The notes beneath the pieces are model-generated. The model was not told the DNA's origin. It saw only the letters and a program-made list of their open reading frames with translations, and searched no databases. From IMG/VR virus record IMGVR_UViG_3300027971_000099, positions 1 to 39,670 of that record: 39,670 nucleotides of DNA; one strand, written 5' to 3'. Positions within the stretch are counted from its first letter, which is position 1; each line of letters opens with the position of its first letter. The DNA is from a virus. The position numbers were made by a program, and so were the translations under genes. This document shows positions 1 to 39,670 of the stretch, in pieces.

Positions 1-65
1 AAATCTGATCGACCTAGATAGCTTGCTATAGAAGTCTTTAATTCTGTGTATGTTGCAAAGCCCAT
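1..65 (-). CDS. Head-tail adaptor protein, N-terminal fragment cut by the window edge
   Basis: Only the first 21 codons lie inside the window (starting MGFATYTELK). They match the start of the complete 206-residue adaptor gene at 33370-33990. The start codon overlaps the stop of the glycosyltransferase gene just upstream. The gene is not broken; it is interrupted by the end of the sequence and on a circular genome would continue at the right-hand copy. Confidence 0.85.
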   Translation of the reverse strand, partial: MGFATYTELKTSIASYLGRSD

Positions 66-694
66 TAGGACACCTCAATATTATGCCAGCCGTATGTGTA
101 ATTACCTATATGGCCTATCTCCATTGAGAGATCGTGATCCACATAAGTATCTATTCCTGCATCTTTCGCTTTAATGCAAAAGTAAATATCTTCGCCTAAC
201 AACTTCCCATTTGGCAATTGCTCAAAGTAGAAGTAAGGCTTTTCCATCTTTTTAAATACTGAATTTTTAATGAGAATGACACCGCACCCTATGGCATCTA
301 CCTTCTCTATTCCTTTTTTAACATTGGAATAAACAGGCAGCCAAGATACAGAACCATCTTCCTCATAATTAATGTTTTTGGCAGTAGGCTTTACTGGCTC
401 TGAGCGAGTAGTAGCGTTTACGCCAACAATGTCTTTATTATGCTTTAAAAGTCGAATAAGCGCATCTTTTGGAAAGCGCATATCAGCATCTATAAACATT
501 AGGTAATCACAACGCTCATTAATAATAGAATCTACTAACGCATTACGCTGATCGAATATTAGCGTTCCTGTAGATGTGTACAGGTTAATATCGTGCTTTG
601 TATTCTTTGCTGTGTAATTAACTAATGCCGATAAGTCAAACGATGTGGATATTTCTACTTGCCCTCTTGCTGGAACGCAGATACCTATCCTCAT
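65..694 (-). CDS. GT-A-like glycosyltransferase in the head gene block (left copy)
   Basis: A 209-residue protein with a GT-A nucleotide-sugar-binding look: an N-terminal beta strand (MRIGICVPARG), an Asp-x-Asp metal-binding motif in LMFIDADMRFP near residue 70, and a late GEDIYF segment followed by a conserved HD. It probably transfers a sugar in the cytoplasm, but the acceptor (virion protein, host polysaccharide or DNA) cannot be told from sequence. It sits between the capsid group and the adaptor and overlaps the 114-residue gene by 4 nt. The right copy differs at only about half a dozen residues, so it is under purifying selection. One of four GT-A-like genes in this genome. Confidence 0.75.
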   Translation of the reverse strand: MRIGICVPARGQVEISTSFDLSALVNYTAKNTKHDINLYTSTGTLIFDQRNALVDSIINERCDYLMFIDADMRFPKDALIRLLKHNKDIVGVNATTRSEPVKPTAKNINYEEDGSVSWLPVYSNVKKGIEKVDAIGCGVILIKNSVFKKMEKPYFYFEQLPNGKLLGEDIYFCIKAKDAGIDTYVDHDLSMEIGHIGNYTYGWHNIEVS

Positions 695-1035
695 ACTGTG
701 CCACCCCTGGTACGAAATACTCTGTTGTCAGGGTTATTCAACCACTTTACTAAGGCCTTCTGGTCTAGTATGTGGTAGCCACGCATTATTCCTTCTTTGT
801 TGAGAGTGTTAATAATCTCAGCAGGCAATGAAGCAATTTTATTTTTAGGGTCATATACGCTATCACCCCAGCCAGTTTTACCACTTCTAGCATTGAATTG
901 TTCCTTTGTATAATCTGCAAATTCAGTTAAATCTACTTCTGATTTGATAACTATTCCACCATCACCATCTGCATAAGCAGTACGAATTACTCCATCTACT
1001 ACACCGAGATTGCCTTTTTTGCCTAAATCAGACAT
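691..1035 (-). CDS. Conserved phage protein next to the capsid gene (left copy), function unknown
   Basis: A 114-residue protein beginning MSDLGKKGNLG. It has no membrane segment, cysteine cluster or catalytic motif that I recognise. Its C-terminal half (ASLPAEIINTLNKEGIMRGYHI onward, then KALVKWLNNPDNR) looks like a compact helical domain. It is the first gene after the capsid terminator and carries its own ribosome site (TAGGAGAATG) overlapping the terminator tail. Position suggests a virion or head-completion role, but this is only inference. The right copy has about ten substitutions, all conservative. Confidence 0.7.
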   Translation of the reverse strand: MSDLGKKGNLGVVDGVIRTAYADGDGGIVIKSEVDLTEFADYTKEQFNARSGKTGWGDSVYDPKNKIASLPAEIINTLNKEGIMRGYHILDQKALVKWLNNPDNRVFRTRGGTV

Positions 1036-1047
1036 ACATTCTCCTAG

Positions 1048-1076
1048 AAAAAGGGGATCAGTTTCCCAATCCCCTT
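1048..1076 (-). terminator. Rho-independent terminator behind the major capsid gene (left copy)
   Basis: Read on the minus strand, AAGGGGAT (1076-1069), a 10-nt loop and ATCCCCTT (1058-1051) form a perfect 8-bp stem followed by five Ts. It lies 12 bases beyond the capsid stop. The same hairpin is unchanged at 34973-35001 although flanking codons differ. It should end part of the capsid transcript and reduce expression of the downstream genes relative to capsid. Confidence 0.85.
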
Positions 1077-1088
1077 ATTCTACATTAC

Positions 1089-2033
1089 TTATGACAGATC
1101 GAATACACCGCCATGTGCAGCCTCATTACGAACTTCCAATGTGAACTCAGCCAAGATTTGTGTCTTTTCTGCATCACCAACACGAGCTAACTCGTTAGTT
1201 TGGAATGGGCGTAGGAAAGCTAATGCTGCATACTCAGGATCGAGTACGAGAGCATCACGAGTACGCATGAAACGATCTGGAACAATTGACAATACGCCAA
1301 AGTCGGACTGATAAAGATCAGCACCAGCTAGGATTGTTGCTTGACCAGAAGTAGGCACTTGATAGCGTTGTGCAGCCAAACCAGTAAAGCCAGAAACTAC
1401 TTGCTTTTGTGTTGGGCTAACAAACAATGCTGAAGGTGTACCACCATTAGTAAATACAGATGCAATAACAGTCTTGAGCATCGCCTCTGTGAAGGTACGA
1501 GTTGTACCATCTGTACGAGTAGAAACACCAATAGTTACAGGATCTACACCAGTTGTAGCAGTACCATTCTTACTTGTATTGCTCTTAATGTATGAGAGCA
1601 ATGAGCCTAATGCACGAGCAGTAGTAGAGTTACCAGCAGTTTGACCTTGATTAGCTGTAATGATAGTTTCCATATCACGCTTGATCTCAGAAGATACTTT
1701 AGCCAATTGATAAGCCTTCTCAGACTTACGACCAGCACGATCAACAGCCTCTAAAGTGCCAGAAACCATAACTGTCTTACCAACGATCTGAGTATAGTTA
1801 CCAATACGAGTCGTAGGAGAAACAGTAATGTCAGATGCAGTTGCACCTTCAACTAATGCGTTATTAGTTGTATTAGCTGCTAAAGAGTCAGTCTGCCACT
1901 CGTGGTAAACAGCAGTAGCCTTAGTCTTGCCAATAGATGACATGATTGGGGTATCTGTTGGAGAGATAGAATAGATTACATCGGACAAATCTTCACGATT
2001 GCCGATTGATTGGAAGGTTTGATATGTTGCCAT
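1089..2033 (-). CDS. Major capsid protein, SU10/DUF5309-like (left copy)
   Basis: A 314-residue HK97-fold coat protein of the type annotated as SU10 major capsid or DUF5309. Recognisable parts are the N-terminal DVIYSISPTDTPIMSSIGK, the E-loop-like stretch around YHEWQTDSL, the central helix with RKSEKAYQLAK and KRDMETIITANQG, and the C-terminal RDALVLDPEYAALAFLRPF. It forms the icosahedral shell with the scaffold encoded immediately upstream (12-bp gap). A strong terminator follows, as is common for this most abundant product. The right copy differs at roughly a dozen of 314 residues. Confidence 0.92.
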   Translation of the reverse strand: MATYQTFQSIGNREDLSDVIYSISPTDTPIMSSIGKTKATAVYHEWQTDSLAANTTNNALVEGATASDITVSPTTRIGNYTQIVGKTVMVSGTLEAVDRAGRKSEKAYQLAKVSSEIKRDMETIITANQGQTAGNSTTARALGSLLSYIKSNTSKNGTATTGVDPVTIGVSTRTDGTTRTFTEAMLKTVIASVFTNGGTPSALFVSPTQKQVVSGFTGLAAQRYQVPTSGQATILAGADLYQSDFGVLSIVPDRFMRTRDALVLDPEYAALAFLRPFQTNELARVGDAEKTQILAEFTLEVRNEAAHGGVFDLS

Positions 2034-2045
2034 GATTTAAATTCC

Positions 2046-3011
2046 TTAAATAAATTGTTCAAAAAGTTTTGCTGCATCAGCCTTCTTGCCCGTCTTTTGT
2101 AGGCGAGAAAACTGCTTTTTCATTTGTTCATTCTGCGAACTGCCAGGATTGGAAGTTCCAGACTTTAATACCTTTGGCGCATCCTGTACTTTCTTGACGG
2201 CTGCACCTTTATTGCCTGATAGTTTTTCGTACATCATTGCGTTGTATAGCGTTTTAACTGCTCTTGGGTCATACACTTGAGCTAGTTCTTGGTCGCTAAA
2301 TCCGATTGATTTTGCATAAGTACGAATGTCCCTACGCACAATTTCAGCTTTAGCTGCATCCCTAAACTCTGGAATAGCCTCTTTCAGTTGCTCGCTTGCC
2401 TCTGCAAGATGTTTCTGTAACGCTTGCTGTCTGTCGTTATCCTGCTGTTGTGCAAGATTTCGTCTTTCAGCTTGTACGGCTTGAAGTTGCTTTTCCTTCT
2501 CACTACGCTCTGCTACCGCAATTGCATAACCTATAGGATCGGTTTCCTTTAGTTCTTGCAAGTTCTCTACATTGCTTTGGCTTTGTAGAACACTCTCGAT
2601 AGCCTCTAAGCGTTGTGCGTAAAGATCACGCATCTTCTTAGATTCTTCAACTAATCCTCTTTCAGCCTCTACGGCCTTACGAGTTTCAGCTAAAGCCTGA
2701 GTCTTTTTAGTATAGTCTGCTGTCCTACTGTATCCGCTTAGGAGTTCATCTTCTGAAACCTCGACTTCTTCATTGCCAACTTTGACTCTGAATGTCTTAG
2801 CTTTAGGAGTTTCTTCCTCATACTCTACAGTTTCTTCCGCATTTTCATCTTCGTAGGATTCGTCTGAATCCTGTACTTCAGTTTCAGTATCATCAGATTG
2901 CGATTGAGCTTGCGCTTTCTCCTCTGGTGTATCCATCATAGACAAAAATGCGTTAGCCGCATCACTTACTGTATTAACACTTCCCTCTACAGGATTGGTG
3001 TTTTCACTCAT
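2046..3011 (-). CDS. Scaffolding protein (left copy)
   Basis: A 321-residue protein between the portal group and the capsid, the usual place for a procapsid scaffold. The first 70 residues are very acidic (runs of Asp and Glu). They are followed by a short beta-like segment (VKVGNEEVEVSEDELLSGYS) and a long Gln/Glu/Lys-rich coiled-coil region (about residues 100-215). The basic C-terminus (KKQFSRLQKTGKKADAAKLFEQ) is plausibly the coat-binding end. Function is assigned from composition, length and position rather than a catalytic motif. The right copy is nearly identical. Confidence 0.8.
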   Translation of the reverse strand: MSENTNPVEGSVNTVSDAANAFLSMMDTPEEKAQAQSQSDDTETEVQDSDESYEDENAEETVEYEEETPKAKTFRVKVGNEEVEVSEDELLSGYSRTADYTKKTQALAETRKAVEAERGLVEESKKMRDLYAQRLEAIESVLQSQSNVENLQELKETDPIGYAIAVAERSEKEKQLQAVQAERRNLAQQQDNDRQQALQKHLAEASEQLKEAIPEFRDAAKAEIVRRDIRTYAKSIGFSDQELAQVYDPRAVKTLYNAMMYEKLSGNKGAAVKKVQDAPKVLKSGTSNPGSSQNEQMKKQFSRLQKTGKKADAAKLFEQFI

Positions 3012-3031
3012 GTTGTTTACCTTTTAGGTGG

Positions 3032-3268
3032 TTATAAAATCTTCCAGCGTTTCTCTGCAATTTGCTTATCATCAGCTAATGCTTGGATTGTCGCTATAAA
3101 TTCATCCATCACTTTTAGTTTGAGAAAGTTCTTTTCTCGTACCTCTACATCGTATTCATTACTGCCAAATATGTTGCTAGAATACAACGATTTTTGGCTT
3201 TCGACAAGTTCTATAAAGAACTCATCGGACAAATAGGCTCTAGCTCGTTCCGACTTGTTATAGGACAT
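3032..3268 (-). CDS. Small conserved protein between portal and scaffold (left copy), unknown
   Basis: A 78-residue, charged, helical protein with no membrane segment. Its last third (KVMDEFIATIQALADDKQIAEKRWKIL) is well conserved between the two copies, while residues 19-41 vary strongly. It overlaps the end of the portal gene by 11 nt and precedes the scaffold. Proteins of this size at this position occur in many P22-like phages, but I know of no defined function. It is the fastest-changing protein in the duplicated segment, with about 8 of 78 residues different. Confidence 0.7.
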   Translation of the reverse strand: MSYNKSERARAYLSDEFFIELVESQKSLYSSNIFGSNEYDVEVREKNFLKLKVMDEFIATIQALADDKQIAEKRWKIL

Positions 3269-5309
3269 TAGGGATATTAGCCGTTGGTGATAGTTTTGCG
3301 CCTAGTTGCAAAGCCTTTAATTGAGCCTCGTATTCAAACTCTTGTTTCTTAAGAGCCATAGTCATCTCAAACTCTTGCTGCTTAAGTCTGATCTGAGCCT
3401 CTGCCTTAACCTGGGAGATCTGAATATCATTCTGAGCTTTGGCGTTATCTGCTTCCATCTTAGCTTGCATCTGGGCTACATAGGCTTGCATTGCTGGATC
3501 TTGTTGCTGACCCTGTTGTTGGCTTTGCTGCGCCATTTGTTGCTCTTGCTCTGGGCTGATCTCTAGGAAAAACTCGTTAGAGTCCTTAAACCCAGCAGCC
3601 TCAATAAACCGACCTAATGTCTGTCTGTAGTTTGTAAGGCTTACTAATGGATTATTAATGCCTGCAGTCTTTAGGATTTCCTCTTGCTTTCCTAGAACCA
3701 TAGCAATCATAGCCATCTGCTCTTGCTTGTTTCCTGTGCCTAGACCGACATTGATAGAGATGTCAAAGCCATTAGTCCATTCTCTAGGATCAATAGATAC
3801 ATATTTACCACGCAAACGCACAATACGCTCTTTATCCTGATACTTGCAGAGCAATTGTAGAATCTTCTGGAATAGGTCTTTTACGCCTGTTTCAGCAAAT
3901 ACCCTAGCAATTAACTCAATCTTTCCTGCTGCGCTACTTTGCATAGCAGCAACAGCAGTAGCCGTACTATTTTGCAGAACTTCTGGACTTAAGCCGTTCA
4001 TCTGGTCTGATACACCAGTTCTCTTAGCCTGTACAGAATCCAAGTATCCCAACAATGGGAATGATTGATTAGCAGTTGGTGGTACTGTCAATGGGGTGAT
4101 GGCTTGGATATTTTTCATACGCACAATGCCATTAGCTGTAACTGTTAGCAAATCATCTAGGTTTACTTGACCTTCTACCACGCCCATTCTAGGGCTATTA
4201 GTCATGTAGAGATTGTCTAGGATCTGCCTTGTAACTGTAGATTTAATCAGTTGAATGTCTACTGCTCTGTCTGCCAGGCTATGACCAAAGAACTTGTGGG
4301 GCATAGGAATAGGGCAAATAGAACAGAATGGTACGAAATCTACTTCCTCGTTATCTAGGATGTCTGATCCAGCATAAGTAACTTTACGCAACTCAGCAAT
4401 ACCATCGCCATCAAAGTCTACCTTGATATAAGACTCGATTACCTCAATCTCTTGCATAGAGAAGTCTAGGCTTGACTGATCGCCTGGCTGTTCGCCTTGA
4501 TCGAACCTTGCTACATTCTCTGAGTTATAGGTTAAGTCTGCATAAGTAGGAAGGTTATCTACAATATCTTTTTCATAGCCCATTGCAATTAATTCTGAGC
4601 GAGTAGCCAACTTTCTGTGAGCTACAAAAGGCGCATCAGCAATAGTCCTAGCCTTCTTAGAGATTAAGAACTCCTCTGGTGGCACATTCTCTACAATTAC
4701 CTTGCCAGTTTTCTTAGTCTTTTTGAGCTTAACATCATAGGAATAAACTGGTGGAATAGGCATCCCCATAGGATCTATTCCTGCTGGGGCTACCTCTGTA
4801 GTCTTTTGATTAACTACTTCTACCTCTGGATCATTGAGTAACATCGTTACTTCGTCTTGTGTCAGGTTTTGATACTTCTCTTTGCTGACATCAATCTTCT
4901 CATCCCAATAGACCTTAACGATTCCGTTCTTTTGTAAGAGCGCATCCTTAAACCAATTGTGCATCAGCAGTACGCCATCGTTGTCACGATTCATTACCCA
5001 ATTGACATACTCTGTAGCTTGCTTTGCTTTTTCCTCATCGCCTGGGCCTTTAGGCTCAAATCGCACAATCTCATCTGACTGTGTGAAGATACGCAGTAAT
5101 TGTGGCAATGCACCATCTACTACCTCGGCTACTTCGCCTGTAACGATCTGGCTACGACCTTCTACTTCATTGCCGTATTCGTAACGATTGTAGTATTCAA
5201 GGGCTTTTCTACGATCATCTGTAGTTTCGCTCTCGATAAAACCAATAGCGTTATCTATCTCGGCATCAAGTATGCCTTTTAGTGTGCCTTCATCCATTAG
5301 ACTATCCAT
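3258..5309 (-). CDS. Portal protein, P22-like (left copy)
   Basis: A 683-residue portal subunit; twelve copies would form the DNA channel at the capsid vertex and dock the terminase. The N-terminus has the P22-type segment (RSQIVTGEVAEVVDGALPQL), followed by DNDGVLLMHNWFKDALLQKNG. A clip/stem region lies near residues 340-480 (FFGHSLADRAVDIQLIKS). The C-terminal about 130 residues are Gln-rich then strongly helical, as in the P22 barrel. It overlaps the terminase gene; a second in-frame ATG overlaps the terminase stop as TAATG and could be the true start, which would shorten the protein by four residues. Confidence 0.92.
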   Translation of the reverse strand: MDSLMDEGTLKGILDAEIDNAIGFIESETTDDRRKALEYYNRYEYGNEVEGRSQIVTGEVAEVVDGALPQLLRIFTQSDEIVRFEPKGPGDEEKAKQATEYVNWVMNRDNDGVLLMHNWFKDALLQKNGIVKVYWDEKIDVSKEKYQNLTQDEVTMLLNDPEVEVVNQKTTEVAPAGIDPMGMPIPPVYSYDVKLKKTKKTGKVIVENVPPEEFLISKKARTIADAPFVAHRKLATRSELIAMGYEKDIVDNLPTYADLTYNSENVARFDQGEQPGDQSSLDFSMQEIEVIESYIKVDFDGDGIAELRKVTYAGSDILDNEEVDFVPFCSICPIPMPHKFFGHSLADRAVDIQLIKSTVTRQILDNLYMTNSPRMGVVEGQVNLDDLLTVTANGIVRMKNIQAITPLTVPPTANQSFPLLGYLDSVQAKRTGVSDQMNGLSPEVLQNSTATAVAAMQSSAAGKIELIARVFAETGVKDLFQKILQLLCKYQDKERIVRLRGKYVSIDPREWTNGFDISINVGLGTGNKQEQMAMIAMVLGKQEEILKTAGINNPLVSLTNYRQTLGRFIEAAGFKDSNEFFLEISPEQEQQMAQQSQQQGQQQDPAMQAYVAQMQAKMEADNAKAQNDIQISQVKAEAQIRLKQQEFEMTMALKKQEFEYEAQLKALQLGAKLSPTANIPNVL

Positions 5310-6562
5310 TTATTGTTGATCTTAATTGCTTTGTTCCAGTTGTTCGGTTGTTCATCTAACGCTACAGCCACATATCTCCAAGCATCACTAGCATGGGAAT
5401 GTTGATCGTGTAAGGGTTTATCACTAAACATTTTAGTATCAGGGTTTACATCATACCGATAATGTCGCAATGCTTGTAGACCCTCTGCACATCTATTCTG
5501 GTCAAAATAGCATCTGTTCATTAGCATACGAGCTGCGTTAATTCCTTCTGATATAGACAGTCTAGGGGTTATCCTTACTGGCAAGTTCATATTCTGCATA
5601 ATATCTTTAACGCTCTTGCCTGTCATATTTTTGTTCTCGGCATCGTGTGGCAGCCAATGATCTCGATAGACATAGCCTCTATTCTGTAGAACTTCTACAT
5701 AGTGATCTATGGGCTTTTGGCAATCCTGATAAAAGTCTATGACCCTTACCTCACCGCCTGGTATCGTCTGCACAAACCAGATACTTGTCATATCTGCCCA
5801 GCCAATATCCCAGAATGTAGATACCTCAATAGCCTTATCTTGGTTTATGTCCTTGATACGGCCTTCCTCTTGGGCTTTTCTTAGCTCTTTAGCGTATACA
5901 GCACCATCTAATACTTGCCTTGTATTGCCTTCCCAGACATTGAGATAGGCATCCATATCTCGTTCTTTGAGATCATCCTTCTCATTCTTTAGAACTTCTG
6001 GAAACCAAGGATTATCAGACCAGTTTACTTTTGCTACTTTAGCGTTGCCTGGTGGATGTACCACGAACCGCTTATATGTTTCATCCGTATCTAACTCAGG
6101 ATTGAATGTTATCCAGATCTCTGAGCCTTCCTTACGGATTGTAGGGATTAATACATCCCATGAGCTTTTAGATGTAGTCTGAGCTTCTTCTACCCAGCAT
6201 ATATCTACACCCTCAAAAGACTTAATCTTAGTAATATTATGCTTTAGTCCAGCAAATAAGAACTCTGTTCCATTCTTACCAAATATACTGGTGTTTTGTA
6301 CAGTATAGAAATCATCTAGCCCCATAGACTTGATCTGATCTGCTAACAGAGCATGAACCGAGTCTGATATAGAGTTTTGAAACTCTCTGGCGCATAGCAC
6401 TCTTAACTTCTTTCTACGACCTATGGCAAGCAATACCCTAGCTACTGTCCAGGACTTACTAGATCCCCTACCGCCATAAACGATTTTATAGCGATGATCT
6501 TCCAGTAAGCACTCTAGCTTTTCTGGAATCTCTAAACTGAGCTTTTCTTCTGCTTCGATCAC
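5297..6562 (-). CDS. Terminase large subunit (complete copy)
   Basis: A 421-residue packaging motor, ATPase plus nuclease. Walker A is GGRGSSKS (residues 30-37) and Walker B is VDICWVEEAQ (119-128), with a coupling segment at TFNPE. The RNase H-like nuclease has acidic residues at D252 (FWDIGWAD), D307 (LPHDAE) and D393 (HSHASDAWRY). This matches the Terminase_3/PBSX-like large terminases that go with P22-like portals, which favours headful packaging and fits the circularly permuted look of the window. It overlaps the small subunit by 4 nt and the portal by 13 nt. Confidence 0.94.
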   Translation of the reverse strand: MIEAEEKLSLEIPEKLECLLEDHRYKIVYGGRGSSKSWTVARVLLAIGRRKKLRVLCAREFQNSISDSVHALLADQIKSMGLDDFYTVQNTSIFGKNGTEFLFAGLKHNITKIKSFEGVDICWVEEAQTTSKSSWDVLIPTIRKEGSEIWITFNPELDTDETYKRFVVHPPGNAKVAKVNWSDNPWFPEVLKNEKDDLKERDMDAYLNVWEGNTRQVLDGAVYAKELRKAQEEGRIKDINQDKAIEVSTFWDIGWADMTSIWFVQTIPGGEVRVIDFYQDCQKPIDHYVEVLQNRGYVYRDHWLPHDAENKNMTGKSVKDIMQNMNLPVRITPRLSISEGINAARMLMNRCYFDQNRCAEGLQALRHYRYDVNPDTKMFSDKPLHDQHSHASDAWRYVAVALDEQPNNWNKAIKINNKWIV

Positions 6563-6879
6563 TCTGGGCGTTTAATAATGAACTCAATCTGCTTAAGCTC
6601 AATAGCCTCACCATCTACACCGCTAATCTCTGTAGACTGTACGGCCTTGCCATCTACACGATCCATAATCTCTTTAACAGCCCAAGGCTCGCCTTGTTCA
6701 GCAGCCTTTACTAGCTTGTCTGCAATAGTGCGTAATCTACGGCTATCCTCTTGAACTAGAGCTACTCTCAGTTGGTTGTAGAACAGCTTTCCCTTCTTGC
6801 CGTTTTGATTGCCTACAGGCGCACCACCCTTGTTGGTTGATGCAACTTCTACATTATTGTTTTCTATAGCGTTTTCCAT
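6559..6879 (-). CDS. Terminase small subunit
   Basis: A 106-residue protein directly upstream of the large subunit with a 4-nt overlap. The N-terminal GGAPVGNQNGKKGK motif followed by a helical region (YNQLRVALVQEDSRRLRTIA) and EPWAVKEIMDRVDGK is typical of short phage small terminases related to DUF5681-type proteins. It would recognise the packaging site and hand DNA to the large subunit. A ribosome site (TAGGA) lies just before the ATG. It is present once because the right-hand copy ends inside the large terminase. Confidence 0.82.
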   Translation of the reverse strand: MENAIENNNVEVASTNKGGAPVGNQNGKKGKLFYNQLRVALVQEDSRRLRTIADKLVKAAEQGEPWAVKEIMDRVDGKAVQSTEISGVDGEAIELKQIEFIIKRPE

Positions 6880-6928
6880 TCCATTCCTAACGGGTGATGG
6901 TTGATGATGTTGCTATTCTACAACACTT

Positions 6929-8074
6929 TTAATCAAGTAGTCCTTCAAACTTATCCATCAATCTGTAATCACCTTCTCTTGAGGGGTAGATTGCTTCTCT
7001 TATATCAAACACTTCAGATAAGAATGGCTCTCCAGTTTTTTTCTTAGAATACCCAATAACAGCATCATAACCAGCATCTCTAGCTTTTTGAGCTACTGCT
7101 GCCTCTTGCAAGGCATAAGAAAGTTGATTGCCTTCTCTTGAATTACTAAATATATAATCACCATACCCCTCTAAATCAGGAGCATATTTAGATAAAAATT
7201 GTTCTGGTGTAATTGCATCAGCTAAATTGTATCTTTTATCACTTATCAACTCAGGATGTCTTACTCGTAAAGCATCATTACGCATCTCTTGATATGCGCC
7301 TTTCCCAAGTAATTGATCGTAAGCTGCCTCTGGAGCTTTACCACCAGTAGCACCTTTAACAACTAAAGGGTTTTTGTAAAGTGTTTCTCCACTAATTTTC
7401 TCTGTACCACCATAACCAGTTGTTCCACCATAGTGTTTCATGCTTGTAGAACCTTCTGGCAGATAAAATACTCCACCCCTTACGGACTCTGTTTCTGCTT
7501 GCTGTGGCTTTTGCTTACGCATTACATTCATTAACAAGCCACCTTCTGTAACTGTTGCTCCAGGCGTATTCTCTACAGCTTTTTTAAATATATCGTCTGT
7601 TGGCAATGTAGTAGGCATCTTAAGACTTCTAGCTACATCTGTAGGCACAATATCCGCTATACCACCTATAGATCGCAGATAATCCTCTGCCATCTGTCCA
7701 GCCTTGGGAGCTAATGCCTGCATTGTTGGTTCTATTACCCTACCTACTGCCCTAGCCCCTGTTGCTGGATTCATGGCTGACATAGCTAATCTAGCTACAT
7801 TCTCTGCGTTTGATCCTGTAGGCTGCTGGGATAAACCATACTGTTGTGCCAGACTTTGTAGATAATCGCTACCCATGACAGGCTTTTGCGATCCCATTCC
7901 TAATGGCTTAAGACCCATATTGATAAGATCTATAGGCGATCCTAGTAGATCATACGGATAGTAAGATGCGCCTCTTAGCAAGCCCTGATTCATCTCTACA
8001 TCTGTATTAGGCATGGCTCTGCGCCTGCCCATCTGTGGATAGCCTATATAGGGTTGTTCGTCTAATAAAGCCAT
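6929..8074 (-). CDS. Putative virion-delivered protein with an ADP-ribosyltransferase-like C-terminal domain
   Basis: A 381-residue protein. Residues 25-110 (GLLRGASYYPYDLLGSPIDL, then PTGSNAENVARLAMSAMNPATG) resemble the linker segments seen in large polyvalent or ejected phage proteins. The C-terminal part is organised like phage-type ADP-ribosyltransferase-fold domains: GGVFYLPEGSTSMKHYGG (200-217), a YKNPLVV strand (233-239), AGYDAVIGY (334-342), and SEVFDIREA (353-361), where E354 would be the catalytic glutamate. No clear His or Arg of the first ART motif is visible, so activity is uncertain. Its neighbours are terminase and a small late protein. Function is inferred from fold-like pattern only. 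Confidence 0.45.
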   Translation of the reverse strand: MALLDEQPYIGYPQMGRRRAMPNTDVEMNQGLLRGASYYPYDLLGSPIDLINMGLKPLGMGSQKPVMGSDYLQSLAQQYGLSQQPTGSNAENVARLAMSAMNPATGARAVGRVIEPTMQALAPKAGQMAEDYLRSIGGIADIVPTDVARSLKMPTTLPTDDIFKKAVENTPGATVTEGGLLMNVMRKQKPQQAETESVRGGVFYLPEGSTSMKHYGGTTGYGGTEKISGETLYKNPLVVKGATGGKAPEAAYDQLLGKGAYQEMRNDALRVRHPELISDKRYNLADAITPEQFLSKYAPDLEGYGDYIFSNSREGNQLSYALQEAAVAQKARDAGYDAVIGYSKKKTGEPFLSEVFDIREAIYPSREGDYRLMDKFEGLLD

Positions 8075-8075
8075 A

Positions 8076-8345
8076 TCACCATTTCACCTTGTTAGCCCAA
8101 AATGCTGCGCTCATCTTGCCTTTAGCTATGTTCTTAGCATGACGAGCTTTGAATGATTCGTTTCTTGCACTACCCTCTGGACTGCCTTTAACACCTTGCT
8201 GACCAAATCGGATGGTCTTAACCTTATCGCCTTCTTTAGCGACTACTACATGGCTTTTAGTAGGATGATTAGGGGTTTTCTTGGGCTTGTTGTACCCAGC
8301 GACACCTATTCTTTCTAGGATTTTGGCAGCCTCTCTTATTTTCAT
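8076..8345 (-). CDS. Small basic conserved phage protein, function unknown
   Basis: An 89-residue, lysine-rich protein with the conserved core KPKKTPNHPTKSHVVVAKEG, then KTIRFGQQGVKGS, and a C-terminal SFKARHAKNIAKGKMSAAFWANKVKW. I recognise this pattern as a small protein present in many tailed phages, but I do not know a proven function. The basic charge would suit nucleic-acid or virion association. It sits 10 bp behind a glycosyltransferase gene and just before the ART-like gene in the late unit. Confidence 0.75.
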   Translation of the reverse strand: MKIREAAKILERIGVAGYNKPKKTPNHPTKSHVVVAKEGDKVKTIRFGQQGVKGSPEGSARNESFKARHAKNIAKGKMSAAFWANKVKW

Positions 8346-8355
8346 TCCTAACCTT

Positions 8356-9006
8356 TTATATTGCTTTAATTTTTTCTATGAGTTCTGCTGTTTTTTGGCT
8401 AGTTACCCATCTCATATAACTTTGGTAATCTGTTGCAAAGTTTTCATCTAGACTAGAACTTGTTTGATCTGACTCTCTAGTGCCTACAGTATGATGTAGA
8501 TGCTGGCATATCACATTACTTAAGTAATGTAGTCTATTGGTTTGTTTGCCAATATACATCCAAACATCATCTGCATAAAAATGTATTAGCTCTGTATTTA
8601 ATACCCAGCCAGTAGCCCTTATTAAATCACCCCCAATTACAGGATGAGTACATAGCATTTCGCCTTTAATAGTATCGTCTGGGTATGCTATTTGATTGTT
8701 TTTGGCAACTGCAACTAGCTTTTTGTCCCACTCTACTGTTTTTGGTCTTAAATCATCAGCTAAAAGACCATAAAAATCATAATGTAGATTATCTTTTAAC
8801 CAGTTATTAACTTTAATTACAGGCTTTGCACTTTCGTTGTACAAAATAACCCAGTTTTTAGGGTATGCAATAGCCTTGTATTCCTCTATCTTAGGATCGT
8901 CATCGTCAATTAATATTGTGGCAGGGTAACTAGCTTTGGTTTTATGCCAACATTCTATAAATTCTAATAAAAAATGAGGTCTGTCCCTCGTACACATAAT
9001 AAACAT
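8356..9006 (-). CDS. Glycosyltransferase-like protein
   Basis: A 216-residue protein with a GT-A-like start (MFIMCTRDRPHFLLEFIECW), an acidic ILIDDDDPKIEEY stretch, a second GLLADDLRP motif near residue 82 that may serve as the metal site, and FYADDVWMYIG followed by HLHHTVG near the C-terminus. Its start overlaps the preceding glycosyltransferase stop as TAATG, so the two are translationally coupled. The acceptor is unknown; the tandem pairing suggests successive steps on the same glycan. Confidence 0.65.
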   Translation of the reverse strand: MFIMCTRDRPHFLLEFIECWHKTKASYPATILIDDDDPKIEEYKAIAYPKNWVILYNESAKPVIKVNNWLKDNLHYDFYGLLADDLRPKTVEWDKKLVAVAKNNQIAYPDDTIKGEMLCTHPVIGGDLIRATGWVLNTELIHFYADDVWMYIGKQTNRLHYLSNVICQHLHHTVGTRESDQTSSSLDENFATDYQSYMRWVTSQKTAELIEKIKAI

Positions 9007-9560
9007 TATTTATCTACGATCCCTGGTATGTGCATAACTTGATAGTTGGCAGTAATGCGTTTGCTAGGGTAATGCTTTAATTGCTGTATAAATTGCCAGT
9101 CATGCCCATAACCATCTCCCCATTTGCAGTCTAGCTCTTTTTTGTGGGCTATTGCAGAAGTACCTATGTGGCTTATTTCAAACCATACTGGTCTAATTTC
9201 ACCATCTACATAGTCATCCCAATATAGCCAATCTGTATCTATATTGTCTGCTATTGATTTTAGATGGCCTTTGCCAAATACATCATCGTTATCTATATAA
9301 GCAATGTAGTCGTACTTAGCGTTTTGTATTCCAATATTCCTTGGAGTTCCGCTAAAGCATGGCTGCTTATCTATTAAAACAGTCTTTACAGGGTATTTAG
9401 AGGCTATATCTACTGTCTTTTGGCATCCATCTGCCACAACTATTAACTCACCTATTTTTTGCTCTAATACGCTCTCTATTGCTCTTGGGAGCTTTTGTTC
9501 TCTATTGCTTGCTGCTCTTGGGTAATCACCTAGATAGCTAGGCATTACTACACTAATCAT
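9006..9560 (-). CDS. GT2-family glycosyltransferase
   Basis: A 184-residue GT-A protein with the family-2 N-terminus (MISVVMPSYLGDYPRAASNR), LIVVADGCQ, and a clear metal-binding motif YIDNDDVFGKGHL near residues 91-103. The late GHDWQFIQQLKH resembles the catalytic-base region. It would transfer a sugar from a nucleotide donor. It is short compared with bacterial GT2 enzymes (often over 250 residues) but complete in its core motifs. It overlaps its neighbours on both sides by 1-4 nt, so it is embedded in a tightly coupled block. Confidence 0.75.
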   Translation of the reverse strand: MISVVMPSYLGDYPRAASNREQKLPRAIESVLEQKIGELIVVADGCQKTVDIASKYPVKTVLIDKQPCFSGTPRNIGIQNAKYDYIAYIDNDDVFGKGHLKSIADNIDTDWLYWDDYVDGEIRPVWFEISHIGTSAIAHKKELDCKWGDGYGHDWQFIQQLKHYPSKRITANYQVMHIPGIVDK

Positions 9561-9718
9561 TTTTTATAGCGAGCTTTTTTCATTGCCTCAGAAATAGCAA
9601 TAGCAATGGCTTGTTTAGGATTCTTAACTACCTTGCCACCCTTGCCAGAATGTAGAGTGCCTGATTTGAACTCACCCATTACCTTGCCGATCTTGGCTTG
9701 TTTTTTGCTCATCTTCAT
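9557..9718 (-). CDS. DUF6496-like small basic protein
   Basis: A 53-residue protein read as ATG at 9718: it begins MKMSKKQAKIGKVMGEFKSG and continues with GGKVVKNPKQAIAIAISEAM. The combination KVMxEFKxGTLxSGxGxKV followed by KQAIAIAxSEA is the DUF6496 signature. Its start overlaps the preceding basic gene as ATGA and its stop overlaps the glycosyltransferase start as ATGA. Function is unknown. A second possible ATG is two codons inside. The strong positive charge suggests nucleic-acid contact. Confidence 0.75.
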   Translation of the reverse strand: MKMSKKQAKIGKVMGEFKSGTLHSGKGGKVVKNPKQAIAIAISEAMKKARYKK

Positions 9719-9876
9719 TTTTTCTTAGCCTTCATAGGTTTGGCAGTTTTGGCTGCTTGCTTAAAGTCTTTAGCAGTAGGAGCATTTTTGCTACCTACTT
9801 TGTTCATTTTCTCGCCTGATCCAGAAGCAATACGCTTTCTCTTGGCGTTAATATTGGAATAGAGTCCAGCTTTCAT
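9715..9876 (-). CDS. Small lysine-rich phage protein
   Basis: A 53-residue protein starting MKAGLYSNINAKRKRIASG and continuing with GEKMNKVGSKNAPTAKDF and a C-terminal Lys-rich tail. I choose the ATG at 9876 because it overlaps the upstream stop as TAATG; an upstream in-frame start would add 14 Arg-rich residues inside the preceding gene. The MKAGLYxNIxAKRKRIxxGSGEKM pattern recurs in many phages with no known function. It forms a tightly coupled pair with the DUF6496-like gene. Confidence 0.72.
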   Translation of the reverse strand: MKAGLYSNINAKRKRIASGSGEKMNKVGSKNAPTAKDFKQAAKTAKPMKAKKK

Positions 9877-10313
9877 TAATCGTCTGCCTTTTCTTCTGCT
9901 TCTTCCCACGATTCGCAAACACGCAAATTATGGCAAATAAACTCATATTTATGGCAGAAACCACGCCCACCACCATTACGATCAAGCTCATTCTCAGGAA
10001 CAACCTTCATTGCCTCTAATGCTTGAGTGCTATTGTCAAAATATTCACAATTAGCGCAGAATCGGTTTGCCGTTTCTTCTTCTGGCATACCCCAATATGC
10101 AACTAACTTAACCCAGAAATCGCCTGGGTTTGCAGGATCTTTAGGGCCTAGATGACGAGTTTCCATCAAGGCTTTGGTCATTGTGTCGTTTCCTGCCTTG
10201 GTAATCTCGTACTCAGATTCCTCTGCCATTGGCTCATCTAATAATCCCATGCCCTCAGGCATTTCTTTATCCATGCCTTTTTTTGGAGCTAGTAGTCCAA
10301 TAGCAATTTTCAT
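9876..10313 (-). CDS. Cysteine-rich putative metal-binding phage protein
   Basis: A 145-residue protein. The C-terminal half contains six cysteines in the arrangement FCANCEYF, then GFCHKYEFICHNLRVCESWE, followed by an acidic tail. That spacing suggests a bound metal or iron-sulfur cluster and resembles small Cys-rich phage proteins of unknown role. The N-terminal 50 residues are Met- and Glu-rich and probably disordered. Its stop overlaps the next start as TAATG. Function cannot be assigned. Confidence 0.7.
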   Translation of the reverse strand: MKIAIGLLAPKKGMDKEMPEGMGLLDEPMAEESEYEITKAGNDTMTKALMETRHLGPKDPANPGDFWVKLVAYWGMPEEETANRFCANCEYFDNSTQALEAMKVVPENELDRNGGGRGFCHKYEFICHNLRVCESWEEAEEKADD

Positions 10314-10363
10314 ATTAACCCCAAATTTAAGGCGAACTTGCCCAAGACAATTTTAACGCTTTT

Positions 10364-11047
10364 TTAACTAAACCACAATGTGTATAAGTCTGGCATATTG
10401 ACTTTAAGCCATGCCCCTGCCTCATCATTATTCTTTTTGTGATCCATACCTACAGTCTGGCTGCCGACATGGTGGACATAAGACCGACTGACATAATTCT
10501 TATATCCAGCAGCCATAATTTCTAAACATTGAATATCGTCTGAATACCAGTTAATCGGTTTGTAATCTATCCAAGCCTCTCTAGAGATAATCCCAAATAA
10601 AGGGGAAAGTACATTGCTTTGGAATATTTGATCTTCCTCTACAAATTTGATGCCGTTTCGTACTTCACCATTCCTAATATTTTGTAGCCCACGCACATAA
10701 TCTGATCTACTACATAACCAGCCTAGACTGTGGTGTGAAAGCAACACTTTATCTTCTATTAGCATATTAAAGCTACTAGGTGTTAATACTATGTCATCGT
10801 TTGCCACAATAATCTCAGGGAACATCTCAAACGCATAGCGCACTACATCGTTATAGGATTCCCCATAATTGTTGCCGTTATTAGGTAAATTGATAGTATT
10901 GTGCCTAGAACACTCTAGATCGCTCCCAGCAACGATAACTGTTACTTCCTTTGGCACATACTCATCTATTGATGCAAACAGCACAGGCAAGCATTTAGCG
11001 TGTTTTGTCGCTATTACTATGGCAAGATTGGCATACGAATCGTTCAT
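10364..11047 (-). CDS. GT-A-like glycosyltransferase
   Basis: A 227-residue protein with the start NLAIVIATKHAKCLPVLFAS, an IIVANDDIVLTPSSF metal-site motif near residue 80, and LSPLFGIISREAW and NWYSDDIQCLEIMAAGY segments typical of GT2-like enzymes. The YVHHVGSQTVG end resembles that of the other glycosyltransferases here. It has a good ribosome site (AAGGA six bases before ATG) and is the second gene of the late unit after the Q-like regulator. The sugar and acceptor are unknown. Confidence 0.7.
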   Translation of the reverse strand: MNDSYANLAIVIATKHAKCLPVLFASIDEYVPKEVTVIVAGSDLECSRHNTINLPNNGNNYGESYNDVVRYAFEMFPEIIVANDDIVLTPSSFNMLIEDKVLLSHHSLGWLCSRSDYVRGLQNIRNGEVRNGIKFVEEDQIFQSNVLSPLFGIISREAWIDYKPINWYSDDIQCLEIMAAGYKNYVSRSYVHHVGSQTVGMDHKKNNDEAGAWLKVNMPDLYTLWFS

Positions 11048-11177
11048 TTAATCCTTCATTGTAAGATTGTAGAACTCCATCTTTAGTCGTTTTGTTGATC
11101 TTGCAACTTGTACAAGTTCTGATGGTAATTTGACTTGGCTTTCTTATCCAGTTCTTGCTGGAGTCGTTTTTTTGCAT
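10995..11177 (-). CDS. Possible overlapping zinc-ribbon ORF
   Basis: A 60-residue frame that overlaps the end of the Q-like gene by 95 nt and the start of the glycosyltransferase by 53 nt. It contains TCTSCKINKTTK and, 25 residues later, RFVCQSCHSN: two CxxC pairs with zinc-ribbon spacing. No ribosome site precedes the ATG at 11177, so a start inside the Q gene or chance origin is possible. The paired cysteines are the only argument for it. Confidence 0.3.
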   Translation of the reverse strand: MQKNDSSKNWIRKPSQITIRTCTSCKINKTTKDGVLQSYNEGLNERFVCQSCHSNSDKTR

Positions 11178-11487
11178 TATGTAAATCTGTTTCTAATTTA
11201 TGAGGCGTTGTTCTAGCATTATGCGCTAACTGATTTAATGAGGCATAAGGATGGCTGACATACCTCATTTTAAGCACTTGTCTTAGTTGCAATGGTAAAC
11301 CCTTAATTGCCTGCTCTATCAGATCTCCGTCTACATGGTCTGGCTCGTAGTGTGGCTCTGGGTCTGCATATAAATTGCCCAACTCTGGGACATAATTCTT
11401 TTCAAAACTGCGACAAGTAGTTTCCACCTGTGGGCCAATAACTCCCCAAGTAACATACCAAGCCCAATTTTTTAGCCTAGATTCCAT
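11083..11487 (-). CDS. Antitermination protein Q-like late regulator
   Basis: A 134-residue protein. It begins MESRLKNWAWYVTWG, like phage Q/DUF1133-type regulators. It then has LIEQAIKGLPLQLRQVLKMR with a following sigma-region-4-like helix-turn-helix (YASLNQLAHNARTTPHKLET, DLHNAKKRLQQEL). This is the layout of the phage antitermination Q family (PF06530-like). It is the first gene of the long minus-strand unit covering packaging, head, tail and lysis genes, the classical place for a late regulator. Antitermination versus sigma-like activation cannot be decided from sequence. Confidence 0.6.
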   Translation of the reverse strand: MESRLKNWAWYVTWGVIGPQVETTCRSFEKNYVPELGNLYADPEPHYEPDHVDGDLIEQAIKGLPLQLRQVLKMRYVSHPYASLNQLAHNARTTPHKLETDLHNAKKRLQQELDKKAKSNYHQNLYKLQDQQND

Positions 11488-11549
11488 GTTGTCATTTAAT
11501 TTTAATTAATTTATTGTATTATATTCAATATCTTATGACAAAGGTAGAT
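11488..11549. promoter_or_regulatory. AT-rich divergent spacer between the Q-like gene and the phosphoesterase gene
   Basis: About 60 bp of almost pure A/T separate the divergent starts. The minus strand contains TATAAT (11523-11518) reading toward the Q-like gene, but I find no good -35 at normal spacing. The plus strand has several TATTAT/TATATT options toward the phosphoesterase. Both genes must start here or be reached by read-through, so this is a probable divergent promoter region of unresolved detail. Confidence 0.4.
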
Positions 11550-12533
11550 ATGAAACAATCTGATAAAGAAGATCAAAAATTCATAGAGTGCTGGAAAAGA
11601 CTTGGCTCTCCTACTTTAGTTGGCAAAGAACTAGGTATTAACCCTAGGAGCGCACTTAATCGCAGAGCAAGCCTTGAGATTAGATATGACATCAAACTTC
11701 CTACTCATGCCTCAATGCGAGATCCTAAAAAAGAGAAACTAAAAAAGATTGAACAAACTCCGCACAATGTACGCAGGGGAATAGATATAGATAAGGTTAA
11801 GCGAGTGATTGTATTTTCAGATGCTCACTTTACCGATACCACTACTACAGCATTTAAAGCCCTATTATTAATGATTGATACCTTTAAGCCAGAGGTAATT
11901 ATTTGTAATGGTGATGCTTTTGATGGACAAGTTCTTAGCCGTTTTCCTTCTATCAATTACGATCAAAAACCTACAGTCTTAGAGGAGCTTAATGCTTGTC
12001 GTTGGCATTTAGATGAGATAGAAAAACATAGACCGCCTGGCTGTCGTTTAATCTGGACTCTTGGTAATCACGATATGAGGTATGAAGCTTGGCTTGTTAA
12101 TAAAGTACCTGAGTATTCTGGGGTAGATGGATTTAGCCTTAAGTATCATTTTCCTAATTGGGAAACTTGCTGGTCGTTTTGGATTGGGGAAAATACAGTA
12201 GTCAAACACCGCTATAAAGGTGGTCGTACTGCTGGATATTCCAACTTAGTTGGTGCTGGTGGATCTACCAACATCATTACTGGGCATACCCATGTATTGT
12301 GTTGTAGTCCGATAACTGGGTATCAAGGAACTTATTGGGGTATTCAGACTGGATGCCTAGCTGATCCACATAGTTCTACCTTTGAATACTGCGAGGATAG
12401 TCCTAAAGATTGGCGTAGTGGTTTTGCAATGCTTTCATTCGATCAAGGCCGTATGCTAATGCCTGAGTTGATTATGGTTACAGATGAGCAGAATGGAGAA
12501 TTTGAATTTAGAGGATGTATTAATAAGGTATGA
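11550..12533 (+). CDS. Metallophosphoesterase with N-terminal helix-turn-helix
   Basis: A 327-residue calcineurin-like phosphoesterase from the ATG at 11550, chosen for the AAAGGT six bases upstream; the ATG at 11535 has no ribosome site. Metal ligands are visible as FSDAHF (D91, H93), CNGDAF (D122), LGNHD (N173, H174) and GHTH (245-248). Residues 15-45 (CWKRLGSPTLVGKELGINPR) look like a helix-turn-helix, so DNA binding is possible. The substrate could be DNA, nucleotide or phosphoprotein. The next gene overlaps by 4 nt, and the two form a plus-strand island between minus-strand blocks. Confidence 0.82.
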   Translation: MKQSDKEDQKFIECWKRLGSPTLVGKELGINPRSALNRRASLEIRYDIKLPTHASMRDPKKEKLKKIEQTPHNVRRGIDIDKVKRVIVFSDAHFTDTTTTAFKALLLMIDTFKPEVIICNGDAFDGQVLSRFPSINYDQKPTVLEELNACRWHLDEIEKHRPPGCRLIWTLGNHDMRYEAWLVNKVPEYSGVDGFSLKYHFPNWETCWSFWIGENTVVKHRYKGGRTAGYSNLVGAGGSTNIITGHTHVLCCSPITGYQGTYWGIQTGCLADPHSSTFEYCEDSPKDWRSGFAMLSFDQGRMLMPELIMVTDEQNGEFEFRGCINKV

Positions 12534-12877
12534 AGATAACGCCATTTATTCTGGAGCAAATGTACTTGTCTTTTTCTTGCTGTCATCCACTAAGAAAATG
12601 GGACTTACCACCACCAGAATTAATCCAGTTCAAAGTAACTAGGGAAAAGGATGCAATGGCTACCTATCGCTATGACGAATCTTTAGATAAGCCACACATC
12701 ATTACGATTAGCCGATTAAAGAATGAACAGTTGGGAACAATCCAACGCTCATTAATACATGAGGTCTGCCACATGAGTTTCTGGAAAACAGGAGCATGGG
12801 ACAAACATGGAAAAGCCTTTAAATCTCGCACCAAACAATGCGCCCGAGAATATGGTTGGGACTCTCTAGAGCTTTAG
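12530..12877 (+). CDS. SprT-like zinc metalloprotease domain protein
   Basis: A 115-residue protein with the zinc-protease motif HEVCH (residues 77-81) and a third ligand in WDKHGKAF (H93). It is followed by FKSRTKQCAREYGW, as in SprT/Spartan-like domains. SprT-like proteases of this size act on protein bound to DNA in cells; the phage substrate is unknown. It is translated with the phosphoesterase through an ATGA overlap. Its stop codon shares bases with that of the convergent gene at 12874, leaving no terminator between them. Confidence 0.75.
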   Translation: MKITPFILEQMYLSFSCCHPLRKWDLPPPELIQFKVTREKDAMATYRYDESLDKPHIITISRLKNEQLGTIQRSLIHEVCHMSFWKTGAWDKHGKAFKSRTKQCAREYGWDSLEL

Positions 12878-13050
12878 TGGCTGCCTTCGCAAGTCTGGCT
12901 TGATAGTAGCGACTTATACATCTTAGACTGATCCTCTAGATCTCTGATTAGTTTAACAACTCTAAATAAGACTTCATTCTCATGCTGAGTTACTACCTTG
13001 CCTGTATATAGGTCTACTAGCTCATTAACAATTTTATTCGTTTCGTTCAC
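12874..13050 (-). CDS. Small hypothetical protein, GTG start
   Basis: A 58-residue helical protein beginning with GTG that overlaps the stop of the HNH nuclease gene as GTGA; AAAGGA lies about seven bases before the start. It has the segment ELVDLYTGKVVTQHENEVL followed by LIRDLEDQSKMYK and ends TCEGSH. No family is recognised. Its stop overlaps that of the convergent SprT-like gene by 4 nt. Good coupling and a clean reading frame make it likely real. Confidence 0.65.
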   Translation of the reverse strand: MNETNKIVNELVDLYTGKVVTQHENEVLFRVVKLIRDLEDQSKMYKSLLSSQTCEGSH

Positions 13051-13337
13051 TTATCATCCTTTCCAAGTTTCTGACTGACTCGCTCCAGCAACTCCTCACA
13101 GGATATTTTGTATTCTCTTTCAAAACGCTTGACACCCAATCCGTGAAGGCCAGAGTTTCCCCTATGATGCTCTGGGCATAAAGGCAAGATCGGGGATGTA
13201 GCCCTAACAGCTCCAAATCTCCGCACATGATGGAGTTCTGCTGGCGATCTGCTTTCAATCCCAAGGACTTCGGAGCATAGAATACATCCGAGTTCTGCAA
13301 TCTTATTGAGTGCGATCTTTTCATTTTTAGTTACCAT
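13047..13337 (-). CDS. Ref-like HNH nuclease
   Basis: A 96-residue protein from the ATG at 13337 (a TTG three codons upstream is possible). CILC (C18, C21), ELHHVRRFG (H36, H37), LCPEHHRGNSGLHG (C54, H57, H58, H65) and RFEREY match the HHxR...CPxHHRGxxGxH pattern of the RecA-dependent nuclease Ref of phage P1 and lambdoid NinX-region relatives. Such enzymes nick DNA in RecA-held displacement loops, helping recombination. The recombination genes in the plus-strand cluster would fit. It overlaps the 27-residue membrane protein gene by 11 nt. Confidence 0.78.
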   Translation of the reverse strand: MVTKNEKIALNKIAELGCILCSEVLGIESRSPAELHHVRRFGAVRATSPILPLCPEHHRGNSGLHGLGVKRFEREYKISCEELLERVSQKLGKDDK

Positions 13338-13410
13338 TAAAAGCAAGCCATATAGAAACTATTGTAGATGCAATAATAAATATACCTATGTAGTATGGTA
13401 GATCGCTCAT
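13327..13410 (-). CDS. 27-residue single-pass membrane miniprotein
   Basis: A tiny frame that starts with an ATGA overlap on the preceding gene (ATG at 13410). It encodes MSDLPYYIGIFIIASTIVSI then WLAFNGN: nearly all hydrophobic, one membrane span. It overlaps the HNH gene by 11 nt. Tight stop-start coupling on both sides supports translation. Role unknown. Confidence 0.5.
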   Translation of the reverse strand: MSDLPYYIGIFIIASTIVSIWLAFNGN

Positions 13411-13733
13411 TGTGTAGCCCTGTCTATAGTGCGATTAGTAGCCTCTTGGCTGCGCCATATCTCTATTCTTGCTTGGGCTGCTATCAACTTCCACCTTAAT
13501 GTTTCCTCTACTTCTACTGCCTCTTTTAGCCCTTCTAAGAGCTTTACATAATCATCTGTAGCGTAGGCTTCCATCTCTTTAGCAGCGATGCTTGGAGCTG
13601 TAGATTCGAGCATAAGACGGCTTTTAGCAGATCGCAGATAGTTCTCTATATAAGTTCTATCTGCTTTGGCTGCTGCAAAGACTCCTGATTGCTCGTAGAT
13701 AAATTGGACTGCTTTGCTCGGGTCAATTTCCAT
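13407..13733 (-). CDS. Conserved phage early protein, function unknown
   Basis: A 108-residue helical protein beginning MEIDPSKAVQFIYEQSGVFA. The middle (AKEMEAYATDDYVKLLEGLK) and the EEAVEVEE-like and LRWKLIAAQARIEIWRSQE segments follow a pattern I recognise from small early proteins of many phages without known function. It has a long overlap of 88 nt with the upstream gene. The two families commonly sit side by side. A structural or host-interaction role cannot be told apart. Confidence 0.75.
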   Translation of the reverse strand: MEIDPSKAVQFIYEQSGVFAAAKADRTYIENYLRSAKSRLMLESTAPSIAAKEMEAYATDDYVKLLEGLKEAVEVEETLRWKLIAAQARIEIWRSQEATNRTIDRATQ

Positions 13734-13945
13734 TGTCTTTCCATTTCGTCTTTTAGTTTAAGTGTGGCTTCCCATCCACGCTTTTCTAATACTAATGCTA
13801 GTTGTTTTCGTCTGGTTGCTATAGGCCATGTTAATAGCTCTCTAGCCTCACATTCGTTACGCCATTCCTCATTATGTTTGTTCTTCAAGTTGTTTAATCC
13901 TTTGGCTAATCCTTGCTCTCCATTGCTGCCATCCTTCTCCAGCAT
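13646..13945 (-). CDS. DUF7696-like small phage protein
   Basis: Up to 99 residues from the ATG at 13945. The recognisable core is NEEWRNECEARELLTWPIAT with RRKQLALVLEKRGWEATLKL and DEMERQWKL, the DUF7696-type pattern. A TTG at 13888 with AAGGA before it would give an 80-residue protein that drops the atypical first 19 residues and most of the overlap with the replication-like gene, and may be the true start. Function unknown. Its C-terminus overlaps the next gene by 88 nt. Confidence 0.65.
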   Translation of the reverse strand: MLEKDGSNGEQGLAKGLNNLKNKHNEEWRNECEARELLTWPIATRRKQLALVLEKRGWEATLKLKDEMERQWKLTRAKQSNLSTSNQESLQQPKQIELI

Positions 13946-14264
13946 AAGCCTGGACTCCTATTTCTTGAGCTTTTTTCATTGTGAGTTCTTCTGAGCTGTA
14001 CCAAGGCAACTCAGGTCGTTTATTTACCTTTGGTTCTTCTATTACGATTTCATCCTCAAACCTATATTGGTTAAGCCAAGTAGCTAAATGTGGTATATAC
14101 GCAAGTTGCGTATCTTGCGATTTCCAGTATGCTAGATGGTTTGGCAAAGCCTCTACTGCTTGCTCTCGCTCTGCTGGGGTTAGCTTATAAAAACTACGAT
14201 GCGCCATACGCTTGCTAACTTTCCTAGGATATAAACTCCAAAACTGCTCAAATAAATCTGACAT
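13872..14264 (-). CDS. Replication initiation-like protein
   Basis: A 130-residue protein from the ATG at 14264, supported by a strong GAAGGAG site; the upstream in-frame extension is rejected. MSDLFEQFWSLYPRKVSKRM with AHRSFYKLTPAE and YIPHLATWLNQYRFEDE is the FWxxYPRKxxKxxA...IPHxxTWLNxxRxED pattern of phage replication-initiation or replisome-organiser proteins. It would recruit host helicase or primase to a phage origin. It is the only replication-like gene in the genome. The start carries the shared 12-mer leader CTCGTGAAGGAG. Confidence 0.65.
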   Translation of the reverse strand: MSDLFEQFWSLYPRKVSKRMAHRSFYKLTPAEREQAVEALPNHLAYWKSQDTQLAYIPHLATWLNQYRFEDEIVIEEPKVNKRPELPWYSSEELTMKKAQEIGVQAYAGEGWQQWRARISQRIKQLEEQT

Positions 14265-14269
14265 TATTG

Positions 14270-14281
14270 CTCCTTCACGAG
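14270..14281 (-). promoter_or_regulatory. Shared leader 12-mer CTCGTGAAGGAG (replication-like gene)
   Basis: The minus strand reads CTCGTGAAGGAG six bases before the start codon. The identical 12-mer precedes two plus-strand early genes. It contains the Shine-Dalgarno GAAGGAG, but the conserved CTCGT goes beyond what ribosome binding requires. Confidence 0.65.
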
Positions 14282-14514
14282 TAATAGACACCAACTACAT
14301 AAAAAAATACAGCTACAAATTCTACAACGAACAATGGTATATCTTCTTGATATATACCAACTAACGCCCAGATCGCACTACCTATTAAACCAAAATGAAG
14401 GTTGATTGGGTAGAAATTTAATGAGGTGAGAAATATCCCGATCAAACACAGGATTGTTCCGATCCATTTTGCGACCCTCAACTTGTTCCAGGCGTTGTCT
14501 TTCAGCAACTTCAT
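14275..14514 (-). CDS. Small membrane protein with three hydrophobic segments
   Basis: A 79-residue protein: a short basic N-terminus (MKLLKDNAWNKLRVAKW), then hydrophobic segments at about residues 18-34, 41-54 and 59-77. It looks like an integral inner-membrane protein. AAGGAG lies about ten bases before its ATG. It is in the early cluster, away from the lysis genes, so it is more likely a host-membrane or exclusion factor than a holin, but nothing proves this. A second frame (14378-14542) overlaps it. Confidence 0.7.
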   Translation of the reverse strand: MKLLKDNAWNKLRVAKWIGTILCLIGIFLTSLNFYPINLHFGLIGSAIWALVGIYQEDIPLFVVEFVAVFFYVVGVYYS

Positions 14515-14542
14515 GTAGAAGTATCTCCTTAAAGTTTTTCAT
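14378..14542 (-). CDS. Possible overlapping 54-residue ORF
   Basis: A frame with ATG overlapping the preceding stop (ATATGA) and AGGAA five bases before it. It encodes MKNFKEILLHEVAERQRLEQ and continues with EGRKMDRNNPVFDRDIS, a plausible soluble helical protein. It overlaps the 79-residue membrane protein in another frame for most of its length. Codon choice does not decide which is real; both could be. Confidence 0.35.
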   Translation of the reverse strand: MKNFKEILLHEVAERQRLEQVEGRKMDRNNPVFDRDISHLIKFLPNQPSFWFNR

Positions 14543-14658
14543 ATGTTCCTATGATAAAAGTCTTTGGGGTTGTTAAGCATAGCTATACACAGCTCATCTA
14601 TATTTTTAAACCATTGGATTACTTTCATGCCATCATGCGTATAAATCGTAAAGCTCAC
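14539..14658 (-). CDS. 39-residue hypothetical protein, GTG start
   Basis: GTG at 14658 overlaps the stop of the preceding gene as GTGA. The product (VSFTIYTHDGMKVIQWFKNI, then DELCIAMLNNPKDFYHRNI) has no recognised domain. Its stop overlaps the ATG of the 54-residue frame. The coupled overlaps are the main support; a start at the internal ATG (residue 11) is an alternative. Confidence 0.45.
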   Translation of the reverse strand: MSFTIYTHDGMKVIQWFKNIDELCIAMLNNPKDFYHRNI

Positions 14659-14825
14659 TTCTCACTAGCCTTTTTTAGTATTGCTCTAGCAAAATATATA
14701 GGGTTAAATTCCCATTCGTCTAACCCACTTTGACAATAGGATGATTGATAAATATCAACTATTTCTTTATCTGTTAGCTCGTCTGGTATCTCTACATATC
14801 CAGCAAAAGGTATTGGCTCTAACAT
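14655..14825 (-). CDS. 56-residue small phage protein
   Basis: ATG at 14825 directly follows the stop of the 110-residue gene; AGGAGT in the end of that gene serves as ribosome site. The sequence MLEPIPFAGYVEIPDELTDK followed by EIVDIYQSS and EFNPIYFARAILKKASEK is acidic and soluble. The FxPIxFARAILxKAS ending resembles small early proteins of other phages, function unknown. Confidence 0.62.
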   Translation of the reverse strand: MLEPIPFAGYVEIPDELTDKEIVDIYQSSYCQSGLDEWEFNPIYFARAILKKASEK

Positions 14826-15158
14826 TTATACTCCTAGGGTTTTATTACTACGCATGGCTAAAAGTTCTTTATCTAGTCCCTGCTCTGGTTTGTAGGAAAT
14901 CAACTCTATAGCATCGGATGTGCAGCATTTACTACCTTTGTAGCAAGTGCCTGTAATAGCATCCATTATTAGCCCTGTTTTATGCTCGTCTGTACCAAAG
15001 AACACAGGCGTACAGATGATCTCGCCAAGGTTAGTAGTTCCCTTGTAGAGAACTCTATTCTTTAGCCAATCTAGCTTAAGGGATTTCTTTTGCCAAGTCG
15101 GAAAACAACTGCTGGCATCGGCACATAGACCAGTCATGGATTTTCTAATTTCTCTCAT
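14826..15158 (-). CDS. Hypothetical early protein, possibly leaderless
   Basis: A 110-residue protein beginning MREIRKSMTGLCADASSCFP, with six cysteines (also TGTCYKGSKCCTSD near residue 73) that may bind metal or form pairs. No family recognised. Its ATG lies only seven bases behind the -10 of the strong-looking promoter at 15166-15195, so the message may have little or no leader. A second ATG at residue 8 is an alternative start. It heads the downstream part of the minus-strand early cluster. Confidence 0.65.
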   Translation of the reverse strand: MREIRKSMTGLCADASSCFPTWQKKSLKLDWLKNRVLYKGTTNLGEIICTPVFFGTDEHKTGLIMDAITGTCYKGSKCCTSDAIELISYKPEQGLDKELLAMRSNKTLGV

Positions 15159-15165
15159 AACTTAG

Positions 15166-15195
15166 ATCTTAATCTACAAATCTACATTAATGCAA
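15166..15195 (-). promoter_or_regulatory. Minus-strand early promoter with repressor half-sites
   Basis: On the minus strand this reads TTGCAT, then a spacer containing TGTAGA and a second TGTAGA, then TTAAGAT. Its last 15 bases (TTTGTAGATTAAGAT) are identical to those of the plus-strand promoter at 16136-16165, and both elements are exactly 30 bp from -35 to -10. TGTAGA half-sites between -35 and -10 imply repression. It drives the 110-residue gene and those beyond. Confidence 0.65.
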
Positions 15196-15309
15196 GTGTT
15201 TTGTTTTTGTGTAGTAAATTACACAATTTTTTTATTTTTACACTTTTCTTTGTTTTTTATACATATAGCTATTGATATGTACAGACAATCAATATTTGTA
15301 TGTATATAC
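15196..15309. other. AT-rich non-coding stretch with inverted repeats
   Basis: About 114 bp with no convincing gene. It holds a perfect 7-bp inverted repeat TTGTGTA-N6-TACACAA (15207-15226) followed by seven Ts on the plus strand, and further inverted repeats ACATAT-N8-ATATGT and ATTGAT-N11-ATCAAT between about 15261 and 15290. It could be a regulatory region or a candidate origin of replication; the sequence alone does not decide. Confidence 0.5.
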
Positions 15310-15480
15310 CTATGTATTAGTCTTTAGGAAGGTTACTGCTCTTTCGGTGAACGAACCTAGCCTACCTAGATTCGCCTTCATCTGCTCCATCGGAGTTACA
15401 GAACCCGCCAGACTTTCAAGGAGTAGGCTCTGGCTTCGCCACCTACTTTGTGCTGTTTCATCCTTTACCCCCAGTAGCAC
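15310..15480 (-). CDS. Possible 56-residue protein, GTG start
   Basis: Open frame from GTG at 15480, with TTTAGGATC ending three bases upstream of it as a ribosome site. It encodes VLLGVKDETAQSRWRSQSLL, then LESLAGSVTPMEQMKANLG and SFTERAVTFLKTNT. The frame stays open back to the stop of the nuclease gene but has no earlier start codon. Codon use is more G-rich than its neighbours. No family recognised. The stretch from 15481 to 15540 is otherwise empty. It could instead be part of a structured leader RNA. Confidence 0.4.
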   Translation of the reverse strand: MLLGVKDETAQSRWRSQSLLLESLAGSVTPMEQMKANLGRLGSFTERAVTFLKTNT

Positions 15481-15540
15481 TATGATCCTAAATCCCTGGT
15501 ATGTCGTTAGAGCCTCGAACTTAGGAAATCGTATCTTACA

Positions 15541-15858
15541 TCACATCTCAAACTCTTTGCAAGCCCATCTGCCATTAGGCTGCTTAAACCATCCTAAAAC
15601 TAAGATCTTCCAGCCAGACCGCACCAGCTCTGGCAAGAATTCAGACTCGGAGATCTTCTTAATCCTAGAGGACATATTGCTTTTGCTAGTGATCTGGATA
15701 CCGACTGTTTCCCCATTGCCAATAGCCAGAATGTCAAAAATATTGAATAAATCCTTTTTCCTTCTAGAGAAGTGATTGTAGGATTCCACTAGGTCGCACT
15801 TATACCCTCTAGACTCCATTAGAGAGATTGTGCGAGCATTTTGGCTAACCGAGGTCAT
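15541..15858 (-). CDS. PD-(D/E)XK-like nuclease (resolvase-like)
   Basis: A 105-residue protein. The order LFNIFDILAIGNGETVGIQI followed by TSKSNMSSRIKKI has the Asp...(Q)xTS pattern of small phage PD-(D/E)XK nucleases related to Holliday-junction resolvases and VRR-NUC proteins. The usual E/D-x-K is replaced by Q-I-T, a variant known in this group. A preceding helix (NARTISLMESRGYKCDLVE) and a closing WKILVLGWFKQPNGRW fit the fold. It overlaps the repressor gene by 14 nt and so is made under its control. Confidence 0.62.
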   Translation of the reverse strand: MTSVSQNARTISLMESRGYKCDLVESYNHFSRRKKDLFNIFDILAIGNGETVGIQITSKSNMSSRIKKISESEFLPELVRSGWKILVLGWFKQPNGRWACKEFEM

Positions 15859-16051
15859 TCTCTGTCAATCTTCCTTCTGATGCCTCTATGATCGCTGTAT
15901 GCCATTTTTTAGGGATGCCGTTCCGCATCTTCCAGGCATAGGCCGTTACATACTTGACCCCGATCTTTTCGCATAGGATCTTGATAGTCCCAAATTCGGT
16001 CATTAATTTGTCAAATGAACTTGTTTGTGGTAAAGATACGACAGTATTCAT
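15845..16051 (-). CDS. Cro/CI-like helix-turn-helix repressor
   Basis: A 68-residue DNA-binding protein. The helix-turn-helix lies near residues 20-50 (FGTIKILCEKIGVKYVTAYA, then WKMRNGIPKKW), in the style of Cro or YdaS regulators. The short tail has no dimerisation or cleavage domain. It is the first gene on the minus side of the divergent control region and is preceded by AAAGGAG. It most likely binds the TGTAGA/TCTACA half-sites in that region, including one set over its own -10. No integrase is present, so it need not mean lysogeny. Confidence 0.78.
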   Translation of the reverse strand: MNTVVSLPQTSSFDKLMTEFGTIKILCEKIGVKYVTAYAWKMRNGIPKKWHTAIIEASEGRLTENDLG

Positions 16052-16062
16052 ATATGCTCCTT

Positions 16063-16102
16063 TGTAGACATTTTATTCTACACCATCCCAAAAGTGTGCA
16101 AA
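16063..16102 (-). promoter_or_regulatory. Repressor promoter with inverted-repeat operator
   Basis: On the minus strand TTTGCA (16102-16097), a 16-bp spacer and TAGAAT (16080-16075) form a plausible promoter toward the repressor. TGTAGA-N8-TCTACA (16063-16082) overlaps this -10, the arrangement expected of an autorepressed gene. Promoter strength is a guess; the inverted repeat is exact. Confidence 0.55.
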
Positions 16103-16135
16103 AAAGCAACATTAGGGTTTTCCTTAGAAATATAT

Positions 16136-16165
16136 TTGCAAATCTCTACATTTGTAGATTAAGAT
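16136..16165 (+). promoter_or_regulatory. Plus-strand early promoter with palindromic operator
   Basis: TTGCAA (16136-16141) and TAAGAT (16160-16165) are 18 bp apart, or TTAAGA at 17 bp. Between them lies the palindrome TCTACA-TT-TGTAGA (16145-16158). A repressor bound here would block polymerase directly. It drives the whole plus-strand early cluster, with about 70 bases of leader before the first ATG. Confidence 0.7.
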
Positions 16166-16219
16166 TTATCCATGCAACAAATTTTAGTAGTAGATGTAAG
16201 TAGTAAATTTTATTAATAA

Positions 16220-16231
16220 CTCGTGAAGGAG
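16220..16231 (+). promoter_or_regulatory. Shared leader 12-mer CTCGTGAAGGAG (first plus-strand early gene)
   Basis: CTCGTGAAGGAG ends seven bases before the ATG at 16239. Identical copies lie at 16454-16465 and, on the other strand, at 14270-14281. After the 12-mer the plus-strand copies continue as TAACAAAATG and TAGCAAAATG. Confidence 0.7.
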
Positions 16232-16238
16232 TAACAAA

Positions 16239-16421
16239 ATGAAATCAACTTTTATGCCAATGGGTTTTAAAACTAATGATGGCTACCTTGTTAGCGATGT
16301 AACAGTTCAACAACTTCAACAATTTTTTAAAGAAGAGCTAGAGCTAGAAACAAGTCCTTCTGATATTCTAAAAATTGTAGATGTTTTTAAAACTTTAGAA
16401 AGAGAAAAGTTAGTAGCTTAA
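16239..16421 (+). CDS. Small early protein, first gene of the plus-strand cluster
   Basis: A 60-residue acidic helical protein: MKSTFMPMGFKTNDGYLVSD, then VTVQQLQQFFKEELELETSP and a helix to the end. No known family. It follows the repressible promoter directly, has a strong ribosome site, and is closed off by the hairpin at 16428. First-expressed small proteins often act on host transcription or metabolism, but no such activity is shown here. Confidence 0.7.
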   Translation: MKSTFMPMGFKTNDGYLVSDVTVQQLQQFFKEELELETSPSDILKIVDVFKTLEREKLVA

Positions 16422-16427
16422 TTAACA

Positions 16428-16447
16428 CTCCCCTTCGGGGGAGATTT
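16428..16447 (+). terminator. UUCG-tetraloop hairpin, weak terminator
   Basis: CTCCCC (16428-16433), loop TTCG, GGGGAG (16438-16443): a 6-bp GC-rich stem with the very stable UUCG tetraloop, followed by only ATTT. With so short a T-tract it likely attenuates or protects the 3' end of the first message rather than stopping everything. Confidence 0.6.
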
Positions 16448-16453
16448 CAAACA

Positions 16454-16465
16454 CTCGTGAAGGAG
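16454..16465 (+). promoter_or_regulatory. Shared leader 12-mer CTCGTGAAGGAG (membrane miniprotein gene)
   Basis: Identical to the 12-mers at 16220-16231 and 14270-14281; ends seven bases before the ATG at 16473. It directly follows the hairpin terminator. Confidence 0.65.
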
Positions 16466-16472
16466 TAGCAAA

Positions 16473-16568
16473 ATGAAAGACTTTATTTTAGGTGGCATAT
16501 TAGGATTTGTAATTGTAGCTTTTGTAATTACTGTGTATGGCTTTCGTATTGGTGTTTATACATTATGA
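16473..16568 (+). CDS. 31-residue single-pass membrane protein
   Basis: Encodes MKDFILGGILGFVIVAFVIT then VYGFRIGVYTL: one membrane span over residues 4-22 and a short tail. A strong ribosome site with the shared 12-mer leader supports translation. Its stop overlaps the start of the lipoprotein gene (ATGA), so the two are made together. It is too short to be a typical inner-membrane spanin, which needs a periplasmic coiled coil. Confidence 0.6.
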   Translation: MKDFILGGILGFVIVAFVITVYGFRIGVYTL

Positions 16569-16744
16569 GAGCCTTAATCCTGATTCTGGCAATCTCTTTA
16601 GTAGGCTGTGCGCCTATACCAATCAAACGCTATAAGACCGATGTAGTAGATCAAACGCCTTGCTATAAGACTAATGATTGTCCTATGCAGAATCCCCCAG
16701 CGTTCTTGTTCTACAACAACTTTAACAATTCGTGGAGAAGATAA
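16565..16744 (+). CDS. Small phage lipoprotein
   Basis: A 59-residue precursor: MRALILILAISLVGCAPIPI. The hydrophobic signal ends in the lipobox LVGC, with the lipidated cysteine at residue 15. The mature part of about 45 residues has CYKTNDC and a proline-containing middle and ends NNFNNSWRR. Size resembles both Rz1-like outer spanins and T5 Llp-type receptor-blocking lipoproteins. Its place in the early cluster, far from holin and lysozyme, favours an early envelope role such as superinfection exclusion, but that is inference. GGAGAAG at its end is the ribosome site for the next gene. Confidence 0.65.
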   Translation: MRALILILAISLVGCAPIPIKRYKTDVVDQTPCYKTNDCPMQNPPAFLFYNNFNNSWRR

Positions 16745-17026
16745 ATGTACAACAACAATTCTTATTATGAAGCCCCATACGATGACCAGGCAGAGCAAGA
16801 GCAACTCGATGAGCGTTTGTATGATGCAGTTAAGAATGACCCTGAGTTTGATCCTACAGACCTAGGCAACTTTGCTGAGTCTATTGGGCAAGATGTAGAC
16901 GATACAAATCTACAAGAGTTTATTCGTGATTGCGTAGCAAGAAAAGACTGGGAATCCCTAGGCCGTAAGCTGTATTACCATAGCTGGGCTTACATGGAAA
17001 AAGTAGCAGAGATCCGATTAACATAG
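16745..17026 (+). CDS. Early hypothetical protein, acidic
   Basis: A 93-residue acidic protein starting MYNNNSYYEAPYDDQAEQEQ. The last 30 residues (FIRDCVARKDWESLGRKLYY, then HSWAYMEKVAE) follow a pattern seen in other phage early proteins of unknown function. It begins right after the lipoprotein stop (TAAATG) with GGAGAAG as ribosome site, and ends 13 bases before the recombination gene. Confidence 0.68.
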   Translation: MYNNNSYYEAPYDDQAEQEQLDERLYDAVKNDPEFDPTDLGNFAESIGQDVDDTNLQEFIRDCVARKDWESLGRKLYYHSWAYMEKVAEIRLT

Positions 17027-17039
17027 TGAAGGAATCAAA

Positions 17040-17591
17040 ATGAGCAAATATTTAGAGCTTAGAAATGTAGATGTTTCTAGCAAGATAGAAAAGAAAAACA
17101 ATCTTAGTTATCTGAGTTGGGCATGGGCTGTTGATACATTGTTGCAACACGATCCAGAGGCTACATGGACTTATGGTCAGCCTGTATCGTTTGGCGATAC
17201 AGTAATGGTCTTTTGTACAGTAACCGCCTTTGGCAAGTCTATGACTGCCCAGTTGCCTGTAATGGACTACCGCAATAAGGCTGTGCCTAACCCTGATGCC
17301 TTTGCCGTAAATACTGCTATGCAGCGTTGTCTGGCTAAAGCAATAGCTCTACATGGTCTAGGATTAAGCCTATATGTAGGGGAAGATTTGTGGGATGATG
17401 TAGACACAGAAGATACGCTAACGGCTGCTATTGCAGAAATTAAGGCGCAAAAAAGCCCTGCCGAACTCAAGGTGGCCTTTGCTCAATCTTACAAGAAATA
17501 TAAGGGAAACGCTAAGTTTTTAGATGCTATCACTAACGCATACAACGAAATGAAAGCCCAATTTAATGAAACTAGCACAGGAGCAGCCTGA
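17040..17591 (+). CDS. Sak/DUF1071-type single-strand annealing protein
   Basis: A 183-residue protein of the Rad52-like Sak (DUF1071) group. Typical segments: LSYLSWAWAVDTLLQHDPEA (residues 22-41), MVFCTVTAFGKSMTAQLPVM and PDAFAVNTAMQRCLAKAIAL followed by GLGLSLYVGEDLW. It would anneal complementary single strands in phage recombination and work with the exonuclease encoded about 1 kb downstream. The ribosome site is GTGAAGGA. Its end overlaps the zinc-ribbon gene by 26 nt. Confidence 0.85.
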   Translation: MSKYLELRNVDVSSKIEKKNNLSYLSWAWAVDTLLQHDPEATWTYGQPVSFGDTVMVFCTVTAFGKSMTAQLPVMDYRNKAVPNPDAFAVNTAMQRCLAKAIALHGLGLSLYVGEDLWDDVDTEDTLTAAIAEIKAQKSPAELKVAFAQSYKKYKGNAKFLDAITNAYNEMKAQFNETSTGAA

Positions 17592-17763
17592 TAATGTTTG
17601 CTCCCCTTGTGGTAGCACCTGGGGAGTTCATAAACCAAAGGATCACCAATACAGGATATGGGTGGACAAATGCGATGTATGTTTAGATTTGAGAGCCGTA
17701 TGCGATGCGTCAGAATTCGGTTATTTAAAGGAAGGCTGGGATGGACAGAAAGTGGTGTGTTAG
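17566..17763 (+). CDS. Zinc-ribbon small protein
   Basis: A 65-residue protein starting inside the annealing-protein gene. NVCSPCGSTWGVHKP and KCDVCLDLRAVCD supply two CxxC pairs 24 residues apart, and the tail SEFGYLKEGW is also typical. I recognise this as a common small early phage zinc-ribbon family without known function. A nucleic-acid-binding role is likely from the fold. The ribosome site before the ATG is weak, so translation may depend on the gene before it. Confidence 0.72.
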   Translation: MKLAQEQPDNVCSPCGSTWGVHKPKDHQYRIWVDKCDVCLDLRAVCDASEFGYLKEGWDGQKVVC

Positions 17764-17878
17764 TTGTCAAGTTCTACGACCAGCTAGTGATTTTAAGTTG
17801 GTAAAGATTAATAAGGTAAGTAGGTGGAAGTGTGGAGTTTGTTTAAAACGAGAGGCAGATAGAAAATATGGAAAATAA
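17741..17878 (+). CDS. 45-residue zinc-finger miniprotein
   Basis: ATG at 17741 with AAGGAAGG eight bases upstream. The product MDRKWCVSCQVLRPASDFKL followed by RWKCGVCLKREADRKYGK has two CxxC pairs (residues 6-9 and 31-34) and a basic tail, a compact zinc ribbon. It overlaps its upstream neighbour by 23 nt and the next gene by 11 nt. The strong ribosome site and the paired cysteines make it convincing despite its size. Confidence 0.68.
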   Translation: MDRKWCVSCQVLRPASDFKLVKINKVSRWKCGVCLKREADRKYGK

Positions 17879-18077
17879 CTTTATTTATACCCCAAGCTCT
17901 ACAGACATAGCTTTGCGCTGGAGAAAACAGCATGGCTATATTCCAGCTAGTGAGCAAGAGTTCTACAAGAAAAAGTGGGCAGATTTTAAAGCAGAATTTG
18001 CTCGTACCTTAGACGATCAGCCCAAAAAGCTAACGCCTAGTGAAACAGTCGTTTATCAATGGAGAAAACGAAAGTGA
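17868..18077 (+). CDS. Small basic early protein, unknown
   Basis: A 69-residue protein, MENNFIYTPSSTDIALRWRK and onward, rich in aromatic and basic residues (KKKWADFKAEF, QWRKRK at the end). No known domain. The TDIALRWRKQHGYIPASE part suggests a helical DNA- or RNA-contacting protein, but this is a guess. It overlaps genes on both sides. Confidence 0.65.
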   Translation: MENNFIYTPSSTDIALRWRKQHGYIPASEQEFYKKKWADFKAEFARTLDDQPKKLTPSETVVYQWRKRK

Positions 18078-18274
18078 TTAATAAAAAGTGCCTTGAGGCT
18101 TTTAATAAGTTATCTGAGCCTGTATACCATCCACAAGAGTATTTCATGCTTGGATGGAACGCTGCGATAGATGCCTTATCTGCTGAATTCTCTCGCAAAT
18201 GGGAGATGAACGAATTAGAAGATATTGATTTTATTGTTCAGCCAGAGCAAAAGCCAATGCACGATGACGAGTGA
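18074..18274 (+). CDS. Small early protein, GTG start preferred
   Basis: A 66-residue product from GTG at 18074, which overlaps the preceding stop as GTGA and has GGAG nine bases upstream; the ATG at 18059 (71 residues) has no ribosome site. The LSEPVYHPQEYFMLGWNAAI segment resembles the short FxxxxxxWxxGWxAAI helical motif in small phage proteins. The end is acidic (HDDE). Function unknown. Confidence 0.65.
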   Translation: MINKKCLEAFNKLSEPVYHPQEYFMLGWNAAIDALSAEFSRKWEMNELEDIDFIVQPEQKPMHDDE

Positions 18275-18461
18275 ATGGTATCCTTTATGCTACCCATCAA
18301 GAAGGGATTACAAGGCTTGGCTGTATCTAAGAGATCATGCCCAAGAGGTAGTCAATATTTGCGATGATTGCACAGAAGATTACATGGAATTAATGCAGAA
18401 ACAGTCCCGATGCGACCAGGCAAAGGCACAAAAACTAACTACGAATAGCAAAAAAATATGA
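18264..18461 (+). CDS. Small cysteine-containing early protein
   Basis: A 65-residue protein from ATG at 18264, inside the end of the preceding gene. MTSEWYPLCYPSRRDYKAWL is followed by NICDDCTEDYMELMQKQSRC, whose CxxC...C pattern recalls a small phage family (CxDCTPEYxxxMxxxGRC). It may bind zinc with the later cysteine. No function known. Its stop overlaps the next start as ATGA. Confidence 0.65.
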   Translation: MTSEWYPLCYPSRRDYKAWLYLRDHAQEVVNICDDCTEDYMELMQKQSRCDQAKAQKLTTNSKKI

Positions 18462-18616
18462 CAGATTATTCAGAAGTTTTTATAGAGATTAACCAAGTTC
18501 TTAAAAGCTACTATAACCATGAAACAAAAAATAACCATGAACGAGCTGCTCAAGCTGCAAACGAGGTAGCTACATTGGCAGAGCATTTAAAATTCTTAGC
18601 AGAGGCCAAACTATGA
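18458..18616 (+). CDS. 52-residue helical early protein
   Basis: ATG at 18458 overlaps the preceding stop and its own stop overlaps the exonuclease start (ATGA both times). The product MTDYSEVFIEINQVLKSYYN with ERAAQAANEVATLAEHLKFL is nearly all helix, probably a coiled coil. Being coupled directly to the exonuclease gene it could be an accessory factor, which is unproven. Confidence 0.62.
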   Translation: MTDYSEVFIEINQVLKSYYNHETKNNHERAAQAANEVATLAEHLKFLAEAKL

Positions 18617-19260
18617 CTACCTTTACTACAGAAGATAGGGTAGCCGTAGAGCAGGGTACGGATGCCTGGCATCAACTCAGGCTGGGCAAGGTAACTGCTA
18701 GTCGTATGGCAGATGTGCTAAGTAAGGGGAAGTCTGGGGAGTCTGCAAGTCGTACCAAATATCGTACGGAATTGGTAGTTCAGAGGCTTACAGGGCTACC
18801 AAGCGAGTCTTTTACCAATGCTGCAATGGAATGGGGTACACAAACTGAGCCAATGGCTAGGGTAGCGTATGAGGTTGCAAAAGGGAACTTTGTGGAACAA
18901 GTAGCCTTTATGGATCATCCTACAATTAAGTGGTTTGGATGTAGCCCAGATGGACTTGTGGGGAATGGTCTGATTGAGATTAAGTGTCCCAATAGTAGTA
19001 CCCATATAGATTATTTGATGGATGGCAAACCGCCAGCAAAGTATATCCCTCAGATGCAATGCCAGATGGCTGTAACAGGGTCTAGGTGGTGCGATTTCGT
19101 ATCGTTTGACCCTAGGCTACCAGATGACTTGCAACTGTTCGTAGTGCGCCTTGAAAGGGATGAGGAGTATATCAAGGCAATGGAAGTAGAAGTAGAGAAG
19201 TTCTTAAGCGAGGTCGAAGATACATTAACTAAATTGAAAGCGAGAAAAAATGGCCTATGA
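18613..19260 (+). CDS. YqaJ/lambda-type exonuclease
   Basis: A 215-residue PD-(D/E)XK nuclease of the YqaJ viral recombinase family. WHQLRLGKVTAS (19-30), MEWGTQTEP (72-80), and the catalytic set D113 (SPDGLVG) and E122/K124 (IEIK) match lambda exonuclease D119, E129 and K131. Q at PQMQCQMAVTG completes the motif set. It would chew 5' strands to make single-stranded tails for the Sak-type annealer. Overlaps the SSB-like gene by 11 nt. Confidence 0.9.
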   Translation: MTTFTTEDRVAVEQGTDAWHQLRLGKVTASRMADVLSKGKSGESASRTKYRTELVVQRLTGLPSESFTNAAMEWGTQTEPMARVAYEVAKGNFVEQVAFMDHPTIKWFGCSPDGLVGNGLIEIKCPNSSTHIDYLMDGKPPAKYIPQMQCQMAVTGSRWCDFVSFDPRLPDDLQLFVVRLERDEEYIKAMEVEVEKFLSEVEDTLTKLKARKNGL

Positions 19261-19519
19261 AATGAAAGACGGCAACTTTAGCCTATTCAAGAATAATCGT
19301 AAGGAAAAAGAAACACATCCTGATTATGCTGGATCAATAATGATTAACGGCAAAGAGCATTACCTTAACGCCTGGCTAAAAGATGGCAAGAATGGTAAGT
19401 TCTTTTCGGGATCAGTCGGCAAGGAAAAAGCACCAAAGGACAACTTTATCCCTAAAGGTAGAGATGAAATGCCAAAGAACACCATCGTAGATGATGATCT
19501 TGGAGATGTACCCTTTTAA
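19250..19519 (+). CDS. Small SSB-like protein
   Basis: An 89-residue protein with a beta-rich body (FSLFKNNRKEKETHPDYAGS, then NGKEHYLNAWLKDGKNGKFF), compatible with an OB-like fold. Its acidic tail ends in DDDLGDVPF (residues 81-89). That end matches the DDDIPF-type tip by which bacterial SSB recruits partner enzymes. It is overlapped with the exonuclease gene, so it likely coats single strands during recombination. Shorter than E. coli SSB (about 178 residues); fold assignment is inferred. Confidence 0.68.
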   Translation: MAYEMKDGNFSLFKNNRKEKETHPDYAGSIMINGKEHYLNAWLKDGKNGKFFSGSVGKEKAPKDNFIPKGRDEMPKNTIVDDDLGDVPF

Positions 19520-19528
19520 ATATAACAG

Positions 19529-20011
19529 ATGAGATCGGCATTAACCTTCACGAAGGAGAGCCAGCGCCCTACCGATTACGCTGGCAAACGCTTTGACCAA
19601 GCACTCCATGACCGCTACGATCCACCAGCTAGGAAAGCTGTATCAGAATGGATGCAAATGAAGTGGGGATTAGAGTGCAGGGAAAACCCTAATGTGTATG
19701 GAGTAGATTTAATCGCCTACAGAGCAGAAAATCCAGTTGGCTTTGTTGAAGTTGAAGTACGGGGCTGGGCTTATTGCCACCATCCCACCATTCATATAGC
19801 GCATCGTAAAGCAAAATTGTTTCAGCAAGATCGCCCTGTTCTATTTTTTGCACTAACTCACGACTTAAGTCATGCGTACTGGCTGAAAGCTGAGTTGGTG
19901 AAAAAGTGTCCATTGATAGAGGTCAATAATAGGGAAGTCCCTAGTGGGGAGTTCTTTTTTGATGTCCCTGTCAGTTGGTTTAAGTATGTTAATTTAACAG
20001 ACCCATTTTAA
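19529..20011 (+). CDS. PD-(D/E)XK-like protein, last gene of the plus-strand cluster
   Basis: A 160-residue protein. NVYGVDLIAYRAENPVGFVE followed by VEVRGW gives D60 and E74-x-E76, a nuclease-like arrangement with glutamate where lysine is usual. ALHDRYDPPARKAVSEWM at the start and PVLFFALTHDLSHAYWL later complete an alpha/beta domain. It may be a nuclease of the recombination set or a restriction-like protein. Its stop shares bases with the convergent lysozyme stop. The ribosome site is weak. Confidence 0.55.
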   Translation: MRSALTFTKESQRPTDYAGKRFDQALHDRYDPPARKAVSEWMQMKWGLECRENPNVYGVDLIAYRAENPVGFVEVEVRGWAYCHHPTIHIAHRKAKLFQQDRPVLFFALTHDLSHAYWLKAELVKKCPLIEVNNREVPSGEFFFDVPVSWFKYVNLTDPF

Positions 20012-20484
20012 GATAAGTATAAAGCTCTTTCGTCTTTGCGCCTGTTTGTAAGGCCTTTTAATTCTTTACCACCAGCCTTATTCCACTTTAGAAATTCCTC
20101 GGCAGCAGACTCAAACTCGCCTCTATTGTGTTTCATGCGAAGGGTAGAATTTTGGAGATTACCGAGTCCAACATTGAAGGCGAAAGAAACAAGTGCGCCA
20201 AACCTACCAGGAGTAAGCCCATTAGGACATAATCGTTTAACTCCGCTTTCAAATGACTGTAAATCTTTAGTAAGTATTTCATCTACTTCCCCCATTGATA
20301 GAGTGCGATCCCAGCCATCAGGAATAGGCAATGCTTTACGCTCTGCCAATGAAACTCTAATGTGTGATTGGTCGATTACATGGCCTACGCCAACAGTCCA
20401 TATTAACGCTGGGCATTGATATGGGCGAACTCTAACACCTTCATGGTGTTTAATCATGTCAATGACACGCTGATCTAAACTCAT
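20008..20484 (-). CDS. GH24 lysozyme (endolysin)
   Basis: A 158-residue T4-like lysozyme that cuts peptidoglycan. HHEG gives the catalytic E15; TVGVGH gives T30. At the position of T4 Asp20 is Cys24 (PYQCPALIW), a substitution found in many phage endolysins; T4 lysozyme changed this way is known to remain active. FNVGLGNLQNSTLRMKHNRG and RRKDERALYL are the conserved later motifs. No signal peptide or anchor, so release depends on the holin next to it (4-nt overlap). Confidence 0.9.
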   Translation of the reverse strand: MSLDQRVIDMIKHHEGVRVRPYQCPALIWTVGVGHVIDQSHIRVSLAERKALPIPDGWDRTLSMGEVDEILTKDLQSFESGVKRLCPNGLTPGRFGALVSFAFNVGLGNLQNSTLRMKHNRGEFESAAEEFLKWNKAGGKELKGLTNRRKDERALYLS

Positions 20485-20966
20485 TTAGATTTGAAGGCCT
20501 GCGATCCGAACCAGAATGATACAACGCTCGCCCAAATGATTTGTGTTTCGTTATCCCATAACATATCAAGAGCAATGCTGAAATCTACGCCAGTTTTAAC
20601 GGCATAGTAAAAACCAAATATCTCTACAAAAGCAAACAAAAAGAATAGACCATAAGTAATAAATGAGCGAGTAAATGCTCTGGCATTAATCACCCATTGG
20701 CTTGCACCTTGACCAATAGCTATATCGTGGGCATAAAGCGACTCACGCTCTTTCTCAGCAGTTTGGATAGCAATCTGCTCAGTACGGATTTCCTCTACCT
20801 TAGCCTGGGCTATATAGCCTTCCTTGAGCATCTCCATCTCACGCTCAGTTTGCATCTTAACTAAGTTTAGTTCATGTTCCTTATCAGACTTATCTTGAAA
20901 ATAGTCCATTAGTTTTGGCAGACCGCCAGCTAGGAAAGAAACTAAAGTAGTAAGCAAAGTAAACAT
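20481..20966 (-). CDS. Holin, GTA/3TM-type
   Basis: A 161-residue membrane protein: N-terminal hydrophobic segment (LLTTLVSFLAGGLPKL), a long charged helix (about residues 25-90), then membrane spans at FITYGLFFLFAFVEIFGFYY and IIWASVVSFWFGSQAF. This is the layout of GTA_holin_3TM-like proteins. Placed directly before the lysozyme with a 4-nt overlap, it should control release of lysozyme to the periplasm. GAGGT lies seven bases before the ATG. Confidence 0.82.
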   Translation of the reverse strand: MFTLLTTLVSFLAGGLPKLMDYFQDKSDKEHELNLVKMQTEREMEMLKEGYIAQAKVEEIRTEQIAIQTAEKERESLYAHDIAIGQGASQWVINARAFTRSFITYGLFFLFAFVEIFGFYYAVKTGVDFSIALDMLWDNETQIIWASVVSFWFGSQAFKSK

Positions 20967-20967
20967 T

Positions 20968-21057
20968 TTAATACCTCAAATATAAGTAAATACCAAATGC
21001 AGCCCAACTGGTTAAAACCACCCAAGCCCACATAAACAAATCAAAATCGTCTTTCAT
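20968..21057 (-). CDS. 29-residue lysis-cassette membrane miniprotein
   Basis: ATG at 21057 overlaps the stop of the gene before it (GATGA) and the product ends two bases before the holin start. It encodes MKDDFDLFMWAWVVLTSWAA then FGIYLYLRY: acidic end, then one tryptophan-rich membrane span. In this place it could tune the holin or act as an antiholin. Too small to assign. Confidence 0.6.
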   Translation of the reverse strand: MKDDFDLFMWAWVVLTSWAAFGIYLYLRY

Positions 21058-21500
21058 CTCCATATACCCCATGTACATTCGTATGCTATCCATGCAGAAA
21101 ATATGTAGCACAACAGCATAACGCTTTTCATTACTCGTCTATCATGCTGCTCTAAATGCTTATCACGCCTATCTTCCCATTGCTTTCTAGCTTTAATACC
21201 TTGTATTTCTTCCCAAGACTTAGAACCATATTTACTAATAATCTGTTCTTGTATTCGTGTTTCAGATTGCTTTGCTATTAAAAGTCTTTGCCATTCGTCT
21301 ACTGCCTCAATAATGGTAGTAGTGTCTGGATTTACTTGTCTGGCTTTTTTTCTAGAATCTGCCCTTTCTTTTGCTGCTTTATCTGCTACTTCTAAAACAC
21401 CATCAATAGCCTTGCTAAGTTCTTGACTAGCTTTTACTGACTCATTAATACTACTTGTAACGGATTTAACTCCGTCTGTAATTCCGAATGGATCTGACAC
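21054..21500 (-). CDS. Lysis-region protein with C-terminal membrane anchor
   Basis: A 148-residue protein: MSDPFGITDGVKSVTSSINE, a long charged coiled coil (about 20-125), then a hydrophobic segment VMLLCYIFSAWIAYECTW close to the end. The tail-anchored coiled-coil layout could be a spanin-like or holin-partner role, but orientation is opposite to usual i-spanins (which have an N-terminal anchor). Function unknown; common in this place in related phages. Confidence 0.62.
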   Translation of the reverse strand: MSDPFGITDGVKSVTSSINESVKASQELSKAIDGVLEVADKAAKERADSRKKARQVNPDTTTIIEAVDEWQRLLIAKQSETRIQEQIISKYGSKSWEEIQGIKARKQWEDRRDKHLEQHDRRVMKSVMLLCYIFSAWIAYECTWGIWR

Positions 21501-21501
21501 A

Positions 21502-21708
21502 TCATTTGCCTGTAAAGTAGTGGCTTATAAAACCAATAAATGTAGAAAAGGCTGATACAACAGCAATCCCCATCCAGAACCCACCTTTTCCTTTATTGGC
21601 GAGGGCAAGTAATTCACTCATGCCTTCCTCTAACTTGTCTATCTTTTTCTCCATAGCATCTACTTGAGCTACAAGTTGTCCATACTTAAATAAGTCAATT
21701 TCAGCCAT
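21502..21708 (-). CDS. Small coiled-coil plus membrane-span protein, holin-like
   Basis: A 68-residue protein starting MAEIDLFKYGQLVAQVDAME, with a coiled coil to residue 38, then GGFWMGIAVVSAFSTFIGFI as a single span. Such proteins precede lysis genes in many phages and are sometimes annotated as holin-like or haemolysin XhlA-like. It starts three bases after the fibre gene stop. Its exact role is undetermined. Confidence 0.65.
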   Translation of the reverse strand: MAEIDLFKYGQLVAQVDAMEKKIDKLEEGMSELLALANKGKGGFWMGIAVVSAFSTFIGFISHYFTGK

Positions 21709-21711
21709 GGT

Positions 21712-22731
21712 TTACTCGTAAAGTATGTTAATTGAACCATTATCAAATGTATCTGTGCCACCTATTGTGGTAATGCGAATTCGGTCAAGAGTTGCAGAAA
21801 GGCTTTTAACTCCACCAACCATTCCTGAAACGGCAGAATCACCTCGACCAAAAGTTCCTGATGCTGAAAAAATATTTGAAGATGAGCTTAATTGTGAAAT
21901 AGTCATACTTCCTGACCATGTAGCAGCAGCAGAATGATTTGCATTATCGCAAAGTTGAAAGCCAGTAGATAAAGCTGATTGTGCTAATCCACCACCAGCA
22001 CCAATACCAGTAGCCGCACCTGAATACGCAGATGTTTCAATACCGCCTGAATCACCAAGTTGAACCATTATGGTAGATGATCCATTAGTGCTAACGCTAT
22101 TGAACATCACAGTAATACGCTTTACCCAAGATGGTATAGAAGTAAAGTCAATGCTTGTACCGCTTGTAGATGCTTGTACAGTCATGCTAGTTAATGCGTA
22201 AGCCCCTGCAACAGATGTCCAACTTGTTCCATCTGATGTTAATACATTTCCTGATGTGCTTGGAGATACTGTAGTTACAGCAGAAGTACCATTTCCAATC
22301 AATACACCTTTAGTTGTATGAGTTGCTGCGCCTGTACCACCCTGTGCTACAGCTAATGCAGTAGTTAATCCAGTAATAGATGTAATGTCTGAGTTTGCAC
22401 CACTACTAGCGGCACTTAAACTTGTTCTAGCATTACCAGCCGTAGATGCGCCTGTACCGCCAGATGCTACAGGCAAAGCAGTAGACATCACTACAGCACC
22501 AGTAAATGTAGTAGCGCCAGTATGAACAGATGTACCATTTACTACTAGGTTTCCACCTACAGTAAAGTTATCAGCAGATGCGCCTGTTTGTTGGTCTTTT
22601 AGTTGGCTCATTAACTCACGAATAGCATTGTTAATGCCAGACGGAGCGCAGCCTTCTGCAATGTTAATACTGTCTATATCTGTATTATTAGCTGGTGTGC
22701 TATCAAATTCCGAAATCTTAGTCTTTGCCAT
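21712..22731 (-). CDS. Tail fibre protein
   Basis: A 339-residue protein beginning MAKTKISEFDSTPANNTDID, followed by EGCAPSGINNAIRELMSQLK, a tail-fibre N-terminal attachment motif. The middle carries repeated VAxGGTGAxT motifs (about residues 91-140) and a beta-rich, Ser/Gly-rich C-terminus (150-339), probably the receptor-binding head. It lies next to the ejection-protein genes and the lysis cassette. Trimer formation is expected from the family. Confidence 0.78.
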   Translation of the reverse strand: MAKTKISEFDSTPANNTDIDSINIAEGCAPSGINNAIRELMSQLKDQQTGASADNFTVGGNLVVNGTSVHTGATTFTGAVVMSTALPVASGGTGASTAGNARTSLSAASSGANSDITSITGLTTALAVAQGGTGAATHTTKGVLIGNGTSAVTTVSPSTSGNVLTSDGTSWTSVAGAYALTSMTVQASTSGTSIDFTSIPSWVKRITVMFNSVSTNGSSTIMVQLGDSGGIETSAYSGAATGIGAGGGLAQSALSTGFQLCDNANHSAAATWSGSMTISQLSSSSNIFSASGTFGRGDSAVSGMVGGVKSLSATLDRIRITTIGGTDTFDNGSINILYE

Positions 22732-22821
22732 CTTTAGCCTTTATGCAAAATTTATCTATTGCTTTATCAATTGTAATTGGTCATATTTCTTATGCGATAT
22801 TTGGATTATATGGAGCAATAA

Positions 22822-24969
22822 TTACTCTCCTAATAATCCTCTTAGTTGCATATCTTCTCTTTCTCTTAGCAGATCGGCAGCAATATTACCGCTTGCAATG
22901 CCAACAGGTGCGCCATACATACTTCGTAAAGCAGGAGCAGTTACCCCCCTAGTTGCTTGTATTGCTTGCAACGCCCCTCTTGCTGGTTTTAATACACCAC
23001 CAACCGCACTAATAGCTGCGCCAGTACCAATATCACCGCCTAGCGCACTCATAATTCCAATACCCTTGAATATATCCTCTCCAAGTCGTGCAATTTCATA
23101 ACCAGTTTTAGATGGATTTGTTGCCTCTGCTGGAGTTAATGTTTTGCTAATTGCAGACCTAAAATCTCTTAAAGATTTTGTTTGCTCTGGTGTAAATATT
23201 TCTTTTGCCAATGCAGATCCACGACCAAGAATAAGCTCATCTACTTCACCAACAATTTTGCTTGCTGGTTTAATGTTTCCTTGTGTATCTTGTACAAGTC
23301 TTAGATAAGCTGCTTTTCTAAACTCATCAAACTCTGGAGATGTATCACCAAAAATTTCTTTGAATTTTTTAGCAGTTCTTACGGCTGTTTGATTATCACC
23401 TAGCTTTGCTGCGCCAAATAAATAATTCATTGTTTCTACTGGCGTTAAATCTTTGCTAACAATTTTATCAATAACCTTTTGAGCATCAACATCAGCAGAT
23501 CTTGGATCAATTTTAAATTTATTAAAATAATCTTTAGATAATGCTCTAGCCTCTTTTAGTTTTGACAATTGGTCTAAATCGCCACTTGCCAATCCTTTTG
23601 TTACAGTATCATCTAGCCAATCATCAAATTGTCTAGTAAGTATAGACACAGCATTTCTATCTGCATCGTTTGCTGCTGCTTTGTAATATTGACCTAACGA
23701 TCTTCTTGTAGACTCTAAAGACTTTAAGTTAATCTGGGTTACATTTGCCTTATCTACTTTTGGAATAATATTTACCAATGAGTTATAGGCGTTAGCTGCT
23801 GCTGGAGTATTTACTTCATTAAGAATAAAATCTCCCTGCTTAATGGCATCAGAAATTTTGCTTGTTAATGTAGATGTTGTTGCAGTTGGTACAGCTAAAG
23901 TTCTTAAGTCTGTTTCGTCATAGGCTTTAGATGCTGCGCCTTTAAGTTCTTTTTGCTTTCCTCTTAATGTTTCAAACAACATACCACCAGCTTCAGACTG
24001 TGTGCCAACTGTAGATGCTGGAGCAATTTCTTGCCCAATTGTTGTTGCTTTCTGACCAATTGCAGCCTTTTGACCTTCTTCAAACTTTTGCATAATCTTT
24101 TGAGCAATACCACCTCTACCGCCTTGGCGCATTGCTTCTTCTTTTGCAATTTGACGGACATCCCCAGTAGCTTGACCAGTTGTTAGTGGAATGCCACCAG
24201 TTTCAGCAGACCTTGCTGCACCAGTTACTCTTTCAGCCTCTTTACCAAAAGATGATCCTAAATTCTTGTAAGCAGAAACAAGAACTTCCTGTCCTTTTGT
24301 TCCAAAATCATTAATGTTAATTCCAGCTTTTTTTAATTCATCTGAAAATTGAGCAGATATATTTCCACTAGCGTTAAATACTGGTTTTCTATTTCTAATA
24401 AATGTTGTAAGAGCATCGCCAACTAATTGACCACCACCACCAAATGCAGCATCTAATGCAATTTTAGTTGTATCAACTTGTTGCTCTGACCCTAATAATT
24501 GCGCTCCTAATTCTTTTCCAGTTGAAATAGCACCGCTAGTAAGACCAGCAATTCCTAGTCTTGTAGCTACATTTTTTGCCATTGATGCCATTCTGCCAAC
24601 TGGTAGAAAGGCTAGTAAATCACCACCAAAACCAATAGCATCCACAGGAGAAATGCCAGGCTTGTTTGTATAAAATGGCTTTCCACCAATTACAACATAC
24701 GGGCTACCTTGGGCATCTTCACCGCCTTGTGCGCCTTCTACAGACTTTAAAACAATGTCTTGTAATGCTCTTGGGTCTGTTGTTGATAAAGTTCCAAGAA
24801 ACATCTTAAAACTTTCCATAGGGCCAACCATAGCACTTGTAATCTCTGGAGTTTGTGCTGTTGGTACAGGAAGTTTTGGCAAGCCTAAATCTATATTGCT
24901 AGATGGCTCAATTTTTTTCTTTTCCTGATCTTCAAATGGATTGCCTTGAACGGCTGTAAGAGTAACCAT
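22822..24969 (-). CDS. DNA ejection/internal virion protein, large
   Basis: A 715-residue protein with a hydrophobic, Gly/Ala-rich part (about residues 110-180: VDAIGFGGDLLAFLPVGRMA), then long helical segments, and a Pro/Ala-rich start. Size, composition and place among fibre and virion genes match P22 gp16/gp20-type ejection proteins, which enter the host to form a DNA conduit. No enzymatic motif is clear. It abuts the next upstream gene with a 1-nt overlap. A 90-bp gap to the fibre gene has no clear gene. Confidence 0.68.
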   Translation of the reverse strand: MVTLTAVQGNPFEDQEKKKIEPSSNIDLGLPKLPVPTAQTPEITSAMVGPMESFKMFLGTLSTTDPRALQDIVLKSVEGAQGGEDAQGSPYVVIGGKPFYTNKPGISPVDAIGFGGDLLAFLPVGRMASMAKNVATRLGIAGLTSGAISTGKELGAQLLGSEQQVDTTKIALDAAFGGGGQLVGDALTTFIRNRKPVFNASGNISAQFSDELKKAGININDFGTKGQEVLVSAYKNLGSSFGKEAERVTGAARSAETGGIPLTTGQATGDVRQIAKEEAMRQGGRGGIAQKIMQKFEEGQKAAIGQKATTIGQEIAPASTVGTQSEAGGMLFETLRGKQKELKGAASKAYDETDLRTLAVPTATTSTLTSKISDAIKQGDFILNEVNTPAAANAYNSLVNIIPKVDKANVTQINLKSLESTRRSLGQYYKAAANDADRNAVSILTRQFDDWLDDTVTKGLASGDLDQLSKLKEARALSKDYFNKFKIDPRSADVDAQKVIDKIVSKDLTPVETMNYLFGAAKLGDNQTAVRTAKKFKEIFGDTSPEFDEFRKAAYLRLVQDTQGNIKPASKIVGEVDELILGRGSALAKEIFTPEQTKSLRDFRSAISKTLTPAEATNPSKTGYEIARLGEDIFKGIGIMSALGGDIGTGAAISAVGGVLKPARGALQAIQATRGVTAPALRSMYGAPVGIASGNIAADLLREREDMQLRGLLGE

Positions 24970-26177
24970 TAATCGCTCACCTTATAGTATTGATCGCCAC
25001 GCTGAATATAGTACGCATTATCTTTGCCTTTTTGAGCCTTTGCTTGTTGCCCACCAATAGTTACATATATGTAATCTGGCTTTGAAATTGATTCAAAAGG
25101 ATTTTTAATTTGCTCTGGATTAGCACCAAATGATTTAGAAAATGATCTATAAGTATCTACATCTGGTTGAACAGATTTAGAATAGCTATTAACCATGCTA
25201 TATGCAGTAGATATTACATTATCTCTTTCTTGTTTTGTAAGAGTTCCACCACGAGAAATTCTATCTGCTAAACCAACAACTGATTCTGGAATACTGCGCT
25301 TACCTTTAATGGTTGCAATATCTCCTTGTTGTACAGCGCCAGAAGGATCATAAATTTTTGCAAGACCATAAATTAATGTAGAGTCTGTTGCTGGATTTGC
25401 TTGATCTTTGTGTGCATCAACCATTGCATTATATCTTCTACCAACTTCTCTATAGTCTTTAATTTGAGTATTAAAATCTTTTACATTTTCAGCTTGTGCT
25501 TTAGCAACAGCAGTAGGATCAGATAAATTAACTTTTGGAGCTTTTGCTGCATCAGATGAAGAAATATAATTTCTTACTCTTTCTTGCTCTTGTGGTGTAA
25601 ATATATCTGGAGTTTTTAATCTTCCGCTTGCATCTTTAATTCCAAGAACTTGTATTGCTTCTTTAACTTGTCCAGCAATATCAGATTGTTTCATTCCGCT
25701 ACCACCATAAAGACCAGACTCTCGTAGAGCAGTTGCAGTATCAGCAGCTTCTTTTACCTTATCAATATATCCACCGCCTATTAACTGTGGAATAATTTTA
25801 GTCATATCAAAAGATGCTGGTGTTTCTACTACAGAAGGCCCTACTTCTGAAGGGATAGCAGTTTGTTTTGCTGGGGTATATGCGCCTGCATATAATTGCT
25901 TTAATTGTTGTGCTTCTTTTTGCTTACGCACTAACTCTTGAACCTGAGTAGCTTTCAACATATTTTGTAATGCAGTATCTACAGTTCCTTGATAGCCACC
26001 TTGAAAGCCTTGTAGTGCCTCGCTAAATCCACTACCTTGTGGCATGGTAGACGGTGCGCCAGCTCTAGAAAATGCTGCGCCTGCACCTAATAATCCAGAT
26101 GCAAGTGATTGAAGGCGTAAAGATGACATATCATCTTCTGATAATAAGCCTTCGTAATATGATGGAATATATGCCAT
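24969..26177 (-). CDS. Ejection/internal virion protein, medium
   Basis: A 402-residue protein: LQSLASGLLGAGAAFSRAGA near the start (hydrophobic, Gly-rich), a Gln-rich helix (VQELVRKQKEAQQLKQLYAG), and a C-terminal helical domain with FNTQIKDYREVGRRYNAMVD and LIYGLAKIYDPSGAVQQGD. The latter segment is common in phage internal proteins. With its neighbours it forms the likely set of three ejected proteins, comparable with P22 gp7, gp16 and gp20. No catalytic motif visible. Confidence 0.65.
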   Translation of the reverse strand: MAYIPSYYEGLLSEDDMSSLRLQSLASGLLGAGAAFSRAGAPSTMPQGSGFSEALQGFQGGYQGTVDTALQNMLKATQVQELVRKQKEAQQLKQLYAGAYTPAKQTAIPSEVGPSVVETPASFDMTKIIPQLIGGGYIDKVKEAADTATALRESGLYGGSGMKQSDIAGQVKEAIQVLGIKDASGRLKTPDIFTPQEQERVRNYISSSDAAKAPKVNLSDPTAVAKAQAENVKDFNTQIKDYREVGRRYNAMVDAHKDQANPATDSTLIYGLAKIYDPSGAVQQGDIATIKGKRSIPESVVGLADRISRGGTLTKQERDNVISTAYSMVNSYSKSVQPDVDTYRSFSKSFGANPEQIKNPFESISKPDYIYVTIGGQQAKAQKGKDNAYYIQRGDQYYKVSD

Positions 26178-26184
26178 GTGTGCC

Positions 26185-26736
26185 TCAGATTAAAGATAGT
26201 CTTGGTTGTCTTAACATTTTTTGGTCTTGCAATAAAGATAACAACGCAGAAGTAGTATCTACTTTTTGCCCTCTGCTCATCATTGCTTGCTGTTGCGCCA
26301 TTCTGTTTACATCAGCCTGTTGAGGATTATTTTGTTGTTGCATTTTAGATCCAATTTGCCCTAATTGACCAAGTGCATTTTGTTGAGATTGTTTTTTTAA
26401 CAGATCTGTTACTGTTTGACCAGATGCTTTTTGAGCTAATCCTTCTTGCTTATATAAACCTTGCTCTGTATTTCTAAGCAATCTATCTAAGTAACTTGCA
26501 TTGCCAGCATCTACGCCTTGGTATTGTGCAAGCATATTTAGATATTCTGGAGTATAAGCAGACATTGGCAATTGAAAAGCCTCTTGACCAGTAAATGATC
26601 CACCGCCATCTAAACCAATATTAGATAAATAACTATTCATTCCACCAGATCCAATTGAACCATCTGTACTACTGCCATATCCAATATTGGATAAATATGA
26701 GTTTTTAAAAAGCTCGTCTAAATAATTTGAGTCCAT
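26185..26736 (-). CDS. Gln-rich virion-associated protein, unknown
   Basis: A 183-residue protein with two NSYLSNIG units (residues 12-19 and 34-41), then a Gln/Met-rich helical tail (KKQSQQNALGQLGQIGSKMQ, then MAQQQAMMSRGQK). No family recognised. It lies between two ejection-type genes with 7-8 bp gaps, so it is probably part of the same injected complex or its chaperone. Confidence 0.6.
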   Translation of the reverse strand: MDSNYLDELFKNSYLSNIGYGSSTDGSIGSGGMNSYLSNIGLDGGGSFTGQEAFQLPMSAYTPEYLNMLAQYQGVDAGNASYLDRLLRNTEQGLYKQEGLAQKASGQTVTDLLKKQSQQNALGQLGQIGSKMQQQNNPQQADVNRMAQQQAMMSRGQKVDTTSALLSLLQDQKMLRQPRLSLI

Positions 26737-26744
26737 AATTTTTC

Positions 26745-27806
26745 CTAAACTAAATCGTAACGAACTTGTTTAATACCATCTGCACGAGTAATAACTGCTT
26801 GTGGAGCAACTTTTTCCACTTCGTGAGCCATATAACCAATAAACCTACCATGACCAGCTTGATCTTTCCATTTAGGCTTATAGTCAAACATATAAACTGG
26901 TAGATTGTGTTTACCATTGCCAATATTAACAATATTTTCTTTTGTACGAATGTCAGAAAACGCTGTATAAGCTGCTGCTCCTGTACCAACAATACCTAGT
27001 AAGTTTCCTAGAGCTTGTTGTCCTGGGTTAGAGTAAATAGGCTGAGTTGCTGTAGTAGTGCCGCCACTAGGTGCGCCATATACGCCACTTAGGAATGATT
27101 GCAGTTTAGCTTGTGGCAGATTTTGCTCGTAGTTATAACGATTGATTTGGTCTTGCAATGCAGTCTGAGCATAACCTTCTCTGCCCTGTCCAATTGCTAG
27201 TAAACGCTGAATATCTCCGTAGTCTGCCTCTGCCATGCCAGGCGCAGCAGCAGTAGCAGCAGCCTGTCTACCTCTTTCGTCTGCGTAATTTTGATAGGCT
27301 AGTTTGCCAGCAGTATCAGTAAGCGCATTGGCAAAAGTGCCAGTAGCACGATCTGTTAATTGACCATAAGCACCAGAGCCATAGCGACCAGCACTAGCAG
27401 CCTTAGAAGTTACATTCTGAATAGCATCGTAATAGGATTGTTGAGCAGCTTTGGCAGCAGGATTAAATGCGCCTTGAAAGAAAGGGTTTCCACCTAGATA
27501 CTGTCCTTGTACATTAGCTAAGTTTTCAGCTTGTGCTGCTCTTAGTAATGGACTTCCAGCAGTAGCTCGATTCTCTCCTGCTTGTAGTGCAGATAAAGTA
27601 GTTTGTGTAGGGCTTACATAGGTCTGCCCTGGGAAGTAGGATGGGCCTTGTGTTTCGTATAACTTTCTTGCCTCTCCTAGACCAAACTCTACATAAGGCT
27701 TGAGCATTGGATCAATTTCGTTGCGAGTAGTCGTAGTTCTATCTGTAACTTGCTGACCACCACCACCGCCAAAGATGCCACCAACTGCTTGTGCTATTCC
27801 GCCCAT
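26745..27806 (-). CDS. Internal/tail protein with C-terminal peptidase S74 chaperone domain
   Basis: A 353-residue protein. The N-terminus is MGGIAQAVGGIFGGGGGQQV; the middle is Ala/Gln-rich and helical, like P22 gp7-type injected proteins. Residues 284-353 are an S74 intramolecular chaperone: SDIRTKENI with the Ser/Lys pair used for self-cleavage, YMFDYKPKW, and RFIGYMAHEVEKVAPQAV. S74 domains usually fold trimeric fibres and are then cut off; fused to an ejection-like body is less usual but seen in related phages. Confidence 0.78.
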   Translation of the reverse strand: MGGIAQAVGGIFGGGGGQQVTDRTTTTRNEIDPMLKPYVEFGLGEARKLYETQGPSYFPGQTYVSPTQTTLSALQAGENRATAGSPLLRAAQAENLANVQGQYLGGNPFFQGAFNPAAKAAQQSYYDAIQNVTSKAASAGRYGSGAYGQLTDRATGTFANALTDTAGKLAYQNYADERGRQAAATAAAPGMAEADYGDIQRLLAIGQGREGYAQTALQDQINRYNYEQNLPQAKLQSFLSGVYGAPSGGTTTATQPIYSNPGQQALGNLLGIVGTGAAAYTAFSDIRTKENIVNIGNGKHNLPVYMFDYKPKWKDQAGHGRFIGYMAHEVEKVAPQAVITRADGIKQVRYDLV

Positions 27807-27807
27807 A

Positions 27808-28194
27808 TCAAATATCCTTTATCCATTTTCTAGGTCTAAACCCATATTTTCTTGCTATCACATCCCATCCTTTACGATGAGAGTCAAAAGTTACTGTACT
27901 TGCTCCACCAGCCTTGGCGATCTCTAATAGAGCTTGCCAACAAGGATCAAGGTTATGCTCAAAATAAGAACACCATATATGTAGATTATCGCCTTGGGGT
28001 TGCAGAACCGAAAAGCCTACTAATCGGTTGTCCTGCGAGAAAGCCCATAAAAGAGCTTTGTTATTGAAACATTCTACATATACATCCTCAGGAATCCACC
28101 CCTCAGGAGTCTTACTTAAAATCTTTAATAAACCTTTTCTAACATAATCCCAGTACAGCCTCAAATCCTCTGGTTTTACATAGAATTTTTGCAT
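27808..28194 (-). CDS. GNAT-like acetyltransferase
   Basis: A 128-residue protein with a GNAT-like order: MQKFYVKPEDLRLYWDYVRK, LLWAFSQDNRLVGFSVLQPQ (beta strands), a short helix (CWQALLEIAKAGGASTVTFD) and KYGFRPRKWIKDI, the usual GF-R end. The acetyl-CoA loop is weak (no clear Q/RxxGxG/A), so it may bind another ligand. Located between fibre and virion genes. Similar small GNAT proteins recur beside virion genes in other phages; substrate unknown. Confidence 0.6.
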   Translation of the reverse strand: MQKFYVKPEDLRLYWDYVRKGLLKILSKTPEGWIPEDVYVECFNNKALLWAFSQDNRLVGFSVLQPQGDNLHIWCSYFEHNLDPCWQALLEIAKAGGASTVTFDSHRKGWDVIARKYGFRPRKWIKDI

Positions 28195-28231
28195 ACCATA
28201 ATTTTACCTACAATTGGTAGAAAAGTGGTAA

Positions 28232-29014
28232 TTATCCAACTATTACATATCCATAAGTTTTACTAGCCGTTGAATTGGCAAAATGGGTAAGTGTTGCGCT
28301 GCCATTTGTCTGTGCGCTGACATAAACATTATCCATAGCATTAGGGGCTACATACTGCATAGTTGCTATAACTGATGGTGTTGCTGGTCTTGTTGGGCTA
28401 GTTTGCGTTGGCAGTTGTTCTATTGAAACTAATGTACTTTCTGCTTTCCATACAATTTCTACATAATCATTTGCTGCAAGTTCTACAAAGTAATTTATGG
28501 CTGCAATAAGATGACCATAAATACTTGCGCTTTTTCTTGCTGGTACAGTAAACATACTGTTTGATGCTGTAATATTAGTGCCGTTTTTTCTAAACCAAAT
28601 ATCTACAGTATGTTGTGCGTTATCTGTATTTTGTAACTGTACGCTAAATTGCACATTATAAATACCAGCATTTCTTACATTTAAACGACTACTATTAGAT
28701 AAATAAACACCATTAGAAAAATCTGTGGTGTCAAATGTCATTGGATACGCAGTAGTAGTGCTTGCTGCTGTTTGATCTGTAGAGTCTTGAAACGCTCCAT
28801 AAGGTGCAGTATCGGCAAAAGCAGCAGCCGACTTAGGCACTAGCAGAATCATAGAATCTCTACTTATCCTAGGATCGCTAATAGTGGTAGTTGTTGCGTT
28901 TCCTGTGGCTAATGTAACAGTCCCAGTATTGTTGGTCTTGCCATCCATCATGCCATTAACGATCTCAGCTACGGCTCGTTGATCGCCACCAGCAGGAGGA
29001 AGTCTACGAAACAT
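28232..29014 (-). CDS. Tail fibre/appendage protein, C1q-like beta domain
   Basis: A 260-residue protein starting MFRRLPPAGGDQRAVAEIVN, a common fibre N-terminus. Residues about 110-190 (RNAGIYNVQFSVQLQNTDNA, IWFRKNGTNIT, AANDYVEIVWKAES) form a jelly-roll pattern like C1q/TNF-type phage adhesin heads. A short C-terminal domain follows. Probably a receptor-contacting spike. It overlaps the gp10-like gene by one base. Confidence 0.68.
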   Translation of the reverse strand: MFRRLPPAGGDQRAVAEIVNGMMDGKTNNTGTVTLATGNATTTTISDPRISRDSMILLVPKSAAAFADTAPYGAFQDSTDQTAASTTTAYPMTFDTTDFSNGVYLSNSSRLNVRNAGIYNVQFSVQLQNTDNAQHTVDIWFRKNGTNITASNSMFTVPARKSASIYGHLIAAINYFVELAANDYVEIVWKAESTLVSIEQLPTQTSPTRPATPSVIATMQYVAPNAMDNVYVSAQTNGSATLTHFANSTASKTYGYVIVG

Positions 29015-30438
29015 TATCTACCGCCCTGTTGCACTAACTCGATCTCTACACCAACAGCCGTTTTCCAGTTAGCCCCTGTAGGGGAAACCTTTACTCTATG
29101 GTACTTGCCACCAGAGCGCAGAGATGCCCTATTCTCGCTGTCTGCTGCTACGGCAGTACCAAAGCTAGGGACATCGCTTAACAAGGCTCTAGAGGCTACA
29201 GAAACGCTTGCAGAGCCAGTATCTACCTTTGGCTTGGCTAACATAATGATTGACTGATTGCCGTTGCCTAGATCGCCTGTAGTAACATAGCCAGACTTAT
29301 TAGATCCAGTAAAAGTAACAATTTTGGTATCTTTTACCCCTGCCAATACAAACTTACCGCCAGCCCAAATACGGCTATCAAAAGAAGTGCTTATAGTATC
29401 CATATTCCCAAAGGTATCTAGGCCTTCTAAAGTTACTCCAGCCTGTGCCAATGTTGCTACATAAGTAGAAGTAGTGTCTGCCTCAGACCATTTTTTAGTT
29501 TGGAAGTTGTAGATTAATAATCTTTTTTGGGCAAAGATGTCTGTGTATTGCCAAACAATTAGCTTACGAATGACATCTATGCTGGCACTCATCTTGTCTA
29601 TTTGAGATTGATCTGCATAGGTAAAGAAATAGCGATCTACTTTTTCTGCTCCGATAGGCGTAACTGTCTGCCCATCGCACATATAAAAACCATCATCAGC
29701 TAGGAAAAATACTAAATTACCAAACTGAACTATTGAATTTGCCTCATAGCACCCAATATTCCTAGCAATAGTATCAAACTGAAAGAATAGTGGCGCACCT
29801 ACATAAGTCATTCTAGATATTGCTTTTTCTAGCAAAATCAATCCATACTCACCACCAGTAATACCACGAATATCACCACCATCTGCAATGACCTGGCTAT
29901 CGGATTGGCTTGTGGCACTAGGAGTCCAATCTGTTTCATCGTTTAAGTCAGACCAATAAACAGTAGATTCCTCTCCTGATACATTACCAGCCACTACAAA
30001 ATCTCTAACTGTAGTTACAAACTTAGCAGTAGGAGCTGCGGCATCTAGATCAGCAAATGCTGTAGAGCTTGCTAGATTCCATACTTGTAGTTTGTTTACT
30101 CCATTGGCAGCTATAAGGGATGGCCCATATTGAGCAAAAGTCCAGCGATTAGAGCCAGAATATCCACCAACTTTAGATACATCTGCCAATGCTAATGTAG
30201 TTGAATTGTATTTAAACAGTTTAGTAAAGCCACCAGCAAAAAGGGTAGTAGTGCCACCAAACTTAGTAGCAAATACATTGTTTAGGTTTTCGCTTGCTGC
30301 GCCAGATAGTTCTACCAACTCAGGGAATGGGCCATAGCCTACTGCCTGAGGAACAACATTGTAGGCATCCTGTATAGAACCAGTTATTCCAGCTTGGTCT
30401 GGTAGCCATTCGCCAAATTCTACTATTGAGGTAGCCAT
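29014..30438 (-). CDS. P22 gp10-like DNA stabilisation/tail hub protein
   Basis: A 474-residue beta-rich protein. The N-terminus MATSIVEFGEWLPDQAGITG is followed by DAYNVVPQAVGYGPFPEL, a signature of P22 gp10-like packaged-DNA stabilisation proteins. STVYWSDLNDETDWTPS and LILLEKAISRMTYVGAPLFF with FLADDGFYMCDGQTVTPIG are further family segments. It plugs the portal after packaging and carries the fibres. Overlaps the repeat protein gene by 16 nt. Confidence 0.8.
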   Translation of the reverse strand: MATSIVEFGEWLPDQAGITGSIQDAYNVVPQAVGYGPFPELVELSGAASENLNNVFATKFGGTTTLFAGGFTKLFKYNSTTLALADVSKVGGYSGSNRWTFAQYGPSLIAANGVNKLQVWNLASSTAFADLDAAAPTAKFVTTVRDFVVAGNVSGEESTVYWSDLNDETDWTPSATSQSDSQVIADGGDIRGITGGEYGLILLEKAISRMTYVGAPLFFQFDTIARNIGCYEANSIVQFGNLVFFLADDGFYMCDGQTVTPIGAEKVDRYFFTYADQSQIDKMSASIDVIRKLIVWQYTDIFAQKRLLIYNFQTKKWSEADTTSTYVATLAQAGVTLEGLDTFGNMDTISTSFDSRIWAGGKFVLAGVKDTKIVTFTGSNKSGYVTTGDLGNGNQSIIMLAKPKVDTGSASVSVASRALLSDVPSFGTAVAADSENRASLRSGGKYHRVKVSPTGANWKTAVGVEIELVQQGGR

Positions 30439-31028
30439 GTATTACTTCCCGTTGATTTATTAGTCCAATTGTTACTTGTAACGCTAGAAGGTGTCCAAGT
30501 ATTGCTATCTACTGTTTTGTTTGTCCAGTTGTTGCCTGTAACTGAGGCAGCAGTCCATGTATTAGATCCTACTCCAGAGTTGCTCCACTCCTCACCAATT
30601 CGATACCCAATAACTACTATTGTACCGAGTCCATTTATAGATGAGTTAGCAGAAAATACTGCGTTACCAGTTACTGCAACTGTTCCCAATCCTATGATCG
30701 AGCCATCTCCACTAGCAGTAAAGTTTCCTAGCCCAGATATAGAGCCTACGCCATCTATAGATACAACGCCTAATGCTTGTCTTATTCCATCTGATACTAC
30801 TGTTCCAACTCCATTAATAGAGCCATCACCCAATGCCATCCTAATGCCATCGCTAGATGTAGAACCAACTCCGTTGATTGATCCATTACCAGCAAATACC
30901 GCTATAGGATTACCGCTTATAGTTCCTATGCCATCAATTGATCCAGCACCATCTGTAGCTAATACATCTCCTACGCAATAATCGTATTCCCAATAACCAT
31001 ATACGACATATTGATCTTCAAAGGCCAT
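30423..31028 (-). CDS. Repeat protein with exact 20-residue periodicity (fibre-like)
   Basis: A 201-residue protein. After a 25-residue start, the motif SI(D/N/I)G(I/V/L)G(T/S) occurs at residues 30, 50, 70, 90, 110 and 130. It is then replaced by SNTW at 155, 175 and 195 and NNWTN at 166 and 186, still on a 20-residue step. This predicts a beta-solenoid or stacked-hairpin appendage, perhaps a fibre shaft or decoration. It lies between the gp10-like and fibre genes. No family name known to me. Confidence 0.68.
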   Translation of the reverse strand: MAFEDQYVVYGYWEYDYCVGDVLATDGAGSIDGIGTISGNPIAVFAGNGSINGVGSTSSDGIRMALGDGSINGVGTVVSDGIRQALGVVSIDGVGSISGLGNFTASGDGSIIGLGTVAVTGNAVFSANSSINGLGTIVVIGYRIGEEWSNSGVGSNTWTAASVTGNNWTNKTVDSNTWTPSSVTSNNWTNKSTGSNTWLPQ

Positions 31029-31297
31029 TATGCGTCTACTGCACCAGCATAATCAGTAAAGGTCTTTAATACTGCGTAGATTGCAGGGATTAAATCACCA
31101 TCTAAATCTTCCATAGCAATGTAGTGTGCGTTTTCTTTAACGGTAGCCATGTTGCCATGTCTAGCTTCTTCGTTATAGTAAATAGCTATTTGTACTTGGA
31201 TTTGGTCTTTTGTGCCAAAGAAGTTAGTAATTCTAGCGTAGGCTTGTGGGGCTGGTACGCCAAATTGAGTTTGAGTAAGTGATAGTTGTAGTGCCAA
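31028..31297 (-). CDS. Small virion-region protein, unknown
   Basis: An 89-residue protein beginning MALQLSLTQTQFGVPAPQAY, then ARITNFFGTKDQIQVQIAIY and a C-terminal helix. The start resembles small proteins encoded beside tail fibre genes in other phages. The sequence shows beta strands and no catalytic residues. It overlaps the repeat protein start by one base. Confidence 0.65.
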   Translation of the reverse strand: MALQLSLTQTQFGVPAPQAYARITNFFGTKDQIQVQIAIYYNEEARHGNMATVKENAHYIAMEDLDGDLIPAIYAVLKTFTDYAGAVDA

Positions 31298-31327
31298 GAT
31301 AATTCTCCTAGTTAAAATTCATGCAAA

Positions 31328-32971
31328 TCAGTAGGTCATTTCCACAGTATTTATGCGGCAAACTGTACGAATAGTCGTACTTGCTTGCCCTGTAAAGGTA
31401 ACTCTTAAACCACCATTGGTTGTATCGGCTGTAACTGCAATAGCCCATGTTGCCGCACCAGCATCAGCATAAAGGGAAGTAACTGTAGGAGTACCAACAA
31501 GTGCTGTAGTTCCTACACCAGCACCTCGTTTAATTACACCCTCAATAGTCCAGCCTTTAGTATCTCCACCGCCAGTTACTCCTGAGATAACTTCACCTCT
31601 AAAGAAGTAAGCGGAGTTGTTAGGTAGTATTACTTGGTTTGTAGAACCAGCCGCACCGCTATCACAAGTTAAAGCTGTGGCTGTTGCATTAGTAGTTTGA
31701 GCCCCAAGAACAAGTAGCCCACCTTGAGCATTTCCAGCCGCAATTCCTACAGAATTATATTGAGCAGAAAAAGCAATATATCCAGTAATACTTCTTGTTG
31801 AACCAGCCATACCCATAGCAGTTGAATATGCTGAATTAGCAATCCCATTTCTACCCATTGCAATAGCGGCAGAGCCAGATGCTGAAGGACCATCTCCTAA
31901 AGCAATAGCTGAAATTCCAGAAGCAGTTGCATAATAACCAAGAATCGCTGAGTATTTTCCAGAAGCTGTATTGTTTTGTCCGCTTCCAACAAAACTCCAA
32001 TCCCCACTAGCCACATTCCTATTACTGCTTGTGCCAGCATCACCACCACCACCAATAAATGAATAACTGCCTGTAGCTTGGTTATTACCACCGCCTACTA
32101 CTACTCCATGAGGGGTATAGAAAGATAGAGTGCTTGTAGATGAACCTGATGCGGCTTGGGAAAGGGTAAGGCTTGTTCCTGATATGGCGGCTACATAAGT
32201 GTATGTGGTAATAGAAGTGCCAGTTATTGCTTGACCAACTTTAATTGATGCGTTAGAACCTGATAGCGTTACTGCTGTTGTGCCGTTCATTGTTCCGCTT
32301 TGGGTTGTTACGGCTGAACTTGATGTGCCTGAGTTAGTGAAGCCAGCACCAATAAAGTTAAATAACCCAGTTCCGCTATTTGATTGACCGCCACCTATGT
32401 ATGAATATGAGCCTACATTGTTTGAAGTTCCACCGCCAATAGCACCATAAGTTACTGATGCAGTATTTGTACCACCACCAAGAACAGCCGCACCAAAACC
32501 CGAAACTGTATTATTGATACCACCACTTAAAGTAGCGTATGTACCGCTTGCAACTTGCCCTGCACTACTTCTACTTGTCTGCCAATCAACAGCATTAGCA
32601 CCCCTAGCATTACCACCTGTAGCAGTAGAGTCTGTCTTTTGGGCTTGTAAAGCACCTGTACCTAATGGCGATAAAACTAATGGTGTATTTGTGCCACCAG
32701 TAGCTTTTATCATTGGATAACTAGCATCACCTGTAACAGTTACATAAGTAGTAGAACCATTAGCTAATGTTGCTGTACCAGAGCTTGTTAGAGTAGTAAA
32801 TGTACCTGCGGCTGGGGTAGTAGCACCTATAGTAGTGCCATTGATTGTGCCGCCTGTGATGGCAGCAGAAGTCTTTTCTACTTTGTCTGTATTAAGGTTA
32901 TTAAAGTTAGCATCTACCTCTACATGGGTTAATGGCGAACCTTTACCACTTCTGGTAACTATAGTAGACAT
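31328..32971 (-). CDS. Tail fibre with adhesin-head-like repeats
   Basis: A 547-residue protein. The N-terminus MSTIVTRSGKGSPLTHVEVD followed by ANFNNLNTDKVEK is a fibre attachment sequence. Residues about 130-400 carry many Gly-Gly-x-Asn and SxIGGG motifs spaced like the left-handed beta-roll of YadA-type adhesin heads (AAVLGGGTNTASVTYGAIGG, then YSYIGGGQSN). The C-terminus is a separate beta domain. It likely forms a trimer and binds a surface receptor. Confidence 0.75.
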   Translation of the reverse strand: MSTIVTRSGKGSPLTHVEVDANFNNLNTDKVEKTSAAITGGTINGTTIGATTPAAGTFTTLTSSGTATLANGSTTYVTVTGDASYPMIKATGGTNTPLVLSPLGTGALQAQKTDSTATGGNARGANAVDWQTSRSSAGQVASGTYATLSGGINNTVSGFGAAVLGGGTNTASVTYGAIGGGTSNNVGSYSYIGGGQSNSGTGLFNFIGAGFTNSGTSSSAVTTQSGTMNGTTAVTLSGSNASIKVGQAITGTSITTYTYVAAISGTSLTLSQAASGSSTSTLSFYTPHGVVVGGGNNQATGSYSFIGGGGDAGTSSNRNVASGDWSFVGSGQNNTASGKYSAILGYYATASGISAIALGDGPSASGSAAIAMGRNGIANSAYSTAMGMAGSTRSITGYIAFSAQYNSVGIAAGNAQGGLLVLGAQTTNATATALTCDSGAAGSTNQVILPNNSAYFFRGEVISGVTGGGDTKGWTIEGVIKRGAGVGTTALVGTPTVTSLYADAGAATWAIAVTADTTNGGLRVTFTGQASTTIRTVCRINTVEMTY

Positions 32972-32972
32972 A

Positions 32973-33362
32973 TTAAGCCAAAGTTACTGATACGCTAGAT
33001 GTAGCGAACTTAAATACATCTCCACTTGCAATGGTCTTGGATGTAGTTAGTGCGCCATAGTACAACATATTGCCAGTTGTTAAAGCATCAAATATTGCAA
33101 AATGGGTAATTGTTCCCCATGAGCCTGTAGCCTGGTCAAACTCAACAGCAGCAGCAGAGTTGGTCGTTACTCCGTTAGAAGGAGCAGCAAAGGTAATGGC
33201 CTTACGAGCATAGCCTGTGCCAGTACACTCTGTGCCAGTACCAGCCTCTGTTGGATCAGAAGTAAAAAGCGCAGCATAGACTGTCGCTGGGGATGTAAAA
33301 GTAGTATTGCGTAGAGTAGCGTTAATTAATGCGTTCTCTAGGTAGTTTGAGATTGCAGACAT
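32973..33362 (-). CDS. Tail fibre-like protein (Gp80-like)
   Basis: A 129-residue protein with ISNYLENALINATLRNTTFT, VYAALFTSDPTEAGTGTEC and GYARKAITFAAPSNGVTTN, then THFAIFDALTTGNMLYYGAL. This order is typical of a small phage tail-fibre-like family (Gp80-type). It is expected to be a virion beta-sandwich. It lies between adaptor and main fibre genes with a gap of only 7 and 1 bp. Confidence 0.78.
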   Translation of the reverse strand: MSAISNYLENALINATLRNTTFTSPATVYAALFTSDPTEAGTGTECTGTGYARKAITFAAPSNGVTTNSAAAVEFDQATGSWGTITHFAIFDALTTGNMLYYGALTTSKTIASGDVFKFATSSVSVTLA

Positions 33363-33369
33363 AAAAATC

Positions 33370-33990
33370 CTATCGTGAGGTTAATTGCATTGTTAGTGGT
33401 ACTCCAGCGTACTCTGAGCTTTCGTCTGAGCCGTTAATATCAGAAGTAGCCCTGTCGTATAAGGTAGCCCAAGTTTGTACTCTGGCATCGTTCATAAGAT
33501 AAGGCTCTGCCTCTGCCAAGGATGCGTAAAGCAAAGCATCTGGGAAGTTAGCTAGATAAGCATTTGTAGTTACACTTGTAGATAATGGTGTTGGCTTGTA
33601 GTAATAAAGCATCTCTACAACATAAGCTGAATCAGGAGTTGGAGCAAATTGGATCTCCTCGCCAATAATTGTGTAGTACACAGGCAGACCAGACTCACCA
33701 GCTCTAGCATTACGAGAGAACAAGGAAGGCGATAAATAGCTAATAGTATTTCTTGGGTTGCCTTGGGTAAATATATCTCGCATCTCTAAGAAGTCTGTAG
33801 GCAAGCCAACAGTAGAATCTGCTGCTGTCATTGTTGCTGTAGCAACTTTAAGAGTTTGGCGAGTACGGATCTCTCTTGCCAGGCGAATCTCTGCAAAGGT
33901 AATAAAGTCAGGAATGACCGCAGTCAAATCTGATCGACCTAGATAGCTTGCTATAGAAGTCTTTAATTCTGTGTATGTTGCAAAGCCCAT
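33370..33990 (-). CDS. Head-tail adaptor protein, P22 gp4/SU10-like
   Basis: A 206-residue adaptor that extends the portal channel. MGFATYTELKTSIASYLGRS followed by IPDFITFAEIRLAREIRTR is the usual helical start; RDIFTQGNPRNTISYLSPSL and VVEMLYYYKPTPLS with PDALLYASLAEAEPYLMND are family segments. Its start overlaps the glycosyltransferase stop as in the left copy, where only the first 21 codons remain in the window. Confidence 0.82.
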   Translation of the reverse strand: MGFATYTELKTSIASYLGRSDLTAVIPDFITFAEIRLAREIRTRQTLKVATATMTAADSTVGLPTDFLEMRDIFTQGNPRNTISYLSPSLFSRNARAGESGLPVYYTIIGEEIQFAPTPDSAYVVEMLYYYKPTPLSTSVTTNAYLANFPDALLYASLAEAEPYLMNDARVQTWATLYDRATSDINGSDESSEYAGVPLTMQLTSR

Positions 33991-34619
33991 TAGGACACCT
34001 CAATATTATGCCAGCCGTATGTGTAATTACCTATATGGCCTATCTCCATTGAAAGATCGTGATCCACATAAGTGTCTATTCCTGCATCTTTTGCTTTAAT
34101 GCAAAAGTAAACATCTTCGCCTAATAACTTCCCATTGGGCAATTGCTCAAAGTAGAAGTAAGGCTTTTCTAGTTTCTTAAATGCTGAGTTTTTAATGAGA
34201 ATGACACCGCATCCTATGGCATCTACCTTCTCTATTCCTTTTTTAACATTGGAATAAACAGGCAGCCACGATACAGAACCATCTTCCTCATAGTTAATGT
34301 TTTTGGCAGTAGGCTTTACTGGCTCTGATCGAGTAGTAGCGTTTACGCCAACAATGTCTTTATTATGCTTTAAAAGCCGAACAAGCGCATCTTTTGGAAA
34401 GCGCATATCAGCATCTATAAACATTAGGTAATCGCAACGCTCATTGATAACAGAGTCTACTAACGCATTACGCTGATCGAATATTAGTGTGCCTGTAGAT
34501 GTGTACAGATTAATATCGTGTTTCGTCTGTTTTGCTGTGTAATTAACTAATGCCGATAAGTCAAACGATGTGGATATTTCTACTTGCCCTCTTGCTGGAA
34601 CGCAGATTCCTATCCTCAT
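33990..34619 (-). CDS. GT-A-like glycosyltransferase in the head gene block (right copy)
   Basis: The right-hand allele of the 209-residue glycosyltransferase. The DAD motif (FIDADMRFP) and GED segment are unchanged. Differences from the left copy are mild: N to Q at residue 31, several Ile/Val swaps, V to A and M to L near residue 150. Such silent-heavy change says the protein is functional in both strains. Sugar and acceptor unknown. Confidence 0.75.
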   Translation of the reverse strand: MRIGICVPARGQVEISTSFDLSALVNYTAKQTKHDINLYTSTGTLIFDQRNALVDSVINERCDYLMFIDADMRFPKDALVRLLKHNKDIVGVNATTRSEPVKPTAKNINYEEDGSVSWLPVYSNVKKGIEKVDAIGCGVILIKNSAFKKLEKPYFYFEQLPNGKLLGEDVYFCIKAKDAGIDTYVDHDLSMEIGHIGNYTYGWHNIEVS

Positions 34620-34960
34620 ACTGTGCCACCCCTAGTACGGAATACTCTGTTGTCAGGGTTATTTAACCACTTTACTAAGGCCTTTTGGTCTAGTATGTGG
34701 TAACCACGCATTATGCCTTCTCTGTTGAGGGTGTTAATAATCTCAGCAGGCAATGAAGCAATTTTATTTTTAGGGTCATATATGTTATCACCCCAGCCAG
34801 TTTTAGAACTTCTAGCATTGAATTGTTCCTTTGTATGTTCCGTAAAATCAGTTAAATCTACTTCCGACTTAATAACTATTCCACCTTCGCCATCTGCAAA
34901 CGCAGTACGGATGACTCCATCTACTACACCGAGATTGCCTCGTTTACCGAGATCAGACAT
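34616..34960 (-). CDS. Conserved protein next to the capsid gene (right copy), unknown
   Basis: Right-hand allele of the 114-residue protein; about ten substitutions, clustered in residues 38-62 (TDFTEHTKEQFNARSSKTGW against TEFADYTKEQFNARSGKTGW). The C-terminal half is almost unchanged, pointing to a constrained functional domain there and a more exposed N-terminal half. It follows the capsid terminator as in the left copy. Confidence 0.7.
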   Translation of the reverse strand: MSDLGKRGNLGVVDGVIRTAFADGEGGIVIKSEVDLTDFTEHTKEQFNARSSKTGWGDNIYDPKNKIASLPAEIINTLNREGIMRGYHILDQKALVKWLNNPDNRVFRTRGGTV

Positions 34961-34972
34961 ACATTCTCCTAG

Positions 34973-35001
34973 AAAAAGGGGATCAGTTTCCCAATCCCCT
35001 T
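34973..35001 (-). terminator. Terminator behind the major capsid gene (right copy)
   Basis: Same hairpin as at 1048-1076: AAGGGGAT, 10-nt loop, ATCCCCTT and five Ts, all bases identical although surrounding genes differ by several percent. Conservation supports a real role in setting capsid transcript ends. Confidence 0.85.
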
Positions 35002-35013
35002 ATTCTACATTAC

Positions 35014-35958
35014 TTATGACAGATCGAAAACACCGCCATGTGCAGCTTCGTTACGAACTTCCAAGGTGAACTCAGCCAAGATTTGTGTCTTTTCTGCATC
35101 ACCAACACGAGCTAACTCGTTAGTTTGGAATGGGCGTAGGTAAGCCAATGCTGCATACTCAGGATCGAGAATAAGAGCATCACGAGTACGCATGAAACGA
35201 TCTGGAACAATTGACAATACACCAAAGTCGGACTGATAGAGATCAGCACCAGCTAAGATTGTCGCTTGACCAGAAGTAGGCACTTGGTAGCGTTGTGCAG
35301 CCAAACCAGTAAAGCCAGAAACTACTTGCTTTTGTGTTGGGCTAACAAACAATGCTGAAGGTGTACCACCGTTAGTAAACACAGATGCGATAACAGTCTT
35401 GAGCATTGCTTCTGTGAAGGTACGAGTTGTACCATCTGTACGAGTAGAAACACCAACTGTTACAGGGTCTACACCAGTAGTAGCAGTACCATTCTTGCTT
35501 GTATTGCTCTTAATGTATGAGAGCAAAGCACCTAATGTACGAGCTGTAGTGGAGTTACCAGCAGATTGACCTTGATTAGCTGTGATGATAGTTTCCATAT
35601 CACGCTTGATTTCAGAAGAAATCTTAGCCAATTGATAAGCCTTCTCAGACTTACGACCAGCTTTATCTACTGCTTCCAAAGTGCCAGAAACCATAACTGT
35701 CTTACCAACGATCTGAGTGTAGTTACCCAAACGAGTTGTAGGAGAAACAGTAATGTCAGATGCAGTTGCACCTTCAACTAAAGCATTAGCAGTAGTATTA
35801 GCTGCCAATGAGTCAGTCTGCCACTCGTGATAAACAGCAGTTGCCTTGGTCTTGCCAATAGAACTCATGATGGGCGTATCTGTTGGCGAAATCGAATAGA
35901 TGACATCCGAAAGATCTTCCCTGTTTCCAATTGATTGATATACCTGATATGTTGCCAT
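35014..35958 (-). CDS. Major capsid protein, SU10/DUF5309-like (right copy)
   Basis: Right-hand allele of the 314-residue coat protein. Compared with the left copy it has TF to VY at residues 6-7, N to A in TTNNALV, R to K in DRAG, and A-to-T and S-to-A changes in the RALGSLL segment: about a dozen in total, spread over the surface-type regions. The core motifs are identical. Both alleles look functional. Confidence 0.92.
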   Translation of the reverse strand: MATYQVYQSIGNREDLSDVIYSISPTDTPIMSSIGKTKATAVYHEWQTDSLAANTTANALVEGATASDITVSPTTRLGNYTQIVGKTVMVSGTLEAVDKAGRKSEKAYQLAKISSEIKRDMETIITANQGQSAGNSTTARTLGALLSYIKSNTSKNGTATTGVDPVTVGVSTRTDGTTRTFTEAMLKTVIASVFTNGGTPSALFVSPTQKQVVSGFTGLAAQRYQVPTSGQATILAGADLYQSDFGVLSIVPDRFMRTRDALILDPEYAALAYLRPFQTNELARVGDAEKTQILAEFTLEVRNEAAHGGVFDLS

Positions 35959-35970
35959 GATTTAATTCCT

Positions 35971-36936
35971 TTAAATAAATTGTTCAAAAAGTTTTGCTGC
36001 ATCAGCCTTCTTGCCAGTCTTTTGTAGGCGAGTAAACTGCTTTTTCATTTGTTCATTCTGGGAGCTGCCAGGATTGGAAGTTCCAGACTTTAATACCTTT
36101 GGCGCATCCTGTACTTTCTTGACGGCTGCACCCTTATTACCTGATAGCTTTTCGTACATCATTGCGTTGTATAGCGTCTTAACTGCTCTGGGGTCATATA
36201 CTTGAGCTAGTTCTTGGTCGCTAAATCCGATTGATTTTGCATAAGTACGAATGTCCCTACGCACAATTTCAGCTTTAGCGGCATCCCTAAACTCTGGAAT
36301 AGCCTCTTTCAGTTGTTCTGCTGCCTCTGCAAGATGTTTCTGTAACGCTTGCTGTCTGTCGGCATCCTGCTGTTTTGCAAGATTCTGTCTTTCAGCTTGT
36401 ACGGCTTGAAGTTGCTTTTCTTTCTCACTACGCTCTGCTACCGCTATTGCATAACCTATAGGATCGGTTTCCTTTAGTTCTTGCAAGTTCTCTACATTGC
36501 TTTGGCTTTGTAGAACACTCTCAATAGCCTCTAAGCGCTGTGCGTAAAGATCACGCATCTTCTTAGATTCTTCAACTAATCCTCTTTCAGCCTCTACAGC
36601 CTTACGAGTTTCAGCTAAAGCCTGAGTCTTTTTAGTATAGTCTGCTGTCCTACTGTATCCGCTTAAGAGTTCATCTTCTGAAACTTCGACTTCTTCATTG
36701 CCAACTTTGACTTTGAATGTCTTAGCTCTAGGAGCTTCTTCCTCATACTCTACAGTTTCTTCCGCATTTTCATCTTCGTAGGATTCGTCTGAATCCTGTA
36801 CTTCAGTTTCAGTATCATCAGATTGCGATTGAGCTTGCGCTTTCTCCTCTGGTGTATCCATCATAGACAAAAATGCGTTAGCCGCATCACTTACTGTATT
36901 AACACTTCCCTCTACAGGATTGGTGTTTTCACTCAT
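35971..36936 (-). CDS. Scaffolding protein (right copy)
   Basis: Right-hand allele of the 321-residue scaffold. The first 65 residues are identical; differences lie mainly at TPKAKTFRV to APRAKTFKV and in the coiled coil (RRNLAQQQDN to RQNLAKQQDA, EASEQL to EAAEQL). The basic C-terminus changes only S to T. The conserved ends are consistent with a coat-binding tail and an acidic head. Confidence 0.8.
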   Translation of the reverse strand: MSENTNPVEGSVNTVSDAANAFLSMMDTPEEKAQAQSQSDDTETEVQDSDESYEDENAEETVEYEEEAPRAKTFKVKVGNEEVEVSEDELLSGYSRTADYTKKTQALAETRKAVEAERGLVEESKKMRDLYAQRLEAIESVLQSQSNVENLQELKETDPIGYAIAVAERSEKEKQLQAVQAERQNLAKQQDADRQQALQKHLAEAAEQLKEAIPEFRDAAKAEIVRRDIRTYAKSIGFSDQELAQVYDPRAVKTLYNAMMYEKLSGNKGAAVKKVQDAPKVLKSGTSNPGSSQNEQMKKQFTRLQKTGKKADAAKLFEQFI

Positions 36937-36956
36937 GTTATTTACCTTTTAGGTGG

Positions 36957-37193
36957 TTATAAAATCTTCCAGCGTTTCTCTGCAATTTGCTTGTTATCAG
37001 CTAATGCTTGGATTGTCGCTATAAATTCATCCATCACTTTAAGTTTGAGAAAGTTCTTTTCTCGCACTTCTACATCATTTTCGTTACTGTCAAATATGTT
37101 GTTACGATACAACAGTTTTTGACTTTCGACAAGTTCTAGGAAGAACTCATCTGACAAATAGGCTTTAGCCCTCTCAGATTTGTTATAGGACAT
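36957..37193 (-). CDS. Small protein between portal and scaffold (right copy), unknown
   Basis: Right-hand allele of the 78-residue protein. Residues 19-41 differ strongly (IELVESQKSLYSSNIFGSNE against LELVESQKLLYRNNIFDSNE) while the rest is nearly the same. This gene varies more than any other in the repeat, hinting at looser constraint or diversifying contact with a partner. It overlaps the portal by 11 nt. Confidence 0.7.
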   Translation of the reverse strand: MSYNKSERAKAYLSDEFFLELVESQKLLYRNNIFDSNENDVEVREKNFLKLKVMDEFIATIQALADNKQIAEKRWKIL

Positions 37194-39234
37194 TAGGGAT
37201 ATTAGCCGTTGGTGATAGTTTTGCGCCTAGTTGCAAAGCCTTTAACTGAGCCTCGTACTCAAATTCCTGTTTCTTGAGAGCCATAGTCATCTCAAACTCT
37301 TGCTGCTTGAGTCTAATCTGAGCCTCTGCCTTAACCTGGGAGATCTGAATATCATTCTGAGCCTTGGCGTTATCTGCTGCCATCTTAGCCTGCATCTGGG
37401 CTACATAAGCCTCCATTGCTGGATCTTGTTGTTGTCCCTGTTGTTGGCCTTGCAGCTCCATCTGCTGCTCTTGCTCTGGGGTAATCTCCATAAAGAACTC
37501 GTTAGAGTCCTTAAATCCAGCAGCCTCAATAAAGCGACCTAGTGTCTGTCTGTAGTTTGACAGGCTTACCAATGGGTTGTTAATCCCAGCAGTCTTTAAG
37601 ATTTCCTCTTGCTTGCCTAGCACCATAGCGATCATCGCCATCTGCTCTTGCTTGTTGCCTGTGCCTAGACCGACATTGATAGAGATGTCAAAGCCATTAG
37701 TCCACTCTCTAGGATCAATAGATACATACTTACCACGCAAACGCACAATACGCTCTTTATCCTGATACTTGCAAAGTAATTGTAGAATCTTCTGGAATAG
37801 GTCTTTTACGCCTGTTTCAGCAAATACCCTAGCAATTAACTCAATTTTGCCTGCTGCGCTACTTTGCATCATGGCAACGGCTGTAGCTGTGCTGTTCTGC
37901 AATACATCTGGACTAAGGCCGTTCATCTGGTCTGATACGCCAGTTCTCTTAGCCTGTACAGAATCCAAGTATTCCAATAGTGGGAATGATTGGTTAGCAG
38001 TTGGTGGTACTGTTAATGGGATGATGGCTTGGGTATTTTTCATACGCACAATGCCATTAGCTGTAACTGTTAATAGATCGTCTAGGTTTACTTGACCTTC
38101 TACCACGCCCATTCTTGGGCTATTGGTCATGTAGAGATTGTCTAGGATCTGACGGGTTACTGTAGATTTAATCAGTTGTATATCTACTGCTCGATCTGCC
38201 AGGCTATGACCAAAGAACTTGTGTGGCATAGGGATAGGGCAGATAGAACAGAATGGTACGAAATCTACTTCCTCATTATCTAAGATGTCTGAGCCAGCAT
38301 AGGTAACTTTACGCAACTCAGCAATACCATCGCCATCAAAGTCTACCTTGATATAAGACTCGATTACCTCAATCTCTTGCATAGAGAAGTCTAGGCTTGC
38401 TTGATCGCTAGGCTGCTCGCCTTGATCGAACCTTGCCACATTCTCTTGGTTATAAGTTAAATCTGCATAGGTAGGAAGGTTGTCTACAATATCCTTGTCA
38501 TACCCCATTGCAATTAACTCTGAGCGAGTAGCTAACTTTCTGTGGGCTACAAAAGGCGCATCGGCAATAGTCCTAGCCTTCTTAGAGATTAAGAACTCCT
38601 CTGGTGGCACATTCTCTACAATTACCTTGCCAGTTTTCTTAGTCTTTTTGAGTTTAACATCATAAGAGAACACAGGTGGAATCATCATCCCCATAGGATC
38701 TATTCCTGCTGGGGCTACTTCTGTAGTCTTTTGATTTACTACTTCCACCTCTGGATCGTTAAGTAACATCGTTACTTCGTCTTGTGTCAGATTTTGATAT
38801 TTCTCTTTGCTGACATCAATCTTCTCATCCCAATAGACCTTAACGATTCCGTTCTTTTGCAAGAGCGCATCCTTAAACCAATTGTGCATCAGCAGTACGC
38901 CATCGTTATCACGATTCATTACCCAATTGACATACTCTGTTGCCTGCTTTGCTTTTTCCTCATCGCCTGGGCCTTTAGGCTCAAAGCGCACAATCTCATC
39001 CGACTGTGTAAAGATACGCAATAGTTGTGGCAACGCACCATCGACTACCTCGGCTACTTCGCCTGTAACGATCTGGCTACGACCTTCTACTTCATTGCCG
39101 TATTCGTAACGATTGTAGTATTCAAGGGCTTTCCTACGATCATCTGTAGTTTCGCTCTCAATAAAGCCAATAGCGTTATCTATCTCGGCATCAAGTATGC
39201 CTTTTAGTGTGCCTTCATCCATTAGACTATCCAT
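37183..39234 (-). CDS. Portal protein, P22-like (right copy)
   Basis: Right-hand allele of the 683-residue portal. Around 20 residues differ, including P to M and Y to F near residue 185 (MGMMIPPVFS), and several in the Gln-rich C-terminal part (QMAQQSQQ to QMELQGQQ). The N-terminal 180 residues are identical. The C-terminal barrel region therefore varies most, as expected for a part that is not in contact with capsid or motor. Confidence 0.92.
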   Translation of the reverse strand: MDSLMDEGTLKGILDAEIDNAIGFIESETTDDRRKALEYYNRYEYGNEVEGRSQIVTGEVAEVVDGALPQLLRIFTQSDEIVRFEPKGPGDEEKAKQATEYVNWVMNRDNDGVLLMHNWFKDALLQKNGIVKVYWDEKIDVSKEKYQNLTQDEVTMLLNDPEVEVVNQKTTEVAPAGIDPMGMMIPPVFSYDVKLKKTKKTGKVIVENVPPEEFLISKKARTIADAPFVAHRKLATRSELIAMGYDKDIVDNLPTYADLTYNQENVARFDQGEQPSDQASLDFSMQEIEVIESYIKVDFDGDGIAELRKVTYAGSDILDNEEVDFVPFCSICPIPMPHKFFGHSLADRAVDIQLIKSTVTRQILDNLYMTNSPRMGVVEGQVNLDDLLTVTANGIVRMKNTQAIIPLTVPPTANQSFPLLEYLDSVQAKRTGVSDQMNGLSPDVLQNSTATAVAMMQSSAAGKIELIARVFAETGVKDLFQKILQLLCKYQDKERIVRLRGKYVSIDPREWTNGFDISINVGLGTGNKQEQMAMIAMVLGKQEEILKTAGINNPLVSLSNYRQTLGRFIEAAGFKDSNEFFMEITPEQEQQMELQGQQQGQQQDPAMEAYVAQMQAKMAADNAKAQNDIQISQVKAEAQIRLKQQEFEMTMALKKQEFEYEAQLKALQLGAKLSPTANIPNVL

Positions 39235-39670
39235 TTTGTGTTGATCTTAATTGCCTTGTTCCAGTTATTCGGTTGCTCATCTAGCGCCACAGCCACATAT
39301 CTCCAAGCATCACTAGCATGGGAATGTTGGTCGTGTAATGGCTTATCGCTAAACATCTTAGTATCAGGGTTTACATCATACCGATAATGTCTTAATGCTT
39401 GTAGACCTTCAGCGCATCTATTCTGGTCAAAATAGCATCTGTTCATTAGCATACGAGCTGCGTTGATTCCTTCTGATATAGACAGTCTAGGGGTTATCCT
39501 TACTGGCAAGTTCATATTCTGCATAATATCTTTAACGCTCTTACCTGTCATATTTTTGTTCTCGGCATCGTGTGGCAGCCAATGATCTCGATAGACATAG
39601 CCTCTATTCTGTAGAACTTCTACATAGTGATCTATAGGCTTTTGGCAGTCCTGATAAAAGTCTATGACCC
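39222..39670 (-). CDS. Terminase large subunit, C-terminal fragment cut by the window edge (right copy)
   Basis: The last 148 or so codons of the large terminase; the frame is open to the edge of the window. They contain the nuclease part (LPHDAE and HSHASDAWRY with their acidic residues) and match the complete copy at 5297-6562, differing in the visible part mainly at N to T near the end (KINTKWIV). Not a pseudogene: the sequence simply stops. Confidence 0.9.
   Translation of the reverse strand, partial: VIDFYQDCQKPIDHYVEVLQNRGYVYRDHWLPHDAENKNMTGKSVKDIMQNMNLPVRITPRLSISEGINAARMLMNRCYFDQNRCAEGLQALRHYRYDVNPDTKMFSDKPLHDQHSHASDAWRYVAVALDEQPNNWNKAIKINTKWIV

What the first reader, a model, noticed from the sequence alone, without database searches (positions are those of the whole stretch)
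6929..8074. Candidate phage-delivered ADP-ribosyltransferase-like protein
The C-terminal half has strand and motif order similar to phage ART-fold domains, with E354 in SEVFD as the candidate catalytic residue. The N-terminal part resembles the targeting segments of polyvalent ejected proteins. It is expressed late next to terminase, so it could be packaged and injected to modify host targets at once, like T4 Alt.
Basis: inference. Interest (0 to 1): 0.6.

Follow-up and report, generated by a model that had tools for sequence, protein, structure and literature searches.

The report
Phage-carried ADP-ribosyltransferase-like payload protein
This phage carries a swappable "payload" gene beside its DNA-packaging genes whose C-terminal half is predicted to fold like an enzyme that tags proteins with ADP-ribose, and a short ending that it shares almost only with other payload and injection-apparatus proteins suggests it is loaded into the virus particle and injected into the host.

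Summary
The ORF at 6929-8074(-) is real: 381 aa, in the packaging operon, just upstream of TerS. It has no hit in Pfam, PHROGs, NCBIfam, PADLOC or PDB sequences. Residues 141-381 define an undescribed domain family (67 sequences aligned), under strong purifying selection (dN/dS about 0.1 among close relatives). AlphaFold2 models it well (pLDDT 92.4). The only convincing solved-structure match is 6KYF, the phage ADP-ribosyltransferase AcrIF11 (prob 0.97, E 2.9e-3); PolyVal ADP-ribosyltransferases are among the best viral matches. E354 is invariant, but so are D357 and E360.

The gene is an accessory payload, cleanly absent from near-identical phages. Its N- and C-terminal parts recombine: the same slot holds ART-PolyVal, LPD23/metallopeptidase and other cargoes, and the same domain occurs inside giant polyvalent proteins. 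New here: payloads with unrelated cargoes end in GLL[DEG] or similar. In 417 protein clusters, all 22 tagged ones are payloads (20) or ejection-cluster proteins (2). I read this tag as a candidate virion-loading signal, analogous to T4's capsid targeting sequence. Enzymatic activity and packaging are untested.

The parts
6929..8074 (-). payload gene, 381 aa
   Evidence: ORF; exactly this gene is missing between the 89-aa gene and TerS in L019, L020, L030 and L034
7655..8074 (-). exchangeable N-terminal module, residues 1-140 (proposed delivery segment)
   Evidence: shared with L006-L009, whose C-terminal cargo is different
6965..7654 (-). ART-like domain, residues 141-370
   Evidence: 67-sequence family A6; AF2 pLDDT 92.4; Foldseek 6KYF prob 0.97
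7004..7018 (-). SEVFD, residues 353-357, last strand, with invariant E354 and D357
   Evidence: invariant S213, E214, F216, D217 in A6; strand at model residues 210-217
7517..7519 (-). R186, invariant Arg in the first core strand (position of His in H-Y-D ARTs, inferred)
   Evidence: R46 of A6; strand 39-48
7463..7465 (-). Y204, invariant Tyr in the second core strand (GVFYLPEG)
   Evidence: Y64 of A6; strand 62-66
6932..6943 (-). C-terminal tag GLLD (residues 378-381)
   Evidence: tag test
6559..6879 (-). putative small terminase (TerS)
   Evidence: position next to TerL; weak DUF5681 and HTH_16 matches
5297..6562 (-). large terminase (TerL)
   Evidence: Terminase_3 E 1.5e-41
3258..5309 (-). 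SU10-type portal protein
   Evidence: PF23899 E 2e-222
8076..8345 (-). 89-aa companion gene, similar to a segment of a DNA-pilot protein family
   Evidence: phrog_7595 E 3.8e-35; phrog_220 E 4e-5
26745..27806 (-). DNA ejection protein (start of ejection cluster)
   Evidence: phrog_4287 E 9.5e-28
22822..24969 (-). 715-aa last protein of the ejection cluster, ends RGLLGE (same tag)
   Evidence: in L019 the same slot holds a phrog_5880 protein ending in SLLE

Best explanation
The gene encodes a single-effector payload protein of a short-tailed (SU10-portal) phage. An exchangeable N-terminal segment carries a C-terminal ADP-ribosyltransferase-fold domain, followed by a short C-terminal GLLD tag. 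It is made late with terminase and portal, is loaded into the head through the terminal segments (the tag being the best candidate signal), leaves with the DNA and ejection proteins, and in the new host uses NAD+ to ADP-ribosylate a host target, most plausibly a defence or gene-expression component. Shown: the ORF, domain boundaries, fold prediction, cargo swapping, dispensability, tag distribution. Inferred: late expression, packaging, injection, catalysis, target.
For: Fold: model pLDDT 92.4, pTM 0.90. PDB rank 1 is 6KYF, E 2.9e-3, prob 0.97, all other hits shown prob <=0.08; 6KYF is AcrIF11, a phage ART (PMC12421852). PolyVal ADP-ribosyltransferase or ART-PolyVal-like entries are at ranks 2, 10, 12, 33, 34 of the viral library. 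Element order beta(R186)-beta(FYLP)-helix(..Y215)-beta-beta(NPLVVKG)-helices-helix-beta(GYDAVIG)-beta(SEVFD) parallels ART-PolyVal. Modularity: same N-terminus with ART-PolyVal cargo (L006, L008) and same cargo with another N-terminus (L002-L005, L010). The domain lies in giant proteins with LPD22 and ART-PolyVal. In most loci of the family TerL begins about 250-400 bp downstream; in L134 and L158 the gene directly follows phrog_5880 ejection-cluster proteins ending VPGLLD/VPGLLAD. Accessory: exactly missing in L019, L020, L030, L034, and no copy elsewhere in L019, L020, L034. Tag: 22 of 417 clusters end in [GS]LLx0-2, 20 payloads, 2 ejection-slot proteins, none elsewhere, with synonymous codon variation.
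Against: TM-scores to 6KYF are modest (0.30 by query, 0.47 by target) and rmsd is large. Profile-profile comparison with ART-PolyVal sets is not significant. No His is invariant and no STS motif is conserved, so neither canonical ART triad is present. No virion proteomics or NAD binding exists. L103/L112-type members end in other sequences, as do L009 and L022 payloads, so the tag is lineage-restricted.
Confidence: 0.62

Rival explanations
1. The domain has an ART-like fold but acts differently: an NAD-binding decoy or NADase, or an ART on nucleic acid rather than protein, delivered in the same way.
For: No canonical H-Y-E or R-S-E triad among invariant residues, which are rich in Arg (R186, R199, R332, R359) and Gln; Foldseek TM-scores only moderate.
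Against: AcrIF11 itself departs from the canonical triad and is still an active protein ART (PMC12421852); AcrIF11 is the best fold match.
Confidence: 0.22
2. It is an ordinary moron expressed only in the infected cell late in infection (for example superinfection exclusion or host takeover), not packaged.
For: Single-gene presence or absence; next to glycosyltransferase morons; AcrIF11 is not reported as a virion protein in the passages read.
Against: Consistent siting among packaging or ejection genes in unrelated lineages, fusion into giant polyvalent proteins, and a C-terminal tag shared with ejection-cluster proteins.
Confidence: 0.2
3. The GLLx ending is only a recombination footprint: the 3' end of the gene belongs to the conserved TerS flank.
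For: In some close relatives DNA homology starts within the last codons (window 6948 to L008).
Against: Gly, Leu and Asp codons vary synonymously between lineages; the same ending occurs on ejection-slot proteins far from TerS.
Confidence: 0.2
4. The domain is not an ART at all; the Foldseek match is a coincidental alpha/beta similarity.
For: No sequence-level profile support.
Against: Fold match sharply separated from the rest, repeated ART hits in an independent library, and physical co-occurrence with ART domains.
Confidence: 0.17

Closest known systems
AcrIF11 (PDB 6KYF), phage/plasmid ADP-ribosyltransferase anti-CRISPR
   Same: best solved-structure match to the modelled domain; phage-encoded
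   Different: AcrIF11 is a 137-residue chain in 6KYF with key residues reported as H-F-H-D (PMC12421852); here 240 residues, no invariant His, a long helical insert and separate terminal modules; no detectable sequence similarity
ART-PolyVal (PF18760), ART domains of polyvalent proteins
   Same: same order of strands and motifs (NPL, GYD, F-D), same gene slot, often in the same giant proteins
   Different: not recognised by the Pfam model; the Tyr-His-Gly-Thr first-strand motif is replaced by an invariant Arg strand (R186)
Polyvalent proteins (Iyer et al. 2017, PMC5512222)
   Same: domain occurs in proteins of 2,400-3,100 aa with LPD22 and ART-PolyVal, and slot-mates carry LPD23
   Different: in the window it is a small protein with one recognisable effector domain, swapped as a cassette
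T4 Alt and T4 internal proteins
   Same: proposed head-packaged, injected effectors; T4 internal proteins are diverse cargo sharing only a capsid targeting sequence (PMC3012670)
   Different: Alt has an R-S-E site (PMC5512222); the shared signal proposed here is at the C-terminus and its sequence is GLLx

Membership tests
ART superfamily | ART core fold | tested here: met
   AF2 pLDDT 92.4; Foldseek 6KYF prob 0.97, PolyVal ART hits in BFVD; TM-scores modest, so met by prediction only
ART superfamily | canonical triad H-Y-[E/D] or R-S-E | tested here: not met
   no invariant His and no conserved STS in 67 sequences; candidates R186/R199, Y204/Y215, E354/D357/E360. AcrIF11 also departs from the canonical H-Y-Y-E
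ART superfamily | NAD+ binding and ADP-ribose transfer | not testable with these tools
   needs biochemistry
ART-PolyVal (PF18760) | match to Pfam model above gathering score | tested here: not met
   no match for the window protein or any of 67 members
Polyvalent proteins | fusion to other polyvalent domains | tested here: met
   relatives L198, L204, L185: LPD22 in all three, ART-PolyVal in two; the window protein itself carries only one recognisable domain
Polyvalent proteins | coded among late virion/packaging genes | tested here: met
   TerL about 250-400 bp downstream in most loci; ejection cluster in others
T4 Alt family | R-S-E active site of Alt-type ARTs | tested here: not met
   no conserved STS-type motif
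Virion-ejected payload | presence in virions | not testable with these tools
   no proteomics; indirect support only

The most novel reading that the evidence does not exclude
Short-tailed SU10-portal phages have a payload-loading system: interchangeable effector domains (several ART types, LPD23/metallopeptidase types, others) are placed in fixed genomic slots and marked for loading into the virion by a short C-terminal GLL[DEGKS] tag also worn by an ejection protein, a C-terminal counterpart of T4's capsid targeting sequence; the ART in this window is a new family with an Arg-type active site.
Probability: 0.4. Interest if true: 0.8.

Novelty: new variant of a known kind. Interest (0 to 1): 0.6.

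Why it matters
It adds an undescribed, apparently widespread ART-like effector family in uncultured phages (no match in 50,697 annotated phage records) and gives a directly testable hypothesis for how short-tailed phages choose which proteins to load and inject: a four-to-six-residue C-terminal tag. If the tag works, it would help identify injected effectors by sequence, and would be a handle for delivering chosen proteins with phage particles in laboratory systems.

Tried and rejected
Sequence searches of the window protein against Pfam, PHROGs, NCBIfam, PADLOC, PDB sequences, phage and plasmid records gave nothing useful; the DSBA and ClpB_D2 Pfam hits are far below cut-off and were dismissed. 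The first structure model with 7 sequences was poor (pLDDT 58.7) and was not used. hhalign against ART-PolyVal sets gave only a GYD-region match of low probability or an implausible one. The R-S-E assignment was rejected because the residues after GVFYLPEGS are variable. GTDB genome scans found one prophage-like locus, in Bradyrhizobium. A search for the 715-aa protein in 20 relatives found none (no positive control); gene-by-gene comparison then showed that this slot is itself variable. Paper searches for a reported C-terminal packaging motif of ejection proteins found none; the library holds open-licence papers only.

Full report
Observation. The ORF 6929-8074 (minus) is 381 aa with an ATG start. 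It lies one gene upstream of TerL (Terminase_3, E 1.5e-41) and the SU10-type portal (E 2e-222), with the putative TerS between. All genes from 11487 down to 65 read on the minus strand, and the same strand continues from 33990 to 20008, so a single late transcription unit is plausible (inference). The window is an IMG/VR virus record.

Domain structure. Close relatives are mosaic. L006-L009 share residues 1 to about 140 but have another C-terminal half; L002-L005 and L010-L012 share residues 124-381 but have another N-terminus. Iterated scans gave more than 80 loci encoding the C-terminal domain, of which 67 rows were aligned (A6). No member is recognised by Pfam or PHROGs in a meaningful way. 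dN/dS against close relatives is 0.08-0.15. Invariant polar residues are R186, Q188, Q192, R199, Y204, Y215, Y221, T243, S312, N316, E324, R332, D337, S353, E354, D357, R359 and E360 (numbering shifted by 140).

Fold. With 7 sequences the model was poor (pLDDT 58.7); with 67 it reached 92.4, pTM 0.90. Against the PDB the first match is 6KYF (E 2.9e-3, prob 0.97) and every other listed match has prob 0.08 or less. 6KYF is AcrIF11, an ADP-ribosyltransferase (PMC12421852). Against BFVD, entries named PolyVal ADP-ribosyltransferase or ART-PolyVal-like appear at ranks 2, 10, 12, 33 and 34, with large polyvalent proteins and a MuF fusion also listed. The order of elements and the motifs NPL, GYD and F-D match ART-PolyVal by eye, but profile comparison is not significant, so the assignment rests on predicted structure and context. 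Iyer et al. describe ART-PolyVal as H in strand 1, Y in strand 2, D in strand 5 (PMC5512222); here the strand-1 position appears to be an invariant Arg and the strand-5 candidates are E354 and D357.

Context. The slot just upstream of TerS is variable. In L019, L020, L030 and L034 the gene is missing at exact boundaries while the flanks continue, and a profile search finds no copy anywhere in L019, L020 or L034. In other relatives the slot holds ART-PolyVal (L008, 32.9 bits against a cut-off of 31.2), LPD23 with a metallopeptidase-like HELQH region (L029, L040), other ART types, and unknowns. For the domain family, TerL begins about 250-400 bp downstream in most loci. Elsewhere it sits in the virion gene block (L118, L136, L141) or directly after phrog_5880 proteins at the end of the ejection cluster (L134, L158), or within proteins of about 2,400-3,100 aa with LPD22 and, in L198, three ART-PolyVal stretches. 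Fusion to polyvalent domains and siting among virion genes are the published hallmarks of proteins injected with phage DNA (PMC5512222; PMC9503650).

A C-terminal tag. The payload ends in EGLLD. In the window only one other listed protein ends in this way, the 715-aa protein at 22822-24969 (RGLLGE), last of the cluster that begins with a DNA ejection protein. Among 417 protein clusters (70% identity) from related loci and ten near-complete genomes, 22 end in [GS]LL plus 0-2 residues: 20 are payloads and 2 are proteins in the ejection slot, including the phrog_5880 protein of L019 (PSLLE). The tagged payloads include ART-like, ART-PolyVal, LPD23/metallopeptidase and unclassified cargoes. Codons for the tag vary synonymously, so selection is on the peptide. 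In L134 and L158 both the phrog_5880 protein (VPGLLD, VPGLLAD) and the neighbouring ART-like protein (SLLK, SGLLD) end in the motif. The motif pattern was chosen after seeing payload endings, so the count is descriptive; its absence from all other clusters is the informative part. The precedent is T4, whose internal proteins are highly diverse and share only a capsid targeting sequence (PMC3012670). The tag is not universal: L009, L022 and the L112-type members lack it.

Mechanism. Most likely the protein is made late, loaded into the head through its terminal segments, ejected with DNA and the ejection proteins, and ADP-ribosylates a host target. Fold, modularity, dispensability and tag distribution are shown by computation; late expression, packaging, catalysis and target are inferred. 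Given AcrIF11, a defence component is a reasonable target, but a transcription target as for T4 Alt is equally open.

Verdict. The family is not filed under ART-PolyVal or Alt, whose defining features are not met; it is an ART-fold family of the polyvalent/injected-effector kind with a non-canonical active site. The more interesting result is the shared C-terminal ending of swapped payloads.

Noticed in passing
window 1-5745 and 33926-39670: The record's two ends repeat one another at 93.7% identity, not exactly, so the contig probably joins two strains of a circularly permuted genome of about 34 kb.
   Followed up: partly
window 22822-24969: The last gene of the ejection cluster is itself a variable slot: L019 has a phrog_5880 protein and L020 an untagged 673-aa protein there, neither with a detectable BLAST match to the window's 715-aa protein.
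   Followed up: partly
window 8356-9006: A glycosyltransferase-like moron next to the payload is replaced in L020 by a same-length protein of only 27% identity.
   Followed up: no
window 6880-6928: The intergenic stretch between payload and TerS (tgttgtagaatagcaaca...) is conserved across relatives with different payloads and could form a small hairpin.
   Followed up: no
window 8076-8345: The 89-aa gene before the payload matches a stretch of a 1,338-position DNA-pilot protein family (phrog_220 positions 535-604), as if a free-standing copy of that segment.
   Followed up: no
L074, L077-L079: Payloads of a more distant TerL clade end in a different shared motif, LDPLMQFL, instead of GLLx, perhaps an equivalent tag.
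   Followed up: no
L009:772-1848, L022:2355-3380: Two payloads in the same slot have cargoes without any Pfam hit and lack the GLLx ending.
   Followed up: no
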